Assembly: GCF_000760935.2 (NCBI RefSeq)
Contig: NZ_CP049744.1
Location: forward strand, 4,929,501 to 4,993,500
Source: Rhodococcoides fascians A25f
GTDB taxonomy: Bacteria > Actinomycetota > Actinomycetes > Mycobacteriales > Mycobacteriaceae
Direction of reading: 5' to 3'
DNA: 64,000 bases
The notes under the pieces are model-generated. The model was given only the letters and a program-made list of their open reading frames with translations, made no database searches and had not been told where the DNA came from. The position numbers were made by a program, and so were the translations under genes. Below, in pieces: positions 1 through 64,000 of this stretch (position 1 is its first letter; each line of letters opens with the position of its first letter).

Positions 1-1427
1 TCACGCTCGGCCGCGGTCGCGAACACCAGCGGCCGCAGTTGTCGTTGGACTTCGGCTTGGATGTGCCAGCGGTTCCAGCTCGAGCGTTGCTGTGCGATGC
101 GTGCGACTGCGGTGCGGGCGATCTCGCGGTGGTCGATCGAGGCGGCGTCGGTGACGCTGATCGTGTTCCCGGTGCTCGATTTCAGTGCTGAGTTCAGGGC
201 GCGGCGGCCGACGACGTCGAGCGCGCGTTTGCGCCATTCCGCGCGTTGGGCACCGAGCGATTTCGGTGGTGCTTTCTCGTTGCGGGTTTCCAGGGTCGCT
301 TGGTCGGCGAGGCGCATCTGCATCGCGGTCGAGGGGTCTTTGCCGTGGGTCTTGCGGTAGTCGGAGACGAGCTTTTCCAGGCGTGACTCGATGGCGTCGC
401 GGCGGGAGAACTCGCTGAGCAGTGCGGTGGGGATGCCCTCGATTTCGCGGACGGCGCGTTTGTTGGTTCCGGTGCCGGGTCGGTCGGCGAATACGGTGCC
501 GAGCTCGCGGGTGACGTACTCCTCGATGAGGGTGTTGTAGCGCTCGGATGCGGCGACGGCGAGCTTGTGCAGCACGCGGCCGTCGAGGCTGCGCCATTTG
601 CCGTCGATGCCTTGCACTTTGGTGGAGATCGCGACGTGGGTGTGCAGGTTCGGGTCACCGTTACGGTTGTCGCGGTGATCGAACCGGGTGTACATCAGGC
701 CGGTCGATTCGATCTGTCCCACACCGGCTTTCCCGACGCGAGTGTAAGAGGCGTTGTCCTCAACCCAGCCGATGGCATCGCTCACCGCGGCGCTGTGTGC
801 GCGCTCGATCGCGACACGGGTGTCGTCGTCACCCAGCCCCCAGAGAACGGACACCGACTTCTGCGGAGTCAGCACGCAGTCGTAGCCGGCGACGGGTTGA
901 CGTTCGCGGCGCTGCTGCGAGGCGATGTAGCGGACGAGCTCGGCTTCACTGGCCGGTGACCGGCCGACTTCGCGGTGGAACTCGTCGGCTCCGACGCGGT
1001 AGCGGATCTGCTGGCACTGCTCGGCGGTGAGCGGCTTTCCGCCGGCGGCGCGGTCGTTATCGATCTCGGCGCGGATACGTTTCATCAGCGGCACCTCGTT
1101 GCGGAAGCTCGCGAACTTGCGGCCGAGTCGCACGCTCTCGATCGCCGCGTTCGCCTTCGTACCGTCGAGGACTGCGGCCTCGATCAGCGCCTGGGCTTCG
1201 GGGTGCAGGCCTTCACCGAACAGCGCCTTCATCTGGTCCTCGCGGACGTACCCGGACACCCCCAGCTCGGCCGAGGCCCGTCCTCCCCAGATGCCCGGTT
1301 CGGTGCCTTCGGCGGCGTAGTAGTCGGTGAGATCTTGGCCGCGTTCGAGGCGGATATCGGCGCTGGCGACCTCGCGGGTGAGGTAGGTGTAGCCGTCGCC
1401 CGCGTGCAGCGCGTGGACGGTCATCAT
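1..1427 (-). CDS. MobF/TrwC-like conjugative relaxase, 3' end cut by window edge
   Basis: The minus frame from the ATG at 1427 to the window edge stays open for 475 codons. It would nick the element at oriT and pilot the strand during conjugation. The N-terminus (MTVHALHAGDGYTYLTREVA) and the Tyr pairs at residues 13/15 and 36/37 fit TrwC-type catalytic tyrosines. A metal-binding HTH motif lies at residues 262-264 within NLHTHVAIST, as in MobF relaxases. The helicase half expected in this family would lie beyond position 1. A second ATG directly follows the first, and an in-frame GTG lies three codons upstream, so the exact start is uncertain. I see no strong ribosome binding site. This gene is the main reason to call the left region a conjugative element. 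Confidence 0.88.
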   Translation of the reverse strand, partial: MMTVHALHAGDGYTYLTREVASADIRLERGQDLTDYYAAEGTEPGIWGGRASAELGVSGYVREDQMKALFGEGLHPEAQALIEAAVLDGTKANAAIESVRLGRKFASFRNEVPLMKRIRAEIDNDRAAGGKPLTAEQCQQIRYRVGADEFHREVGRSPASEAELVRYIASQQRRERQPVAGYDCVLTPQKSVSVLWGLGDDDTRVAIERAHSAAVSDAIGWVEDNASYTRVGKAGVGQIESTGLMYTRFDHRDNRNGDPNLHTHVAISTKVQGIDGKWRSLDGRVLHKLAVAASERYNTLIEEYVTRELGTVFADRPGTGTNKRAVREIEGIPTALLSEFSRRDAIESRLEKLVSDYRKTHGKDPSTAMQMRLADQATLETRNEKAPPKSLGAQRAEWRKRALDVVGRRALNSALKSSTGNTISVTDAASIDHREIARTAVARIAQQRSSWNRWHIQAEVQRQLRPLVFATAAER

Positions 1428-1488
1428 CGCGGGCACCGCCGCCGACGAGGTTGTGTGCGGCGAGATCTCACGAGTCGATCTCCCTCGA

Positions 1489-1534
1489 AATCTGCTTCTA
1501 AATCGCGCGGCACAGTCGCGATAGTACGCAGATT
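1489..1534. other. Nested inverted repeat upstream of the relaxase, oriT candidate
   Basis: Two inverted repeats share one centre. The outer arms are AATCTGC (1489-1495) and GCAGATT (1528-1534). The inner arms are ATCGCG (1502-1507) and CGCGAT (1517-1522), around a 9-base loop. The site lies about 60-105 bases upstream of the relaxase start, in a 328-base gene-free stretch (1428-1755). Such hairpins beside a relaxase gene often mark oriT. No nick-site consensus was recognised, so the function is inferred from position only. Confidence 0.35.
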
Positions 1535-1742
1535 CCGCCCATGGACACTAATAGTGCAAGAGGTGTGTGACGTTTGGTTTTTCATTTCGCGAAGAGACAC
1601 AGGAAATCTGAAGTCGATAGTATCTAGATTTCGGACGAACTAGAACGTGCATGGACGGTGAGGGACGAAAGTTGAAGCAGGACAGATCAATCAGGGCGAC
1701 CGTGGGTGCGTAGCACTCTTCCGCCGGCCGGCATGTCGGCGG

Positions 1743-1748
1743 TAGCCT
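1743..1748 (+). promoter_or_regulatory. -10 box TAGCCT, probable leaderless promoter
   Basis: TAGCCT ends 7 bases before the ATG at 1756, so transcription would start at or next to the start codon. No Shine-Dalgarno sequence is seen. Directly upstream is an imperfect palindrome, CCGCCG...CGGCGG (1721-1742), which could be an operator over the -35 region. Confidence 0.4.
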
Positions 1749-1755
1749 GTCCCGT

Positions 1756-2271
1756 ATGACTCCCTCAAACGGTGGACCGATCAGCGCTCGGGAACGGGCT
1801 CGGCGGGCGAATGCGCAGCGATTGTCGGACGCACAGTTGCGTTTGAAGAATCAGGAGCAGGATTTGATCTCGTATTTCGATGCCACCCGCGACGAACAAA
1901 AAATCAACGACGATGTGACCACGAGGATCGAGCGGTTGCGGCGGGACGCGGAAACCAAACTCGACGCGGCGTATGAGAGACGCGCAAGAGCACTGGCCGA
2001 GCTCAAGAAACGCGGTGAAACATACGCCAGCATCGCTGCGCTGGTGGATCTTTCGGTGCCGGAAGCGACGCGATTGGTCAAATCGACGATGTCGGCACGT
2101 TCGACCGCCAGGCCCGATATCGGTTCGGCTGCAGAGAATGACGCGGGTGACACGAGTAGCACAGAAGAACATTTGGAGAGCCCTGGGGATTCCGCATCAA
2201 CTTCATCTGCAGAGCCTTCGACAGAAGGAGACGCAGGCGCGGATGGAGAGGGCGCGCGCAGCATCGCCTGA
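1756..2271 (+). CDS. Coiled-coil protein with HTH-like segment, element-encoded
   Basis: 171 aa and acidic. Residues 10-75 are rich in Arg, Glu, Gln and Ala and predict long helices, probably a coiled coil. Residues 85-115 (KKRGETYASIAALVDLSVPE) look like a helix-turn-helix of the kind found in small plasmid DNA-binding proteins. The last 55 residues are a low-complexity Ser/Glu/Ala/Asp tail. It is divergent from the relaxase gene across the candidate oriT, so an accessory or regulatory role in transfer is plausible. The family is not recognised. The start follows the -10 box at 1743, consistent with a leaderless message. Confidence 0.7.
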   Translation: MTPSNGGPISARERARRANAQRLSDAQLRLKNQEQDLISYFDATRDEQKINDDVTTRIERLRRDAETKLDAAYERRARALAELKKRGETYASIAALVDLSVPEATRLVKSTMSARSTARPDIGSAAENDAGDTSSTEEHLESPGDSASTSSAEPSTEGDAGADGEGARSIA

Positions 2272-2453
2272 CATATGAGCGAAGCTAGCGCCGCAGGCTT
2301 CACGACCGCACACATCGAGGGCTCTGACTCAGTGCAACACAACGATATTTCGAGAACACAATGAGAACGCACGCCCACTGCACATGGTTACGGCGAAGTA
2401 TTTATATGGCTGGCTCGGTGTGGGATCCGGCTTGCGATAGGAGGTGCACGATC

Positions 2454-2687
2454 GTGATCGCACTTGTTGCCGTCGGCTTGATCGTCGTAGGAGCGCTGTG
2501 GCGAGCTGGAAAGTCCGAGTCAGGTTGGCGGTTCGCTCCCCTGCGTGCAACGGGAGTCATCGCCGGCGGCGTGTTTCGCATCGGCGTGGTTGTTGCTTCG
2601 ATCATGTTTGCCGTAGTCGTTGCTGTTGCCATCGGCGCGTTGCGCACCACCTTCCAAAGGGTCGTCGAAGCTGCATCATGTGGCTAG
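2454..2687 (+). CDS. Small two-helix membrane protein
   Basis: 77 aa from a GTG preceded by a strong AGGAGGT (2439-2445) at good spacing, which is why this start is preferred over the in-frame ATG at 2361. Residues 2-16 (IALVAVGLIVVGALW) and about 38-62 (VFRIGVVVASIMFAVVVAVA) are hydrophobic and predict two membrane helices, joined by a short polar segment (GKSESGWR). Function unknown. It sits alone on the plus strand between the coiled-coil gene and lsr2. An accessory membrane role in conjugation or maintenance is possible, but nothing in the sequence proves it. Confidence 0.6.
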   Translation: MIALVAVGLIVVGALWRAGKSESGWRFAPLRATGVIAGGVFRIGVVVASIMFAVVVAVAIGALRTTFQRVVEAASCG

Positions 2688-2835
2688 CTTGCGGCGGGGT
2701 CTGCCTGTTGCTCGACCCGTCTTCACGGCTCCGCGCCATTTCAGCGTCGTAGCGCGACTGTGCTCATGCGCTTTTGTTGTTCTACGGTCGAGCTGCGGCG
2801 TGCGTGTCAGCTCAGAAGGACATCCGTTCAGTCGC

Positions 2836-2881
2836 ACACCCAGCGAAGCAACGCAGGTGCGTGGAACGGTGCGGTAGCGAA
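2836..2881 (+). repeat. 46-bp imperfect direct repeat, copy A
   Basis: 39 of 46 bases match copy B at 4301-4346 in the same orientation. The last 18 bases (GAACGGTGCGGTAGCGAA) are identical. Copy A is in the gap before lsr2. Copy B codes for the C-terminal part of the 4272-4607 gene. On the minus strand both copies encode a related peptide (FATAPF.AP...RWV), so copy A may be a remnant of a duplicated gene end. Confidence 0.6.
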
Positions 2882-2981
2882 CGGCCGTGTCGCTGAAGAG
2901 CGCGGATGTCGGTGCTGGTTACGCTCATAGATAAGAATGCGGTTGCGCATAGCGAATGTGTCGATGAAAGATTTTTCGGCT

Positions 2982-3350
2982 GTGGCCAAACGAGTGACAA
3001 CCCAATTGGTGGACGATATCGACGGTTCGGTCATCGACGACGAGTCCGGCGAGACGATCGAATTCGCGATCAACGGCGTCGAGTACTCGATCGATCTGAA
3101 AGCGAAAAATGCGAACGAGTTTCACAAGAAGCTCGACTACTACGTCGGGCACGCGACACGGGTCGGTGGCCGCAAGCGCAAGCCCTCCGCCGCTGCCGCG
3201 TCTGCCGCTACAGCGGCCGGCGGATCAACCAAGCGTGATCCGGAGCAGACGCGGGCGATTCGGCAGTGGGCATTCGACCAGGGCTACGAGATCAGCGAAC
3301 GCGGCCGCATCCCGGCCGACATCGAAGAGGCCTACAACGCCGCACACTGA
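2982..3350 (+). CDS. lsr2: Lsr2 family nucleoid-associated silencer carried by the element
   Basis: 122 aa, close to the usual 110-115 aa of Lsr2. The N-terminus (MAKRVTTQLVDDIDGS) and the IDLKAKNANEFHKKLDYYV block match the dimerisation domain. The C-terminal DNA-binding domain ends with the AT-hook-like RGR in ERGRIPADIEEAYNAAH. The start is set at GTG 2982 because it gives the family N-terminus; an in-frame ATG at 2964 would add six residues. Lsr2 is the actinobacterial counterpart of H-NS and silences AT-rich acquired DNA. A copy on a mobile element probably lowers the cost of the element or supplements host silencing. Host Lsr2 is known to affect iniBAC in mycobacteria. Confidence 0.93.
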   Translation: MAKRVTTQLVDDIDGSVIDDESGETIEFAINGVEYSIDLKAKNANEFHKKLDYYVGHATRVGGRKRKPSAAAASAATAAGGSTKRDPEQTRAIRQWAFDQGYEISERGRIPADIEEAYNAAH

Positions 3351-3518
3351 CAGGCGGCGAGCCGCCTGCGGCGACGCGAGCGGCGGCTTTATGTTCTCTC
3401 TGCTGTCCGGGCTGTGGCACGAGGGAGCGCAGTGGAGTTCGATTCACCTGCCGCCCGCATGGCGGCCACTCGTTCTGCGTAGTCGACGGCATCGATTCCC
3501 GACGTTCGCGAAATGACG

Positions 3519-3549
3519 AAGGCCCGTCCTTTGGTTGGGGGCGGGCCTT
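3519..3549. terminator. Hairpin between convergent genes, probable bidirectional terminator
   Basis: AAGGCCCG (3519-3526) pairs perfectly with CGGGCCTT (3542-3549). It lies between the end of lsr2 (plus) and the end of the 55-codon gene at 3568 (minus). No clear T-run follows on either side, as is common in high-GC actinobacteria. Confidence 0.55.
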
Positions 3550-3567
3550 GTCGGATTGATGGGGTGT

Positions 3568-3735
3568 TCAGTCAGTCGGCGGCTTAATGTCTTTGCCTGC
3601 GGCGACGTCGCGTAGCCACTGCGGGACTGGATCGTTGTCGTACTCGCGGAGCTTGATCGAGGCTCCTGCGGCTGCGGCGCGGACCTTCCGGCGTTGCTCG
3701 GGGGTCCAGGCCCGGCGTGGTTCGGTGGTGGTCAT
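3568..3735 (-). CDS. Short hypothetical protein, 55 aa
   Basis: ATG at 3735 to TGA at 3568-3570. The product begins MTTTEPRRAWTPEQRRKVRA and ends in WLRDVAAGKDIKPPTD. It is basic at the N-terminus and acidic near the end. Its ATG overlaps the stop of the upstream membrane-protein gene (ATGA), which indicates translational coupling. No family recognised. Third codon positions are mostly G or C, as expected for a real gene. Confidence 0.6.
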   Translation of the reverse strand: MTTTEPRRAWTPEQRRKVRAAAAGASIKLREYDNDPVPQWLRDVAAGKDIKPPTD

Positions 3736-4070
3736 GGGCGCTCCTCGCGGTGTGTTGTAGGTCCATTGTCGCTGTTGTCGTCGGTTTCCGCCAGGTCGTC
3801 GCTGCTGGGCGAAATATCTCGGTCGGCAATTGCTCGGAGTGTGCGACGGTCGGTCTTGGCGATGAAGGGAGTTGCGGCGACGGTGCCGAACACTGTCCAG
3901 CCGAGCGCAACTTCGTCGGGGTTGTCGCTAACGGTGCGTTCGAGGCACCAGGTGATTCGTTGCCAGGATTGGGAGCGGTTGTCCGCTCGGGTGCGTTGGT
4001 TGACGGTTCCGGCGACGCCGACGACGGCGAAGACGCCGACTATGAGGGTGATCCAGGCTTGTGCTGGCAC
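3732..4070 (-). CDS. Single-pass membrane protein of unknown function
   Basis: 112 aa. Residues 3-22 (AQAWITLIVGVFAVVGVAG) form one membrane helix. The rest is a polar, acidic cytoplasmic-type region (VNQRTRADNRSQSWQRITWC then DISPSSDDLAETDDNSDNG). The segment after the helix resembles small membrane proteins of actinobacterial integrative plasmids, but no named domain is recognised. The stop overlaps the start of the 55-codon gene by 4 bases. Confidence 0.65.
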   Translation of the reverse strand: MPAQAWITLIVGVFAVVGVAGTVNQRTRADNRSQSWQRITWCLERTVSDNPDEVALGWTVFGTVAATPFIAKTDRRTLRAIADRDISPSSDDLAETDDNSDNGPTTHREERP

Positions 4071-4271
4071 GGGCCGAGTTCCTTCCGTGTGGTGGGTTCG
4101 AATGCGGCGCGCTGCGCAGCACCTTCTGACATCTCGTCGAAGTTTCGTCCCGCGGCGGGCTTGTGGCGTTGGGCCGAACGTTGTTCAGTGCGCGGAAGCG
4201 CTCCGCGTCAACGCAGAAGCGCTGGAGTAAGTTCGCTTTCGATCTGCACCGGGTCGATATATACCGTGAAT

Positions 4272-4607
4272 TCAGACCAACAGGTCATACGCCCACTCGT
4301 ACACCCAGCGAGGCATCTTGGGTGCATCGAACGGTGCGGTAGCGAAACTCGATCCGAAGTGCATTGCGCACGCCGGGATTGCATCGACTGTGCGGGTGCC
4401 GAAGGACCTTGCTGCGACAATCCACTGTCCACGGTGATTCACTCGGATTGCAGTCGACACTGTGCACCGCCCACCGGAGTATCCAGCGGTCAGCTGGTGG
4501 CATTCCCACTCGACGTGCTGGTTCTGTCCGAAGAAGTGTGTCAGCGTCTCGGCGAAGGATGGCCCGTAGAGGGTCCCTCGGTCGGTGTCGATGCGGATGA
4601 AGTTCAT
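4272..4607 (-). CDS. Hypothetical protein, 111 aa
   Basis: Begins MNFIRIDTDRGTLYGPSFAE and is rich in aromatic residues, which suggests a small globular beta-rich protein. No motif is recognised. The C-terminal stretch FATAPFDAPKMPRWVYEW is encoded by repeat copy B (4301-4346), a diverged copy of which lies before lsr2. The gene is in the minus-strand series of short unknown genes in the middle of the element. Confidence 0.6.
   Translation of the reverse strand: MNFIRIDTDRGTLYGPSFAETLTHFFGQNQHVEWECHQLTAGYSGGRCTVSTAIRVNHRGQWIVAARSFGTRTVDAIPACAMHFGSSFATAPFDAPKMPRWVYEWAYDLLV
4301..4346 (+). repeat. 46-bp imperfect direct repeat, copy B
   Basis: Matches copy A (2836-2881) at 39 of 46 positions, same orientation. 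It lies inside the 3' part of the 4272-4607 coding region, so this copy is probably the source gene and copy A a remnant, or both are protein-binding sites. Confidence 0.6.
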
Positions 4608-4661
4608 GGTGTCGGCCTTTTCGGGTCACGGCGGCAATGCGAGGTGTGCGTTGAATCTTGC

Positions 4662-4940
4662 TCAGAACAGAGGAATTTGGTTGCGCGCCGCGAGACTCTC
4701 GCGGCGCTCTCGGAACTTGCCCAGAAGGTCTGAGGCGACGGCCTCGGTGTACCCGATGGACCGCGCAACCTCACTGAGCGTGTTGCCGTCGGACAGAGCA
4801 TCATGGATCTCACAACCGACAGCGAGGTCCTCGAGTTCGTCTCTATCGAGATGCGCGACATCTGCGGCGGCCAACCGGACAGAAGCGAGGGCAGCTCGAC
4901 GCGCCTCATCGCCCGACTCTGTCTCTCCCCGCGCCGTCAC
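4662..4940 (-). CDS. Small helical protein with HTH-like segment
   Basis: 92 aa. Residues 52-78 (DGNTLSEVARSIGYTEAVAS) have the spacing of a helix-turn-helix, and the N-terminal half is a helical acidic region. It would suit a DNA-binding regulator or replication accessory. It overlaps the stop of the upstream DnaB-N gene with its ATG (4937-4940, ATGA), so the two are coupled and probably act together. No known family is named with confidence. Confidence 0.7.
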   Translation of the reverse strand: MTARGETESGDEARRAALASVRLAAADVAHLDRDELEDLAVGCEIHDALSDGNTLSEVARSIGYTEAVASDLLGKFRERRESLAARNQIPLF

Positions 4941-5470
4941 TGTGCGCTGCCTCTGCGGAAGGCGTTCAGGCGGTTCGTCGCTTCACGTTGCGCCCTTCCA
5001 ATTTCGACGAGCTGGTCGAACAGAAATTCTTCCGGCGCTTCCTCGGCGAGCTGCTGAATTCTGATCCCAGCGTCGAAAAAACTACGTCGGTAACTTTCCG
5101 ACAGGACCATGCCGGCGTAGTCGGTCGCCGATGCTCCGCATGCGTTCCCTGCGGTGACGTCGGTCAGTGTTCGACGCAGCCGTGCACCGCGGTGTCCGCT
5201 GGCACCCGACCGGACGAGGACGCCCAGAACACTCGCGGGGTCGTGTGGGAGATTGTCGGTGATCAGCTCCTGCACGATGCCGTACAGCTCGCGATAGACG
5301 GGATCATAAAAATCGTTAGCCCGCAATGTCGCTGCGATGCGGGCGGCCTCGTCGGTGTCCTGCAACCACATCATTGCGCAGATCGTCAGTGCTTCCGGCG
5401 CCGTCTCCGGATGGTCCGTCAGATCAGCGTGATCGTCGTCGGCGGGTTCGACTGCTCTCAACGGGGTCAT
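4937..5470 (-). CDS. Stand-alone DnaB N-terminal-domain protein
   Basis: 177 aa. After a 25-residue acidic leader, residues 28-150 follow the DnaB N-terminal fold (ALTICAMMWLQDTDEAARIA, then NDFYDPVYRELYGIVQEL, then GNACGASATDYAGMVLSESY). This is the domain that forms the helicase collar and meets primase. The RecA-like motor domain, about 300 residues in true DnaB, is absent and not encoded downstream. In replication such a protein could recruit the host helicase to an element origin or block it. It is coupled to the 92-aa gene. The identity of the domain is my reading of the pattern, not a search result. Confidence 0.75.
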   Translation of the reverse strand: MTPLRAVEPADDDHADLTDHPETAPEALTICAMMWLQDTDEAARIAATLRANDFYDPVYRELYGIVQELITDNLPHDPASVLGVLVRSGASGHRGARLRRTLTDVTAGNACGASATDYAGMVLSESYRRSFFDAGIRIQQLAEEAPEEFLFDQLVEIGRAQREATNRLNAFRRGSAQ

Positions 5471-5580
5471 CTGTTCGCCTCGTTTCTTTTTGCGGGGTCA
5501 GGTGCGGGAGAACTGGATTCGGTATTCCGGTGGTGCCTTGCTCGGTCCTGCAGAGTTCATCGTCATCGTAGAAATCCGGA

Positions 5581-5886
5581 TCAGATGTAGAGAAGGTTCG
5601 GTGGCGCAGAGCCGTCGAACTGCTCGAGGCTGTCGAGGACGGCGTTGTAGTTCTCGGGCCTGCAGCTTCCGAGTCCGACGATGAGGGCACAGGTTCCGTC
5701 GAGTGTGACGAGGTAGGACGGCGGGCTGCCGTTGTCGGACGATGCGTGCTCGCGCGCATCGAGGAGGGCGATACGGACGGCATCGGCGGCGGCGCGTTTC
5801 GCAGCCTGGAGATTGGGTTCTGCTCCGGTCGCGGTCAGAATTTCCGGGTTGTCCTCAGGGTGTGTGGTGACTGTCCATGTGATCAT
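5581..5886 (-). CDS. Hypothetical protein, 101 aa
   Basis: Starts MITWTVTTHPEDNPEILTAT and contains a helical Ala-rich segment (NLQAAKRAAADAVRIALLDA) followed by beta-type hydrophobic strands (YLVTLDGTCALIVGLG). This looks like a compact alpha/beta protein. The spacing to neighbours suggests its own message or a loose minus-strand operon with the 6062 gene. Family not recognised. Confidence 0.65.
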   Translation of the reverse strand: MITWTVTTHPEDNPEILTATGAEPNLQAAKRAAADAVRIALLDAREHASSDNGSPPSYLVTLDGTCALIVGLGSCRPENYNAVLDSLEQFDGSAPPNLLYI

Positions 5887-6061
5887 CGTTGGTTCCTTGT
5901 CGCTCGTGCCGGCCAGCTGCTTCTAATCGAGCGTCACACGAGGTCCGTAACAAAGCGTTCGCTGCGGACACCGATCGAACGAGGATGTGGACAACTGTCG
6001 TGTCGAGTCAGCCTGTGGATAAACGACGTTCGGCCCCGGGGTTGGGACCGAACGTGTGGTA

Positions 6062-6628
6062 TTAGACGTCGTCAAAGACATCGAGGAGTTTGGCGGGGTC
6101 GCGGCGGTAGCGGCTGCCGTCGAGAAATACTCCGACGGCAGCGCGGTGAACGCGTCGGAGTTCGGCCATCAGGGTGTCGTACCCGATGCGGTCGGTGATA
6201 CGCCAGGTGACAGGTCCCATGTGCAGGTCTACCCAGTGGATCGTGCGACGTTGTTCGGAGCTGTAGCGGTGGTGCGGCACTGCGGTGTGTTCGGGGCTGT
6301 CGAGCCACAGGACAGAGATCGCGGCGGCCCCGAATTCTGCGCCTGGTTGGGCGGGGTGGGGGGCTTGTCCGTCGGCTCCGGCGAGTGCGGCCCGGACGGT
6401 GGCAAATCCGGTGATGACTGCGGATACTGTTTGGGCGCTTCGGAAGGTCATCATGACGTGACCTAGTGCGACGATCATCTGCGCTTCGTCGGTGGCTGCG
6501 GAGGTAGCGGTGATAGTGGCCTGTTGGGGTCCGGAGACCAGGACGGTTGTGTGGGTGACGATTCCGGTGGTCCGGGCGTTGTGTGCGGCGGTGGTCCGTC
6601 GTCCTGTGCTGGAAGTATTCTGCGGCAT
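6062..6628 (-). CDS. Hypothetical protein, 188 aa
   Basis: Start chosen at ATG 6628, 8 bases after GAGAG. The same frame stays open upstream to a TTG at 6811 and that extension also reads plausibly, so the start is not certain. Residues 1-60 are Thr/Ala-rich. The C-terminal half has WVDLHMGPVTWRITDRIGYD and ends in DGSRYRRDPAKLLDVFDDV, suggesting a folded domain. No motif ties it to a known family. It is the first gene of the minus-strand unknown series after the DUF2637 operon. Confidence 0.65.
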   Translation of the reverse strand: MPQNTSSTGRRTTAAHNARTTGIVTHTTVLVSGPQQATITATSAATDEAQMIVALGHVMMTFRSAQTVSAVITGFATVRAALAGADGQAPHPAQPGAEFGAAAISVLWLDSPEHTAVPHHRYSSEQRRTIHWVDLHMGPVTWRITDRIGYDTLMAELRRVHRAAVGVFLDGSRYRRDPAKLLDVFDDV

Positions 6629-7069
6629 GTCGGGCTCTCTTTCTGTTGCGTGACCGGCTCCCCCGGCCCTTTCGCTCTGCCAATTTCTTTCGCCGTCATC
6701 TGGCTCGAAGGAGAGAAGGCGGCGCACTGGACCGGCGTCCTGGCCCTGATCCGGAAAGTTTTCAGCCGCAGGCGCTTTGAAAAGTTTTCGGAGCCCATCG
6801 AGCCGGAGCAACGCGGAGTCAGGGTTGGGTAAGACGGGTCAGGGTGTTGCATGCTCGATCGGAGCCAGATGTGCGAAGGAAATTGTTCTTTCTGCTGTGC
6901 GGAGCGCAGCGGAGCTCAATCCGGAGACCGCCGGAGGTGGTCCCAGGGCAGCGCGCGCCTCAAGGCAGACTGAGCCATCAGGGCGCGACCACCTCAGAGC
7001 CATCAACAGCCTGGGGTGATTGCGCGGGAGCGACGGAAAGCAACCAGGCTCGATGTCGCGGTAGCACTT
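6629..7069. other. 441-base stretch without a confident gene
   Basis: No frame here combines a start, a ribosome binding site and convincing codon use. The left part may be coding if the 6062 gene starts at TTG 6811. A 9-base inverted repeat, GAGGTGGTC / GACCACCTC, lies around 6935-7005 with a spacer of about 45 bases. It could be a regulatory or termination structure at the end of the DUF2637 gene. Confidence 0.4.
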
Positions 7070-7945
7070 CTATCCTGCGGACATGCGGTCACGCTCGCTG
7101 GCTGGCTTGTCATCAAACCTGGATTGCCCGTCCTGGTGGCCATCGACGATCCCTGCGGTGACTTCTTCCCACTTCCGATATCGGCGCATCGCGGTCGATG
7201 CAACGGAGCCGTCCGTTTCTCTACCGATTCGTGCCCACGACCATTCGCGGTGGGCGTGTCGGAGCCGCGCTGTTTCCGCAACTTCCGGTGTGAGGTCGTC
7301 GACTTGCAGTCGAGGCGAGTTCGCCGTCTCGACGTGTCCTCCCCGCGTGCCGTCTTCGCCTTCGGATTCGTCCCGGCCCGGGCTGGGGCCTTCTTGGCTG
7401 AACTCGGTGTCTGTCCAGTCCGGCTCCTCTGTGGCAGCACTTGGAGCGAATTCCACTCTGACGGCTCCGCGGGGCGCACGAAGTATGACGGCCAGCACTT
7501 CGGTCATCGCAAGGAGCGCAATAGGTGCAATGGTGGCAATACCCGCCGAGACTACGGCTGGAAGCAAGGTCGCACTCAACACTGCGTGGTACGAGTTACC
7601 CGCAATCGACGCCGATGCGGCGACACGCAAGATCGTGACGACGAAGCGACGGCCCTTGATCGTGCGGTTGTCCGTGTGATTCGACAGCGCAATGGCTGTC
7701 ACTGTTGTCGAGACAATTGCGCCGTCTAACACGACTGGAATCACCCACGCCTCGCCGGGACCTATCCCAGCCATCACCGCGAGATCACGCAACACAGCGA
7801 AACTGAGCCAGAAGGACGCCCCGGCAATGCCAACTGTCAGCGCAACGGCCGTTGCGAGGGCCCACTGCAAGATCGCTGGATGGATCGCAACGACGTCTGA
7901 CGGCTTCGTTGTCAACGGGGTTGCCGCGGAGTGTGATCGGCTCAT
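7070..7945 (-). CDS. DUF2637-type membrane protein
   Basis: 291 aa. Residues 22-155 hold four hydrophobic segments (WALATAVALTVGIAGASFWL, IPVVLDGAIVSTTVTAIAL, SASIAGNSYHAVLS, IATIAPIALLAMTEVLAVIL) in the DUF2637 arrangement, including the conserved WVIPVVLDGAIV. The C-terminal half is polar and ends with an HTH-like region (RLRHAHREWSWARIGRETDG). Proteins of this type are found in actinobacterial integrative conjugative elements, where they are linked to spread or copy control. The start overlaps the stop of the ParA-partner gene by 4 bases. The fusion of a membrane domain to a possible DNA-binding tail suggests a membrane-DNA tether. Confidence 0.8.
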   Translation of the reverse strand: MSRSHSAATPLTTKPSDVVAIHPAILQWALATAVALTVGIAGASFWLSFAVLRDLAVMAGIGPGEAWVIPVVLDGAIVSTTVTAIALSNHTDNRTIKGRRFVVTILRVAASASIAGNSYHAVLSATLLPAVVSAGIATIAPIALLAMTEVLAVILRAPRGAVRVEFAPSAATEEPDWTDTEFSQEGPSPGRDESEGEDGTRGGHVETANSPRLQVDDLTPEVAETARLRHAHREWSWARIGRETDGSVASTAMRRYRKWEEVTAGIVDGHQDGQSRFDDKPASERDRMSAG

Positions 7946-8292
7946 CGGATTCTCGGTCCTCGTGCGAGCGGACCCGTTCGTTGTGGGAACGGCGCACCGT
8001 CGTTGAATCTGTTGCGCAACAACTCCAAGTAGTCTTCGATTGCCGCATTGACGAGATCCGACGGGCCCCGCGGAGCGCCGGGGGTTGCGGACAACGCTTC
8101 GGCAGCGTTGAGCAGATCGTCGACGGTGGACTGGTACAGGTAGTACGAACGCTTCTGTTTAGCGTTGTCCGGTGACGGTTGCGCAACGGTCTCGGCCGAC
8201 GAAACAGTGTCGTGGGGCTGCCGCGAGTCCTCCGGCGGATCGACCGGGCTCGATCCGGCGAGTGCGCTCTTCATGCGTTCGGGCCGGGCCAT
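7942..8292 (-). CDS. ParA partner protein, probable centromere-binding protein
   Basis: 116 aa. The first 45 residues are a Ser/Pro/Asp-rich linker. Residues 47-95 (KRSYYLYQSTVDDLLNAAEA then PRGPSDLVNAAIEDYLELLR) look like a ribbon-helix-helix or related DNA-binding fold used by small ParB-like partners. The gene starts at the very stop of parA (TAATG, one shared base) and overlaps DUF2637 downstream. The three genes therefore form one tightly coupled operon for stable maintenance of the excised or replicating form. Confidence 0.7.
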   Translation of the reverse strand: MARPERMKSALAGSSPVDPPEDSRQPHDTVSSAETVAQPSPDNAKQKRSYYLYQSTVDDLLNAAEALSATPGAPRGPSDLVNAAIEDYLELLRNRFNDGAPFPQRTGPLARGPRIR

Positions 8293-9080
8293 TACAGATG
8301 TCCCTTGGTGAGCAGCGCAAGGGTGTCGCGATAAATCGTCGACAGGCTGCGAGATTGTGTTGTCCCCCAGTCGACCAGGCTGGTTTGGGCCTCCATCGAG
8401 TCTTTGATGACAACCCGCTTGGGAACGGCGTCACCGAGGATGTTGATGCTCGCGGCGATCTCGATCAATTGTTCTCGACCGCTGATCGTCGCGATCTCGT
8501 GAAGGTTGACGATCGCACCGAGCATGGCGAGGTCCGGGTTGTAGCTGCGCTTGACTGCATCGATGGTGCGCAGCAATCGCGCGAGTCCATTGGCTGAGAA
8601 CAGCGCGGACTGAGTCACGACTACGGCGGCGCGCGCTGCAACAAGGGCGTTGATAGTCAGCAGATCGAGGCTAGGTGGGCAATCGATGAGGACCACGTCG
8701 TACACGCCTCGTACGACGTCGATTGCGTCGCGAAGCCGCCGTTCTCGGCCGGCACCGGCGACGACCAATTGATCGCGGACATAGGCCAGGGACTCGTTTC
8801 CCGGGGACGTGGGTACTAGGTCTACGCCAGGCCAGATGGTGGGGACAACAGCATCGGCGATGGTCGCGTTCGATGATTCGGCGAGAACGTCCGCAACACC
8901 GACCTCATCGCTCTCTAACTCGGTCTTGGTCAGGACTGTGCTGGCGTTGCCTTGCGGATCCACGTCGATTACGAGTGCTCGCTTCCCTGCTTGGGCGACG
9001 GCGTAGGCGAGGTGAAAGACGGTGGTGGTCTTACCCACGCCGCCCTTCTGGTTGCAGAACGCAAAGATGTCAGCGGGCAT
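8292..9080 (-). CDS. parA: ParA-type partition ATPase
   Basis: 262 aa from the ATG at 9080. The deviant Walker A motif KGGVGKTT is at residues 12-19. The VIDVDPQGNAS switch and the DVVLIDCPPSLDLLTINALV Walker B region follow as in the ParA/Soj family. The upstream in-frame GTG/ATG codons to 9125 add residues not typical of the family, so the shorter start is used. ParA works with a DNA-bound partner, here the 7942-8292 product, to separate copies of the element. This indicates that the element passes through a circular or replicating stage. Confidence 0.92.
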   Translation of the reverse strand: MPADIFAFCNQKGGVGKTTTVFHLAYAVAQAGKRALVIDVDPQGNASTVLTKTELESDEVGVADVLAESSNATIADAVVPTIWPGVDLVPTSPGNESLAYVRDQLVVAGAGRERRLRDAIDVVRGVYDVVLIDCPPSLDLLTINALVAARAAVVVTQSALFSANGLARLLRTIDAVKRSYNPDLAMLGAIVNLHEIATISGREQLIEIAASINILGDAVPKRVVIKDSMEAQTSLVDWGTTQSRSLSTIYRDTLALLTKGHL

Positions 9081-10213
9081 GGTGGGTCTCACTTTCCATG
9101 GATGAATGGGACGAACTGGCGGCATTGCGGGTATGGGATGTCATGCACGCCTTGGAACCGACGGATGAGTCGCACCCTGTAGAAGTGTTGGATGTATTGC
9201 AGGTAAGGGGCACGAAACGCGAGTCGCGTGCCATAGGCGAAATGCATGCCACAGGTGTATGAGAAGCGTTTACTACGAACACATCCCAAGCGCGACTCGC
9301 ATCCTTTGTGGGCAATGGAGGTGTAACCACCGCAGGACGTATGACGCCCGTCGCCAGCGAGTCATCTGAGGCACTCTTTGCGGGTAATTCAGGTACGTCA
9401 GTTTTGCGGAACGCCGCCGCACCGCTAGCGGGAGCGGCCTGCACCGGCGAACTGCCGCGCTTGAGCTGAAGTAGCCAAATATGTTGCTTAGTTTGGATCT
9501 TCATGGAATCGACGTGCACAACGGATATGAGTAAGCGAGCGGCGTGGACTGAAAGATCGAGGCCTGAATGACGGTTCGTCATGCCGGACAACTTGGTCAT
9601 GTCAGCATTGCAGATGGGTCGAGAGCTCAACTGGTACCTCCATAGTGGTGACGTATGAAAGACAAGGGACTTCGTTCGTTCCCTCCGGACCCCCCATGGC
9701 CCCTGAGCCAATTTCCGCACCCACGTTGTCCGCTCCACGCCCGGATAGCCCCGCGCCTCGGTGGGCGCGCGGCTAATCGGTATCGCCACCGGTTCGATGA
9801 TCAGTCGAGCTGATGGTGCCTCGGGGCCGGTCTCCGAGGATTTACAAAGGGTGCACAGGCCGGCTGCAGGCTGGTGTTACGTCGGGCTCTGCCAGAAAAC
9901 GACGCTGCTGCGGCACATCAGGCCTTGCTAGGAAGTTCCGTAGCCAAGGCCTGTGCGGCGCGAGCAGAAAGAACTCGACCGCGCTGTCGCGGGTCGAAAC
10001 ATGCGTCACCGCCCGCTCGGCCCCTGACGTAAATCGAGGGCGGAGAACGGTGGCTCGGCGAAATGTCTTGAATGACTTATCAAGACGCTCTATGATCGGT
10101 GGCGGAACTCCTTCCTCACGGGTTGTGGTTTCGACGCCCTCGGCCTCGGTGCTGGTAACACTGAGATTTTCCGGGGGCGTTTCAGTTTCCTGAGGGACAG
10201 TTGGCTCTCGGCC
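9081..10213. other. 1.1-kb region between parA and xis with no confident gene
   Basis: Candidate frames lie on both strands (for example 9070-9789 minus, 9813-10193 plus), but their composition, rich in Ser, Arg and Cys with few hydrophobic blocks, argues against them. A 66-codon minus frame ending at 9089 reads somewhat better near its end (LQYIQHFYRVRLIRRFQGV) but has no start signal. From 9842 to 10213 the minus frame is open for 123 codons in the same frame as xis, straight after its TGA, and has no ATG or GTG near its beginning. This region may hold an origin, an operator cluster or a decayed replication gene. Confidence 0.4.
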
Positions 10214-10411
10214 TCACGCGACGCCTGAGCTGGCGTCGGATTGTGCCTCGAGACCTTCGATGTACTCATCGATGGCCGTATCCGGGATCAGCCGGCGCTT
10301 GCCGACCTTCACGCTCCGGATTTCTCCGGACGCGATCTTGTTGAAGAAGTTGGAACGTCCAAGTCCCGTGCAAGCCATAGCCTCCGGGACAGACAACAAC
10401 CGTCTGGGCAT
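10214..10411 (-). CDS. xis: Excisionase, MerR/AlpA-like winged HTH
   Basis: 65 aa. The start at ATG 10411 is preceded by GGAGGTG, so the longer frame to 10720 is rejected. The sequence LLSVPEAMACTGLGRSNFFN ... IRSVKVGKRRLIPDTAIDEY is the helix-turn-helix plus wing of the excisionase family. Xis bends attachment-site DNA and turns the integrase from integration to excision. It is divergent from the XRE regulator-integrase pair, across a 139-base control region. Downstream the same frame remains open after the TGA for another 123 codons. Confidence 0.88.
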   Translation of the reverse strand: MPRRLLSVPEAMACTGLGRSNFFNKIASGEIRSVKVGKRRLIPDTAIDEYIEGLEAQSDASSGVA

Positions 10412-10536
10412 CTTCAGCACCTCCACTGAATTGTGTAGTAGAGCCACATTCTGCAGGACATTTCTGGTCAGTCCACGTGGTTCCACCACAGAGTAACAAG
10501 TACGTAGCCATCCCACAACGGGGAGGCATTCTCCGC

Positions 10537-10542
10537 TAGACT
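10537..10542 (+). promoter_or_regulatory. -10 box TAGACT, leaderless promoter of the regulator gene
   Basis: TAGACT ends 8 bases before the ATG at 10551 and no ribosome binding site is present, the usual layout of a leaderless actinobacterial message. The same hexamer with the same 8-base spacing precedes the GTG at 39539. The 139-base xis-regulator interval probably also carries the regulator's own operators. Confidence 0.5.
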
Positions 10543-10550
10543 GCGTAACC

Positions 10551-11183
10551 ATGACGCAGTCGTGGGCGGAATCGATCGTTGCCCGGGTCGCCTCGGAAGT
10601 GCGCCGACTTCGAGGTAAAGACCACTCCGCTCTGTCCGCAGCAAAGCTTGCCGACAGGACGGTTGACTTCGGGTGGGGGATCTCGCGATCTGTAGTCGCG
10701 GATTTGGAGACCGGACGCAAGAAGAGCTTGGACGTCTCGGAACTCTTGATTTTGGCTGCGGCACTGGGTGTCTCACCAGCACAACTGGTCTATCCGGACC
10801 TCCCCAAGGGAAGAGTCGAAGTACTCCCAGGGCTCCAGCAGGAGTCTCACGATGCCCTCCGCTGGTTCAGCGGGGAGGCTGGGCTGATGCGGCCGAGCTC
10901 CGAGTGGACCGAGGAGGAATCCGACGCTCCTTTCGAAATGTGGGTACGTGACACCTTCGACCCGAAGAACGATCGCGTTGGGATCACTCGTGAATGGCTT
11001 GATGCGTTGAAGGCGATGCGGCGTGCTCGGGTGCAGCTCCGAAACGGCCTTTCCAAGAATGAATCAGCTGAGCACATCGAGTCGATGCAATATCTGTACG
11101 AGGATGCTCGACGGCGTTCGGAAGAGCTCTTTAGACGGATGACCGAACTGGGCATGAACACGCAGGACGAAGAGGATGGCTAG
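10551..11183 (+). CDS. XRE-family regulator controlling int/xis
   Basis: 210 aa. Residues 26-80 form a Cro/CI-type helix-turn-helix (LSAAKLADRTVDFGWGISRS then LETGRKKSLDVSELLILAAA). The rest is helical, and residues 150-205 are a Glu/Arg-rich probable coiled coil for oligomerisation. The gene overlaps the start of int by 8 bases and is divergent from xis, so it is well placed to choose between the integrated and excised state. The start follows the leaderless -10 box at 10537. Confidence 0.85.
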   Translation: MTQSWAESIVARVASEVRRLRGKDHSALSAAKLADRTVDFGWGISRSVVADLETGRKKSLDVSELLILAAALGVSPAQLVYPDLPKGRVEVLPGLQQESHDALRWFSGEAGLMRPSSEWTEEESDAPFEMWVRDTFDPKNDRVGITREWLDALKAMRRARVQLRNGLSKNESAEHIESMQYLYEDARRRSEELFRRMTELGMNTQDEEDG

Positions 11184-12390
11184 GCAGCAACTGCCGCCAC
11201 AGATCAAGAAGATCTACGTCACCAATCGGTCTACAGGCAGTACCGAGTTGCGGTATCAAATGACCGTCGACGCTGGTGGTGCCGACGCCACCGGCACCCG
11301 GGCGTCGAAGCGAACGCAGTTGCGTCGTCGATTTCTTACGGAGAAGGACGCTCGCGCAGCCCTATCCAAGGTGCTCGAGGAAGTCTCGAAGGGGACATTC
11401 GTTCCCTCCTCGACCACCACGGTCGAGGAGGCTTGCGCTGAGTGGCTTGCCGGACGACGCGTACGAGAGTCCACTAAAGCCGCGTACACCCATGCCCTTC
11501 AACCGCTGCGCGATACTTACGGCGCGCTAGCGGTGCAGAAGTTGACCAAAGGTCACATGGACGCTCTGGTGAACGATCTGTTGGCCGGCAGCTCGGTCAA
11601 GCCCGATGGCCAACTGCGACGTCCGTGGAAGGCCACTTCGATCAATCCGATGCTCAACCTTGTAAGCGCAGTCCTCACCGGGCTGATGCGAGAAGGGCGA
11701 TTGGTACGAGACGTTGCCGCGCTCGTCGACCGCGCGCCCCGTGCGCACGTCGAGATGCAGACATTCACGGAGGACGAAGTGCAACGCCTCCTGGAAGCAT
11801 CGGCGTGCGATCGAAACGGCCACGCTTGGCTGCTTGCGCTGAGCGGCCTCCGACGCGGTGAGCTGTGCGGGCTTCGATGGAACGATGTCGATCTTCACGC
11901 CGGCAGCCTGACAATCAACAACACGCGAGTCTCGGTCAATGGACGTGTCGTAGAGGGCCCTCCGAAGACAGAAAAGTCCAAGCGCACGCTTCCCCTCACA
12001 CCAGCCCTAAAATCCGCACTCGAAACTGCACACCGATTGCAGGGTGTGGAACGAAAGAGCTCGACCTACGTCGGCCCCGGCACCTACGTCGTGTCCGACG
12101 CTGTTGGGCGACCTTTTCATCCCGATACGGTCAGCGACTATTGGCGCAGGCTATGCACCAACAGCAAGGTGTCCGACATCCGCCTCCACGACGCCCGCCA
12201 CACGTGTGGGACTCTGCTGCACCTTCAGGGTGTGCCGATTGCCGTCATCTCGGCATGGCTCGGGCACTCGGACAACGCATTCACAATGCGCACCTACGTC
12301 CATTCCCAGAACCATGCGCTACTGGGCGCAGCCGACACTTTGCAGTCACTCGTCCGGCGTCGCGACGAGCCACCCGACGATGCGCGTTGA
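11176..12390 (+). CDS. int: Tyrosine-family site-specific integrase
   Basis: 404 aa. An N-terminal arm-type domain and a SAM-like core-binding domain (VEEACAEWLAGRRVRESTKA, residues about 80-180) precede the catalytic domain. The catalytic set is visible: Arg226 (SGLRRGEL), His338 and Arg341 (LHDARHTCG), His364 (WLGHSD) and the nucleophile Tyr374 (RTYVHS). The enzyme recombines attP with attB. Its gene ends about 165 bases from the 3' end of tRNA-Thr, the standard layout for integration into a tRNA gene. It begins inside the end of the XRE regulator, so both are made from one message. Confidence 0.96.
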   Translation: MARQQLPPQIKKIYVTNRSTGSTELRYQMTVDAGGADATGTRASKRTQLRRRFLTEKDARAALSKVLEEVSKGTFVPSSTTTVEEACAEWLAGRRVRESTKAAYTHALQPLRDTYGALAVQKLTKGHMDALVNDLLAGSSVKPDGQLRRPWKATSINPMLNLVSAVLTGLMREGRLVRDVAALVDRAPRAHVEMQTFTEDEVQRLLEASACDRNGHAWLLALSGLRRGELCGLRWNDVDLHAGSLTINNTRVSVNGRVVEGPPKTEKSKRTLPLTPALKSALETAHRLQGVERKSSTYVGPGTYVVSDAVGRPFHPDTVSDYWRRLCTNSKVSDIRLHDARHTCGTLLHLQGVPIAVISAWLGHSDNAFTMRTYVHSQNHALLGAADTLQSLVRRRDEPPDDAR

Positions 12391-12554
12391 CCGGCGTTTG
12401 TCCGCAACCGTCCACATAGGAGCAGGCGGTCTCACCGGGCGCTGTTCCGGCGAGTTCTGCGGCACTTGTGACATTCTGTGACACTGAGCTCGCCTAATCG
12501 GCAATGAATCTCATTACTAGTAACTCAAAAAGCCAGTTCAGAACCCTTTTTCAG

Positions 12555-12600
12555 TGGAGCCTCCTAACGGGATTGAACCGTTGACCGCTCGCTTACAAGG
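12555..12600. other. Predicted attachment core at the 3' half of tRNA-Thr
   Basis: Elements of this type usually recombine within the tRNA 3' half, from the anticodon stem to the CCA end. The integrase lies on that side. No second copy was found in the window, which fits the other att site lying left of position 1. The exact core length cannot be fixed here. Confidence 0.45.
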
Positions 12601-12629
12601 CGAGTGCTCTACCGCTGAGCTAAGGAGGC
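12555..12629 (-). tRNA. tRNA-Thr (anticodon UGU)
   Basis: A full cloverleaf reads on the minus strand. The acceptor stem is GCCTCCT / AGGAGGC (12623-12629 and 12559-12565). The anticodon stem is CTCGC / GCGAG around the loop CTTGTAA, giving anticodon TGT. The T-arm contains TTCAATC. The terminal CCA is encoded (12555-12557). The tRNA also serves as the probable integration target of the element to its left. Confidence 0.96.
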
Positions 12630-12721
12630 AGTGAAGCGAGGCAAGCATATCCGTTCATCGGACGCTCAGTGTCAACAGGTACCTTGTCGGTGGATCACCC
12701 CAGCAACGTGTAAAGACGGTC

Positions 12722-14185
12722 ATGACTTTCCTGCAAGACCTGACGGCTTCGCTGAGCCGTCTCACCGGTGAGCGTCGGGCCACCATCGATACGCCGACCG
12801 CAGCGCCGTCACCCCTACGCCCGATCGATCTGACCGACGATGCGTCGGTCGCGGAGGTTCTGGACCTCGCGGTTCGCGTCGGCGAGGTGTTGTTGGCCTC
12901 GGGCACTTCGGCGGTGGACACTGCGACGCAAGTGCAGTTCATTGCGGCGACGTACGGCCTTGCGCGGTGCGATGTCGACGTCACGTACAACTCGATCACT
13001 CTGAGCGCCCATCGCGGCCCGACGCGTCCTCCGGCGTCGACGATGCGCATCGTGCATTACCGCTCGATGGACTTCACGCGGCTGGCCGAGGTCGACCGTC
13101 TCATTCGCGCGGTCCGCGTCAAGATGGTCCCGCCCAGCGTGGCTCTCGACCGACTCGACGACATCACCAAGGCCCCGCACCCCTACAACCGCTGGATCGC
13201 GACCCTCGCCTGGTCCGGTATGGCCGCGGCCATCAGTGTGCTGCTCGGCGGTGGCCCTCTGGTGGCCGTGGTCAGCTTCCTGACGACGATGGTGATCGAC
13301 CGCATCGGACGAGTCCTCAACCGTGCGGGGCTGCCGTTCTTCTTTCAGCAAGTGGTCGGCGGCTTCGTGGCCGCGACACCGGCGATCACGCTGTACAACT
13401 TTCAGGATCAGCTGAACATCAGCATTTCGCCGTCGCAGATCATCGCGGCCGGTGTGGTGGTGTTGCTGTCGGGACTCTCTCTGGTCGGCTCGGTGCAAGA
13501 TGCGATCACCGGTGCCCCGATCACGGCGTCGGCGAGGTTCTTCGAGGTGTTGATGATGACCGGCGGGATCATTGCCGGTGTCGCGACGTCACTGCGGATT
13601 GCGGCGTTGATCGGTAGCGATCTGCCTCAGATCAGCAATCTGGCGCCACCGGACATCCTGCAGGTTCCCACGAAGGTGCTCGCAGGCGCAGCAGCGTCGT
13701 TGTTCTATGCACTTGCCTGCTACGCCGAGCGACGTGCGTTGACGGCTGCTTTCATGGGCGGCTTCGCAGGCTCCCTCGTCTACCTGCTGTCGCAGACGCT
13801 CAATGTGGGTCCGATCATCGCGTCGGCCATCGCCGCTGTCGTCGTCGGGTTCGCGGGTGGTCTGCTTGCCCGTCGTGCGCTCATTCCGCCGTTGATCGTC
13901 GCCGTTGCCGGGATCACGCCGTTGCTGCCAGGTCTCTCTCTGTATCGCGGTCTGTACGCGATCCTGAACGACCAATTGTTGCTGGGAATCAGCTCACTAT
14001 TCGCGGCGTTCGGCGTCGGTTGCGGCCTGGCCGCCGGCGTGACCCTGGGCGAGTGGGGTGCCCGCACCCTGCGCCGGCCGCGCATCTTGGCGCGCACCGA
14101 GGAACTACTGCGCCCGACGCTTCGCCGCAAAGAAGAACCGCGCCGACCGACGGTTCGTCGGCGGCGCGGCACGGGTACTTCGTAA
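12722..14185 (+). CDS. Threonine/serine exporter, ThrE family
   Basis: 487 aa. Residues 40-160 form the ThrE N-terminal domain, which contains ASGTSAVDTATQVQFIAATY and the DVDVTYNSITLS strand. About ten membrane helices follow (for example WSGMAAAISVLLGGGPLVAV, FAGSLVYLLSQTLNVG, LIVAVAGITPLLPG). The C-terminus is Arg-rich and cytoplasmic. ThrE of Corynebacterium exports L-threonine and L-serine using the proton gradient; the same substrate is likely but not proven. It starts shortly after the tRNA-Thr gene and marks the chromosomal flank. It converges with mbtH, 8 bases apart. Confidence 0.88.
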   Translation: MTFLQDLTASLSRLTGERRATIDTPTAAPSPLRPIDLTDDASVAEVLDLAVRVGEVLLASGTSAVDTATQVQFIAATYGLARCDVDVTYNSITLSAHRGPTRPPASTMRIVHYRSMDFTRLAEVDRLIRAVRVKMVPPSVALDRLDDITKAPHPYNRWIATLAWSGMAAAISVLLGGGPLVAVVSFLTTMVIDRIGRVLNRAGLPFFFQQVVGGFVAATPAITLYNFQDQLNISISPSQIIAAGVVVLLSGLSLVGSVQDAITGAPITASARFFEVLMMTGGIIAGVATSLRIAALIGSDLPQISNLAPPDILQVPTKVLAGAAASLFYALACYAERRALTAAFMGGFAGSLVYLLSQTLNVGPIIASAIAAVVVGFAGGLLARRALIPPLIVAVAGITPLLPGLSLYRGLYAILNDQLLLGISSLFAAFGVGCGLAAGVTLGEWGARTLRRPRILARTEELLRPTLRRKEEPRRPTVRRRRGTGTS

Positions 14186-14193
14186 CGCGAAGC

Positions 14194-14454
14194 TCAGGCC
14201 TCGGCGCTGGGGGTTCCTTCGGCAGAGGCGCGTGCAGCAGCGTCGGCTTCCATGGCCTCACGAAGGCTGCGCGGACGCATATCGGTCCAGTTCTTCTCGA
14301 CGTACTCCAAGCATGCAGCGCGGGTGTCTTCACCGAAGACGACACGCCATCCCTGAGGGACCTCGGAGAACGTCGGCCACAGCGAATGCTGGTCTTCGTC
14401 GTTGACCAGCACGAAGAAGCGTCCGTCTTCGTCATCGAACGGGTTGGTACTCAT
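14194..14454 (-). CDS. MbtH-like protein, orphan
   Basis: 86 aa. The family signature is complete: [40 protein letters not shown], and [14 protein letters not shown] with the conserved Trp residues. MbtH proteins bind and activate adenylation domains of non-ribosomal peptide synthetases. No such synthetase lies within this window, so it must act on one encoded elsewhere. A 19-residue Ala/Glu tail ([20 protein letters not shown]) is an addition to the core domain of about 65 residues. Confidence 0.93.
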
Positions 14455-14544
14455 CTCGCCTCACTCGTCGCGAACGTTTGTTTGGTAAGTCTGCACCGTG
14501 AGGTGCCACACGACCCTAGCAACGCAGGTCGGGCTGTGGTGCCG

Positions 14545-15354
14545 TCAGGCCTTCAGAAAGCCGAGCAATTCCGCATTGACTGCCTCGGGACGCTCGAGAT
14601 ATCCGTAGTGGCCGGCATCTGCGATTTCGACGTACCGGGCACCTGGAATGGCGTCCGCCAGCTCCTTGCCCAGGTAGGCGGGGATCATCCGATCGTCGGC
14701 GAACCCCACCGACAGGCACGGCACCGACACCCCCCGGTAAGCCGAAGTTCGATCGAAGTCGTCCTCCATCCCAAGCTGGGCACGCACTCCGGCCGAGGGC
14801 GAGGAGGCCGAGAACTCGAACAAATCCAGCCAATCGCGGGCACTGCGCCCGTCACGCAACGTCGCAGGCGACAGGTTCATCACTGCCGTCACCGCCGCCG
14901 AGTACGTGCCGGGGAGCTCGACCCGCTTGTCGTAGAGAGCCCGCTCACCGTGGGCCAGGGTCTTCTGAAACTCGTCCACTCTGGCGTGACCGGCGAGGAA
15001 CACGGCCTTGCGCACCAGGTCAGGCCTGGCCAAGGCCAGCTCCTGCGCGACGCGTGAACCCATCGACGTGCCGACGACGAAGGCCTTCTCCTCGCCGTTG
15101 CGGACGAGTTCGATCAGGCCCGCGGTATCGGCGACCATGGATTCGATCGTGATGCCGTGAGTGCTCTCCGACGACGGCGCGATGCCGCGATTGTCGAACG
15201 TGCACACCCGATACCCCGCTGCTGTGAGAGCGGGCACCTGATGCAGCTCCCACACGCGTCCGGGGCTGCCGGTACCCATAACGAGAACCACCAGGTCTCC
15301 ACTGCCTTTGACCTGGTAATTGATGTCGATGCCGTTGATCTTGGCGATAGGCAT
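14545..15354 (-). CDS. Alpha/beta-hydrolase fold enzyme
   Basis: 269 aa. The start at ATG 15354 follows GAGGAGACCT, so the longer frame to 15477 is rejected. The oxyanion region (LVVLVMGTGSPGRVWELHQV) is followed by the nucleophile elbow GTSMGS (Ser near residue 92) and a C-terminal His in IADAGHYGYLERPEAV. An acid residue is likely near FADDRMIPAYLG. Enzymes of this size hydrolyse esters, lactones or C-C bonds; the substrate cannot be read from the sequence. It is divergent from the CsbD-like gene. Confidence 0.85.
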   Translation of the reverse strand: MPIAKINGIDINYQVKGSGDLVVLVMGTGSPGRVWELHQVPALTAAGYRVCTFDNRGIAPSSESTHGITIESMVADTAGLIELVRNGEEKAFVVGTSMGSRVAQELALARPDLVRKAVFLAGHARVDEFQKTLAHGERALYDKRVELPGTYSAAVTAVMNLSPATLRDGRSARDWLDLFEFSASSPSAGVRAQLGMEDDFDRTSAYRGVSVPCLSVGFADDRMIPAYLGKELADAIPGARYVEIADAGHYGYLERPEAVNAELLGFLKA

Positions 15355-15446
15355 AGGTCTCCTCACTGCTGATGCGTTCGTCGGCGATCGTATCGTTCGG
15401 GACCGACACGGGGTTACTCGTACAGCCAGTGGGTACCTGCAGTTAC

Positions 15447-15974
15447 ATGACTGACGAGAACGTAGCGGGCGAAGCACGCAAGGGATTGCTCGACGGAATC
15501 AAGGGCAAAGCCAAAGAGGTCGTGGGCGCGGTGACCGGCAACGACTCATTGACTGCAGAGGGTCAGTTGCAGGCCGCCCAAGCGCGCGAGCGCAAGGAGG
15601 CGCACGCCACCGAGCGGGTAGCGGAGGCTCAGGCCACCGATGCCGGCGAGGAACTGGCCAACGTGCGCACAGCTGCCGAAAGCCGGCGTGAAGCTGCGGA
15701 GAAGAACGCCGCGGTGACCGAGGCCAACGCGGATCGCGTACGGGAGACCCAGGTGGCTGCGGCCGAGCAGAACAAGCGCGAGACCGTGGCGCAGGAGCGC
15801 GCAGCCGCGGAGGTGGACGCCACCGCCGAGCAGATCGAAGCCGACGAGGACAGGCGCATCGAGCAGGCCGCTGCGGACTCCGACGAAATGGTGGCCGCGC
15901 AGAAGCACCAGGAGGCACTTCGTCAAGCCGAGGCCGATCGCAAGAAGGCCGAAGAGCTCCGCAACCAAGCCTGA
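15447..15974 (+). CDS. CsbD-like protein with long coiled-coil extension
   Basis: 175 aa. Residues 8-40 match the CsbD stress-protein pattern (EARKGLLDGIKGKAKEVVGA then GNDSLTAEGQLQ). The remaining 130 residues are an uninterrupted Glu/Ala/Arg/Lys/Gln helix, a probable coiled coil (many AEAEQ-type heptads). CsbD proteins are general-stress proteins of unknown biochemistry. Similar proteins in rhodococci have been linked to cell aggregation, but that link is not tested here. It lies 30 bases before another coiled-coil gene, and the two likely share a transcript. Confidence 0.75.
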   Translation: MTDENVAGEARKGLLDGIKGKAKEVVGAVTGNDSLTAEGQLQAAQARERKEAHATERVAEAQATDAGEELANVRTAAESRREAAEKNAAVTEANADRVRETQVAAAEQNKRETVAQERAAAEVDATAEQIEADEDRRIEQAAADSDEMVAAQKHQEALRQAEADRKKAEELRNQA

Positions 15975-16004
15975 ACCACTACCGCAAACCAGGAGTTTCG
16001 TTTC

Positions 16005-16658
16005 ATGAGTGTCCTAGCCATACCGATGACCATTCTTCGCATTCAGTACAAGATCGCTCGAATCCCGTTGCAGCTCATCGAGACCAACGTGGTCGAGAAG
16101 ATGAATGCGGAATCACCCGCCCGCCTGGTGTACGAGCACACACTCGGGTCCTTGGACCGCGCCGTCGGAAACCTCTTGGGCGACAAGAGCCTCGCGGATC
16201 GCGGCGAGACGTTGGTCGACAGCACCGAGAACCGAGCAGAGGCAGCTCGGTTGGACGCCGAGGCCCGCGCCAAGAAGGCCGCTGCGGACGACGAGCTGAA
16301 GGTGGCTCGCGAGACTGCAGAGAAAGATCGCCGAGCCGCCGACGCCGCTGCCCAGGAAGCAGCACGTGACGCTCGCCAGGAAGCAGAGCAGCGCAAGCGC
16401 GAGGCTGCTCAGGAAGCCGAGCGTGAAGCCGCCGCCAAGAAGAAGAAGGCCGACGAGCAGGCTGCGGCAGCGACAAAATCAGCCGAGGATCGCAAGAAGG
16501 CTCAGCAGGCTCAGGTCGACAAGCAGGAGAAGCTGGCCGCAGCGCCGTCCGAGGCCGAATTGGCCGAGGCTGCAGAGCGTTCCAAGGAAGCTGACGCCAA
16601 GAAAGACGAAGCAGAGCGCATCGAGAAGCTGTTCATCGCCGAGAAGAACAAGGACTGA
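16005..16658 (+). CDS. Membrane-proximal coiled-coil protein, partner of the CsbD-like protein
   Basis: 217 aa, start preceded by AGGAG. Residues 1-28 (MSVLAIPMTILRIQYKIARI) are amphipathic/hydrophobic. Residues 38-75 carry a conserved-looking block (VYEHTLGSLDRAVGNLLGDK). From about residue 75 to the end it is a highly charged Ala/Glu/Lys/Arg coiled coil. The block LGDKSLADRGETLVDSTENR resembles the CsbD motif of the upstream gene, so the pair may be distant paralogs. Followed by a strong terminator. Confidence 0.7.
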   Translation: MSVLAIPMTILRIQYKIARIPLQLIETNVVEKMNAESPARLVYEHTLGSLDRAVGNLLGDKSLADRGETLVDSTENRAEAARLDAEARAKKAAADDELKVARETAEKDRRAADAAAQEAARDARQEAEQRKREAAQEAEREAAAKKKKADEQAAAATKSAEDRKKAQQAQVDKQEKLAAAPSEAELAEAAERSKEADAKKDEAERIEKLFIAEKNKD

Positions 16659-16698
16659 GCTCTCAATTCACTCGAATTGACCTCTTGGTCAACCTCTT

Positions 16699-16732
16699 CC
16701 AGCCCCGCACCGTGTTCCCGGTGCGGGGCTGG
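16699..16732. terminator. Strong bidirectional terminator hairpin
   Basis: A perfect 14-bp stem (16699-16712 with 16719-16732) around a 6-base loop. It lies between the convergent ends of the coiled-coil gene and the HNH gene. Confidence 0.8.
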
Positions 16733-16747
16733 TCTCGGTTCAGCTGG

Positions 16748-18046
16748 TTATGCGATGTGGGGGCCGGCTCGGGCGTGGGATTGCCGGGGTTGTCGGTACG
16801 GGTCGACGGTGGCCGGCGGTACGAACCACGGGTGGTTGTCTGCGCCGATGAACACTTCCCAGTCACTGTGGTGGATGAGTCGGTTGTGGAATCCGCACAG
16901 CAGGACGAGGTTGTTCATGTCGGTGGGGCCACCATCGGTCCAGTGCCAGATGTGGTGACCTTCGGTCCAGGCTGCGGGTTTCCCGCAACCGGGGAACGCG
17001 CACCCGTGATCGCGGGCGGTCAACGCGCGTTTCTGTTTCGCGGTGACGGTGCGGGCGGTGCGGGCCAGATTGATCGGGGAACCGTTCTCGTCCATGACGA
17101 TCGCGGTGAGAAGACAATCGCAGGCCAGCTGCCGGGACGTCTCACGAGAGAGTGGTCCCATCCACGGCAGCCACCCGACGGTGGTGCCGTCACCGAACAA
17201 GTCCCTGTACGCGCGACGATCCGCGGTGGGGCCAGTAGCGCCGTCACGACCACTGCCACTGCCACTGCCACCCGCTGCAGCGCCGCGGAGGTCAGTGAGG
17301 TCACGCAGGCTGATGTGCAGGTTGACGTGCGGCTTCTCCCCGCCTTCGGTGGGCCGATTACTGGAGGCGAGGTAGCGGTCGAGGATGTGCCCGAATGCTT
17401 CGGCTCGACGCCTGGCGGGGCTGCGTTCGTCCTGGGTGCCGTCGGCGGCGGGTCGGGGTTCGGTCAACGGCGAGAGTGCGGCGAGGAGTTTTTCTCCGGT
17501 GATGGCGTCGAAGTCACCTTTGAGCGCCAGCCGCCCGTTCAAGGTCTTCGAGGCAAAGAGTTCGTTGCGGTCGGCGTCTTCGGGTGGCGGCTTCTTGCCA
17601 CCGTAGGTGTCCTCGAGTTTGGTGATCGCTTCGCGGATGCGGTCGGTGCGTGCGCCGGGTCCGGTCGCAGCTTTGATCATGGCAGCGCGGGCGATGTCGC
17701 GACCCTCCTGTGGGAGGTTCTTGGGTGGGGTTTCGGCAAAGGTGAGGATCAACGCGGCATGGTCGACGGACATCACGCCGGTGTTGACGGCGTCGGCGAT
17801 ATCGGGGAAGTTCTTCAGTCCGCGGGCGAGGGCAACGATCTTGGTGGCTTTGCTGGGGGTGAGCAGGGTGGTGGAAGTCAACCACCCTGCGGGTCCGGGG
17901 AATCCGAGTTTCTCGCGGGCCACGCGAGTGTCGATTTCGGCGACGAGGGCGATGCGTCGGGCTTCCATCAACTGGATTTGGTGGGAGACATCAGCAGCGT
18001 CGGCGAGGAGTTCTGCCTCGCTCAGTTGCCAGATCTCCGTTGTCAT
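16748..18046 (-). CDS. DUF222 / HNH endonuclease family protein (13E12-type)
   Basis: 432 aa from the ATG at 18046. Residues 1-300 are the DUF222 region (YLASSNRPTEGGEKPHVNLH among others). The C-terminus carries the HNH site: CAFPGCGKPAAWTEGHHIWH, then NNLVLLCGFHNRLIHHSDW, with both Cys pairs, the HH dyad, Asn and His in place. This family is expanded in mycobacteria and rhodococci, often as multicopy 13E12 repeat genes. The biological target is unknown. A Gly/Ser linker (AAAGGSGSGSGRDG) separates the halves. The frame upstream to 18091 is not needed. Confidence 0.88.
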   Translation of the reverse strand: MTTEIWQLSEAELLADAADVSHQIQLMEARRIALVAEIDTRVAREKLGFPGPAGWLTSTTLLTPSKATKIVALARGLKNFPDIADAVNTGVMSVDHAALILTFAETPPKNLPQEGRDIARAAMIKAATGPGARTDRIREAITKLEDTYGGKKPPPEDADRNELFASKTLNGRLALKGDFDAITGEKLLAALSPLTEPRPAADGTQDERSPARRRAEAFGHILDRYLASSNRPTEGGEKPHVNLHISLRDLTDLRGAAAGGSGSGSGRDGATGPTADRRAYRDLFGDGTTVGWLPWMGPLSRETSRQLACDCLLTAIVMDENGSPINLARTARTVTAKQKRALTARDHGCAFPGCGKPAAWTEGHHIWHWTDGGPTDMNNLVLLCGFHNRLIHHSDWEVFIGADNHPWFVPPATVDPYRQPRQSHARAGPHIA

Positions 18047-18149
18047 GGACCAAGTGTATCGAACATGTGTTCGACTCGCAATGATAGTCAAATTGAAAAC
18101 TATTGCCGTGCTTCATGATTCGAGATAAGCAACTTGTCGGTGAGCTGTG

Positions 18150-19106
18150 CTAGGCGAGTCGACCGCCGACCCTGAACGTCGCCCGGTATGCACTGGGCGA
18201 AACACCTAGCTCCGCGGCAAGCTGGTTTCTCAACGATGTGGCGGTGCCGAATCCAGTGTCGTGCGCGATGCGTTCGATGGTCAGGTCTGTGTTCTCGAGT
18301 AACTCTCGCGCTCGCTGCACCCGCTGCGCCCCGATCCAACGGGCCGGGGAGACACCGACTTCGGCCATGAATCGGCGGGAGAACGTCCGAACACTCATCG
18401 ACTGCCGTCGCGCCAGGTCCTCCACCGACAGTGGCGCACCCAAATTACTCAGCGACCACTCCTGCGCGTCCGCCGTCGATGTGCCGTGCGTCCGCGGTAC
18501 CGGGGTGTCGATGTACTGCGATTGACCGCCGCTGCGATGGGGTGGCACGACGGTTCCTCGGGCCACCCGATTGGCCAATGCCGCACCGAAATCCTGACGA
18601 ATCATGTGCAGACACAGATCGATTCCCGATGCCTCCCCTGCGGCCGTCAGTATGTTGCCGTCCTCGGTATAGAGCACGTTCGGATCGAGCAGGACCGTCG
18701 GATACAGCTCGGCGAATCGGGAGGCCGACTTCCAGTGCGTGGTAGCCCGTTTGCCGTTGAGCAGCCCGGCCGCGGCGAGAACGAACGCGCCTGTGCAAAT
18801 GGACGCCAATCTCTGATTCGTCACCACACGGAACAGGGGCGAGACTGCTGCGACGTCGGTCTCATAGTCGGCGTCGGAGGCCGGAACGATCACGGTATCG
18901 GCCTCGGCCACGGCGTCGAGCCCGCGTTCGACGAGTATCCGGACATCGGAGTCGGTCCTGATCAGACCTGGCACGTCAGTGCAGGTGACCACCTCGTACA
19001 ACGGCTCGCCGGAATCTGATTGCGCCTGCCCGAACAGGCGGTGCACGATGCCCAACTCCATGGCGAGTAGGCCGTCGCGCACGTAGACAGCAATACGATG
19101 CGTCAT
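18150..19106 (-). CDS. GlxA-type AraC-family regulator
   Basis: 318 aa. Residues 1-170 form a DJ-1/PfpI-like domain (VIVPASDADYETD, LASICTGAFVLAAAGLLNGK). The C-terminal 100 residues hold two AraC helix-turn-helix motifs (LARRQSMSVRTFSRRFMAEV and IERIAHDTGFGTATSLRNQL). The PfpI cysteine position is ICTGA. The frame continues upstream to 19571 but the ATG at 19106 gives the family N-terminus (MTHRIAVYVRDG). The regulator diverges from a small membrane gene and the reductase at 19502, which it may control. Confidence 0.9.
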   Translation of the reverse strand: MTHRIAVYVRDGLLAMELGIVHRLFGQAQSDSGEPLYEVVTCTDVPGLIRTDSDVRILVERGLDAVAEADTVIVPASDADYETDVAAVSPLFRVVTNQRLASICTGAFVLAAAGLLNGKRATTHWKSASRFAELYPTVLLDPNVLYTEDGNILTAAGEASGIDLCLHMIRQDFGAALANRVARGTVVPPHRSGGQSQYIDTPVPRTHGTSTADAQEWSLSNLGAPLSVEDLARRQSMSVRTFSRRFMAEVGVSPARWIGAQRVQRARELLENTDLTIERIAHDTGFGTATSLRNQLAAELGVSPSAYRATFRVGGRLA

Positions 19107-19232
19107 GGCCGAATCCTGCCACGTGGCATTTCCTCTGGCGCTCCGACCAACCTCCCGGTTTACTGTTGACTCGGCGACGTGGACGACCGCGTCGTCCGAT
19201 GCAGGCACTACGAACAGGAGCTGGCTCGAAAG

Positions 19233-19412
19233 ATGAGGGAACAGCGCACGCTTTCGCCGATATTCGCGGCTCTGGTGATCGTCGGGGTTCTTGCCGTCCC
19301 ACGGCTGGATCTGCCCTGGGCGGGAATTGCGGGTTGGGGACTGGCATTCGTCGCGGCAGCGGCCTGGCTCATCACAACACTGCGGCCGCGGCGCGCGAGC
19401 CGACACGGGTAG
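19233..19412 (+). CDS. Small two-helix membrane protein
   Basis: 59 aa from ATG 19233; a GTG at 19179 would add 18 polar residues. Residues 8-25 (SPIFAALVIVGVLAVPRLDL) and 28-48 (WAGIAGWGLAFVAAAAWLIT) are membrane helices, followed by a positively charged tail (LRPRRASRHG), so the C-terminus is probably cytoplasmic. Function unknown. It lies between the divergent GlxA-type regulator and the reductase gene. Confidence 0.5.
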   Translation: MREQRTLSPIFAALVIVGVLAVPRLDLPWAGIAGWGLAFVAAAAWLITTLRPRRASRHG

Positions 19413-19501
19413 CCGCGCCACACAGATTGTGGCCGAAATCTTGCACAAGTTGTCATTTATGCCACTGTTGTCCGCAGGCCTACTGACCCAGGATCGAGTG
19501 C

Positions 19502-20269
19502 ATGAACATCCTGTGGGTCTACGCCCATCCAGAAGCCCGCTCACTGAACGGCTCTCTGCGAGACGCAGCACTGAAGCGACTCCGCGCCGACGGCCATACC
19601 GTCGAGCAGTCGGATCTGTATGCGATGCAGTGGAATCCGGTGGTCACCGCTGAGGACTACGCCCACGATCCGACCGAGCGATTCCAGGTGGCGACCGCAT
19701 CCAGCACAGCCCTCGCAGCCGGCACCCTCGCCCCGGAGATCGTCGCCGAGCAACAGAAGCTGCTGCGCGCCGACGCCGTTGTACTGCAGTTTCCGCTGTG
19801 GTGGTTCTCGATGCCCGCGATCATAAAGGGCTGGGTGGATCGCGTGTTCGTCGAGGGATTCGGATACGGCATCAGGACATCCGACGGCAGCACCCGGCGC
19901 TACGGCGACGGAATGCTCGCCGGAAAGCGTGCGATGGTCGTGGTCAGCATGGGCGGCAGCGAACACACCGTCTCCCCACGCGGCATCAACGGCGACCTGG
20001 ACGAGATGCTGTACCCGATTCAGCACGGCATCCTGTTCTATACCGGCATGTCCGTCTTGCCTCCGATGCTCGTGGCGAGCGCCGACCGGATGGCCGAGTC
20101 CGATTACGCCGCAGCGGAATCGGAACTCCTCCAGCGAGTGAAGAGTCTGCACACCGAGGAGCCCATCCCCTACCGCACCCAGAACGGCGGCGACTACGAC
20201 CGGCGATTCGTGCTGCGCGCCGAAGTCCAGGCCGGGGTCACCGGCATCCGAGTACACACCATCAGTTGA
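19502..20269 (+). CDS. NAD(P)H:quinone reductase, flavodoxin-like fold
   Basis: 255 aa. The fold is read from MNILWVYAHPEARSLNGSLR (first strand and phosphate loop), VVLQFPLWWFSMPAIIKGWV (flavin-binding, NQO1/KefF-type) and the MVVVSMGGSEH strand. Members reduce quinones or nitro compounds by two electrons using FMN or FAD. The neighbouring GlxA-type activator may induce it in response to an electrophile; that is an inference from position. Its stop lies directly beside the converging FBP-domain gene. Confidence 0.87.
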   Translation: MNILWVYAHPEARSLNGSLRDAALKRLRADGHTVEQSDLYAMQWNPVVTAEDYAHDPTERFQVATASSTALAAGTLAPEIVAEQQKLLRADAVVLQFPLWWFSMPAIIKGWVDRVFVEGFGYGIRTSDGSTRRYGDGMLAGKRAMVVVSMGGSEHTVSPRGINGDLDEMLYPIQHGILFYTGMSVLPPMLVASADRMAESDYAAAESELLQRVKSLHTEEPIPYRTQNGGDYDRRFVLRAEVQAGVTGIRVHTIS

Positions 20270-20758
20270 TCAACCGAGAATGCGAGCGAGAAACGCACCG
20301 ATGTTGTCTTCGACTGCAGCGGTGCGGGTCCCGACATCGAAGTCTTCCTTGAACTGCCGACCCAACGCCGGGGTCTTCTTCTTTCGCGCATAGAGCGAGC
20401 ACGCGAGGTCCGAGCAGATGTAGGTACCCACAGTATTGCCACGCCTGCCGGATTCTCCGGCCTTCGCAGCAGCCATCAGCGAGACCCCGCCGTTGGCATG
20501 TGTGGTGAGGCAGATGCTGCACATCTGCGCCGTGCGCGGCCCTCCGGGCTTGTAGCGCAACGCGATTCCGCGCGGAGCGTCCCCGGAAGGCACGACGATG
20601 TAGCTTCTTCCGGCGAGCTTGGGATCCACCCAACCGAAGAAGTCGAGATCGTCCCACGGTACTGCGTCGAAAGCCTCGGGAAGGGTGACCCGCTTGGCGT
20701 CGCCCTTGGACGAATTGACGAACGACGACCTGATGTCGCGTTCGGAGATGGGTTCCAT
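20270..20758 (-). CDS. FBP-domain protein (treble-clef zinc-finger type)
   Basis: 162 aa; start at ATG 20758 preceded by GGAGG. It contains the C-terminal FBP pattern CSICLTTHANGG ... TYICSDLACSLYARKKKTPA, where two Cys pairs can bind zinc. In Listeria-type FBP/FusB proteins this module contacts EF-G on the ribosome; this shorter actinobacterial form is much less studied. It is one base downstream of the tetR gene and surely co-transcribed. Confidence 0.8.
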   Translation of the reverse strand: MEPISERDIRSSFVNSSKGDAKRVTLPEAFDAVPWDDLDFFGWVDPKLAGRSYIVVPSGDAPRGIALRYKPGGPRTAQMCSICLTTHANGGVSLMAAAKAGESGRRGNTVGTYICSDLACSLYARKKKTPALGRQFKEDFDVGTRTAAVEDNIGAFLARILG

Positions 20759-20759
20759 G

Positions 20760-21326
20760 TCACTGCCTCCAGTGCTGTAAGAGTGTGTCGATTCCGTCGA
20801 GGATGCGTGCCCAGGACTGCTGCGAGTCGGGTGCACTGTGAGCGAACGAGCCCGACGCGTCCAGGCTGGCATAGCCGTGAAAGACACTGCCGAGCAATCG
20901 AACTGCGTGGACCTGATCCTCTTCGCCCAGGTCGTACCCCCGGAGGATCGCCTTCATCATCGCCGAATGACGCACTCCCGCACTCGCAAGAGCGGTCTCG
21001 TGATCGAGCGGAAACTGCGTCGCCGCATAGCGACCGGGATGCTCACGCGAATAGTCGAGATATGCGTTCGCGACGGCAACCAACGCGTCCTTGCCTGCCC
21101 GGCCCGCGAGAGCCTCCGACACCCGGTCGGCGAGTTCCTCCAACGCCAGCAGCGCGATGCCGACGTTCAACTCGTGTGAGTTCTTCAGGTGCGAATACAG
21201 GCTCGCCACCTTGACGTCGAAGCGTCGCGCCAACTCGCTGGCAGTGACGCGATCGAAGCCGACCTCGTCGGCCAGATCCGCTCCTGCTGCCACGATGCGC
21301 TGCGCGGTCAATCCTGCGCGTGCCAT
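20760..21326 (-). CDS. TetR-family regulator
   Basis: 188 aa. The HTH is GLTAQRIVAAGADLADEVGF then TASELARRFDVKVASLYSHL. The C-terminal domain resembles the TetR WHG type (FHGYASLDASGSFAH). The ATG at 21326 has GAGGAGG 8 bases upstream; the GTG at 21335 overlaps that site and is rejected. The ligand is unknown. It probably represses its own operon with the FBP gene; the AT-richer 21350-21395 interval would hold the operator. Confidence 0.88.
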   Translation of the reverse strand: MARAGLTAQRIVAAGADLADEVGFDRVTASELARRFDVKVASLYSHLKNSHELNVGIALLALEELADRVSEALAGRAGKDALVAVANAYLDYSREHPGRYAATQFPLDHETALASAGVRHSAMMKAILRGYDLGEEDQVHAVRLLGSVFHGYASLDASGSFAHSAPDSQQSWARILDGIDTLLQHWRQ

Positions 21327-21395
21327 GCCGGCCACCTCCTCTGTTCGAGAAGACCGTAGCCGAAACTAATACCTATAGGCAAATAGCTAAACCAA

Positions 21396-23144
21396 TCAGC
21401 GACCCTGCCACGCCTCCCACAACTGTGCGTACCGTCCACCGGCCGCGACCAGCTCGTCGTGCGGACCCTGCTCCAGGATTTTTCCGTGTTCGAGCACCAC
21501 TACGCGGTCGGCCGCAGCGGCCTGAGTCAGGCGATGCGCGACGATCAACGTACTGCGACCCTTCGTCGCGGCTTCGGCGGCAGCTTCGAGTTCTCGCGCA
21601 CCGGAACTGCCCGCTTCCGCGGTGGCCTCGTCCAACACCGCGACGGCCGGGTCGGCGAGAACCAGTCGCGCCAAGGCCAATTGCTGCGATTGTGCCGCGG
21701 TCAACTGGTGCCCGCCCTCACCGACGGCGGTATCGAGTCCGTCTTCGAGCGCCTCGACCCACCCCCACGCGCCGACGGTCCGCAACGCGGCTTCGACGTC
21801 GGCGCGTTCGGCGTCCGGCGCAGCCAACCGCACGTCGTCGATCAACCGGCCGGCGAAGACATGCACTTCCTGACTGACGATTGCGATGTGTCGGCGCAAG
21901 CCCTCACTGCCCAGCGCGTCCAGCGTTGCGCCGCCGACGCGAACCGACCCGGACGTCGACGCGATCGAACCGGCCGCGATGGCCGCGATCGTCGATTTGC
22001 CGGCACCGGTGGACCCCACGAGCGCCACCGTCTCACCCGCAGCGACGCGCAGGTTCACTCCATGCAACACATCGTGACCCTCCTCGTACGCGTGCCGTAG
22101 ATCGGTGACGTCCAGGGTGGCGTCGGCGGGCACGGAACCGTTGCCCACGGGTCGTTCGTCGGGAATGTCGACGACGCCGACCAGGCGGGCCAACGACGCA
22201 CCGGCAGACTGGATATCGTCGAACGTGAACAGCAACGTACCGATCGGATTGAACAGGCGGTGGAACAGCAAGGCCGCGGCCGTCGTCTCACCGACGGTGA
22301 CGTAATCGCCTCGTACGAGCAAGAACCCGGCCAGCAGGATCACCGACAGCCCTACGCATTCGGCACGGTTGCTGCGCGAGCCGAAGCGGGTGAAGAGTCG
22401 AAAGACCTCGAGGCCGATGTCTCGGGCCTTGGCCGACGACCGGTCGATGTCGCTCAGATGGGCCGACTCGAGTCCGTACGCGCGCACCGTCTTTGCGCCC
22501 TGCATGCTGCTGACGAACGACTGCGCACGCTCGCCCATCGCGACGCGTTCGGCCGCATACAGCGGAGCCGACCGCGGCAGATACCACCGCAGCGCCAGCA
22601 CGTACATCGGCAGTGCCACCAGTCCGGCGAGGCCGAGACGCCAGTCGATTCCCAGCATTGTGATCATGCTCAGGCACACGAGCAGGAATGCTCCGACGAG
22701 CTGCGGGATCACTTCACCGATCGACTTCGCCATCACTGCGACGTCGTCGCCAACCCGAGAGAGCAAGTCGCCCTTGCCTACTCGTTCCAACGTCGCCACC
22801 GGCAGATGCAGAGCGCGACGGACGACGGCTTCGCGCAGCGAGGCCAGGATTCCCTCGCCGAGTGTGCTGATCAGATAGCCGCTGAATCCGGTGACGATTC
22901 CGCCGATCACCGCAGCTACCGAGATCACCACGACGACGCCGATGATCGTCGAGGTGTCGGCTCCGTCCCGGACACGGTCGACCAGCACACCGAGCACGTA
23001 CACCGGCACCAGCGACATCCCTGCGGCAATCGCGCCGAGGAGCAGCGTCACCGCCGTTCGCGCCTTGCGCAGTCGCAGCTGTTCCAGCAGCCACTTCCCG
23101 GACCGTGCCCCGGTCGCGATCGGAAGTAGTTCGGGGGTCGTCAT
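21396..23144 (-). CDS. ABC exporter half-transporter with active ATP site, degenerate signature
   Basis: 582 aa: six membrane helices (residues about 30-310), then the nucleotide-binding domain. Walker A (GSTGAGKST), Walker B with catalytic Glu (AVAVLDEATAE) and the H-loop His (IVAHRLTQ) are intact. The ABC signature is LTAAQSQQ instead of LSGGQ. Start chosen where ATG overlaps the stop of the upstream subunit by 4 bases. Together with the 23141 gene it would form one heterodimeric exporter: its Walker motifs pair with the LSGGQ of the partner to give one working ATP site. Substrate unknown; drug or lipid export is possible. Confidence 0.9.
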   Translation of the reverse strand: MTTPELLPIATGARSGKWLLEQLRLRKARTAVTLLLGAIAAGMSLVPVYVLGVLVDRVRDGADTSTIIGVVVVISVAAVIGGIVTGFSGYLISTLGEGILASLREAVVRRALHLPVATLERVGKGDLLSRVGDDVAVMAKSIGEVIPQLVGAFLLVCLSMITMLGIDWRLGLAGLVALPMYVLALRWYLPRSAPLYAAERVAMGERAQSFVSSMQGAKTVRAYGLESAHLSDIDRSSAKARDIGLEVFRLFTRFGSRSNRAECVGLSVILLAGFLLVRGDYVTVGETTAAALLFHRLFNPIGTLLFTFDDIQSAGASLARLVGVVDIPDERPVGNGSVPADATLDVTDLRHAYEEGHDVLHGVNLRVAAGETVALVGSTGAGKSTIAAIAAGSIASTSGSVRVGGATLDALGSEGLRRHIAIVSQEVHVFAGRLIDDVRLAAPDAERADVEAALRTVGAWGWVEALEDGLDTAVGEGGHQLTAAQSQQLALARLVLADPAVAVLDEATAEAGSSGARELEAAAEAATKGRSTLIVAHRLTQAAAADRVVVLEHGKILEQGPHDELVAAGGRYAQLWEAWQGR

Positions 23145-24889
23145 CGCAGCACCGTGTCCTTGTACTGCGCGTCCGAGGACGCGAGATCGTGGTGCGTTCC
23201 CTCGGCGACGACGCATCCGCCGTCGACGACCAGCACGCGATGGGTCACCGACAACAGCGCAGGGCTGGTGGTGATGAGGATCGTCGTCTGCGCCGTGCTA
23301 CCTGCGTGCCGCAGCTCGGCGACACCGCGGGCTATGGCGTGTTCGGTGACGGCGTCGACGGCCGTCGTGGGGTCGTGCAGCACCAGCACCGGGGCATCGA
23401 CCGACAGCGCCCGGGCCAAGGCGACTCGCTGGCGTTGTCCGCCGGACAGGCTCGCTCCGCGGTCGGTGACGGCGTGGTCGAGGCCGGCTTCGTGCAGTTC
23501 CACGACGTCAGTGGCCGCGGAGGCCTGCAGTACTCGGTCGAGTTCGGCCTCGGGCCGCTCGCGTCCGGCGGTGACGTTGCTGCGGACGGTGCCGGCGAAG
23601 AGGTCGGTCAGGTGCGGCTCGACGAGAACGGTCTCGCGGGCGCGTCGGAGATCGATCTGCCCCGTCGGGATGCCACCGATACGCACCGTTCCGGTGTAAT
23701 CGGACTCGGAGATCTGGCCGGACAGCAGAGCGGCGATCGCTTCGCCGTCCTGCGGCCGATAGCAGACCACGCCGAGCATCTCGCCCGGCGCAGCCCGGAA
23801 GGCGAGGCCGTCGAGCGATCGGAACCGAACGTCGTCGACGGCAAGGTCGGTGCCTATCGGATCCGCGGACTCCGACTGCGGTAGAACGTGTTCCGCGCCG
23901 AGCACGAGGGCAAGCCGATCAGCGGATCCGCGCACCATCGCCACCACACCGGGAATCTTCGACAACCCGGTGAGAGGTTCGATGACGAACTGGGACAAGC
24001 CGATGACGGTGATCAGCTCGCCGACCGATATACGGCCTTGCAACGCGAACCACCCTGCGGTTCCTGCGATTCCGACGGCCAGTAGCGCGTTGATCGCCGC
24101 CGCGAGGCCCTGATAGACGTTGTTGGCGCGGGCCAGCTTCAGCGTTGCCGCCAATGCCGTTCGGCTCGACGTCACGAATCGCTCGGTCGCGGCATTCTCG
24201 GCACCGATACCGCGCAGGGGCCGTACTCCGCTGACCAGATCGGTGGCCATCCCCGATACCCCTGCGATCTCGGCCTGCTGCGCGGTGGCCGCACGAGTGA
24301 GCAGTGGAGCGAGGCGCTGCAGCGCGATCAGGATCACGGGCGTGCCGATCACGACGGCCAGGCCGAGCGGAATATCGATGACCAGCAATGCCACCGCCGA
24401 CGCCACGACCGCCACGACGGACGCGAAGACTCGCGCGATGAGATCGAGGATCCACGACTCCTTCTCGGCGTCCGACGTCGACACCGTCAGCAGCTCCCCC
24501 GCCGACAGCTCGGTCCGCAGTCCGCGGGGATCGAGGACGCGTCCGGCAACCTCGATACGCACCAGGTACGCCTCCCGCTCGATCGCGACGACGATGATGC
24601 GAGCACCGATGCGCCACGCGTACGACAGCGTGACGAACAGGGCCGCGAGCCCGATCAGCGAGACGATCATCGCCGTGACGTCGCCGGTGTCGATGGCCCG
24701 CGAGACGATGAGACCGATGGCCACCGGGACCATCGTTTCGCACAGTTGATGTACCCCGAACAGCATCGACGAGCCGATCAAGCGAGCGCGATGGCGTCGT
24801 ACCGTGCGGCGCAGAATCGCGGAGCCGGTGGCTGGAGGAGGGCCCTCCACCACCGTTCGAGCAGGGCGGAGCGGCACAGAATCGGTCAT
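23141..24889 (-). CDS. ABC exporter half-transporter with degenerate ATP site
   Basis: 582 aa, same length as its partner. The transmembrane part (residues 35-300) is typical of type IV exporters. In the nucleotide-binding domain the Walker A loop reads [15 protein letters not shown] with no GKS/T, Walker B reads LVLHDPTT so the catalytic Glu is lost, and the H-loop is ITTSPALL without His. The signature [15 protein letters not shown] is perfect. The subunit therefore donates only the signature. ATG 24889 is used because the family N-terminus starts there. First gene of the two-gene operon. Confidence 0.9.
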
Positions 24890-24993
24890 TTGTTGCAGCC
24901 TAAGGTATCGGGAACTGGCGATGGGGTGCCACATTTACATAGAGTCGTGGCCAGGAACACCACGTAAGTCCAGCAGAGAGTACGGAGAACACC

Positions 24994-25167
24994 ATGCCTG
25001 CCAAGACCTCCACCGACAACGACATCGCCGACGAAGACATCGTCCCACTCGAGTACGAGACGGCCAGCCAGGCTCAGCGCGTCGTCGCCGCCTACGCGAC
25101 CGATGCCGACGAATGCCGCATGTTGTTGTCGATGCTGGGTATAGACCCCGTAGCGAAGACCGACTGA
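24994..25167 (+). CDS. Small acidic protein upstream of otsA
   Basis: 57 aa, start preceded by GGAG (24983-24986). The product ([20 protein letters not shown] then [19 protein letters not shown]) is acidic and helical. It lies 53 bases before otsA on the same strand, so co-transcription is likely. Its function is not recognised. It was hidden by a longer overlapping frame that merges it with otsA. Confidence 0.7.
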
Positions 25168-25220
25168 CAGGTTTTCGCAGGGCTGTTTTCCCCAGAGATC
25201 TACAAGCGGATTGGACAGTT

Positions 25221-26672
25221 GTGGCTGACGCCTCGCAGGGTTCGGATTTTGTCGTCGTAGCCAACAGGTTGCCCGTCGATCTGGAAAAGCTTCCGGACGG
25301 AAGCACGCGATGGAAGCGAAGCCCCGGCGGGTTGGTCACCGCCCTCGAGCCGATCCTGCGCGCCAACAAGGGTGCCTGGGTGGGATGGGTCGGCGTGTCC
25401 GACGTCGACGTCGAGCCGTTCGTCGAGGACGACCTGCAGCTGCGACCGGTCCCGATCAGCGAGAAGGAGTACACCCAGTACTACGAGGGGTTCTCCAACG
25501 CCACCCTGTGGCCGCTCTACCACGACGTCATCGTCAAACCGGAGTACGACCGCGACTGGTGGAACGCCTACGTCGAGGTCAATCGCCGCTTTGCCGAAAA
25601 GACGTCCGAGGCGGCGGCACAGGGCGCGACGGTCTGGATCCAGGACTACCAGCTCCAGCTCGTCCCGAAGATGCTTCGTATGCTGCGCCCCGATCTGACC
25701 ATCGGGTTCTTCCTGCACATCCCGTTTCCGCCGATCGAGCTGTTCATGCAGATGCCGTGGCGCACCGAGATCGTCGAAGGACTCCTCGGTGCCGACCTCA
25801 TCGGGTTCCATCTGTCCGGCGGCGCACAGAACTTCCTCTACCTTGCCCGACGCCTCGCCGGGGGAACCACGTCCCGCGGAACCGTCGGAGTGCGGTCCAA
25901 GCTCGGCGTCGTGCAGGTCGGCTTCCGGACCGTGCGTGTCGGGGCCTTCCCCATCTCCATCGACTCGGGCGACCTCGACACCAAGTCTCGCTCCAAGGCC
26001 GTCCGTGATCGTGCGAAGCAACTCCGCAAGGACCTGGGAAACCCGAAGCGCATCATGCTCGGCGTCGATCGACTCGATTACACCAAGGGAATCGACGTCC
26101 GGCTCAACGCTTTCCGCGAGTTGCTCGAAGAGGGCCGCGTCGACCCCGCCGAGAACGTCATCGTGCAGTTGGCCACGCCCAGCCGGGAACGCGTCGAAAG
26201 TTACGTAGCGATGCGCGGCGAGATCGAGCAGCAGGTGGGCCGGATCAACGGCGAATACGGCCAGGTGGGGCATCCGGTGGTGCACTACCTGCACCGACCG
26301 ATCCCCCGCGACGACCTGCTGGCCTACTTCGTCGCCGCCGACGTCATGCTGGTCACCCCGTTGCGCGACGGCATGAATCTCGTTGCCAAGGAGTATGTGG
26401 CCTGCCGCAGCGATCTCGGTGGCGCGTTGGTGCTCAGCGAATTCACCGGTGCGGCAGCCGAACTGCGCCAGGCGTACCTGTGCAATCCACACGACCTGGA
26501 CAGCGTGAAGGACGCCATCATCGGCGCGCTCGAGCAGGAACCCGAGGCAGGAAAGCGACACATGCGCGCCATGCGCAGGCAGGTTCTCGCCCACGACGTC
26601 GACCGCTGGGCCCGCTCCTTCCTGACCGCACTCGCCCAACCTGCGGAAGGCTCGAACCCCACGCAGCGATAA
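25221..26672 (+). CDS. otsA: Trehalose-6-phosphate synthase
   Basis: 483 aa from GTG 25221, which gives the family start [22 protein letters not shown]20 family features are present: [51 protein letters not shown] and [11 protein letters not shown]. The enzyme joins UDP- or ADP-glucose to glucose-6-phosphate to form trehalose-6-phosphate in the cytoplasm. Trehalose is an osmoprotectant and the acceptor of mycolic acids in this order. No phosphatase gene (otsB) is adjacent. Followed by a terminator. Confidence 0.96.
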
Positions 26673-26687
26673 ATCGCTTTCCTTCCG

Positions 26688-26728
26688 ACCGTCGACGGCT
26701 GTAACTTTGCCGTCGACGGTTTCTTTTC
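26688..26728 (+). terminator. Rho-independent terminator after otsA
   Basis: A perfect 12-bp stem (ACCGTCGACGGC, 26688-26699, with 26709-26720), a 9-base loop, and a T-rich tract TTCTTTTC. One of the few classical terminators with a T-run in the window. Confidence 0.9.
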
Positions 26729-26829
26729 ATGTATCGAGTTCATGCGTTTTCACGTGAGGAGGTGGGCATCGTGGCCACCTGGACGACAGCACCCCCGAAC
26801 CCTCGTTCCTCCTCCCCGAAGGATCTCGC

Positions 26830-27846
26830 ATGTCTCCACTCGACCATTACGGTCTCGATCAGCACTGGCTGACCGAACTCGAAAACCATTCTAGGAACAC
26901 AATTCTCGCCCGCGTCGTACGCGTCGACCGCGGTGAGTTCGACGCCGTCACCGACAGCGGCATCGTCCGAGGCACCGGCAGCAGTACCTGCACCGGGGAT
27001 TGGGTGACACTGGCCGAGAACTCGTTCCGGCTGATCGCCATCCTCCCCCGCCGGACGGCCATCGAACGCGCCTCCGCCGGATCCACCTCCGAGACACAGG
27101 TTCTCGGAGCCAACGTCGATACCGTCGTGGTCACCGTCGCGTCGGACACGGCCCTCGACCTCGGTCGCGTCGAGCGCTACATCACCCTCGCCTGGGGCAG
27201 CGGCGGCGTCCCCGTTCTCGCGATCACCAAGAACGACAGCGGCAGTATCGACGAGGAACGAATACTGGCAGCCGCACCGGGTGTCACCGTGTGCAGCACG
27301 AGCGCTGTGTCGAACGGCGGAATCGACTCACTGACAGAACATCTGCGAGGCACGGTTGCACTGATCGGGCCGTCGGGATCCGGAAAGTCGACGCTCGGAA
27401 ACGCTCTTCTGGGCGGCTCGACTTTCGCCACCGGTGCCACCCGCAGCGCCGACAGCAAGGGCAGGCACACAACGGTGCATCGGGAGTTGGTGCCGATTCC
27501 GTCGTCCGGCCTCGTTCTGCTGGATACCCCGGGCCTGCGGTCGGTGGGGATCCAGGGATCGGAAGACGCTGTGGCGAGCGCCTTTTCCGACATCGAAGAG
27601 CTGGCCGCACTGTGCCGGTTCGGTGACTGTGCACACGAACACGAGCCCGGATGCGCAGTGCTTGCCGCCGTCGACGCGGGCGAGCTCACCGAACGCAGAC
27701 TCGGCAACTACCGAAAGCTGCTGCGGGAGAACGCCTGGGCCACCTCGAGGCACGACGTTCGAACTCGCAGCGAGAAGTTGCGCGAGTACAAGCAGATCTC
27801 GAAGTCACTACGTCGGAAATACGCAGCCGACGGTAGAGGGAGGTAG
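26830..27846 (+). CDS. rsgA: RsgA-like circularly permuted GTPase
   Basis: 338 aa. An OB-fold domain (residues 25-95) is followed by the permuted GTPase order: ITKND (G4), then GPSGSGKST (G1) and LLDTPGLRS (G3). The C-terminal zinc knuckle is CRFGDCAHEHEPGCAV. RsgA matures the 30S ribosomal subunit and hydrolyses GTP on it. Some actinobacterial members carry sequence differences, so the precise substrate remains an inference. It ends one base before the converging 27848 gene. Confidence 0.88.
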   Translation: MSPLDHYGLDQHWLTELENHSRNTILARVVRVDRGEFDAVTDSGIVRGTGSSTCTGDWVTLAENSFRLIAILPRRTAIERASAGSTSETQVLGANVDTVVVTVASDTALDLGRVERYITLAWGSGGVPVLAITKNDSGSIDEERILAAAPGVTVCSTSAVSNGGIDSLTEHLRGTVALIGPSGSGKSTLGNALLGGSTFATGATRSADSKGRHTTVHRELVPIPSSGLVLLDTPGLRSVGIQGSEDAVASAFSDIEELAALCRFGDCAHEHEPGCAVLAAVDAGELTERRLGNYRKLLRENAWATSRHDVRTRSEKLREYKQISKSLRRKYAADGRGR

Positions 27847-27847
27847 G

Positions 27848-28078
27848 TCAGCCCTCGTCGAACAGTGAGGGACTGTCGGTCTCCGCCTCGGCCTGCCGAG
27901 CCGAACCTTCACTGCTCGACGCCTTGCGTACCACCTCGACCGTGGTGGTGCGCACCGACAACCGATGCCCGTCGTGGTGTTCGAGCAACGCCAAACCCTG
28001 ACGAATCTCGAGCACCTTCCACGGGCCGGCGTGCCCGGACGCCTGAACCAGGTCGCCTGGTGCGATCTCGGAAGCCAC
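27848..28078 (-). CDS. Hypothetical protein, 76 aa
   Basis: Start at GTG 28078, which follows GGAG and gives MASEIAPGDLVQASGHAGPW; the ATG at 28129 is unsupported. The first 45 residues resemble a small beta-barrel (VLEIRQGLALLEHHDGHRLS), like hydrophilic YmoA/KOW-type modules, and the tail is acidic. Not assigned. It converges with rsgA. Confidence 0.6.
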   Translation of the reverse strand: MASEIAPGDLVQASGHAGPWKVLEIRQGLALLEHHDGHRLSVRTTTVEVVRKASSSEGSARQAEAETDSPSLFDEG

Positions 28079-28145
28079 TGTTGTTCTCCATTCGGCGAGC
28101 GATCGGGTTCGAGCAAGTCTGTGACACACACCCTATCGGGCACGC

Positions 28146-28232
28146 ACATGAGCACACTCACTTGCTCGGTGAACAAATTAGGAGTACTCATGTAATAGTT
28201 ATAGATATACAAGCATTATCGCGGAGGTGAAC
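28146..28232 (+). promoter_or_regulatory. Promoter and candidate MarR operators of the MFS-marR operon
   Basis: The 8-base palindrome GAGTACTC (28182-28189) is nested in a longer inverted pair, ACATGAG (28146-28152) and CTCATGT (28187-28193). The region is AT-rich compared with its surroundings, and AGGAG is part of GGAGGT at 28223-28228. This is a suitable place for self-repression by the MarR product. Confidence 0.4.
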
Positions 28233-29648
28233 GTGGCCGAGTTGACTCGACGACACCGGTATCTCGTGCTCGGCATCTGCTGCCTGAGCCTGTTTCTCGT
28301 CAGTACAGACAACACGATCGTCAACGTTGCACTGCCGTCGATGCGCGCCGATCTGAACGCATCGGTATCGGGCCTCCAGTGGATCATCGACGCATACACG
28401 CTGGTCGTGGCCTCACTGCTGATGCTCGGCGGCTCGATGGCCGACAAGTTCGGACGCAAACGTTTCTTCCTGATCGGCACCGGAACGTTCGTACTCGGCT
28501 CCCTGCTGTGCAGCGTCGCACCGTCGCTCGGCTGGCTCGTCGCCTTCCGCATGCTGCAGGCCGTCGGCGGCTCGATGATGAATCCCGTCGCGATGTCGAT
28601 CATCACCAATACCTTCACCGACCCGAAAGAGCGTGCCGGGGCCATCGGAATGTGGGGCGCTGTCGTCGGGATCTCGATGTCGGCGGGCCCCGCGCTCGGC
28701 GGCATCCTCGTCACCGGAGCCGGCTGGCAATCGATTTTCTGGATCAACGTCCCGGTCGGCATCTTCGCACTGGCGATGACGGTGAAGTTCGTCCCCGAAT
28801 CCAAAGCCGAGCACGCGAGAAAGTTCGACCCGGCCGGTCAATTCCTCATCTTCGCGTTTCTCGCCTCGCTGGTGTTCACCATCATCGAAGGGCCGGCGAA
28901 GGGCTGGGGATCGCCGCTGATCGTGCTCACCGGTGCCATTGCCGTGGGTTCCCTCGTCGGCCTGCTGGTGGTCGAGTCGCGCATCGAGGAACCGCTGATC
29001 CAACTGAGGTTCTTCCGCAGCGCACCGTTCAGCGGAGCGACAGTGATCGCCGTGTGCGCGTTCGCTTCCCTGGGCGGATTTCTGTTCCTCAACACCCTGT
29101 ACCTGCAGGACGTGCGCGGCTACTCCCCGCTGCATGCCGGTCTCTACACTCTGCCGATGGCCCTGATGACGCTGATCTTCGCGCCGATCTCCGGCCGCAT
29201 CGTCGGCACCCTGGGGGCGCGCATTCCGCTGCTCGTTGCCGGAATCGGATTCGTGGCATCGGCGCTGATGCTCACCCGACTGACTCCGACGACGTCGTTC
29301 GCGTGGCTGGCGGTCGCATACGTGATCTTCGGAATGTCCTTCGGCATGGTCAATGCTCCGATCACCAACACCGCGGTGTCCGGAATGCCGCGCAGCCAGG
29401 CCGGAGTGGCATCCGCCATCGCGTCGACCAGCAGGCAGGTGGGTCAGTCGCTCGGCGTGGCCGTCGTCGGCTCCATCGTCACCGCGAGCATCGTCGGTGA
29501 GATCTCCGACGGTTTCACCGCCGCCGCCGTGCCCGCGTGGTTCGTCATCGCAGGCGCAGGCGTGGTCGTCACCGCGCTCGCCTTGGTCACCACCGGCCGG
29601 TGGGCCCGCTCGACCGCCGAGAACATCGGCCGTCCGGTACTCGTATGA
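28233..29648 (+). CDS. MFS drug exporter, DHA2 (EmrB/QacA) family
   Basis: 471 aa, about 14 membrane helices. DHA2 signatures are visible: FLVSTDNTIVNVALPSMRAD (motif D1), GSMADKFGRKRFFLIG (motif A) and FRMLQAVGGSMMNPVAMSII (motif B), then FWINVPVGI. It exports toxic compounds with the proton gradient. GTG 28233 is preferred because GGAGGT lies at good spacing; GTG 28227 overlaps it. It is coupled to the MarR gene through an ATGA overlap, so the pump and its repressor are made together. Confidence 0.92.
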   Translation: MAELTRRHRYLVLGICCLSLFLVSTDNTIVNVALPSMRADLNASVSGLQWIIDAYTLVVASLLMLGGSMADKFGRKRFFLIGTGTFVLGSLLCSVAPSLGWLVAFRMLQAVGGSMMNPVAMSIITNTFTDPKERAGAIGMWGAVVGISMSAGPALGGILVTGAGWQSIFWINVPVGIFALAMTVKFVPESKAEHARKFDPAGQFLIFAFLASLVFTIIEGPAKGWGSPLIVLTGAIAVGSLVGLLVVESRIEEPLIQLRFFRSAPFSGATVIAVCAFASLGGFLFLNTLYLQDVRGYSPLHAGLYTLPMALMTLIFAPISGRIVGTLGARIPLLVAGIGFVASALMLTRLTPTTSFAWLAVAYVIFGMSFGMVNAPITNTAVSGMPRSQAGVASAIASTSRQVGQSLGVAVVGSIVTASIVGEISDGFTAAAVPAWFVIAGAGVVVTALALVTTGRWARSTAENIGRPVLV

Positions 29649-30046
29649 CCGCCGACGCAGCGCATGTCTGGCGCGAGATGCGCTCACTGATGCTAGAGAA
29701 ACACGACACCCGACGGGCCGTCGCCGACGCCACCGGCATGAGCTTTCTGCGGGCCAAATTGCTCACCAAATTGCTCGCAGGTGATCGGACGGTGACCGAG
29801 CTGGCCGAGATTCTTGCGTCCGATGCGCCGTACGTCTCCCTCAACGTTCGCGAGCTCGAGAAGCGCGAATTGGTGGTGCGCACCGAAGATCCCGACGATC
29901 GCCGACGCCGCATCATCGGGCTCACCGATGCCGGCCGTCGCCTTGCCGAGAAAGCCAGAACAATCGCCGACGCCCCGCCGCCGGAATTCACGACGGTATC
30001 CGCTGCGGATCTGGCACATCTACGACGGATTCTGCAGCTGCCCTGA
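29645..30046 (+). CDS. MarR-family repressor
   Basis: 133 aa. The winged-helix region is AKLLTKLLAGDRTVTELAEI then SDAPYVSLNVRELEKRELVV, with the wing RTEDPDDRRRRIIGLTDAGR. The ATG lies in the stop of the MFS gene. It probably represses the operon and is released by a substrate of the pump. Ligand unknown. Confidence 0.92.
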   Translation: MTADAAHVWREMRSLMLEKHDTRRAVADATGMSFLRAKLLTKLLAGDRTVTELAEILASDAPYVSLNVRELEKRELVVRTEDPDDRRRRIIGLTDAGRRLAEKARTIADAPPPEFTTVSAADLAHLRRILQLP

Positions 30047-30063
30047 TCTCGTGGGACAGCGCT

Positions 30064-30810
30064 TCAGCGGCGGATGGTCTCGGGCGGGGTTCCGCTCTCG
30101 ACCAGGGCGCGCACGGTCGCCGCTTCCATTCCCGGGGATCCGCACAACAGAATTTGGCTGTCCAGGAATGGCCCCTGGGTGGCGACGACGTCGGCCATAC
30201 TGCCTTCCCAACAGTGCTCGGGCTCGAAGAACGCGGTGGTGGAACCGATTTCGTCACGGATGCGGTCGTTCCATCGATCCGGAGCCCACGGCTCGTTCAG
30301 TTGATCGACGACGGGAACGACGGTCAACCACCGCAATTGCGACGCCATCAACCACAGCATGTCCCCGGCATACAGGTCGCGAGGCGATTTTCCGCCGACG
30401 AACAGCGTGACGTTGGGTGGCTGCTCCCAGCGCGTGAGATCGAGCAGAATTGCCCGCAACGGAGCGAGGCCGGTGCCGCCCGCGATCATCACGACGTCGC
30501 GACCCGAGTCGTCGACGTGCAGACCGCCTTTCGGATCGCTGATCTGCCACACATCCCCTGGCCGCGTCTCGTTGACGATCGACCCGCTCACCCATCCAGC
30601 GGGAACGGCCCGGACGTGAAATTCCAGTTTGCCGTCGAGCGAGGGCGGCAGCGCGGGTGAGTATCGCCGCGTCAGAGCTGAGTTCTGGGGAACTGTCACC
30701 GACACCGACTGGCCTGCCGTGAACGGAACCACGTCGCCCTCGAGTCTGATGACCGCGAGGTCGTTCCGAAGGCGGTGATACTGAACGACCGTCGAACTCC
30801 ACGCCTGCAT
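30064..30810 (-). CDS. FAD/NAD(P)H oxidoreductase, ferredoxin-reductase fold
   Basis: 248 aa from ATG 30810 (MQAWSSTVVQYHRLRNDLAV); an upstream in-frame ATG at 30867 is less likely. The flavin site reads LTRRYSPALPP and the nucleotide site GGTGLAPLRAIL, with CGSPGME near the C-terminus. This is the reductase half seen in flavohaemoglobins and oxygenase reductases. It has no iron-sulphur or globin domain, so it needs an unknown partner. Its promoter must lie at the edge of the repeat array on its upstream side. Confidence 0.87.
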   Translation of the reverse strand: MQAWSSTVVQYHRLRNDLAVIRLEGDVVPFTAGQSVSVTVPQNSALTRRYSPALPPSLDGKLEFHVRAVPAGWVSGSIVNETRPGDVWQISDPKGGLHVDDSGRDVVMIAGGTGLAPLRAILLDLTRWEQPPNVTLFVGGKSPRDLYAGDMLWLMASQLRWLTVVPVVDQLNEPWAPDRWNDRIRDEIGSTTAFFEPEHCWEGSMADVVATQGPFLDSQILLCGSPGMEAATVRALVESGTPPETIRR

Positions 30811-30852
30811 GCCGACCAGGATAGGGGTCGGGGGCGGGTGTCTCGCAACGCG

Positions 30853-31655
30853 CGTGAGGTTCGGCACCGCTGCCCCGCTCGACGTCGCAAACGCGCGCGC
30901 GTTTGCTGAACGCGCGCGAAATAGTGATCAAATCAGAGACGACAATGCGCGCACCTGACGAATGCGCGCGCGTTTGTGGGGATGTTCGCCCGGAACCCGC
31001 CGCTCTTCTCTCGCGGCTCGACTCAACCCCGGTGGGCCAGACCTGCCCGAGTTTCGCCACCGCCGCCCCGCTCGACCTCGCAAACGCGCGCGCGTTTGCT
31101 GAACGCGCGCGGAATAGTGAGCGAATCAGGCACGAATCTGCGCGCACCTGACGAATGCGCGCGCGTTTGCGAGGATATGCGAGGCAGAGACCCGCGAAGC
31201 GGCTCCGGTGGACTGGCTCGACTCAACCCCGGTGGGCCAGACCGGCGCGAGGTTCGCCACCGCCGCGCGGCTCGCAAACGCAAACGCGCGCGCGTTTGCT
31301 GAACGCGCGCGAAATAGCGAGCAAATCAGAGACGACAATGCGCGCACCTGACGAATGCGCGCGCGTTTGTGGGGATGCGCGCCCGGCACCCGCCGCCCTT
31401 CTCTCGCGGCTCGCTTCAACCCCGGTGGGCCAGACCGGCGCGAGGTTCGCCACCGCCGCGCGGCTCGCCGGCGCAAACGCGCGCGCGTTTGCTGGATGCG
31501 CGCGGAATAGTGACCGAACCGCTGACGAATCTGCGCGCACCTGACGAATGCGCGCGCGTTTGCTGGATGCGCGCGGAATAGTGACCGAACCGCTGACGAA
31601 TCTGCGCGCACCTGACGAATGCGCGCGCGTTTGCGAGGATCTGAGCCCGCAAAGA
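30853..31655. repeat. Intergenic mosaic repeat array with (CG)n palindromes
   Basis: Alternating modules. Module X (about 90 bp) starts at 30887, 31080, 31280 and 31473. Each start is the 20-bp perfect palindrome GCAAACGCGCGCGCGTTTGC. Each X ends with a related half-palindrome (GAATGCGCGCGCGTTTG). Module Y (about 103-110 bp, containing CAACCCCGGTGGGCCAGAC) lies between X copies. A partial Y opens the array, and a fifth X follows the fourth directly. Pairs differ by only a few substitutions. No protein is supported: frames run through the array but differ between copies. The alternating CG tracts could adopt Z-DNA or cruciform structure. Confidence 0.92.
31479..31634. repeat. 71-bp perfect tandem duplication inside the array
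   Basis: Bases 31479-31563 are identical to 31550-31634 at a shift of 71 bases. The last two X modules are thus fused without a Y module and share a palindrome. This is the most recent event visible in the array. Confidence 0.9.
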
Positions 31656-31665
31656 GGCGGCGAAC

Positions 31666-32082
31666 CTAGCGCTGGTGCTTCGGCTTCCAGACCACCAGGG
31701 CGTTGCGTTGAATCGGCACCAGGTCGCGGCGATAACTTGCGTGCACGGCTGCCAACTCCTGAGCCAGTTCGCTGATTCGCGACTGCAGAGCCTCGACCTG
31801 ATTGGTGAGCTCGATGATGCGCTTGATGCCGGCGAGGTTGACGCCCTCGTCCTGCGAGAGTCGCTGCACTTCACGGAGCAGTGCGACGTCACGCGGGGAG
31901 TAGCGTCGCCCGCCGCCGGTGGTGCGATGCGGGGTGACCAGTCCGAGCCTGTCGTAGGTGCGCAGCGTCTGCGCGTGCATACCGGCCAGCTGTGCCGCGA
32001 TGGAGATCACGAAAATCTGCGCGTCGGGATCAGCCTGTGCTCCACCGTTTTTCGGGGAACCGCCCTCGGGAGGGACCGACAT
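31666..32082 (-). CDS. hspR: HspR, MerR-family heat-shock repressor
   Basis: 138 aa. The MerR helix-turn-helix is IAAQLAGMHAQTLRTYDRLG with the wing RTTGGGRRYSPRDVALLREV. A C-terminal coiled coil (NQVEALQSRISELAQELAAV) follows. Its ATG overlaps the dnaJ stop by one base (TGATG), so it is the last gene of the operon. HspR binds HAIR inverted repeats in front of dnaK with DnaK as co-repressor. A 21-residue acidic N-terminus precedes the HTH. Confidence 0.96.
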   Translation of the reverse strand: MSVPPEGGSPKNGGAQADPDAQIFVISIAAQLAGMHAQTLRTYDRLGLVTPHRTTGGGRRYSPRDVALLREVQRLSQDEGVNLAGIKRIIELTNQVEALQSRISELAQELAAVHASYRRDLVPIQRNALVVWKPKHQR

Positions 32083-33257
32083 CACACACCTGCCCACCCG
32101 GCCCGCGGGTCGAATCCGCTGGCCTTCTCGGCTTCCAGATAGTTCTTCAGAGCGTCGGTAGCAGCATCGTCCAGTTTCTGCGGGACGGCAACTTTGACGG
32201 TCACCATCAGGTCGCCGGTACCGGACTTCTTCGGGATACCGCGTCCACGCACCCGCAGCACTCGGCCGTCGACGGTTCCCGGTGGCACCTTCACTCCGAC
32301 GCGCCCCTCGAGGGTGGGCACCGACAGCGTGGTGCCGAGCACCAGTTCGCCGTAGCTCACCGGCACGGTCACCGTCAGATCGTCGTTGTTGCGGCCGAAC
32401 ACCTTGTCGGGCTTGACCCGTACGGTCACGAACAGGTCGCCCGACGGCGCTCCGCGCAGACCCGCTTCGCCCTGACCGGCGAGCCGGACCTTCTGTCCGT
32501 CACTGATGCCGGCCGGTACCCGCACGGTGATGGTGCGGGTGCGGTTCTGCACTCCGGTTCCACGGCAATCGACGCACGGGTCGTCGATGATGGACCCGCT
32601 GCCGCGGCAGTCGTCGCACGGCTCACTGAAGCCGAACGCGCCTTGATTTCTGTTGACGACGCCTTGGCCGTTGCATTTGGGGCACACGCGCGGGCTGGTT
32701 CCGGGCTTCGCGCCGCTGCCGTGGCAGGTGGTGCACGAGGACGGGCTGGTCAACTTCAAGGGGACCGTAACGCCCTGTGCCGCTTCACGGAACTGCAGCG
32801 AGGTCTCGGTCTCGACGTCGCTTCCGCGTCGGGGCCGGTTGCTCTGCGGGCGCTGTTGCGCGCCACCGCGATTGAACAGGCCACCGAAGAGGTCGCCGAT
32901 TCCGCCGTCGCCGCCACCCTGACCGAAGATGTCGCCGACGTCGAAGGTCTGGCCGCCACCGCCGAATCCGCCTGCGCCGGGCGAGAATCCACCGCCGCCG
33001 CGGCTACCGAACCCGCCCGAGGCGAACAGCCGTCGTGCTTCGTCGTATTCTTTGCGCTTGGCCGGGTCGGCGAGCACGGCGTGCGCCTCGCTGACCGCCT
33101 TGAACTTGTTCTCGGCCGAGGCGTTGCCGGGATTGGCATCGGGATGGTTGTCCCGGGCCAACTTTCGGTACGCCTTCTTGATTTCTTCTGCAGTCGCGCT
33201 GGAGGAAACGCCCAGCTCCTTGTAGAAGTCCTTCTCGATCCACTCCCGCTGGCTCAC
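32082..33257 (-). CDS. dnaJ: DnaJ co-chaperone (DnaJ1 type)
   Basis: 391 aa. The J-domain (residues 8-75) has the HPD tripeptide in [10 protein letters not shown] Gly/Phe-rich segment follows, then four zinc motifs CxxCxGxG ([32 protein letters not shown]), and two substrate-binding domains. It stimulates DnaK ATPase and brings it unfolded clients. Third gene of dnaK-grpE-dnaJ-hspR. Confidence 0.98.
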
Positions 33258-33288
33258 CGGGCGTTTCCTCCTCTCGCGCTACTTCTGT

Positions 33289-33932
33289 TTACTGCTCGTC
33301 GGACGCAGGTGCATCCGATTCTTGTGTTGCCGTGTCCTGACCAGCGCTGTCCACCACTCCGACCATCGCGGTCCGCAGAACGCGTTCGCCGAGCTTGTAG
33401 CCCGGACGCATCAACGTCCCGACGACGGGACTGCTGCCGTCGCCCTCGTGGGAGACGGCCTCGTGAATGGCCGGGTCGAAGGCGTCGCCCTCGGCTCCGA
33501 AGGTGGTCAGGCCGATGTTCGAGAACACCCCTGCCAACTTGTCTGCCACTGCCTTGAGCGGTCCGGTTTCGAGATCACCGTGCTGGCGAGCTCGCTCGAG
33601 GTCGTCGAGAACCGGGAGAAGCTGCGAGACGACGGACGCCTTCGCGTTCTCCGCTCCGGTCTGCTTCTCTCGGTCGGTGCGACGCCGGTAGTTGGCGTAC
33701 TCCGCCGACACGCGCTGCAGATCTGCGGTGAGTTCGGCGACCTGCGTGTCACGCGGGTCTTCGACTACGTCTCCGTCGAAGGTCCCTTCGTCCACCGAGT
33801 CGGGCTGGGGCGCAGCCCCGGTGCCCACGAGGGGCTCCGGAACTGCGTCACCTTCCCGTACTTCACCGGTCTCGGGATCGATCTTTCGCTTGTCCACGAA
33901 AGTGACCGGTTCTTGCTCGGTGTTCTCCGACG

Positions 33933-33936
<4 letters not shown>
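33289..33936 (-). CDS. grpE: GrpE nucleotide-exchange factor
   Basis: 215 aa. The GrpE pattern is visible in [39 protein letters not shown] and the beta-domain [20 protein letters not shown] ... [14 protein letters not shown]. It releases ADP from DnaK. An acidic 50-residue N-terminal leader is longer than in E. coli but common in actinobacteria. ATG overlaps the dnaK stop (ATGA). Confidence 0.97.
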
Positions 33937-35777
<1,841 letters not shown>

Positions 35778-35814
35778 AATGTTTCCTCCTGTTGTTGCGT
35801 GGATTCAGTCCCTG

Positions 35815-35890
35815 GGTGAGCGAACTCCGCTCAAGTTTGCACAACGCGATCTATCGCGTCAACTTCCAACTTGAGCCTCATCCACTCAAG
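35815..35890 (-). promoter_or_regulatory. dnaK promoter with two HAIR-like HspR operators
   Basis: A near-consensus HAIR site (CTTGAGC-N7-ACTCAAG) lies at 35870-35890 and a degenerate one (GGTGAGC-N7-GCTCAAG) at 35815-35835. Between them, on the minus strand, TTGACG and CAAACT at 17-base spacing make a plausible promoter. HspR would therefore hold both edges of the promoter. Confidence 0.8.
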
Positions 35891-36021
35891 GCTGCTGACC
35901 TGCACAACGGAGGGTGTGGCGAATTTGTTCCCCAAGGGAGCGGCTGCGCCGCATGTGCGCGGAAACTCGACCCCTGCTACGAGGTTCTGCGCACATGGGG
36001 CGAAGCCCCTCCACAGCAGTA

Positions 36022-36053
36022 CGCCGCGACGATCAGCGGGGATCGTCGCGGCG
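36022..36053. terminator. Strong hairpin downstream of the secreted-protein gene
   Basis: CGCCGCGACGATC (36022-36034) pairs perfectly with GATCGTCGCGGCG (36041-36053) around a 6-base loop. It ends the minus-strand 36082 gene. No T-run is present. Confidence 0.7.
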
Positions 36054-36081
36054 CAGCGGGGAGAAAGTAGGGCGGACGGAA

Positions 36082-36579
36082 TTACTCGGCAGGCTCCTCG
36101 GCCGGCGCGGGGATGCAGCTGTGGCTGAGCAGTCCGGCCGTGATGTTGTTCATGAAGTCGGCGTCGAGAGCGCTCGCGAAGGCCGCGGCACCGGCGGGAC
36201 GAGCGACCCACTCACGATCGACCGACGGCACGGTGTACGTCGCCGACTCGCCTGCCTTGATGGTCGTCTCGGTGTTCTGACCCTGGACGCCCGGCAGTGC
36301 GCCGTAGTTGACGTTGACGTTCGAGGCGTCGTCCGCGCCGACGTTGTCGACCTTCACCTGCAATGCCACGACGCCACCCTCGGGGGCGTCCTTCACCGTG
36401 GTGTCGCAGACCGCGGACATGGCGACCACCAGGTCGGGGCTTTCGAGCACGACCGAGCCGAGCGGACCCACCGGCTCTTCCGGTTCGGCCGAGGCCATGG
36501 GCACGAGGACGACCGCACCGATGCCGGCGGCCAGGGCGGCCGTCGAGGCCAGGATCGATGTGCGGGCAAGACGTCGCAT
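36082..36579 (-). CDS. Secreted protein of unknown function
   Basis: 165 aa from ATG 36579, preceded by AGGAG. A typical signal peptide (RRLARTSILASTAALAAG ...) ends at about ASA-EPEE, so a mature protein of some 130 residues is exported. The mature part has one Cys pair (CDTTV, and HSCIP near the end) and a Thr/Val-rich beta-type region (VALQVKVDNVGADDASNVNV). The domain resembles small immunoglobulin-like or CARDB modules, but I cannot assign it. Located between dnaK and the GH13 gene on the minus strand. Confidence 0.75.
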   Translation of the reverse strand: MRRLARTSILASTAALAAGIGAVVLVPMASAEPEEPVGPLGSVVLESPDLVVAMSAVCDTTVKDAPEGGVVALQVKVDNVGADDASNVNVNYGALPGVQGQNTETTIKAGESATYTVPSVDREWVARPAGAAAFASALDADFMNNITAGLLSHSCIPAPAEEPAE

Positions 36580-36874
36580 GGACAACTCCTGTAGCTGAGG
36601 GGATGTGACCCGTGAGTCTGATGTGACTGGAGGGGCAGTTGGTACTTGACTCACTATGGCCTATCGGAATCAGACATTCCACACCAGGCGGTCTCGATTC
36701 GATGACGTTCGCATATCGAAGGAAACGCCCCCGCCGAATGACATTCGTGTAGTTCGGCGTAGGTTTCACCGGTCGACCGGCAAGGTTTCGCCCGTCGAGG
36801 ATCAGGGGAACCACAACCCTGCGGATCGGCCGCGCCCTACGTAGGGTTGAAGAAAAGCGAGGCTACGGAGGCAC

Positions 36875-39055
36875 ATGGATCCCGAAGTGCAGCACGAACC
36901 GAGCGAGATCACCTACGACGAGAAGTTCTACCCGGCTCGGCCGAAACCACTTCGCCCCTCGGTGCGCCGCGCCAATCGAAGCAACAGTCCCACTCCCGAC
37001 AGCGAACCGGTTGCGTCGAACCCGGAGTACGTGGACTGGCTCACCGAACAGTCGATGCTGCGGGACGCCAAGCTGATTGCCGAGCAGCTCTCGGGCAAGG
37101 GCAGCATGTGGCAGAACCCGTATGCCGATCCCGATCCTCGCGCCGCCGTCGAGCGCGCACCGGTGTGGTTCACCGCTTACCCCATCTCGGTGATCAACGC
37201 TCCGCAGACGAGCTTTCTGAGCACCCTCGGCGACGAGAAGCTGTGGCAGGCATTCTCCGAAATCGGTGTCACCGCAGTGCATACCGGCCCCGTCAAGGTG
37301 GCAGGCGGCATTCACGGCTGGCGGCCGACCCCCTCGGTCGACGGCCACTTCGACCGCATCGGCATGCAGATCGACCCCGCATTCGGATCGGAAGAAGAGT
37401 TCCGACGCCTGTGCGTGGTGGCCTCGGCATACGACGGCATCGTCATCGACGACATCGTGCCCGGACACACCGGCAAGGGTGCGGACTTCCGCCTTGCCGA
37501 GATGGCCGTGGCCGATTACCCCGGCATCTATCACATGGTGGAGATCGAACCACAGGACTGGCACCTGCTGCCCCGAGTGCGCGCCGGAGCCGATTCGCAG
37601 AACATCGACGCGGAGGCCGAGGCAAATCTCGCTCGCGCCGGCTACATCATCGGCCAGCTGCAGCGAGTGATCTTCTACGAGCTCGGCGTGAAGGAAACCA
37701 ACTGGAGCGCAACACCTCCCGTCGTCGGCATCGACGGCGTCGAGCGTCGTTGGGTGTACCTGCACTACTTCAAGGCCGGTCAGCCGTCGATCAACTGGCT
37801 CGACCCCTCGTTCGCCGGCATGCGACTGGTGATCGGCGACGCCTGCCACTCCATCGCAGACCTCGGCGCAGGCGCACTGCGCTTGGACGCCAACGGTTTT
37901 CTCGGTGTCGAGCGTCGAGCAGAAGGCCCGGGCTGGTCCGAGGGCCATCCCCTGTCCGAGGCCGCCAACCACCTGATCGCCAGCGTGGTGCGCAAGATGG
38001 GCGGGTTCACCTTCCAGGAGTTGAACCTCACGATCGACGACATCAAGGCCATGGGCACCAACGGTGCCGACCTGTCGTACGACTTCATCAACCGCCCCGC
38101 CTATCAGCATGCGCTGGTCATGGGGAACACCGAATTCCTCAGGCTCACCATGACTTTGGCGCGTGATCATGGAGTCGACACGGCATCTTTGGTGCATGCG
38201 CTGCAGAATCACGACGAGATGACGTTCGAGCTCATCCACTTCGCCACCCTGCATGCGGAGGACGAGTTCTCCTACGGCGGCGAGACGGTCAAGGGCTGCG
38301 ACCTGGGCGATCGCATTCGCGGCGAACTGACCGATCGGCTCACCGGACGCTGGGCACCGTACAACCGGACGTTCACCACCAACGGAATCGCCTGCACCAC
38401 AGCAAGTGTCATCACCGCATCGCTCGGTATTCGCGACCTCGACCGAATGGACGAGGCAGACATCGAGACGGTCAAGCGTGCCCACCTGCTGTTGGCGATG
38501 TACAACGCGTGGCAGCCGGGCGTGTTCGCCCTGTCGGGCTGGGATCTGCTGGGCATCCTGCCCATCGATGCCGCCGAGGTCGACGATCTCATTCGGGAAG
38601 GCGACACCCGGTGGATCAACCGCGGCGCTCACGATCTGATGGGATACTTCCCTGAGGCCGTGCGCTCGGAGTCCGGCATTCCGCGCGGACGCAGCCTCTA
38701 CGGCTCGCTCCCCGAGCAGCTGGCCGACCCTCAGTCGTTCGCCCGCCAACTGGCGCGAATCATCGAGCTGCGCAAGCGGTTCGGTATCGCCACCGCCCAG
38801 CAGATCGACATTCCTACGGTCTCGCACAAGGGCCTGCTCGTGATGGTGCACGAACTCAGCCAGGGGACCATCCAGGCCACTGTGCTCAACTTCTCGTCCG
38901 AGGAGATCAGCGCAACCATTCAGTCCAAGCACCTGGTGCCCGGCACGTGCGCCATCGACGTGTACGACGACAACGAGATCGCAACCGTGGACGAGCTGAA
39001 CAGCTTCCCGATGACACTGCGTCCGTACGAGGGCGTGGCGGTGGTGCTGCGCTGA
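36875..39055 (+). CDS. GH13-family alpha-glucan enzyme
   Basis: 726 aa. An (alpha/beta)8 barrel of the GH13 family has catalytic Asp338 (LRLDANGF), Glu382 (FQELNLT) and a His-Asp pair at 446-447 (LQNHDEM). An N-terminal extension of about 100 residues is polar. The region [20 protein letters not shown] and the order of motifs resemble trehalose synthase/maltosyltransferase-type proteins more than plain amylases. Its true substrate (maltose, trehalose or glucan) cannot be decided by reading. Start is preceded by GGAGG. It may take part in the same trehalose/glycogen economy as otsA, an inference only. Confidence 0.85.
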
Positions 39056-39071
39056 GCGGAATCTCGCTCAG

Positions 39072-39455
39072 CTAGGGGGCGTCGGTCGGCGCGCCGAGGT
39101 TCTCGATCAAGTTCAACTGGGTCCCGTCCGGATCCACGAGAAACCCGACGCGTTGCCCCCAATGCTGAAGCCGCACAGGAGCTAGTCGAGGGCTACCGGA
39201 CGGCCTCTCCACGACACCCGCAGCCTTGATCTTGCGATACAGCTCATCGACATCGTCCACACGGATACTGCACATGAACGAGCTGTCTTCGGGCTCGAGA
39301 TCAGGAAACCGGAAGAACTCCAACCGAAGTGCGCCACGGCCGATAATCAGCCAACCATCGTCTCGGTAAGCCAGCTCGAACCCGAAACTGCCGTAGAACG
39401 CGAGCGTGTCATCGAAGTCGCGAGATGGCAGGTTCGGTACGGCATGGTCGGTCAC
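39072..39455 (-). CDS. VOC-fold protein, bleomycin-resistance type
   Basis: 127 aa from GTG 39455. Two beta-alpha-beta-beta-beta units are visible: NLPSRDFDDTLAFYGSFGFE and FMCSIRVDDVDELYRKIKAA with VGFLVDPDGTQLNLIENLG. Such proteins either bind and sequester bleomycin-like drugs or catalyse small reactions. The typical RVDDVDELY and DPDGTQLNL blocks are those of BRP-type members. ATG 39701 would add 82 unrelated residues. Confidence 0.82.
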   Translation of the reverse strand: MTDHAVPNLPSRDFDDTLAFYGSFGFELAYRDDGWLIIGRGALRLEFFRFPDLEPEDSSFMCSIRVDDVDELYRKIKAAGVVERPSGSPRLAPVRLQHWGQRVGFLVDPDGTQLNLIENLGAPTDAP

Positions 39456-39524
39456 GGCAGCCAAGCCTACGACCTCTCGGTCTACTTCGCAGCGGCCTTG
39501 CCGGTGCCTGTGCAGTTCCCCCGA

Positions 39525-39530
39525 TAGACT
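39525..39530 (+). promoter_or_regulatory. -10 box TAGACT, leaderless promoter
   Basis: TAGACT ends 8 bases before GTG 39539, the same hexamer and spacing as at 10537. No ribosome binding site precedes the GTG. Confidence 0.45.
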
Positions 39531-39538
39531 GCTGCATC

Positions 39539-40114
39539 GTGGCCGAAGAACCGAACGATCCGACAGCGCACAGGCCCCGGCCTGCGCGTCCGCAACCGCC
39601 GCGGCCGGATGTAGTCGTCGAGCCTCTTCGGCCACGGCAGGAGCCCACTCACTCGGTTCTTCCGAAGATTGCGACCGGACTGTGGGTAGCGACGCTCGCA
39701 ATCATCCTGCTGTTGGCGGCGGTCATCGCACTCAATTGGGAGTCCGTGCTGTCCGGTGTGGAAAATGCAGTCTCGCAGCAGGACTCGACGGCGAGTGCGG
39801 CCGACGTTCGCAACACCGCCTCGGCCACGCTGTTGTCCAGTGGTGCTGCATCGGCAGTACTCGTATTGCTCGGATTCGTCGCGCTGAACCTGCTGCGCGG
39901 CGCGGCGACGTCGTCCAAGGTCCTGATGGGCGCAGTCGGGATCTTGACCATCGGTGCGGCCATCACGTTCTCGACCTTCGTCTCCGACGCCCCCGCGCTG
40001 CTCGGCGGTGTTCTGCAGTGGGGACCGTTCGTCGTCGCAGCAGCGGCAGCCGCTGCCACCGTTGTCGCGCTACTCCCCCGGCGGTCCTCAGCCCGAAAAG
40101 ACACGGGCCGATAA
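39539..40114 (+). CDS. Membrane protein, 191 aa, probably leaderless
   Basis: After a 45-residue Pro/Arg-rich cytoplasmic segment there are four hydrophobic helices: GLWVATLAIILLLAAVIALN, SGAASAVLVLLGFVALNLLR, VLMGAVGILTIGAAITFSTF and VVAAAAAAATVVALL. The first loop (ENAVSQQDSTASAADVRNTA) is polar and would face outward. The start is GTG 39539 by its distance to the -10 box. Function unknown; it converges with iniC. Confidence 0.7.
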   Translation: MAEEPNDPTAHRPRPARPQPPRPDVVVEPLRPRQEPTHSVLPKIATGLWVATLAIILLLAAVIALNWESVLSGVENAVSQQDSTASAADVRNTASATLLSSGAASAVLVLLGFVALNLLRGAATSSKVLMGAVGILTIGAAITFSTFVSDAPALLGGVLQWGPFVVAAAAAAATVVALLPRRSSARKDTGR

Positions 40115-40131
40115 GACTCAGCCCATAAGAT

Positions 40132-41592
40132 TCAGGCCAGTGAGGCGAGTATTCCCTCGGCGCTGCGCGCGGCGAGGGCGCACGAGCCAGAGGTGAACTG
40201 ATCCAGCAGCGGGTGCTCGGACAACCCCCGCCACTTGTGTACTGCCGCCAACGCGACCTCGCGTTGCTGGGCGCGACCGGCATCGGCCGGCAGATTCAGG
40301 CGTTCGGTGGCGGAGATGCCGAACCCGCCGATGACGCGCTGCAGGTCCAGCAGGGCACCCTCCGGGAGTTTCGGTGTGGTGGAACGCAATCGGCCGAGCA
40401 GACGCAGTTCGGCAAAGCCGTGCACGTCCGCCAGCATCCGCCCGGCTTCGGTACGCAGGGCGTGCGATTCCGGTCGAAACTCCAGAATTCGTTGCAGCGC
40501 AACGAGAGCCGAATGCAGTTTCAGTTGGTCGGCCCGCTGACCGAACTGCACGTCGATCACCGAGCGCAGTTCGCTCAAGCCACTGCGTTCGACCAGATCG
40601 GCTGCAAGCGTCGGCGAATCGCGCACCCCCAACCGAATGAGAGTGACCGCCATCCGAATTCCGAACAAACCGAAGCGGTCGACGATGCTGGCCCGCAGCG
40701 CCGCGTCGACGGGGAGCGTGCTCTCGGGTCGCACGAAGCGATCGGCCGAGAGCATCGCCAACTGCAGATCCTCTGTCGGTACCGTCGCCAATGTCTCGAA
40801 CGCAGCGAACTCGTTCTGCCGCAACGTTTCCGCGCCGAGTGCGAGCAGACCCGCAACCGGGACCACCGCCTGGCACAAACCGGTGGCCTCCAGCTCGGAC
40901 GCGAACCTCGCGGCCACCTCCTTGGCCGACATCATCGCGTCCATCCGGCCCGAGCCGACCTCGTCGGCCCGCGAGACCACCCCGATCACGCCGAGGGGCC
41001 CGGAATCACCGCCCACGTGCGCGCCGATCTGCCCGAGAAACGACACGTCCGACGCGTTGAGCGTGCGCAGCAGGTAGACGACGGCGTCGGCTCCCGACGA
41101 CGAGTTCTCGGGAGTGAGCATCGCGAGCGTGCGTGCCGAGACATCGCGCGAGAGCGACGACGTGCCGGGGGTGTCGATGATCGTCGTCTGCGCCAACGTG
41201 CTGGCGGGCCATTCGACGTCGAGGCGATCGACCTGCGCGGCCGTCAACGACCCCAGATCGAAGGTCAATCGGCCATCCCGTCGCTGCACCGGAACGTTCG
41301 CGGCCCGATCACCGTCGTACCAGGCCGTGACGGCGGGAGTGACGCCGTTGCGATACCACGTGACGACCTTGGTGCATTCGGTGGCGTCGGTCGGAGCAAT
41401 GTCCTGCCCCACAAGCGAATTCAGCAGTGTCGATTTGCCGGCCTTGAGCGATCCCGCCAACGCCACCCGCAGCGGCTCGTCCAGGCGGTACAGACATTCG
41501 TCGAGCATCCACGAGGCTTCGGCGTCCCCCGCGTACGTCGATCGTGCAGCCGAGATCAGATCACGTGCCCGGTTCAGAGCCGTCACGCTCAT
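40132..41592 (-). CDS. iniC: IniC, dynamin-like GTPase
   Basis: 486 aa. The G1 motif is GSLKAGKSTLLNSLVG and G3 is IIDTPGTSSLSRDVS. A DNase-like G4 is not clear; SRADEVG may serve. The rest is helical. IniC in mycobacteria is part of the isoniazid-inducible iniBAC operon, which acts with IniA on membrane remodelling under cell-wall stress. Its ATG overlaps the iniA stop by 4 bases. GTPases of this pair are bacterial dynamin-like proteins. Confidence 0.9.
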   Translation of the reverse strand: MSVTALNRARDLISAARSTYAGDAEASWMLDECLYRLDEPLRVALAGSLKAGKSTLLNSLVGQDIAPTDATECTKVVTWYRNGVTPAVTAWYDGDRAANVPVQRRDGRLTFDLGSLTAAQVDRLDVEWPASTLAQTTIIDTPGTSSLSRDVSARTLAMLTPENSSSGADAVVYLLRTLNASDVSFLGQIGAHVGGDSGPLGVIGVVSRADEVGSGRMDAMMSAKEVAARFASELEATGLCQAVVPVAGLLALGAETLRQNEFAAFETLATVPTEDLQLAMLSADRFVRPESTLPVDAALRASIVDRFGLFGIRMAVTLIRLGVRDSPTLAADLVERSGLSELRSVIDVQFGQRADQLKLHSALVALQRILEFRPESHALRTEAGRMLADVHGFAELRLLGRLRSTTPKLPEGALLDLQRVIGGFGISATERLNLPADAGRAQQREVALAAVHKWRGLSEHPLLDQFTSGSCALAARSAEGILASLA

Positions 41593-43397
41593 ACCGCGGT
41601 TTCCTTGACGAGAGCGATTGCCCGAGAGTTCAAATCGGCTGCCACTCGCAGGTCCTGCTCCAGCTGAGCAATGCGGGCGGCGCGGTCCGTGTTGTCGGCC
41701 GCGGCAGCTTCCTGCGCCGAGCGCAGGGACTCGTTCAGCGACCGCAGAGTCTGTTCGGCGATCGAGGTGAAGTGATCGCGCAGCACCCGCTGGATCTGCC
41801 GCAGCCGGTCCTTCGACTCCTTGCCGACCTGAAAGCTGACGTCGTCGGTGAAGCGGCGGATCGCCATCTTGGCCTCGGAACGACGTGCCTTGACGCGGTT
41901 TTCCTTGTCCTCCTTGTATGCCTTGGTGCCCAGCAGAACACCCGCGCCGATCGAGATCGGGTTGAGCAGACTCAACCCGACGAATGTGGTGATCAGACCG
42001 AACATGAGGACACCGCCGTAGGAGCCACGCATTCCCACGAGAACCTTCTGCGTGATACCGACACGACCGGATTCCAGCTCGGCCAACGACGAGACGGGTT
42101 CGAGAACGTTGTCCAGATCGCCGAGATCGAGATCCGGCAGCGCCGCAGCCCCGGAGGACGCGAAGTGCTCGGCCACCAACTCCGAGAGCCACAGTGCCCG
42201 CTCGTGCGCCCACACGAAGTTGTCGCCCACCGACGCGGCAATCTGCTCTTCGAGCCATTCGCCCAGTTGCGGCCAGTCCTTGCCCGGATCCCCCTCGTCG
42301 ACGGTCTCTTCCGCCTCCCGGGTGACGCGGCGCAACCGGTCGCGTAGATCGTGATCGATATCGGACGCCAGATCGGCAATGCCGTCACCGAGCGTCTGCT
42401 GCCATTGGGACGAGCGCTTGTGCAGTTCTTCGGCAGCGGATTTGGCGCGCTGCAGACCGGCGACGGCCGCGGCCGCCCGCTCCGGATCCTTCAGCGCCGC
42501 AAGCTCACTGCCGAACGACAGAGACAGGTGCTCGGTGACCGAGCGAACGTCGAGTGAAACCGACGCGCGAGCCAGCACATCCGCGCGGGCCACCACGTCG
42601 TCGCGCAGAAACGCGTAGAGCTGCTGAAAACCGGACTCGGCGTTGAGCTCCTCGTCGTTCAAACGCAGTGCGTGAGAGCGCAACAGAGACGACACCGGGA
42701 GCATCTGCACCTCGAGGCCGCCGCGATCGAGGTGCCCACGATTGGCCTCGACGATCTGCCGCCAGTGCGGATACAGATCGATCTTGGTGATCAGTACGGC
42801 CACGGCCGGGCAGAGCCCTTGCACCTGCCGGAGAAAGGACAGTTCGGGCTCGGTGAATTCGCGGGAGGCGTCGGACACGACGAGCACTGCGTCGGCGGAC
42901 GGAATGAGTCCCAATGTTCCTGCAGCGTGCGGATTTCCGTGCCCACCGACACCCGGTGTATCGACCAGCACCAGACCGTCGGCGAGCAGCGGACTCGGCA
43001 CTCCGATGTCCAGCCGCAACACTTCACGACCCTGAGCTCGGGGACTCGCCGGGGTGACGGTCGTGACCTCGTCGGCCGGCACGTCGACGCGGATGGGCTC
43101 ACTACCCGGATCTGCGAGAACCAGCTGCGCGGAGAAGCTCTCGGCGTTGGACACCACCGTCGGGATGGCCGTGGTCTCGTCGTCGCCGACCGAGCACACC
43201 GTCAGATTGAGCAGCGAATTCACGAACTGACTCTTGCCCTGCTTGAGCGGTCCGACCACGATGATGCGTCGGCGTGGATCCAGGACTCTCGACCGCGCCG
43301 CCTCGACCCGATCCACCAGGTCGGATCTTCCCGCCGATGTCGCCACCGCCGCGGTGCGATTCAACAGCTCGGCCAGCTCCGTTGTGTGCCCGTCCAT
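41589..43397 (-). CDS. iniA: IniA, dynamin-like membrane GTPase
   Basis: 602 aa. G1 is GPLKQGKSQFVNSLL, G3 is LVDTPGVGGHG, and G4 is LITKIDLY. The helical stalk is followed by two membrane-inserting segments in the region VLMFGLITTFVGLSLLNPIS then IGAGVLLGTKAY. The C-terminal coiled coil is rich in Ala/Glu. M. tuberculosis IniA is known to cut membranes like dynamin and to help cells tolerate isoniazid. A 14-bp hairpin separates it from iniB. Confidence 0.95.
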   Translation of the reverse strand: MDGHTTELAELLNRTAAVATSAGRSDLVDRVEAARSRVLDPRRRIIVVGPLKQGKSQFVNSLLNLTVCSVGDDETTAIPTVVSNAESFSAQLVLADPGSEPIRVDVPADEVTTVTPASPRAQGREVLRLDIGVPSPLLADGLVLVDTPGVGGHGNPHAAGTLGLIPSADAVLVVSDASREFTEPELSFLRQVQGLCPAVAVLITKIDLYPHWRQIVEANRGHLDRGGLEVQMLPVSSLLRSHALRLNDEELNAESGFQQLYAFLRDDVVARADVLARASVSLDVRSVTEHLSLSFGSELAALKDPERAAAAVAGLQRAKSAAEELHKRSSQWQQTLGDGIADLASDIDHDLRDRLRRVTREAEETVDEGDPGKDWPQLGEWLEEQIAASVGDNFVWAHERALWLSELVAEHFASSGAAALPDLDLGDLDNVLEPVSSLAELESGRVGITQKVLVGMRGSYGGVLMFGLITTFVGLSLLNPISIGAGVLLGTKAYKEDKENRVKARRSEAKMAIRRFTDDVSFQVGKESKDRLRQIQRVLRDHFTSIAEQTLRSLNESLRSAQEAAAADNTDRAARIAQLEQDLRVAADLNSRAIALVKETAV

Positions 43398-43454
43398 ACT
43401 CTCGCTTCACAACCCGTTCTCGTCGACGTCCCCACCAGAACTCTAGCGACGACA

Positions 43455-43487
43455 CGGCCCCGAGTGTGACGAACACACTCGGGGCCG
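43455..43487. terminator. Hairpin between iniB and iniA
   Basis: CGGCCCCGAGTGTG (43455-43468) pairs perfectly with 43474-43487 around ACGAA. It lies between the iniB stop and the iniA start on the same strand, so it can attenuate iniAC relative to iniB or protect the iniB message 3' end. Confidence 0.7.
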
Positions 43488-43509
43488 AGCACTGGTGTCG
43501 CTGACCGAA

Positions 43510-46062
43510 TCAGGGGTGCAGCGGATCGATGTCGTGATCGACCGTCACTGCGTGGCCGAGAGAATCGGCTGCCGAGTCCACCGAGCCGTGCAGGCTGCCG
43601 TCGCTGAACAGACTCGAATCGCTCTCGGCCTGTCCGAAGACGTTGGAGTCGACACTCGACCAGCCCGTGCCGGACGCGGTTGCGCCGCCGTCGAAGGAGC
43701 TGGAGTGCTCGAACGATCCCGACGCTGCACCGTTCGCGGCCGAGGAAAGGCTGCCGCCTGCACTCGCCAGTCCCTCCGCACCGGATTCCAGACCACCGGT
43801 GACGCTGCCCGCTGCCTGGCCACCGATGTCGGCAGCGGAATCAAACCCGCCGCCCACGGACGCCGCAGCGTCGGCACCAGCATCCAAACCCGTACCAACT
43901 CCCCCACCCACGGTGGAGGCGATGCCTCCACCGAGCGACGCACCGGCGTCGAGTCCGCCGCCGACGTTCGAGGCGATCTCGCCGCCCACCGAGGTTCCCG
44001 CGTCGACCACTCCGCCTGCCGCACCTTCGAGGCCGCCTGCGACGGATCCTGCCGTATTCGCAGCTCCTTCGAGGCCTGCGCCTGCGGATGCTGCCGCATC
44101 GATTCCGGTGCTGATGCCACCGGTCACAGCTCCTTCGAGTCCGGCTCCGGCCTGAGCCGCGGCGTCGACGCTGCCGGAAACTCCGCCGGCAACCCCGCCT
44201 GCGAGACCGCCACCGAGGCTGCCGAGTCCGGCGAGGCCACCCGACAAGCCGGCTCCCGCGTCGCCCAAACCGGCAAGTCCGCCGGTCAGGCCCGCACCGG
44301 CATTCCCGACGGCTGCGAGCCCACCGGTGACATCCGCACCCACGTTTCCGACGGCTCCGAGGCCGCCGGCCACATCTGCGCCGACCTGGCCGAGTCCGGC
44401 CAGTCCGCCGGTCAGGCCCGCGCCTACGCCGCCGAGTCCGGCGAGCCCGCCGGTCAGGCCGGCACCCACGCCGCCCACTCCGGCCAGACCGCCCGACAGA
44501 TCTGCGCCGACTCCGCCCACTCCGGCGAGTGCTGCGTCGACGGTTCCTGTGAGATCGGCTCCGGCGGCTACTGCTGTGTCGATCGCTCCGGACAGTCCTG
44601 CGCTCAGGTCGGCTCCGGCACCGAGTACGGCTCCGAGGTCGAGGGCTGCGCCGGTGTCGAGCACTGTGTCGAGTGCGGTGCCGAGCTGGGCTCCGGCGGT
44701 GCCGCCGACGCCGAATGCGGCTCCGAGGAGGCCCTCGAGGTTCCCGGCAACTCCACCGGCACCGGCGACTCCACCGGCCAGGCCACCTGCAAGTCCGCCG
44801 GCGATGTCGCCGCCGATGCCGGCACCTGCGCCGAGGACTCCCTCCACTGCGGTGTCGAGGGCAGCGGTCAGGCCGCCGATCGCGCTGGTGTCGAGGTCCA
44901 GTGCCGTTCCGAGTGCGCCGCCGACGACCGCGCCGACGCTGCCGCCCGCAGCCAGCAGGGCGTCGACGTCCAGGTCTGCGAGCGCACCGGCGTCGAGGAC
45001 GGCTCCGAGTGCGGTTCCGATGGATCCCGCGATGGCACCGTCGGCTGCGAACAGCCCACCGAGGCTGGCGCCGACGCCACCCGCGATGTCGCCGACCAGT
45101 GCGCCACCGGCACCGAGTGCTCCGTCCAGGGCTGCACCGACATCGGTCGTCAGATCTGCACCGATGGTGCCGAGGCCTGCCAGTGCGCCGCCGATGCCCG
45201 CGGTCAGAGCGGCACCGAGGTCACCTGCGATGTCGAGGCCGGCTCCGGCACCGAGGACGGCGTCGAAGACGCCACCGAGCGCCGTGCCGAGCTCGGCTCC
45301 GACGGTTCCGCCGACTCCGAAGATCGCGCCGAGCGCGCCGCTCAGTCCACCCTGGATGTCGGCCAGTGCGCCGAGGTCGACGGCACCGGTCGCGCCGAGG
45401 GCGGCGTCGAGGGCGGCCTGCAGTTGTGCAGTGATGTCGCCGCCGATCGCTCCCCCGATGCCCGCGCCTGCTCCGAGAAGACCGGTCAACGCAGCGCCGA
45501 GTCCGACGGTTCCGCCGAGCAGGCCGTCGAGGTCCAGATCCAGACCTCCACCGACACCGCCGCCGATTCCGCCACCGATGCCTGCACCTGCGCCGATCAA
45601 GGCGTCGAGGGCACCACCGAATGCAGCGCCGAGCTCCACGCCGATCTGGCCACCGACCGCCAGCGCGGCGGCGAGGGCTGCCTGCAGAGACGCGGCGATC
45701 TCACCCGTCACGTCGATTCCGCCGGTCAGGCTGCCGCCTGCAGCCAGTCCGCCGCCGGCGACTGCGCCTGCAGCCAGTCCGAGTCCGGCCGACAATCCGC
45801 CGCCGAGGCTCGCGCCTCCGGCGAGTGCGCCCTCGAGGCCTGCCGATCCGCCTGCACCCAAGATGGCCGACAGCTGGCTGCCCGCTCCTGCGAACAGACC
45901 CGACTCGGCGACCAGGGGTGCCACGGCGACGATGTCTGCGTGGGTCACGTCGCCGAGGCCGGCAGCGGCCAGCGTCGTCTCGGGGTTGGCGCAGTAGGCC
46001 GCTGCGGCCTGGTCGTCGCGCAGCAGGCTGAGGATGAAATCGAGTACGGCGTTGGTAGCCAT
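43510..46062 (-). CDS. iniB: IniB-like Ala/Gly-rich repetitive protein
   Basis: 850 aa from ATG 46062, preceded by AAGGAG. The N-terminal 50 residues (VLDFILSLLRDDQAAAAYCA ... TLAAAGLGDVTHADIVAVAP) match the conserved IniB head. Beyond residue 80 the chain is a glycine/alanine repeat of short units, such as GAALTAGIGGALAGLGTIG and GLTGGLAGLGGVGAGL. M. tuberculosis IniB is about 480 aa, so this protein is much longer. IniB is the first gene of iniBAC; its biochemical role is not known, and a surface or membrane-associated scaffold is often assumed. Confidence 0.9.
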   Translation of the reverse strand: MATNAVLDFILSLLRDDQAAAAYCANPETTLAAAGLGDVTHADIVAVAPLVAESGLFAGAGSQLSAILGAGGSAGLEGALAGGASLGGGLSAGLGLAAGAVAGGGLAAGGSLTGGIDVTGEIAASLQAALAAALAVGGQIGVELGAAFGGALDALIGAGAGIGGGIGGGVGGGLDLDLDGLLGGTVGLGAALTGLLGAGAGIGGAIGGDITAQLQAALDAALGATGAVDLGALADIQGGLSGALGAIFGVGGTVGAELGTALGGVFDAVLGAGAGLDIAGDLGAALTAGIGGALAGLGTIGADLTTDVGAALDGALGAGGALVGDIAGGVGASLGGLFAADGAIAGSIGTALGAVLDAGALADLDVDALLAAGGSVGAVVGGALGTALDLDTSAIGGLTAALDTAVEGVLGAGAGIGGDIAGGLAGGLAGGVAGAGGVAGNLEGLLGAAFGVGGTAGAQLGTALDTVLDTGAALDLGAVLGAGADLSAGLSGAIDTAVAAGADLTGTVDAALAGVGGVGADLSGGLAGVGGVGAGLTGGLAGLGGVGAGLTGGLAGLGQVGADVAGGLGAVGNVGADVTGGLAAVGNAGAGLTGGLAGLGDAGAGLSGGLAGLGSLGGGLAGGVAGGVSGSVDAAAQAGAGLEGAVTGGISTGIDAAASAGAGLEGAANTAGSVAGGLEGAAGGVVDAGTSVGGEIASNVGGGLDAGASLGGGIASTVGGGVGTGLDAGADAAASVGGGFDSAADIGGQAAGSVTGGLESGAEGLASAGGSLSSAANGAASGSFEHSSSFDGGATASGTGWSSVDSNVFGQAESDSSLFSDGSLHGSVDSAADSLGHAVTVDHDIDPLHP

Positions 46063-46177
46063 CTGGGTCTCCTTGACGAGTGGTGCTTCGTGGTTGATCA
46101 CAAAGCTATGCATCGGAGAGCCCCCGCCCAACGGGGCCGATCCCCCTACTACCCCGGGGGTCGCCAGGGGGCTGTCG

Positions 46178-46204
46178 TTAGGGGATCTGGGCGCTTTAGG
46201 GGAT
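46178..46204 (-). promoter_or_regulatory. Paired TTAGGGGAT elements in the iniB/Hsp70 divergent promoter region
   Basis: TTAGGGGAT occurs at 46178-46186 and 46196-46204, period 18 bases (seen as ATCCCCTAA from iniB). Further C/G-rich runs (46141-46172) lie next to them. The 261-base interval must contain the iniB and Hsp70 promoters. Direct repeats at 18-base spacing suit an activator such as the IniR-like protein encoded nearby. Confidence 0.45.
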
Positions 46205-46323
46205 TTCACTCGTTTCGCGCTCTAACCTGCTGTGAGACGTAACGAACAACGAACCCAGTCCGACAGTGCGAGTGACGGCAGTACCACTGACGGCTGGGGC
46301 GAGATGAAGGCGGCGACACCACT

Positions 46324-48099
46324 ATGAACGGCAAGAGTGCAGCCTGCGGAACGACAGGGACAGGGCTCGGCATACGTATCGGTTCGGTGACAGCGGCTGC
46401 TGCACTCGACACCGACCCCGTGACCTCGGTGGTCAAGCGCTCGGCACTCGATCTTCGCCCCGGCGCGGCCCCGAGCCTGGCCGAGCTGTGGGACCGATCG
46501 GCCCGCCACCTGATCAGCGGATTCGCCGACCGAGTGGGCGACCCGGTGGAACTCATCGACGACGACGGCCGCAGTCACCGCGCCGAGGATCTGTACGCCA
46601 CAGCCGCTCGCGCACTCGTGGCCGAGGTCTCCGCCGGAGCCGATTCCGCCCCGACGGTCGTCGTCACCCACCCCACCCGCTGGACGGCGTACACAGCCGA
46701 GGCCCTCGGCGAGGCATTGGACCGCGCCGGCCTGGCCGATGTCACGCTGGTACCCGACTCCGTTGCCACGATGCGCTGGCTCGAGGTGACCCGCGGAACA
46801 CAGTCCGACGGCCTCGCCGTCATCTACGACCTGGGTGCCAGCGCCCTCGACGTGACCCTGATCCGGACCGGCACCGACGCCGGAGTCGTCGGCAGCGGCG
46901 TCCATTCGCAGGAATTCGGCGGTGCGCAGTTCGATCACGCGATCATGCAGTACGTCCTCGATACCGTCTCGGGAAGTCAGTCGTTCGAGTTCGATCCGTT
47001 CGACCCCGACACCGTGGGTGCGCTGGTGGAATTGCGAGCCCGGTGTGGCCAGGCCAAGGAACAACTCTCCTACGACACGTCCACCTCGCTCACCGTCGAC
47101 CTGCCCGGCCTGCACACCGAGGTTCGCCTGGTGCGCTCCGAGATCGAAGAGCTGGTACGCGCATCGCTGCTGGCATCCGTGGGGGTCGTTCGGGACGCCG
47201 TGGCCGCCGCAGGACTCGAGGTCACCGACATCGACCAGGTGGTGCTCGTCGGCGGCAGCTCGGCCATCCCCCTCGTTGCCGAACTCATCTCGTCCGAACT
47301 GCGCGCCCCCGTAGTAGCCGGACCTCGTCCGGAACTGACCGTCGCGATCGGAGCCGCGATACTCGGAAGCGACATCGCCGACGCCACCGCCGCAGAAGAC
47401 GCAGCGTCCCTGGCTGCGGTCCCGACCGCGTCCGTGGCTACCGCTGCCGCCGCGCCGATGCCGCGCCCCACTCCGAGACCGGCACCGACGCCTACCGCCG
47501 TCGAATCCGACGCAGGCATGTCGGGCCGTAAGAAGGCCGGCCTCGTCGCCGGATCCGTGGTCGTCCTCGCGCTTCTCGCCGGCGGAGGCCTGTCGGTGGG
47601 TACAGCGTTGACCTCCGACAACACCGCTCCGGCCGAGTCCAACGCCGAGATCTCGAGCACACAAACACCGGGAACCACCTCCGCAGTTGCGGACGCCCAG
47701 CCCACGACGGCTGCTCCCGGCGAGAACGACGCTGCTGCAGTCGGATCCGAGGGCACCCCCACCACGGTCGTCAACGCCGACGGCACGGTGACGCAGATCG
47801 ATCCGGCCACCGGAGCACCGGTTGCGGGATCCCCTGCCCCCGCCGCGGCCCCTGCCGACAACGGCGCAGCAACCGTGCCGACCATCCCGTCGGTCGCGGC
47901 CCCGACGGTTCCCAGCTACCAACCACCTGCTGTGCAGGTTCCGAGCGTGCAGGTTCCCAGCTACCAAGGCCCCAATCTCGGCGATGTCGGTCAAGGCCTC
48001 GGCGGAGTCGTCGGGGGAGTCGGTGACGGGCTCGGCGGTGCGGTCGGTGGCGTCGGCGACGGGCTCGGCGGAGTCGTCGGCGGCCTGACCGGCCGCTGA
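46324..48099 (+). CDS. Membrane-anchored Hsp70-like protein A
   Basis: 591 aa. The actin-like ATPase domain (residues 15-350) has a phosphate-2 region VIYDLGASALDVTLI and adenosine motif VVLVGGSSAIPLV, while the first phosphate loop is degenerate (GLGIRIGSVTA). A membrane helix (KKAGLVAGSVVVLALLAGGG) follows at about residue 400. The outer part is Pro/Thr/Ala-rich and ends in Gly-rich repeats (GGVVGGVGDGLGG). It is divergent from iniB and ends 7 bases before the IniR-like gene. There is no substrate-binding domain, so it is not a folding chaperone in the usual sense. Confidence 0.85.
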   Translation: MNGKSAACGTTGTGLGIRIGSVTAAAALDTDPVTSVVKRSALDLRPGAAPSLAELWDRSARHLISGFADRVGDPVELIDDDGRSHRAEDLYATAARALVAEVSAGADSAPTVVVTHPTRWTAYTAEALGEALDRAGLADVTLVPDSVATMRWLEVTRGTQSDGLAVIYDLGASALDVTLIRTGTDAGVVGSGVHSQEFGGAQFDHAIMQYVLDTVSGSQSFEFDPFDPDTVGALVELRARCGQAKEQLSYDTSTSLTVDLPGLHTEVRLVRSEIEELVRASLLASVGVVRDAVAAAGLEVTDIDQVVLVGGSSAIPLVAELISSELRAPVVAGPRPELTVAIGAAILGSDIADATAAEDAASLAAVPTASVATAAAAPMPRPTPRPAPTPTAVESDAGMSGRKKAGLVAGSVVVLALLAGGGLSVGTALTSDNTAPAESNAEISSTQTPGTTSAVADAQPTTAAPGENDAAAVGSEGTPTTVVNADGTVTQIDPATGAPVAGSPAPAAAPADNGAATVPTIPSVAAPTVPSYQPPAVQVPSVQVPSYQGPNLGDVGQGLGGVVGGVGDGLGGAVGGVGDGLGGVVGGLTGR

Positions 48100-48106
48100 G
48101 TCGACC

Positions 48107-50614
48107 GTGATCAGCATCCGACCATCCCTCGTCGGCGTCGAACGCGCCGATCGTTTCGTCCGTGATGTCCTCGACACCACTGGTTTCCATGTTGTCGTCG
48201 GAGTGAACGGGTCCGGTCGTTCCGCTGTTCTCGACGCGATCGCGGCGTCGGTGGATCCGCATCCGGGCAGCATCGCCGATGCACCGTCCGGCTCGACGGT
48301 TCTCGTCGACGATGCGCATCTGCTGTCGGAGCAGAGGTTGGACGAGATCGCTGCGGCGGCGACTCGCTCGGACATCACACTGGTCGTGGCGACGGCTCCG
48401 CGCGAGTTCGACTCTCGCATCGAGAAGTTGATCGCGTCGGCCGGTTCCGGTCGACTGACTCTGGTTCCGCTGGACAAGTCATCGATCGCCGCACGAGCAG
48501 CCGCCACTGCACGGCCCATCTCTGCGGCACTGGCCAATGCGATCGCGAAGTCCACCGGGGGAATTCTTGCCGCCGTCGACGCGGCTCTTGCCGCGCTCGG
48601 CGCAGAACTCTCCGACCCGGCTCCCCTGCGAGTGGTTTCCGAAGCCGTTGCTGCACAGCATCGTCGGATGTTGCTCGACACCGCCGACGACACACGGGCA
48701 CTGCTGCTCGCGGCTCGATTCGGTATCGCTCCCGAGCCCGCGACGGCCGCGCAGCTCGTCTCGCGCTCGAACGAGGTCGAATCTGTCGTCGACCTCGCCT
48801 GCAGCTCCGGCTTGCTCGACTCCACCGGCACGTTGATTCCGGCCGCCGAGGTTCCCTTGACCGAGCTGATCGGCGATCGGCGCTGCCGCGTCCTGCTCCA
48901 TTCCGTCACCGACGTAGCAGCCCGATCCCGCCTGCTCGACGCCACCGCCGCGCGTGCGCTGGCGCAGCGAGGCGTCGTTCATGCCGGTCTGGCCGACTTT
49001 CTTGTGCAGCAAGCAGATTCGGCGTCTGTCGAGACTGCGGGCGCGCTGTACGACGCCGCCGTCGATGCCGGTTTCGATCCGCCGGCGCTCGCCGCCCGGC
49101 GGGCCGAGGTCGCGGCCGCCGCCGGCGATCTGGACGAGGCGGGGCGCTACGCCGATGAGATCCTCGACAGCGCCGCCGTCTGCGACTCCTCGGATCTGCG
49201 GACGGCTGTTCGAGTCTCGGCCTCGATTGCCGCACAGCGCGGAATGCTCTCCCGCAGCGCGCAATTGTTCGTCTGGCTCGGCGAGGATCGACTCGGGCCC
49301 GATGGGGTGTGGGCCGCTCTGTCCGCTGCCGCAGCCGGTGATCGCAGCGGCGCGGACCGGTCGATGACCGCCGTATCCGCGCTTGCGCCGACATCGAGCA
49401 CTGCGTCGGGCACCTTACTGGTGGCCGGCGTCCTCGGGTCGATCGATTCTCGCAGTGCAGCCGAGTCGAGCGCTGCCGCACACTCGTTGATGCGCGCACT
49501 GTCGTTGACCGGCAATGTATCCGATCGTTCGTGTGCCACCGACACCGCCGCGGCCGTCGCGGCCCTTCATGCAGTGCACTGCGGCGACCTCGCTCGCGTC
49601 GATTCCATCCTGGCGCGGGCGCTGCCGGACCGGCGTCCAGGATCCGAGGCACACACCCGACTGATCCTCCTGGGGGCATGGGCGTCCATGCTGCGGGGCG
49701 ATGCAACCGAGGCGAGCTCTACGCTCGATACACTCCGGATTCCGTTGTCCCACATGCGCAATCAGCTCTTCCTGCACGCGATCAGGGTGGGCCTGGCACG
49801 CAGATCGGGTGACGCAGGATCGCTGATGACGGCATGGACCGGTGCACAGAACGTCATCGCCGAATACTCCGCAGATCTGTTCGCACTACTACCTCTGGGC
49901 GAATTACTCTTGGCTGCAACCCGACTCGGCCAGGTCGACCGCGTCGAACATCTTGTGGGGCAGGCCTCCGATCTGCTCGCCGCGCTCGGAGATCCGCCCG
50001 TGTGGGCATCGGCGCTGCACTGGTATCAGGTTCAGGCGGCCATCGTGGCGCAGACTCCCGACGCGCTGGTGCCGCACGCCAAGGCTCTCGCGGCAGCCGC
50101 TCCCACCCACCCCTACAGCGCCGCCCTCGCCGCGGCCGGTCGCGCCTGGCTCGGCGTGTTGCAGGGCAGGCCCGACCCGACCGATGTGGAGAATTCGGCA
50201 CGAACGCTGACCGCGTTCGGACTGCCCTGGGACGGAGCCCGATTGGCCAGCGAGGCGGCGCTGACCGTCAGCGATACCGCGACCGCAACCGCACTGCTGC
50301 ACATCGCCAGGTCGCTGCGTCAAACCGGATCGCAGCCGCCCAACTCGCACCGACGCGACAGTTCGGGAACCACGCCGACACCGACGGGTTCGCTGAGCGA
50401 ACGCGAGGCCGAGGTCGCCGAGTTGCTCGTGCTCGGAGTCACGTACCGCGAGGTGGGCAGCCGCCTCTACATCTCCCCGAAGACCGTCGAACATCATGTG
50501 GCTCGAATACGACGCAGACTCGGGGCCGAGTCTCGTTCCGAGCTCATCTCGATGCTGCGCGCTATGGGATACGGAGGCTCCACCAGCGCGGCGACCGGCA
50601 CTGTAACTGTGTGA
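48107..50614 (+). CDS. iniR: IniR-like LuxR/STAND regulator
   Basis: 835 aa from GTG 48107. The N-terminal P-loop ATPase is reduced: VVGVNGSGRSAVLD carries G-x-x-G-x-G-R-S rather than GKS/T. Then come a VLVDDAHLL Walker B-like segment and about 400 residues of TPR-like helices. The C-terminal LuxR helix-turn-helix is LSEREAEVAELLVLGVTYRE then LYISPKTVEHHVARIRRRLG. Size and domain order match the MalT/LAL type and IniR (Rv0339c) of M. tuberculosis, which is next to iniBAC and is reported to activate it in response to free trehalose. Here it lies between Hsp70-like genes. Confidence 0.82.
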   Translation: MISIRPSLVGVERADRFVRDVLDTTGFHVVVGVNGSGRSAVLDAIAASVDPHPGSIADAPSGSTVLVDDAHLLSEQRLDEIAAAATRSDITLVVATAPREFDSRIEKLIASAGSGRLTLVPLDKSSIAARAAATARPISAALANAIAKSTGGILAAVDAALAALGAELSDPAPLRVVSEAVAAQHRRMLLDTADDTRALLLAARFGIAPEPATAAQLVSRSNEVESVVDLACSSGLLDSTGTLIPAAEVPLTELIGDRRCRVLLHSVTDVAARSRLLDATAARALAQRGVVHAGLADFLVQQADSASVETAGALYDAAVDAGFDPPALAARRAEVAAAAGDLDEAGRYADEILDSAAVCDSSDLRTAVRVSASIAAQRGMLSRSAQLFVWLGEDRLGPDGVWAALSAAAAGDRSGADRSMTAVSALAPTSSTASGTLLVAGVLGSIDSRSAAESSAAAHSLMRALSLTGNVSDRSCATDTAAAVAALHAVHCGDLARVDSILARALPDRRPGSEAHTRLILLGAWASMLRGDATEASSTLDTLRIPLSHMRNQLFLHAIRVGLARRSGDAGSLMTAWTGAQNVIAEYSADLFALLPLGELLLAATRLGQVDRVEHLVGQASDLLAALGDPPVWASALHWYQVQAAIVAQTPDALVPHAKALAAAAPTHPYSAALAAAGRAWLGVLQGRPDPTDVENSARTLTAFGLPWDGARLASEAALTVSDTATATALLHIARSLRQTGSQPPNSHRRDSSGTTPTPTGSLSEREAEVAELLVLGVTYREVGSRLYISPKTVEHHVARIRRRLGAESRSELISMLRAMGYGGSTSAATGTVTV

Positions 50615-50673
50615 GGGCCCGAAGCGACATAACGACCGACCACCGGTAACCGATCAGAACAGGCAGCACCCCC

Positions 50674-51795
50674 ATGACCGAGCAGCCCGGCAGTGTGAGG
50701 ATCGGCACGCCGGACGTCGGCCTCTATCTGGACGACGAACGCGCCGTCGCCGCGGTGTCGCATCCCATTGCGCCCGGCCCGTCGCTGCACCTGGCGTCGC
50801 TGCACTCGACCGTGCTCAACACTTATCCCGACGGCACCGTCTCGCTCGGAGACGCACCCGACGAGAAGTCGGAGGCGTACACGCACTTCCTCGGCTCTCT
50901 TGCCGACGGCGTCGGCGTCACCGGCAGCAAGGGCACCGTCTTCCCGGCCGAGCAGCTGACGTCGATGGCCCTGTTGTGCCTGCTCACCGAGGTGGCGTCG
51001 TCGATCGATCTGCAACCCGGCGACCTCGCCGCGGCCGCCACCTACCCGGCCCGCTGGACGGCCGATCAGGTCTTCGCGTTGCGTTCGGCGATGAATGCGC
51101 ACGGCCTCGCGCACGTGTCGCTGGTGGCCGAAGCGGAGGCGCTCGCTGCGTGGAATGCATCGGTACGAGCGACCCTCGAGAGCAGGGACACAGCCGTCGC
51201 CGCAGCGCGCGGTGCTGCGATTCTGGCCTCGGAATTCCCCGTCGACGCCGTCACCGAACGGATCGCGGTGCTGTCACCCACACGATCCGACCGTCGCCCT
51301 CTGTTCGCGGCGGCGGCGTTCGCCTCGGCGTTGATCGTCGGCGCGTCCCTGATCGCGCTGCAACTGGGGACCTCCACCGACACGACGGTGCCCACCATCG
51401 GCAACGCCCAGCTGATACCGCCGACGACGTCGTCCGGGGCCGGAGCCGGTGGCCCGATCGATTTCCCCACCGTCGTCGTGGAGCCGGCCGCCGAGATTGC
51501 CCCGGTCGCACCTCTTCCGCTGGAAACTACCGAAGACACGCGCCCGGCCGAAACCTCCGAGAACCCTCGAAGCAAGCCGGACCCGACCGAGATCGACACC
51601 CGCCCGGCGCTCGAAGCGCCCGAGACCAGAGACCCCGAAGAACCGCGTGAGACCGTCGATCCGGTCGAACCCGAACCGGAGGTCCCGGTCGAGGGACCGG
51701 GCGACGACACCGGCGAGACGACCGAACCGGATTCGACCGAACCACAAACCGTGACCGAGCAGGCACGTGACGCAGCGACAGAGGGAACTCGATGA
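50674..51795 (+). CDS. Degenerate membrane-anchored Hsp70-like protein B
   Basis: 373 aa. Only the first part of the ATPase fold is left: residues 60-175 include AAATYPARWTADQVFALRSA and LVAEAEALAAW, which match paralogs A and C at the same place. The phosphate-2 and adenosine motifs are missing. A membrane helix (LFAAAAFASALIVGASLIAL) follows at about residue 215. The outer 140 residues are Pro/Glu/Thr-rich. It cannot be an ATPase as it stands, so it may be a partner or a sensing subunit. The stop overlaps the next gene by 4 bases. Confidence 0.8.
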   Translation: MTEQPGSVRIGTPDVGLYLDDERAVAAVSHPIAPGPSLHLASLHSTVLNTYPDGTVSLGDAPDEKSEAYTHFLGSLADGVGVTGSKGTVFPAEQLTSMALLCLLTEVASSIDLQPGDLAAAATYPARWTADQVFALRSAMNAHGLAHVSLVAEAEALAAWNASVRATLESRDTAVAAARGAAILASEFPVDAVTERIAVLSPTRSDRRPLFAAAAFASALIVGASLIALQLGTSTDTTVPTIGNAQLIPPTTSSGAGAGGPIDFPTVVVEPAAEIAPVAPLPLETTEDTRPAETSENPRSKPDPTEIDTRPALEAPETRDPEEPRETVDPVEPEPEVPVEGPGDDTGETTEPDSTEPQTVTEQARDAATEGTR

Positions 51796-53432
51796 GCGGT
51801 GCGGGGCATCTCGGAATCACCGTCGGCAACACCAGGTCGGTGGCGGTCCACCGCGTCCGCGCCGACGACGAGCCGACGGTCGTCGTAGTACCGACAACTC
51901 TGAGATTCGACGAGGACGGTCGCGCCCATCTCGGCGAACCCGCCGACACAGCGCCCTTCACCCGGTTCGTGGACCTGGTCGGTCAGCAGGAGGACCTCGA
52001 ACCCGACGCCGCCGCGTACCGCGCCGAGGACTTGATGGCCAACGCGGCCAATTGCCTCGTCACCATGATGTCTTCGGCAACCGAGTCGGCCGACGCACCC
52101 GTCACGACCATGACGTACCCGACGCGATGGCCGCGCGAGAGCGTTGCGCTGCTGCGTGATGCCCTCGATCACGCCGGCCTCACCGCAATCGCACTGGTGC
52201 CCGACGCGAAGGCCGCCAGCACCTTCGCGCAGCGCAACCCCGGCACGGCCGCCACGGTGATCGACATCGGTGCCACCGGCACCGATGTCTCGACGTATCC
52301 CGGAGGCGGAACGGTTCGCACCACTGCCGTCAGCGGAGACGTGTTCACCGACGCACTGTTCGATCACGTGGTGACCGATCGCGAACACATCGATCTGTCC
52401 GACGCCGCAGTCCTGGCCGCCCTCACCGGCGTCGTTGCCTCCTGCGAGGCAGCCAAACATGCGCTCAGCACGGACGAGCAGGCCACCATCTCGGTCGATC
52501 TGCCGGGCCTGTCGCAGACCACGACCGTGACGCGAGCCGAGTTCGCAAACCTGGTCGCGCCTTCGGTCCGCACCCTCGACGTGCCGCAGACCGGCACCGT
52601 GGTGCTCACCGGAGGCAGCGCCGAACTGGAGTCGGTGGCGGCGGAGATTGCCGAACGGACGTCGGGCCGGCTGGTTGTCGAGCCACTCGCAGCGCCCCGA
52701 GGCGCACTGCTGCTGGCCGAGGTCGACGATGTCGACGGCAATTCTCTCGTCACCGGTGCCGCGCCGATCGTCACCCGCAACGACGGCACCGATTCGCTCG
52801 ACACCGACGCCATTCCTGTTGTCCCGCTGGAGAAGTCCCTCGCATTCTCCGAGGCCCTGCCGGCGGTGGCACCGATGTTCGAGCCCTCGGAGTTCCGGTC
52901 CCACCCGGTCGAACCGGCCGAGGAGAACGCGTCGAACACCGGTGACGTGCCGGCTGTTCTTGCCCCGGCTGTCGCGTCGACCGAGGCCAAGAAGGAACGC
53001 AGCGAACGCTCGCGCACCATCACCACCGTCATTGCCGGTGCTGCGGCGGGCGTGGTGATCGTGCTGGCGATCGCGGCAGTCAGCGGCGTGTTCGGCAGTT
53101 CGCCGGCTCCGACGCCCCCGGCCGTCACCGACGCGGGCTCGCCGGTCGTCACCTCGACCCGCACGCCGTCGACCACTACCGTCACTCCCGCTCCAGCCGT
53201 CGTCGTGCCGGAGGAGGTCGACGAACCGACGTACGAGCCGTACACCCCGCCCCAACCCACACCGCAGCCTGCGCCGCCGCCGGCACCGATCCCCACGCCC
53301 CCGCCCGTGGTCGCCACCACAGTCCCGGTGCCGACCACGACCCCGGTGACGACCACCCCGGCCGCGACGACCACAACGACAGCTACCACCACCACGACGA
53401 CAACCACAACGACGACGGCAGCTCAGCCCTGA
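51792..53432 (+). CDS. Membrane-anchored Hsp70-like protein C with poly-Thr tail
   Basis: 546 aa. The ATPase-like domain (residues 5-320) has HLGITVGNTRSVAV, VIDIGATGTDVSTY and VVLTGGSAELESV in the positions of the three Hsp70 nucleotide motifs, all diverged. A membrane helix (ITTVIAGAAAGVVIVLAIAA) follows at about 415. The outer segment is Pro-rich and ends in a run of about 35 Thr/Ala residues. It is coupled to protein B by ATGA. With proteins A and B it makes a family of three in one locus. Confidence 0.85.
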   Translation: MSGAGHLGITVGNTRSVAVHRVRADDEPTVVVVPTTLRFDEDGRAHLGEPADTAPFTRFVDLVGQQEDLEPDAAAYRAEDLMANAANCLVTMMSSATESADAPVTTMTYPTRWPRESVALLRDALDHAGLTAIALVPDAKAASTFAQRNPGTAATVIDIGATGTDVSTYPGGGTVRTTAVSGDVFTDALFDHVVTDREHIDLSDAAVLAALTGVVASCEAAKHALSTDEQATISVDLPGLSQTTTVTRAEFANLVAPSVRTLDVPQTGTVVLTGGSAELESVAAEIAERTSGRLVVEPLAAPRGALLLAEVDDVDGNSLVTGAAPIVTRNDGTDSLDTDAIPVVPLEKSLAFSEALPAVAPMFEPSEFRSHPVEPAEENASNTGDVPAVLAPAVASTEAKKERSERSRTITTVIAGAAAGVVIVLAIAAVSGVFGSSPAPTPPAVTDAGSPVVTSTRTPSTTTVTPAPAVVVPEEVDEPTYEPYTPPQPTPQPAPPPAPIPTPPPVVATTVPVPTTTPVTTTPAATTTTTATTTTTTTTTTTAAQP

Positions 53433-53507
53433 CCTGCGCAAACACTGGTTCAGCGACTGATGCCCTAGGGTGGGGCGCTGATACCAAGCACCCGATGAAG
53501 GGATTTC

Positions 53508-54806
53508 ATGCGTAACACCGGGGCTCTGCGTGCTGCAGTGCTGTGCTCGACGGCTTTCCTACTGTTCGCTTCGTTCTCCGGAACAGCGGCCGCCGAGCCC
53601 GTCGTCCAATCTCCCGCCGATCGGCTTCCCGCAGAGCTTGTCGAGGCCGTGCAGCGCGATCTGAAGATCTCTCCGCAGGAGTATCTCGATCGAGCCGCTC
53701 GTGCGCAGGAACTGTCCGCCTACGCATCGGACTTCCGTGCCAGCCGCCCCGCCGATTTCGCCGGCGCATGGATCGGACCCGACGGCAACGCCGTAGTCGC
53801 CGTCACCTCCCCTGCCGCAGCACAGGCAGTGGCCAAGGACGGATATGCCACTGCTCAGTCACCCGTGTCGGCGGACGGGCTGGAGAAATCGCTCGCAGAC
53901 CTCAACGGCTGGATCGCCGGCCTCCCCCGTGAGATCTCCGAGCAGATCAACGGAACGGCCATCGACTTCATCGACAACCAGGTGGTCATCGACCTGGTGA
54001 ACAGCCCGATCGGTAGCGCGCTCAACCTGCCGACTCTGCTGGCCAACATCAAGGTCATCCTCTCCCCCGGCGGAAACAAGCCGGTCGACCCGACTCCCAT
54101 GGGCGGCGACACCTATGTCACCAGCACCGGGCCCATCGCGGACGCTCCGACCACCGACATCAGCATCTGTTCGTTCGGATTCAACGCCGTCGACAAGTCC
54201 GGCGAAGCCGTCAACTTGACTGCGGGACACTGCAATCCGAACAAGGCCACCGGAGCCGGCGGTGCACCGGTGTACCTTCCCGACCCGGCGGACATTGCGC
54301 GCAGCACCCAGATCGGGTCGTTCGATCGGTCGAGCCTGGGCGCACAGGACGGCCTCGACTGGTCGGTGATCGCCCTGAACGACAGCGGCATTGCGTCCGG
54401 CCTCGACCGTCCCACCGTCCGCGGAGCCAACGGCAGCACCGTCACGATCACCGGAACCGCAGCACCCGTGATCGGAGCGCCGGTCTGCAAGTCCGGTCAG
54501 TCCTCGTCGTTCACGTGTGGCGTTGTTGCCGCCGACCGCGTCGAGACACAGCTCTACATGGAGGACGGCACCTCCCGCACGGTTCGTGGATTCGCCAGTA
54601 CCGCGTGCACTCTGGCGGGCGACAGTGGCGGTGCCATCGTGACGGGAACACTCGCGCTCGGAATCACCAGCGGATCCAACAGCGGTGGCGCGCCCGATTG
54701 CAACGAGGCGAACCTGGCGTTGGCGCAGTACGGCGGCACCGCGAGCCTGGGCATTCCCATCGATCAGGTCGTCGACGCAACCGAATCCACCCTGCGAACC
54801 GAGTAA
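53508..54806 (+). CDS. Secreted trypsin-like serine protease 1
   Basis: 432 aa. A signal peptide (about residues 1-29, ending GTAAA-EP) and a pro-region of about 170 residues precede an S1 (streptogrisin-like) domain. The triad is His241 (LTAGHC), Asp284 (GLDWSV) and Ser373 (AGDSGGA), with three Cys pairs likely. The pro-region has the PAELVEAVQRDLKISPQEYL block. Such enzymes are made as inactive precursors and self-process after export. Closely related to the next gene. GAAGG precedes the start. Confidence 0.93.
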   Translation: MRNTGALRAAVLCSTAFLLFASFSGTAAAEPVVQSPADRLPAELVEAVQRDLKISPQEYLDRAARAQELSAYASDFRASRPADFAGAWIGPDGNAVVAVTSPAAAQAVAKDGYATAQSPVSADGLEKSLADLNGWIAGLPREISEQINGTAIDFIDNQVVIDLVNSPIGSALNLPTLLANIKVILSPGGNKPVDPTPMGGDTYVTSTGPIADAPTTDISICSFGFNAVDKSGEAVNLTAGHCNPNKATGAGGAPVYLPDPADIARSTQIGSFDRSSLGAQDGLDWSVIALNDSGIASGLDRPTVRGANGSTVTITGTAAPVIGAPVCKSGQSSSFTCGVVAADRVETQLYMEDGTSRTVRGFASTACTLAGDSGGAIVTGTLALGITSGSNSGGAPDCNEANLALAQYGGTASLGIPIDQVVDATESTLRTE

Positions 54807-54884
54807 GCCGGTACGTCGACAGCTGCGCACCCCCTATAGTCGTGAACGGCATCACATCGCGGATGCCTTGGGGGAGGGGTTTCG

Positions 54885-56012
54885 ATGCGTCGCCGTGCGC
54901 TGGGGTTGTCGATGGTTGCAGTGTCGTGCCTGATCACGATGGCGGTGTCTGCTCCTGTCGCCACTGCAGCGCCCATGGTGAACGCAGATCAGGTGCTGCC
55001 GCCCGAGTTGGCCGACGCCGTCGCCCGTGATCTTGCGCTGAATCCGCAACAGTTCCTCGACCGAGCCGACGCGGCTCGCCGGTTGGCGGAGTTCGCTTCC
55101 GCCGTCGGTTCCGAGGCTGTCACGGGTACTTGGCTCGATGCGGACGGTCGGCCTGTCGTCGCGGTCGCGGACGGCCCCACCTACGCCGAGGTGACCGACG
55201 CCGCATCGGCCAACGGATTCGTAACGGTCGCGCCCGGGATAGAGATCCCGCAGGGAGTGCGCGACGCCGTCGACCCGCTGCTGGAGTTGCTTCCCTTCGA
55301 CCTCGCGCCCACTGCCGGTCCGATTCGCGCCAGTTCCTATCTCGGCGGAGACAGCTTCCTCGCGGGCACCCCGGCCGGCCTCGGTCTGCGTTGCTCACTC
55401 GGATTCAATGCCGTCGACCCGACGCGTGGTTCGGTCAACATCACTGCGGGCCATTGCGATCCGGGCGCAGCCGACACCGGTTCCGCAGCGTCGACCGGCG
55501 CGTATCCGATGTACGGGAGCCTCGTCGGATCGAAGTTCGGCTCGTTCTACCGAACCAGCCAGTCGCACAACGATTACGCCTTGATCGACATCGACGACGC
55601 CAACGTCGGAGAATTCGAGAGCAATGCGGTGCGAGTGCCCGGCTCGGGACCGCTGCACGTCACCGGAACGGTGAACCCCATCGTGGGTGCACCGGTCTGC
55701 AAGTCCGGTTCCAGAACCGGATTCAGTTGCGGCACAATCCTGTCCACGGGCCGCAGCGTCGCCATGGGTGAGGCCGCCATGGACCGTAGCTTCTCCACCT
55801 CCATCTGCGCCCTCCGCGGCGACAGCGGTGGACCGATCGTCAGCGGCACCCTCGCCGTCGGCATCGCCAGCGCATCGAACGTGGGCGATCAACCGTCCTG
55901 CGAAATCGCGATGGTGTTCAGCATGCTGCAGGGCCAGCGACCCGAGCTGTTCGCCACCCCCATCAACGATGTGTTGGCCGAGAACCCCGGTCTGACGGTT
56001 CGCACGTCGTAG
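54885..56012 (+). CDS. Secreted trypsin-like serine protease 2
   Basis: 375 aa. The signal peptide is MRRRALGLSMVAVSCLITMA... then a shorter pro-region (PPELADAVARDLALNPQQFL) and an S1 domain with His190 (ITAGHC), Asp230 (HNDYALID) and Ser314 (RGDSGGP). It shares layout and motifs with protease 1, so the two are a tandem duplication that has diverged. A TATAGT hexamer (54833-54838) and GGAGGGG before the start suggest it also has its own promoter. Ends at a strong terminator. Confidence 0.92.
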   Translation: MRRRALGLSMVAVSCLITMAVSAPVATAAPMVNADQVLPPELADAVARDLALNPQQFLDRADAARRLAEFASAVGSEAVTGTWLDADGRPVVAVADGPTYAEVTDAASANGFVTVAPGIEIPQGVRDAVDPLLELLPFDLAPTAGPIRASSYLGGDSFLAGTPAGLGLRCSLGFNAVDPTRGSVNITAGHCDPGAADTGSAASTGAYPMYGSLVGSKFGSFYRTSQSHNDYALIDIDDANVGEFESNAVRVPGSGPLHVTGTVNPIVGAPVCKSGSRTGFSCGTILSTGRSVAMGEAAMDRSFSTSICALRGDSGGPIVSGTLAVGIASASNVGDQPSCEIAMVFSMLQGQRPELFATPINDVLAENPGLTVRTS

Positions 56013-56026
56013 CCGTACGCAGCGCA

Positions 56027-56064
56027 CAAGAAACCCGCACCCTCGACGAGGATGCGGGTTCTTG
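56027..56064. terminator. Bidirectional terminator after protease 2
   Basis: CAAGAAACCCGCA (from 56027) pairs with TGCGGGTTCTTG (56053-56064), with one unpaired A, around a 13-base loop. It lies between convergent genes. Confidence 0.75.
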
Positions 56065-56077
56065 TGTGGAACGTTTC

Positions 56078-56740
56078 TTACTTGGCGTACACCGTGGTGC
56101 CGGGTGCCGCATTCAGCGTGTTGATCAAGTCGATGCCCGCGACGACGAGAGTCGGGCCGCCGGCGACGATGGTGCCGATGATTCCCCCGACGGTTGCGGC
56201 GATCGGAATAGTCACAACCCCGCCGACACCCGCCAGTGGAAGACCAGCCAAGAAGCCGACACCCACACCGATAGCAGTACCGGTCAAGCCGCCGACCGCG
56301 GTCGCGATTCCGAGCTGCGAAGCGAAGTTCTGCTGAGCCGCGAGGTTCTCCTCGGGCGATGCGACGGTCGTGGCACCGATGCTGCGCGAGTTCGCCGAAG
56401 CCTTGGTGAAGTCGAGGTTCGGGATCAGGCGCAGGGTCTTGCCGTTGTCATCGACGTTCTGCTCGTACGGGAAGTTCAGTCCACCCAGGTTGAACGAGAG
56501 CGGGAGCGTCACGAGGATCTTGTCGGCGGCATCGAGGACGTCGACCGTCTTTCCGTCGTCGGCAACCTTGAAGACGCCCGCATCGATGGTGGTGACGATG
56601 GTGCGGTCTTCGAGCTCGACGGAGTAGTTCGTGTCGGGGGTCGTCGAACTGGAATCGGGCTGTGCGTAAGCGGTTCCGCTGGCCAGACCCATAGCCGCTG
56701 CTACGAGGGCCGAAGTGACGACCAGTTTGCTGAGTTTCAT
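56078..56740 (-). CDS. Secreted protein with Gly-rich hydrophobic C-terminal region
   Basis: 220 aa from ATG 56740. A signal peptide (KLSKLVVTSALVAAAMGLAS, cleavage near AYA-QP) is followed by a beta-type region (LEDRTIVTTIDAGVFKVADD and LRLIPNLDFT). A last 90-residue stretch has Gly-zipper helices (VGGLTGTAIGVGVGFLAGLP and VGGIIGTIVAGGPTLVVAGI). This pattern is recurrent in mycolate actinobacteria (a DUF8020-like protein, in my memory; not verified). The C-terminal helices suggest membrane or pore insertion. Confidence 0.75.
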   Translation of the reverse strand: MKLSKLVVTSALVAAAMGLASGTAYAQPDSSSTTPDTNYSVELEDRTIVTTIDAGVFKVADDGKTVDVLDAADKILVTLPLSFNLGGLNFPYEQNVDDNGKTLRLIPNLDFTKASANSRSIGATTVASPEENLAAQQNFASQLGIATAVGGLTGTAIGVGVGFLAGLPLAGVGGVVTIPIAATVGGIIGTIVAGGPTLVVAGIDLINTLNAAPGTTVYAK

Positions 56741-57332
56741 GTGGAGTTCTGTTCCGTTTCTGTGCATGGAGTGCTTGGCAGTACCGCTAGGCAACCGTCA
56801 AACGCAAAGTCACCCCGATGACCCTTTTGCGACTTTTGGTGCGACCGAAGTGTAGCGCACGAATCGTACCGTTCGTTGTCCTTTTGCAACTACTCCGACA
56901 CCTATCAGTTACCAACTGTCACAAACATTTTCAGTTTCCGGTGCACACGGGGCCGTGGGGCCTCATCATGTCGCGAAAAATGTCGTTCGATCGGTCGAAT
57001 ACAGCCCGGAGAGAGACACCGGCTCCCACACGGAATCGGGCCCACCGTGGCGACGATTCGGCAACGCAACGGGCAGGTTAGGACTGCCTTCTAGACAGCA
57101 CCTGAGAGGCCTACGCATAACGTGACCTACGAGACAACCTACTGACGAGTTCAGCCCGCCCGTCGGATGGCCTCATTTCGACGCCCACCAGCGTCGCTTG
57201 CCAGAACGATGCTAAGTTACCCATCAGTACAGTTCTAAAAGCTACTGGCGAGTAACTTAGACCGTCATCCTGATCGACGGGTTGAACCAGCGGTAGCTGT
57301 CCCAGCTGCCACCTACAGCGAAAGGCCACGAC
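56741..57332. other. 592-base gene-free region upstream of the Fe-S reductase
   Basis: No supported gene. The only notable structure is the inverted repeat CTAAGTTAC (57212-57220) / GTAACTTAG (57252-57260), with the extra palindrome-like TACTGGCGAGTA between them. The arms lie 70-120 bases upstream of the reductase start. They look like TetR-family operator halves. The left part is AT-richer than average and probably contains the secreted-protein promoter. Confidence 0.5.
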
Positions 57333-60300
57333 ATGAACGCCCTGACGATCACGTTGGGCACAGTCGGTGCTCTGCTCAGCCTCGTGTGTTGGTTCGCCTT
57401 CATCCGCGGGGCCCTGCGCATGTTCAACATCGTGAGGCTGGGTCAGCCGGCACCCGACCGTTGGCGACCGATCGTCCCCCGCTTCAAGCAGATGATCATC
57501 GAGTTCGCCGCCCACACCAAGATGGTCAAGTTCCGTACCGTCGGCTGGGCGCACTGGCTGGTGATGATCGGCTTCATGGTCGGGTCCGTGTTCTGGTTCG
57601 AGGCCTACGGACAGACGTTCAACCCCGAGTTCCACTGGCCCATCGTCGGTGACACCGCGATCTACCACCTGATGGACGAGATTCTCGGGCTCGGCACGGT
57701 TATCGGCATCACCACGCTGATCATCATTCGCCAGCTCAACCACCCGCGGAAGCCCGAGCGTCAGTCGCGCTTCGCCGGCTCCGGGTTCAAGGCCGCCTAC
57801 TTCGTCGAGGCCGTCGTGCTCATCGAGGGCCTGGGCATGGTGTTCGTCAAGGCGGGCAAGATCGCCACCTACGGACACTCGAACCCGTACACCGACTTCT
57901 TCACGATGCGCCTCGCCGAGCTGCTGCCGGCCAACTCCAACATGGTCTCGATCTTCGCCCTGATCAAATTGATGTCCGGCATGATCTGGCTCTACATCGT
58001 GGGCACCCGCATCAACTGGGGCGTCGCGTGGCACCGCTTCACCGCGTTCCCGAACATCTACTTCAAGCGCATGGACGACGGCACCGTCGCCCTCGGACCG
58101 GCCAAGCCGATGATGTCCGGCGGCAAGGTCCTGGAAATGGAAGAGGCCGATCCCGACGTCGACGCGTTCGGCGCAGGCAAGATCGAGGACTTCAGCTGGA
58201 AGGGCTGGCTCGACTTCACCACGTGCACCGAGTGCGGCCGCTGTCAGTCGCAGTGCCCCGCGTGGAACACCGGCAAGCCCCTCTCCCCCAAGCTGCTGAT
58301 CATGTCGCTACGCGACCACAGCCACGCCAAGGCCCCGTACCTGCTGGCCGGCGGCAAGAAGGACATGGCCGGTGACGAGGTCGGACTCGTCGACTCCGAG
58401 GGCAACGTCGATCAGGCCAAGCTCGACGCCATCCCGCAGGCCGCCCGGGACGAGGCCGATCGCAAGCTCGTCGCCGACGCCATCGAGGGCGGCATCATCG
58501 ACCCCGAGGTGCTGTGGAGCTGCACCACCTGTGGTGCCTGCGTCGAGCAGTGCCCGGTGGATATCGAGCACGTCGACCACATCATCGACATGCGCCGCTA
58601 CCAGGTGCTCATCGAATCCGAGTTCCCGTCCGAGCTCGCAGGTCTGTTCAAGAACCTCGAGAACAAGGGCAACCCGTGGGGCCAGAACTCCAAGGACCGC
58701 CTCAACTGGATCAACGAGATGGACTTCGACATCCCGGTCTTCGGCCAGGACGCCGATTCGTTCCAGGACTACGAGTACCTCTTCTGGGTCGGCTGCGCCG
58801 GTGCCTACGAGGACCGCGCGAAGAAGACCACCAAGGCCGTTGCCGAGCTGCTCGCCACCGCAGGCGTGAAGTTCATGGTGCTCGGTGCCGATGAGACCTG
58901 CACCGGCGACTCCGCTCGCCGTGCGGGCAACGAGTTCCTGTTCCAGCAGCTCGCGATGCAGAACATCGAGACGCTGAACAATGTGTTCGACGGCGTCGAG
59001 CAGACCAAGCGCAAGATCGTCGTCACCTGCGCCCACTGCTTCAACGCACTCGGCAACGAGTACCCGCAGGTCGGCGGCGACTACGACGTGGTGCACCACA
59101 CGCAGCTGCTCAACCGCCTCGTGCGCCAGAAGAAGCTGATCCCGGTGGCCTCGGTCAGCCAGGACATCACGTATCACGATCCGTGCTACCTCGGCCGTCA
59201 CAACAAGGTCTACGACGCCCCGCGTGAGCTCATGGCCGCGTCGGGCTCCAACCTCAAGGAGATGCCGCGTCACGGTGAGCGGTCCATGTGCTGTGGTGCC
59301 GGTGGCGCTCGCATGTGGATGGAAGAGAACATCGGCAAGCGCATCAACATCGACCGGGTCGACGAGGCACTCGCGACCAACCCGAAGAAGATCGCCACAG
59401 GTTGCCCGTTCTGCCGTGTGATGCTCACCGACGGTGTCACTGCCCGGCAGGAAGGCGGCGCGCACGAAGGCGTCGAGGTTGTCGATGTCGCGCAGCTGAT
59501 GCTCGAGTCGATCACCCGCGTCGAGTCCTCGGTGTTGGCCGAGAACATCAAGGTAATCCCCCGCGAGCGCACCCCTCAGGAGGAGCTGGACACCGAGAAC
59601 GCAGCCGAGGTCGAAGAGGCCGAGCGCATCGCACCCGTCGAGGAGCCTGCGGAAGCGAAGTCCGCTCCGGCCGCGCCCGCTCCGAAGGCCGGCGGCGGTC
59701 TGAAGATGAAGGGTCTGGCCAAGGCACCAGGGGCGAAGGCACCCGGTTCGGCTGCCAAGACCGACACCGCCGAGCCTGACGCCGAAGGGGCTGCTCCCGC
59801 CGACGCTGCTCCGAAGCCGAAGGGTCTCGGAATGGCCGGAGGCAAGGCACCCGGTGGCAAGGGTCTGCAGATGAAGGGCAAGGCTCCCGGCGCGAAGGCG
59901 TCGGCACCTGCAGCTGCACCTGCCGATGCTCCCGCTGCGTCCGACGCACCCGCCACAGCCGAGGCTTCCGAGTCGACCCCCACCGTCAAGCCCAAGGGTC
60001 TGGCCGTGAAATCGGGATTCAAGAAGCCGGGAGCCAAGGCACCGGGCAAGCCCGCCGAAGCTGCACCGGCGGCTGCAGCGGCCCCGGAGACCTCGGGTGA
60101 ATCCGCGGAATCCGGTGCTGCGGCAAGCGAATCCAAGCCGACCGTCCAGCCGAAGGGCCTGGCCGTGAAGTCCGGATTCAAGAAGCCGGGAGCCAAGACC
60201 GCGAGTGCCCCTGCGGCGAAAGCTCCGGCTGCCGAGGCACCTGCTGCTGAGGTATCTGCTTCCGAGGCACCAGCTGCTGAGGCCGCGACCTCGGAAGCAC

Positions 60301-60776
60301 CCGCCGCCGCAGAGCCTGCTGCAACGAATTCCGCTGCAGCAGAATCCAAGCCGACCGTCCAGCCCAAGGGTCTGGCCGTGAAGTCCGGATTCAAGAAGCC
60401 AGGCGCACGGACACCGGGTGGGGCAGCAGCTGCACCCGCTGAGCCGAAGAACGCAGAGCCGGAGAAGGCCGAGCCGACTCCGGAACCCGAGGCACCTGTG
60501 GCCGACGCACCGGCCACCGAAGCACCGGCCGTTGACGCACCGGAAACCGAGGCACCAGCGGCCGAGGCACCGGCCACCGAAGCACCGGCCGTTGACGCAC
60601 CGGAAACCGAGGCACCAGCGGCCGTGGCACCGAAGACAGAAGCACCGAAGGCAGAAGCGTCGGACACTGCGGCCGATGCGGCGTCCGGCGGTTCGGATGA
60701 TCGGACTCCGCCCAAGCCGAAGGCCGGTGGACTCGGATTCGCTCCAGGAGCCAAGGTTCCGGGCCGCCGGAAGTAA
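57333..60776 (+). CDS. Membrane Fe-S (CCG-domain) reductase with repetitive tail
   Basis: 1147 aa, ortholog-like to M. tuberculosis Rv0338c (about 880 aa). Five membrane helices (residues 5-240) are of the NarI type. Then come two 4Fe-4S motifs, CTECGRCQSQCP and CTTCGACVEQCP, and two CCG cysteine-rich modules (PCYLGRHNKV and CCGAGGARMWMEEN). It should move electrons between a quinone and an unknown partner, as in HdrDE-like enzymes. From about residue 780 a Pro/Ala/Lys-rich tail repeats KGLAVKSGFKKPGAKAPG-type units, ending in APGAKVPGRRK. The tail is absent in the smaller mycobacterial form. Strong upstream inverted repeat. Confidence 0.9.
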   Translation: MNALTITLGTVGALLSLVCWFAFIRGALRMFNIVRLGQPAPDRWRPIVPRFKQMIIEFAAHTKMVKFRTVGWAHWLVMIGFMVGSVFWFEAYGQTFNPEFHWPIVGDTAIYHLMDEILGLGTVIGITTLIIIRQLNHPRKPERQSRFAGSGFKAAYFVEAVVLIEGLGMVFVKAGKIATYGHSNPYTDFFTMRLAELLPANSNMVSIFALIKLMSGMIWLYIVGTRINWGVAWHRFTAFPNIYFKRMDDGTVALGPAKPMMSGGKVLEMEEADPDVDAFGAGKIEDFSWKGWLDFTTCTECGRCQSQCPAWNTGKPLSPKLLIMSLRDHSHAKAPYLLAGGKKDMAGDEVGLVDSEGNVDQAKLDAIPQAARDEADRKLVADAIEGGIIDPEVLWSCTTCGACVEQCPVDIEHVDHIIDMRRYQVLIESEFPSELAGLFKNLENKGNPWGQNSKDRLNWINEMDFDIPVFGQDADSFQDYEYLFWVGCAGAYEDRAKKTTKAVAELLATAGVKFMVLGADETCTGDSARRAGNEFLFQQLAMQNIETLNNVFDGVEQTKRKIVVTCAHCFNALGNEYPQVGGDYDVVHHTQLLNRLVRQKKLIPVASVSQDITYHDPCYLGRHNKVYDAPRELMAASGSNLKEMPRHGERSMCCGAGGARMWMEENIGKRINIDRVDEALATNPKKIATGCPFCRVMLTDGVTARQEGGAHEGVEVVDVAQLMLESITRVESSVLAENIKVIPRERTPQEELDTENAAEVEEAERIAPVEEPAEAKSAPAAPAPKAGGGLKMKGLAKAPGAKAPGSAAKTDTAEPDAEGAAPADAAPKPKGLGMAGGKAPGGKGLQMKGKAPGAKASAPAAAPADAPAASDAPATAEASESTPTVKPKGLAVKSGFKKPGAKAPGKPAEAAPAAAAAPETSGESAESGAAASESKPTVQPKGLAVKSGFKKPGAKTASAPAAKAPAAEAPAAEVSASEAPAAEAATSEAPAAAEPAATNSAAAESKPTVQPKGLAVKSGFKKPGARTPGGAAAAPAEPKNAEPEKAEPTPEPEAPVADAPATEAPAVDAPETEAPAAEAPATEAPAVDAPETEAPAAVAPKTEAPKAEASDTAADAASGGSDDRTPPKPKAGGLGFAPGAKVPGRRK

Positions 60777-60790
60777 CCTCACACCCTTTT

Positions 60791-60833
60791 TACCGACTGC
60801 GCGCCCCCGCTCACCTCAGAGCAGGGGCGCGCA
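60791..60833 (+). repeat. 43-bp repeat, copy 1 (contains terminator)
   Basis: 41 of 43 bases match copy 2 at 61908-61950. It brackets the AbiEi-like gene on the left. Confidence 0.85.
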
Positions 60834-60836
60834 GTC
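60795..60836. terminator. Terminator hairpin after the Fe-S reductase
   Basis: An 18-bp stem with one mismatch (60795-60812 with 60819-60836) around a 6-base loop. A short T-run precedes it (CTTTTTA), which would serve the minus strand. Confidence 0.75.
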
Positions 60837-60976
60837 GTCAGTAGGGGTGTGAGGTCCCCGGCCACGCTGTACACCGGCCACGCTGTAAACCGGCACCGTT
60901 ATCCACAGGCACCGAGTTATCCACAATCGGGCACAGGGGGCTTGTCCAAAGCGATTGCGCTGGAGAGCATTCCTGC

Positions 60977-61897
60977 ATGACCCGCATCGTCTCGCGATCC
61001 GACGCTCTCGCCCGCGGCACCTCCGACGCCGAATTGCAGCGGTACTGCCGAACGCGAGTCTGGCGTCGACTGCGACCCGGGCGGTTCGTCAGCAGGACAC
61101 AGTTCGACTCGCTCACAACTGAAGAAAAGCACCGCGTCATCGCGGAGGCTGTGTTCGACGCGGCCACCTCACCCGACGCAGTCGTCAGTCATGTGAGCGC
61201 GGCCGTCTTTCACGGTCTCGACGTATGGAATGCCGATCTGAGCCGAGTGCACATCACCCGCAATCGCGCCCGTGGCGGTGGGCGCAGCAGCGCCGTCAGA
61301 AGTCTGCACACGTCTCCTTACACGGACGAGGAAGTCACGACCTTCGACGGTGTGCGGGTAACGGGGCTCGCGCGAACCGTCGCCGATTGCGCTCGCACTC
61401 TTCCGTTCGAGACGGCGGTGTGCATTGCGGATGTAGCCGCGCGAACCGCAGGCGTGACCGTGGAACAGATTGTTGCAGTGCTGGATTCATGCCCGAACCA
61501 TCCCGGGAATCGGATGGCCCACAAGGTTGCGCGATTCATGGACGGCCGGTCCGAGAGTGTGGGTGAATCGCGTACCCGGGTGTTGCTGCATCACCTGGGT
61601 CACACCCCCCAACTGCAGGTACCGATCACAGATCCCCGTGGCTTCGTCGGGCGCGTGGACTTCGACCTGCCCGAGATCGAGACCGTTCTCGAATTCGACG
61701 GCAAGGTGAAGTACGGACGCTATGTGCCGGAGGGAAAGTCCGCGGCGGACGTGGTGTGGGAAGAGAAGCGTCGCGAGGATCGCATTCGTGCAACCGGCCG
61801 TCAGGTAGTGCGAATCGCCTGGGCAGACCTCGACCGTCCCGAACTGATCGATCGGATGATTCTCGACGCTGCCGAGCGCGCCCGAAACCGTAAGTGA
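60977..61897 (+). CDS. AbiEi-like / DUF559 (PD-(D/E)XK-like) protein
   Basis: 306 aa. The N-terminal 90 residues (LQRYCRTRVWRRLRPGRFVS) resemble the helix-turn-helix of AbiEi antitoxin-like proteins. Residues 195-300 look like the DUF559 nuclease fold: GESRTR, then GRVDFDLPEIETVLEFDGKV with a D...ExDGK pattern, and EEKRREDRIRATGRQVVRIA. Such single-gene fusions occur often in actinobacteria and are unassigned in function; a defence or DNA-repair role is only a guess. It is bracketed by two nearly identical terminators. Confidence 0.75.
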   Translation: MTRIVSRSDALARGTSDAELQRYCRTRVWRRLRPGRFVSRTQFDSLTTEEKHRVIAEAVFDAATSPDAVVSHVSAAVFHGLDVWNADLSRVHITRNRARGGGRSSAVRSLHTSPYTDEEVTTFDGVRVTGLARTVADCARTLPFETAVCIADVAARTAGVTVEQIVAVLDSCPNHPGNRMAHKVARFMDGRSESVGESRTRVLLHHLGHTPQLQVPITDPRGFVGRVDFDLPEIETVLEFDGKVKYGRYVPEGKSAADVVWEEKRREDRIRATGRQVVRIAWADLDRPELIDRMILDAAERARNRK

Positions 61898-61907
61898 GCG
61901 CCTCTTC

Positions 61908-61950
61908 TACCGACTGCGCGCCCCCGCTCACGTCGGAGCAGGGGCGCGCA
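61908..61950 (+). repeat. 43-bp repeat, copy 2 (contains terminator)
   Basis: See copy 1 at 60791. Two of 43 bases differ. Together the copies flank a 1.1-kb segment with the AbiEi-like gene. Confidence 0.85.
61915..61950. terminator. Terminator hairpin after the AbiEi-like gene
   Basis: TGCGCGCCCCCGCTC (61915-61929) pairs with GAGCAGGGGCGCGCA (61936-61950), one mismatch, 6-base loop. Confidence 0.7.
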
Positions 61951-62059
61951 CCCAGCAAATGCGGTGTGAAGTTCGTGTCGTACCCCCCGCGACGTGGACG
62001 AATCGGGCACCGTGAGTATGGTCGGAAACGCACGGCATACCCGACAAGTAGGAGCAGGC

Positions 62060-62329
62060 ATGACCGACGACGCGGACAAGCTCTGGCGACGCTACGACGC
62101 GTGGTGGGCAGCGTTGACCCCCGACGACCGAGCTCACGTCGAGAAGTGTTGCGAATCGGGCCGCACCGACGAGCGACTCTGCGCACTGATCCTCGAGAAC
62201 GACGGCCCGTCGAAGGCAGCGTTCGAGGCAGGTAGCAAGTTGTCCGTGGGCAACAGCAAGTACTGCGCCATCCCCAGCGCGCTGCTCGAGTTTCTCGAGG
62301 CGAAGCGCGCACACCCGCCCCTCAGCTAG
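62060..62329 (+). CDS. Hypothetical protein, 89 aa
   Basis: ATG 62060 is preceded by AGGAGC. The product has WRRYDAWWAALTPDDRAHVE and CCESGRTDERLCALILENDG, and then a helical C-terminus. The Cys pair and helical pattern do not define a family. Its last 8 bases overlap the end of the converging peptidase gene. Confidence 0.65.
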   Translation: MTDDADKLWRRYDAWWAALTPDDRAHVEKCCESGRTDERLCALILENDGPSKAAFEAGSKLSVGNSKYCAIPSALLEFLEAKRAHPPLS

Positions 62330-64000
62330 GCGGACGCCACAGCTCCAGCTCGGAGATTCCGGGCGGCGTGAATCCCATGACCTGGCCGTAGAAGGACAGT
62401 TCGGACTCTCGTGCGTTCACCTGAGTGTCGAGTTTGCGGAATCCGTGCGACTCGCCCGCATAGGCCAGGTAGGCGTGCGGAATTCCTTTCTGCACCATGG
62501 CGTCTCGGAATCGCTCGGCCTGTGACGGCGGCACGATCGGATCGTCCAGTCCTTGCAACAACAGCACCGGGCACGAGAGTCCGTCGACGTTGTTGACCGG
62601 TGCACGGGTTCGGTACAGGTCGATGGCCTCGGGCAAGGGTCCGATCAGGCCGTCGATGTAGCGAGATTCGAAGTCGTGGGTCTCGGCGACGAACAACTCG
62701 AGCTCGGCGACACCGAAGTACGAAGCCCCGCAGGCGAATACATCCGAAGACGTCAGTGCCGCCAATACCGTCCAACCACCTGCGGAGCCACCTTCGATGG
62801 CCAACCGGCGCGGGTCGGCGAGGCCGCTGTCGGCGAGCCCCTGCACGGCGGCGATGGTGTCTTCCACGTCGACGACGCCCCACTGTCCACGTAGTCGGTT
62901 GCGGTATTCGCGGCCGTACCCGCTCGACCCACCGTAGTTCACGTCGACGACGCCGATGCCGCGGCTGGTGAAGTACGCGAACAGCGGGTTCAGTGCGGGT
63001 GCCACGTGTGCCGTCGGGCCGCCGTGGACGAACGCGACGTACGGCGGGAGTTCGCCGTCGAGCCCGTCGTAGGACGGGTTGCGCGGCGCATAGGCGATGG
63101 CGTGCACCTCACGATTCGGTCCATGGAACGTCACCTGACGCCCCTCCGGCAGATACGCAGCGTCGGGGACGGACTCGAAACCCGAACGCACAGCCGTGAG
63201 TTCACGGGTTCCGAGATCGAGTGCGTACAGCCCGCTCGCCACTTGCGCGCCACCGCCCTTGATCAACACGGTCGATCCATGGCGCCCACCGAGACCGACC
63301 GACGTCACACCCTCGAGCGCGATGTCGTCCAGAGTGCCGGATGCAGGGTCGAGCACGGCGAGGGTATCGGTACCGACGGTCCGCACGGTCAGCAGCTTTC
63401 CGTCGCCCAGCACCTCGTACCAACTCGATCCGAGTCGCCACAGCGGGGCCCCGAAGTCGGCGTCGAGCGTCAGTAGCGGGGCCACCGAACCGTCGAGCGT
63501 GACCGAATACAGGTTCCACCAACCACTTCGGTCGCTGATGACGTACAACCGTTCGTCGTCGATCCACTCCGGCTGCATCACCGATTCCTCGGTCGAACCC
63601 AGCAGCACCGTCCAGGACGACGGATCGGCCAGCGAAGCCACGCGCAGTTCCGTTCCGTCCCATGGCATTTGCGGATGGTTCCACGCTATCCAGGCGATGC
63701 GGGTGCCGTCGGGCGACAAGCGCGGGAACGCAAGGAAGTCCGAGCCCGCCACCAACGAGCGCACCCCGCCGCCGCTCAGGTCGATCGCCACGATGTCTCG
63801 CGATACCGCACCGGCGTCGTGCATCTCGCGGACGGCAATGACGTCGTTACCGACCACCGACAATTCGGCGTACCGGATGCTCGACGCCACAGCCGGTTTC
63901 GGAGTCAGCGGCACGGGTGACCCGCCGGGGGTGAGGCGATAGACGCGTTGATCGGAGAACTCGGCGAACACCAGGTCGCCGTCTGCCGTCGCAGCCCATG
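62322..64000 (-). CDS. S9-family (prolyl oligopeptidase-like) serine peptidase, 5' end cut by window
   Basis: The frame stays open to the window edge, and residues before the first Met (AATADGDLVFAEFSD) fit the family, so the N-terminus is beyond 64000. A beta-propeller part is followed by the catalytic alpha/beta-hydrolase domain. The nucleophile is Ser in GGSAGGWTVLAAL, the Asp lies in QGLDDPIVPP and the His in GESHGFRK. The oxyanion region is VAFVHGGPTAH. The family cleaves short peptides or acyl-peptides; the actual substrate is unknown. It overlaps the 62060 gene end by 8 bases. Confidence 0.9.
   Translation of the reverse strand, partial: WAATADGDLVFAEFSDQRVYRLTPGGSPVPLTPKPAVASSIRYAELSVVGNDVIAVREMHDAGAVSRDIVAIDLSGGGVRSLVAGSDFLAFPRLSPDGTRIAWIAWNHPQMPWDGTELRVASLADPSSWTVLLGSTEESVMQPEWIDDERLYVISDRSGWWNLYSVTLDGSVAPLLTLDADFGAPLWRLGSSWYEVLGDGKLLTVRTVGTDTLAVLDPASGTLDDIALEGVTSVGLGGRHGSTVLIKGGGAQVASGLYALDLGTRELTAVRSGFESVPDAAYLPEGRQVTFHGPNREVHAIAYAPRNPSYDGLDGELPPYVAFVHGGPTAHVAPALNPLFAYFTSRGIGVVDVNYGGSSGYGREYRNRLRGQWGVVDVEDTIAAVQGLADSGLADPRRLAIEGGSAGGWTVLAALTSSDVFACGASYFGVAELELFVAETHDFESRYIDGLIGPLPEAIDLYRTRAPVNNVDGLSCPVLLLQGLDDPIVPPSQAERFRDAMVQKGIPHAYLAYAGESHGFRKLDTQVNARESELSFYGQVMGFTPPGISELELWRPPS

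Follow-up and report, generated by a model that had tools for sequence, protein, structure and literature searches.

In mycobacteria, the iniBAC genes routinely serve as reporters of stress caused by wall drugs. We know of no Hsp70-like gene of the kind considered here in the M. tuberculosis locus, which may be why such a protein has escaped study. In E. coli, the regulator MalT has a membrane partner, MalK, which holds it at rest and then releases it. According to the accessible text of Boot et al. 2017 (PMC5760070), IniR drives iniBAC in M. tuberculosis and M. marinum with trehalose as the cue, it has MalT-like domains (section 10), and a 'dnaK-like gene' lies beside iniR in M. smegmatis. 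The MalT box reads GGGGA(T/G)GAGG in the available portion of PMC7567727, and the accessible part of PMC7159879 describes GTPase-centred systems with an HSP70, GrpE and a second HSP70 that lacks the peptide-binding domain. The original prediction for the locus described below knew of no described system of this composition; the M. smegmatis gene had, however, already been published in PMC5760070.

In Rhodococcoides fascians A25f, four co-oriented genes (Hsp70-A, iniR, Hsp70-B and Hsp70-C) occupy positions 46324-53432 of the plus strand of the window, by which we mean the whole stretch of 64,000 nucleotides that was analysed. The gaps are 7 bases between Hsp70-A and iniR and 59 bases between iniR and Hsp70-B, Hsp70-B and Hsp70-C overlap by ATGA, and the group is divergent from iniB, iniA and iniC on the minus strand, so that the close packing opposite iniBAC was described correctly. 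The region is situated near dnaK. Two secreted trypsin-like proteases, which the original prediction had not mentioned, follow directly downstream of Hsp70-C. The features are as follows.

40132..41592, minus strand: iniC, dynamin-like GTPase (Dynamin_N, E 1.6e-9; order iniB-iniA-iniC; putative start at 41592, a longer frame to 42258 being in the ORF list)
41589..43397, minus strand: iniA, dynamin-like GTPase (Dynamin_N, E 2.9e-14)
43510..46062, minus strand: iniB, Gly/Ala-rich with conserved N-terminus (ORF 43510-46209; ATG of MATNAVLDF at 46060-46062)
46143..46148, minus strand: TAGGGG box on the iniB strand, candidate IniR site (motif)
46179..46204, plus strand: tandem TAGGGGAT-N10-TAGGGGAT, candidate IniR operator (no other exact copy in the genome)
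46324..48099, plus strand: Hsp70-A, full NBD head, TM helix and Gly/Ala-rich outer tail (PF00012, motifs, TM prediction, model)
48107..50614, plus strand: iniR, N-terminal P-loop region and C-terminal LuxR (GerE) HTH (NF038181, PF00196)
50674..51795, plus strand: Hsp70-B, half NBD (lobe I only), TM helix and acidic Pro/Thr tail (own profile, motifs)
51792..53432, plus strand: Hsp70-C, NBD head, TM helix and Pro/Thr-rich tail, same clade as Hsp70-B (PF00012, motifs, tree)
53508..54806, plus strand: secreted trypsin-like serine protease 1 (signal-like N-terminus, AGHC, GDSGG)
54885..56012, plus strand: secreted trypsin-like serine protease 2 (PF00089, E 3.8e-7)
57333..60776, plus strand: Fe-S binding reductase, reference gene in the survey (profile matches), which we take by synteny to be Rv0338c-like

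The GTPase domain of the dynamin-like proteins is recognised by PF00350 (53.9 bits for IniA and 38.5 for IniC, cut-off 27). The proteases stay under the NF051463 cut-off of 175 bits (22.8 for protease 1, which has no Pfam match, and 42.9 for protease 2).

The three Hsp70-like proteins share the blocks THPTRW, TYPARW and TYPTRW, and LVPD, LVAEA and LVPD (in Hsp70-A, Hsp70-B and Hsp70-C, respectively), and their predicted paralogy is supported by profiles and a tree. Each has one TM helix, as had been claimed. In Hsp70-A the PF00012 match covers profile positions 119-373 of 599 (NBD only, residues 11-357), the structure model shows a two-lobed NBD fold, and the TM helix lies at about residues 405-425. 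Hsp70-C matches at positions 123-312 of the same profile (28.7 bits, cut-off 20.6) and has the phosphate-2 and adenosine motifs. The asserted lack of a client domain was confirmed for these two proteins, whose PF00012 matches end at 373 and 312 and are followed by TM helix and tail with no substrate-binding domain. Hsp70-B returned no match in the Pfam and NCBIfam profile searches. Its lobe I (residues 10-188) precedes a TM helix at about residues 210-230, its family profile aligns with DnaK residues 31-188, and the phosphate-2 and adenosine motifs are absent together with all of lobe II. The view of three equal actin-like heads was abandoned: it is borne out by the model for Hsp70-A and is compatible with the NBD match of Hsp70-C, whereas Hsp70-B is half a head and, judged from its sequence, is without a nucleotide site. 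Because only lobe I is present, Hsp70-type nucleotide binding would be excluded, and a binding surface would be the one possible role for this head. Half-heads of this kind were found 42 times, including a 161-residue ORF without TM helix (L082) and two that run into a contig end (L088 and L097). At least 57 ORFs were counted downstream of iniR, the lists lacking a few loci with an early frame start (for example L063, L098 and L110). In the tree Hsp70-B and Hsp70-C form a common clade, distinct from the Mycobacterium downstream copies, and what lies downstream in L104, L105 and L109 are Hsp70-A duplicates that arose separately.

The outer tails are Pro/Thr-rich, as proposed, in Hsp70-B (where the tail is also acidic) and Hsp70-C, and Gly/Ala-rich in Hsp70-A (P 0.11, T 0.11, G 0.18), where most tail blocks of the structure model have pLDDT values under 60. 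Across 74 Hsp70-A proteins from named loci, 36 tails contain at least three GG[VLAIT] motifs and 10 have a P+T content above 40%. Basic residues before the TM helix and few after it predict for this family a head inside and a tail outside. This topology and the tight gene packing fit the original suggestion of signal transfer, in which the outer tails sense the wall and all three heads pass the signal on to IniR and the dynamins. However, the tails are of low complexity and vary between clades, which makes a poor specific sensor, Hsp70-B has no nucleotide site, and the duplicates in L104, L105 and L109 arose separately. Moreover, Hsp70-B sits beside the proteases in eight genomes without iniR detected at E 1e-20 (among the matches listed). 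The head-in, tail-out arrangement remains the predicted one, the notion that all three proteins are tied to iniR was rejected, and a single sensor set seems to us very improbable.

The nucleotide site of Hsp70-A is altered in a particular way. The phosphate-2 and adenosine motifs are retained in the R. fascians protein, and an Arg replaces the phosphate-1 Asp. In the alignment of the 74 proteins, the phosphate-2 Asp is present in 73 and the adenosine GG in all. An Asp or Glu at phosphate-1 is retained in five, and none has a Lys in the Lys70 column (48 being gaps there, and one having a Lys within four positions), so that a complete Hsp70 ATPase site is absent from the family (n=74). The head would probably still hold ATP, but with residues of hydrolysis lost it would act as a conformational switch that is slow or gated by a ligand, and not as a chaperone.

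IniR is matched by far most closely by NF038181 (467.4 bits over residues 29-820, under the curated cut-off of 750), and synteny points to a divergent ortholog, the gene being divergent from iniBAC as in the known IniR loci. Its GerE match (PF00196, E 8.1e-14) is over the cut-off, and AAA-type matches are below theirs. The region between iniB and Hsp70-A contains conserved TTAGGGGAT direct repeats, which are a likely IniR operator. The boxes resemble TTAGGGGATTT, recur most often every 18 bases and share GGGGAT and the direct-repeat arrangement with the MalT box. They were defined on 72 promoter regions that are not independent (45 after removal of near copies). No tandem box was found in L136 (G031), whose IniR is distant, and L138 (G011) has a single box. 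A further motif from the intergenic set, ATGAAGTCGAG.., was discarded as the coding start of iniB. An inverted-repeat reading was given up in favour of direct repeats because the TAGGGG..CCCCTA spacing varies; TAGGGG-N6-CCCCTA with two mismatches allowed occurs once in the window versus 0.57 expected.

Linkage was examined in 80 relatives, the best of at least 539 and a sample skewed to close ones. All 74 assessable named loci have Hsp70-A immediately upstream of iniR, in agreement with the gene layouts. The same holds for 56 of the 63 iniR genomes of the family. Contig ends interrupt the locus in three of the remaining seven; closer inspection finds the gene in place in two, and in the last two Hsp70-A is beside iniC. 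The supposed tie to iniR/iniBAC is thus strict for Hsp70-A and does not extend to Hsp70-B. In the genome, nine Hsp70-like genes (Hsp70-A and eight elsewhere) exceed the Pfam cut-off besides two DnaK, with Hsp70-B and Hsp70-C additional to these. Given so many such proteins, and dnaK nearby, these could be ordinary housekeeping paralogs that adjoin iniR by synteny only. Yet the iniR-adjacent gene is the best P0001 match of its genome in 55 of the 63 iniR genomes, and all relocations of Hsp70-A observed were inside the iniBAC locus. In the tree, moreover, seven of nine own-genome paralogs cluster apart, and another group takes in the remaining two, which follow a second dynamin pair. We regard the housekeeping explanation as quite improbable.

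The strict, co-oriented position upstream of iniR, the MalT-like domains of IniR (in the accessible text of PMC5760070) and the likeness of the boxes to the MalT box would also suit a tether, by analogy with MalK, in which the Hsp70-A head holds IniR at the membrane at rest and releases it upon wall damage. However, in a Mycobacterium-like genus with iniB* (g29, which we infer to be Mycobacterium), all 12 loci read, which had been selected because Hsp70-A is not upstream of iniR, keep the boxes with no Hsp70 directly beside iniR. Together with the published IniR-driven iniBAC (PMC5760070, as far as its available text goes), these loci make Hsp70-A unlikely as an obligatory IniR sensor everywhere. 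Hsp70-A-like genes away from iniR often adjoin iniC, and Hsp70-A follows IniC more than IniR in distance comparisons, which are weak evidence between linked genes. Furthermore, the second dynamin pair, which is only distantly related, is accompanied by Hsp70-like genes of its own in 37 of 37 genomes among the matches listed (entry thresholds E<1e-40 for dynamins, E<1e-55 for Hsp70-like genes and more than about 270 model positions for half-Hsp70 genes), with no IniR relative within the stretches searched. The heads informing IniR is accordingly not the sole fit to the data, and we consider the tether unlikely.

For Hsp70-B and Hsp70-C, the proteases offer another context. Of the 73 loci whose downstream sequence extends for at least 6 kb, 47 carry an Hsp70-like gene after iniR, and 45 of these also contain a protease; the two exceptions (L104 and L109) carry Hsp70-A duplicates. 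In ten places examined in which Hsp70-B is not beside a full iniR, at least one protease is always present, and two are present in nine. This suggests that Hsp70-B, Hsp70-C and the two proteases form an envelope proteolysis unit of their own, which merely happens to be flanked by the iniR unit and the Fe-S reductase gene. Such a unit would not be obligatory, as eight loci have proteases without Hsp70-B or Hsp70-C. We regard it as a serious possibility, if still short of probable, and it is compatible with a dynamin-linked switch function for Hsp70-A.

Overall, the observations of the original prediction were largely right and its interpretation is partly supported. The explanation that we tentatively prefer, at nearly even confidence, is that the IniA/IniC machine has in Hsp70-A its ATP switch at the membrane, and that Hsp70-B, Hsp70-C and the two secreted proteases are an adjacent, separable module. 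Hsp70-A would be a third, membrane-anchored component of this IniR-controlled dynamin machine, made together with IniR, and probably also with iniBAC, through the tandem TTAGGGGAT boxes, the likely binding sites of IniR, in the manner of MalT on its own direct repeats. One helix would cross the membrane, and the flexible tail would extend into the wall and position the protein at damaged membrane, where, we infer, the head docks on IniA/IniC and controls their assembly. Gene content, motifs, modelled folds, linkage and boxes are observations, whereas all the interactions and the direction of signalling are conjectural. Against this explanation, Hsp70-A in most genomes adjoins iniR and not a dynamin gene, the distance correlations weigh little, the tandem box is missing from L136 and reduced to one box in L138, and according to PMC5760070 the IniR of M. 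tuberculosis has iniBAC as its exclusive target. In addition, IniA/IniC may work without Hsp70-A, because no Hsp70-like gene was seen past iniC within 2.3 kb in L150 or 0.7 kb in L154. The Hsp70 heads of the second dynamin module have intact phosphate-1 and phosphate-2 motifs, and the two systems may therefore differ in how they work.

The Hsp70-like membrane family beside wall-stress genes looks like an overlooked part of this machine. A broader proposal, which we hold to be rather doubtful, is that mycobacteria, rhodococci and their kin pair dynamin-like GTPases with membrane Hsp70-like switches as a recurrent membrane-repair device (iniBAC/Hsp70-A and one or more further types of locus). 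Out of this device a half-Hsp70 would have arisen, with lobe II probably lost more than once; left with lobe I, helix and tail, it would serve an envelope protease unit as a docking module that needs no nucleotide. The conserved membrane protein is a testable missing part, either as a stress route to IniR or as help for IniA/IniC, and the direct-repeat boxes offer a testable candidate IniR operator. A conserved one-lobe Hsp70 protein, if real, would be a new reuse of the actin/Hsp70 fold.

Compared with Hsp70/DnaK (PF00012), the NBD fold is kept in Hsp70-A and the phosphate-2 and adenosine motifs in Hsp70-A and Hsp70-C, whereas a TM helix and outer tail replace the client domain, the phosphate-1 Asp is lost in most Hsp70-A and Hsp70-B has no lobe II. 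The accessible text of PMC6715688 on IniA, the mycobacterial dynamin-like protein that is the counterpart of IniA and IniC here, mentions neither Hsp70 nor DnaK. The systems of PMC7159879 resemble this locus in having GTPase genes beside an Hsp70 without client domain, but their GTPases, in the available part of that paper, are GAP1-N2 or other TRAFAC members with FNIII or tubulin parts, and the word dynamin is absent from it. With MalT/MalK of E. coli the locus may share the MalT-like domains published for IniR and, as a candidate operator, G-rich direct-repeat boxes (MalT box from the available portion of PMC7567727), whereas the boxes here are of their own sequence and period and the candidate membrane partner is Hsp70-like instead of an ABC ATPase. 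The mycobacterial IniR-iniBAC locus has the same kind of regulator and the same divergent layout in the accessible text of PMC5760070, where the word Hsp70 is absent and dnaK occurs once. In those loci iniB* lies between iniR and iniBAC, whereas here Hsp70-A is upstream of iniR and Hsp70-B and Hsp70-C are downstream.

In the genome holding the window (5.89 Mb; nearest named relatives Rhodococcus/Rhodococcoides), iniC, iniA and iniB lie on the minus strand from left to right and are followed on the plus strand by hsp70-A, iniR, hsp70-B, hsp70-C, two trypsin-like secreted proteases and an Fe-S reductase. In Hsp70-A, -B and -C alike, a single hydrophobic helix separates the head from the tail. 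The helix was present in 51 of the 52 A-type entries measured, with 2-7 basic residues in the 15 positions preceding it and 0-2 in the 15 following. Since basic residues are concentrated before the helix, the A head is predicted to lie inside and the tail outside, which agrees with the cytoplasmic head, single membrane helix and outer tail initially proposed.

The neighbourhood survey suggested with the original prediction tied Hsp70-A to the iniR-iniBAC locus. Among 121 family genomes, 63 contain iniR, and in 56 of these an A-like gene lies no more than 2.5 kb upstream on the same strand; for 55 of the 56, this neighbour is the genome's best match to P0001, the query for Hsp70-A-like genes. 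In three of the seven exceptions iniR is at a contig end (G064, G091, G048), the best match being on a different contig in G064 and G048. In G065 iniR is split into two matches with an Hsp70 about 0.95 kb upstream, in G011 a diverged A is still in place (119 bits), and in G085 and G031 A adjoins iniC instead of iniR. Across 81 surveyed loci (80 named plus the window), A was upstream of iniR in all 74 with sufficient upstream sequence. In genus g29, which we take to be Mycobacterium, iniR was found in 54 of 78 genomes and A upstream of it in 34; in at least five of the other 20, iniR lies at a contig end or is divided between contigs (G157, G127, G145, G126, G158). We examined 12 g29 loci without A upstream (11 fetched plus G085), three of whose stretches stop short of iniC. 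In all 12, iniB* adjoins iniR, and in six an A-like gene abuts iniC. In G178 a match lies 2.6 kb beyond iniC, just outside the fetched stretch; no Hsp70-like gene was seen within 2.3 kb (L150) and 0.7 kb (L154) past iniC, and in L146 the sequence downstream of iniR also gave two weak Hsp70 matches (29 and 16 bits). Because A stands beside iniR or, in some loci, beside iniC, its linkage is with the entire iniR-iniBAC locus.

Some loci have an additional Hsp70-like gene. In Williamsia herbipolensis, iniB and iniR are separated by two tandem Hsp70-A-like genes (L094:6163-9888). In three Mycobacterium loci (L104, L105, L109) an Hsp70-like duplicate of their own follows iniR and groups with Mycobacterium Hsp70-A, not with B/C; it is perhaps the dnaK-like gene published for M. 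smegmatis.

The window genome also encodes a second, distantly related Dynamin_N pair, scoring 73 and 93 bits against IniA and IniC:

L120:1161-8728 (G000:C1:3751160-3758727), second dynamin locus: two Dynamin_N proteins, then two membrane Hsp70-like proteins

In these Hsp70-like proteins the phosphate-1 and phosphate-2 motifs are intact but the Lys70 column has no Lys; NF051431 (Rv0361 C-terminal domain) matches the outer domain of the first at 46.9 bits, above its cut-off of 37. A strong second-dynamin relative occurs in 37 of 121 family genomes, at most 20 kb from an Hsp70-like relative in 32 (at most 1 kb in 17) and on a different contig in five. Because all 37 thus have the Hsp70-like relative, this speaks for membrane Hsp70-like proteins partnering dynamins without need of IniR. 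In a comparison of 42 loci, the evolutionary distances of A correlated with those of IniC at 0.948 (partial 0.535), of IniR at 0.808 (partial 0.264) and of IniA at 0.895, second by the plain measure and lowest by the partial one (0.189). That A tracks IniC more than IniR is suggestive only. Beside the observed gene content, motifs, modelled folds, linkage, separability and boxes, we infer a scheme in which Hsp70-A would be the membrane ATP switch of an IniA/IniC machine under IniR, the main rival being that Hsp70-A is a MalK-like tether for IniR; Hsp70-B and -C would be docking parts of a protease-linked unit.

Two further loci were noted. Upstream of the second dynamin pair, L119:12244-14925 holds an 894-residue ORF weakly similar (60 bits) to the pair's Hsp70-like partner and lacking a Pfam match. 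At L124:10000-14673, a further membrane Hsp70-like gene and the gene for a 1148-residue regulator (BTAD, AAA and NB-ARC matches) are arranged head to head, a second case of such a protein beside an NTPase regulator.

The 121 genomes gave 32 strong matches to Hsp70-B, the half-Hsp70, of which 21 are directly downstream of iniR and 11 elsewhere. Ten of these 11 places were examined (L126-L135): B was accompanied by at least one protease in all ten, and by both in nine, which means that B goes with the proteases. Eight places are in genomes without an iniR match at E 1e-20; G078 has iniR on another contig, and in G031 an iniR fragment adjoins B, with a full iniR at another place. No IniA, IniC or Hsp70-A was detected within the ten stretches. 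Outside these stretches, in four of the eight genomes without detected iniR (G022, G082, G096, G109), the matches to P0001 were no more than partial and weaker (E about 1e-20 to 1e-22). A search with the second dynamin, which is an insensitive test, gave no match at IniC strength in the eight; G045 has the second module. The expectation that the Hsp70 genes form one iniR-linked layout therefore held for A but not for B, which occurs with proteases in eight genomes without detected iniR. At iniR loci with a downstream Hsp70-like gene, a protease was also present in 45 of 47, the other two carrying duplicates of A; eight loci had proteases without B or C. Both AGHC and GDSGG were present in 94 of the 99 protease ORFs surveyed. 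The window's two divergent secreted trypsin-like proteases (53508-56012) are conserved with Hsp70-B, including in genomes without detected iniR.

The TAGGGG/CCCCTA boxes, a candidate IniR operator, reach 8.2 per kb in the iniB/hsp70-A region of 72 loci versus 0.078 per kb outside, with at least one in 69 and at least two in 60 regions. Measured from start to start, boxes are most often 18 bases apart (44 pairs), and pairs at 17-19 bases occur in 47 of 72 loci versus two such pairs in 1.49 Mb outside. In the window genome the exact repeat occurs once (46179-46204), with one more match at two mismatches; the reversed-pattern control gave one match per strand at up to two mismatches. The boxes persist in the 12 g29 loci that lack an upstream A: iniR is preceded by a pair spaced 15-16 bases in 12/12, and iniB by a pair spaced 8 bases in 11/12. 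No tandem pair was found in the B stretches or in those of the second dynamin module. L136 (G031, distant IniR) has no tandem pair and L138 (G011) one box only, both counting against the boxes as an IniR operator. Between boxes and iniB, many of the loci listed share a CCCAACGGGG element and a stretch resembling CATAGC (window 46062-46324 and relatives).

Since a dnaK-like gene adjoining M. smegmatis iniR is already in print (PMC5760070), the gene neighbourhood as such is not novel; searches of open-access papers, with most subscription papers outside their reach, did not find the conserved family, half-head, dynamin partnership or boxes. The same study describes IniR as MalT-like and places it by ChIP just upstream of iniBAC. 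By analogy the boxes may be bound by IniR: the MalT box (PMC7567727) resembles them in the GGGGAT core and the direct-repeat arrangement.
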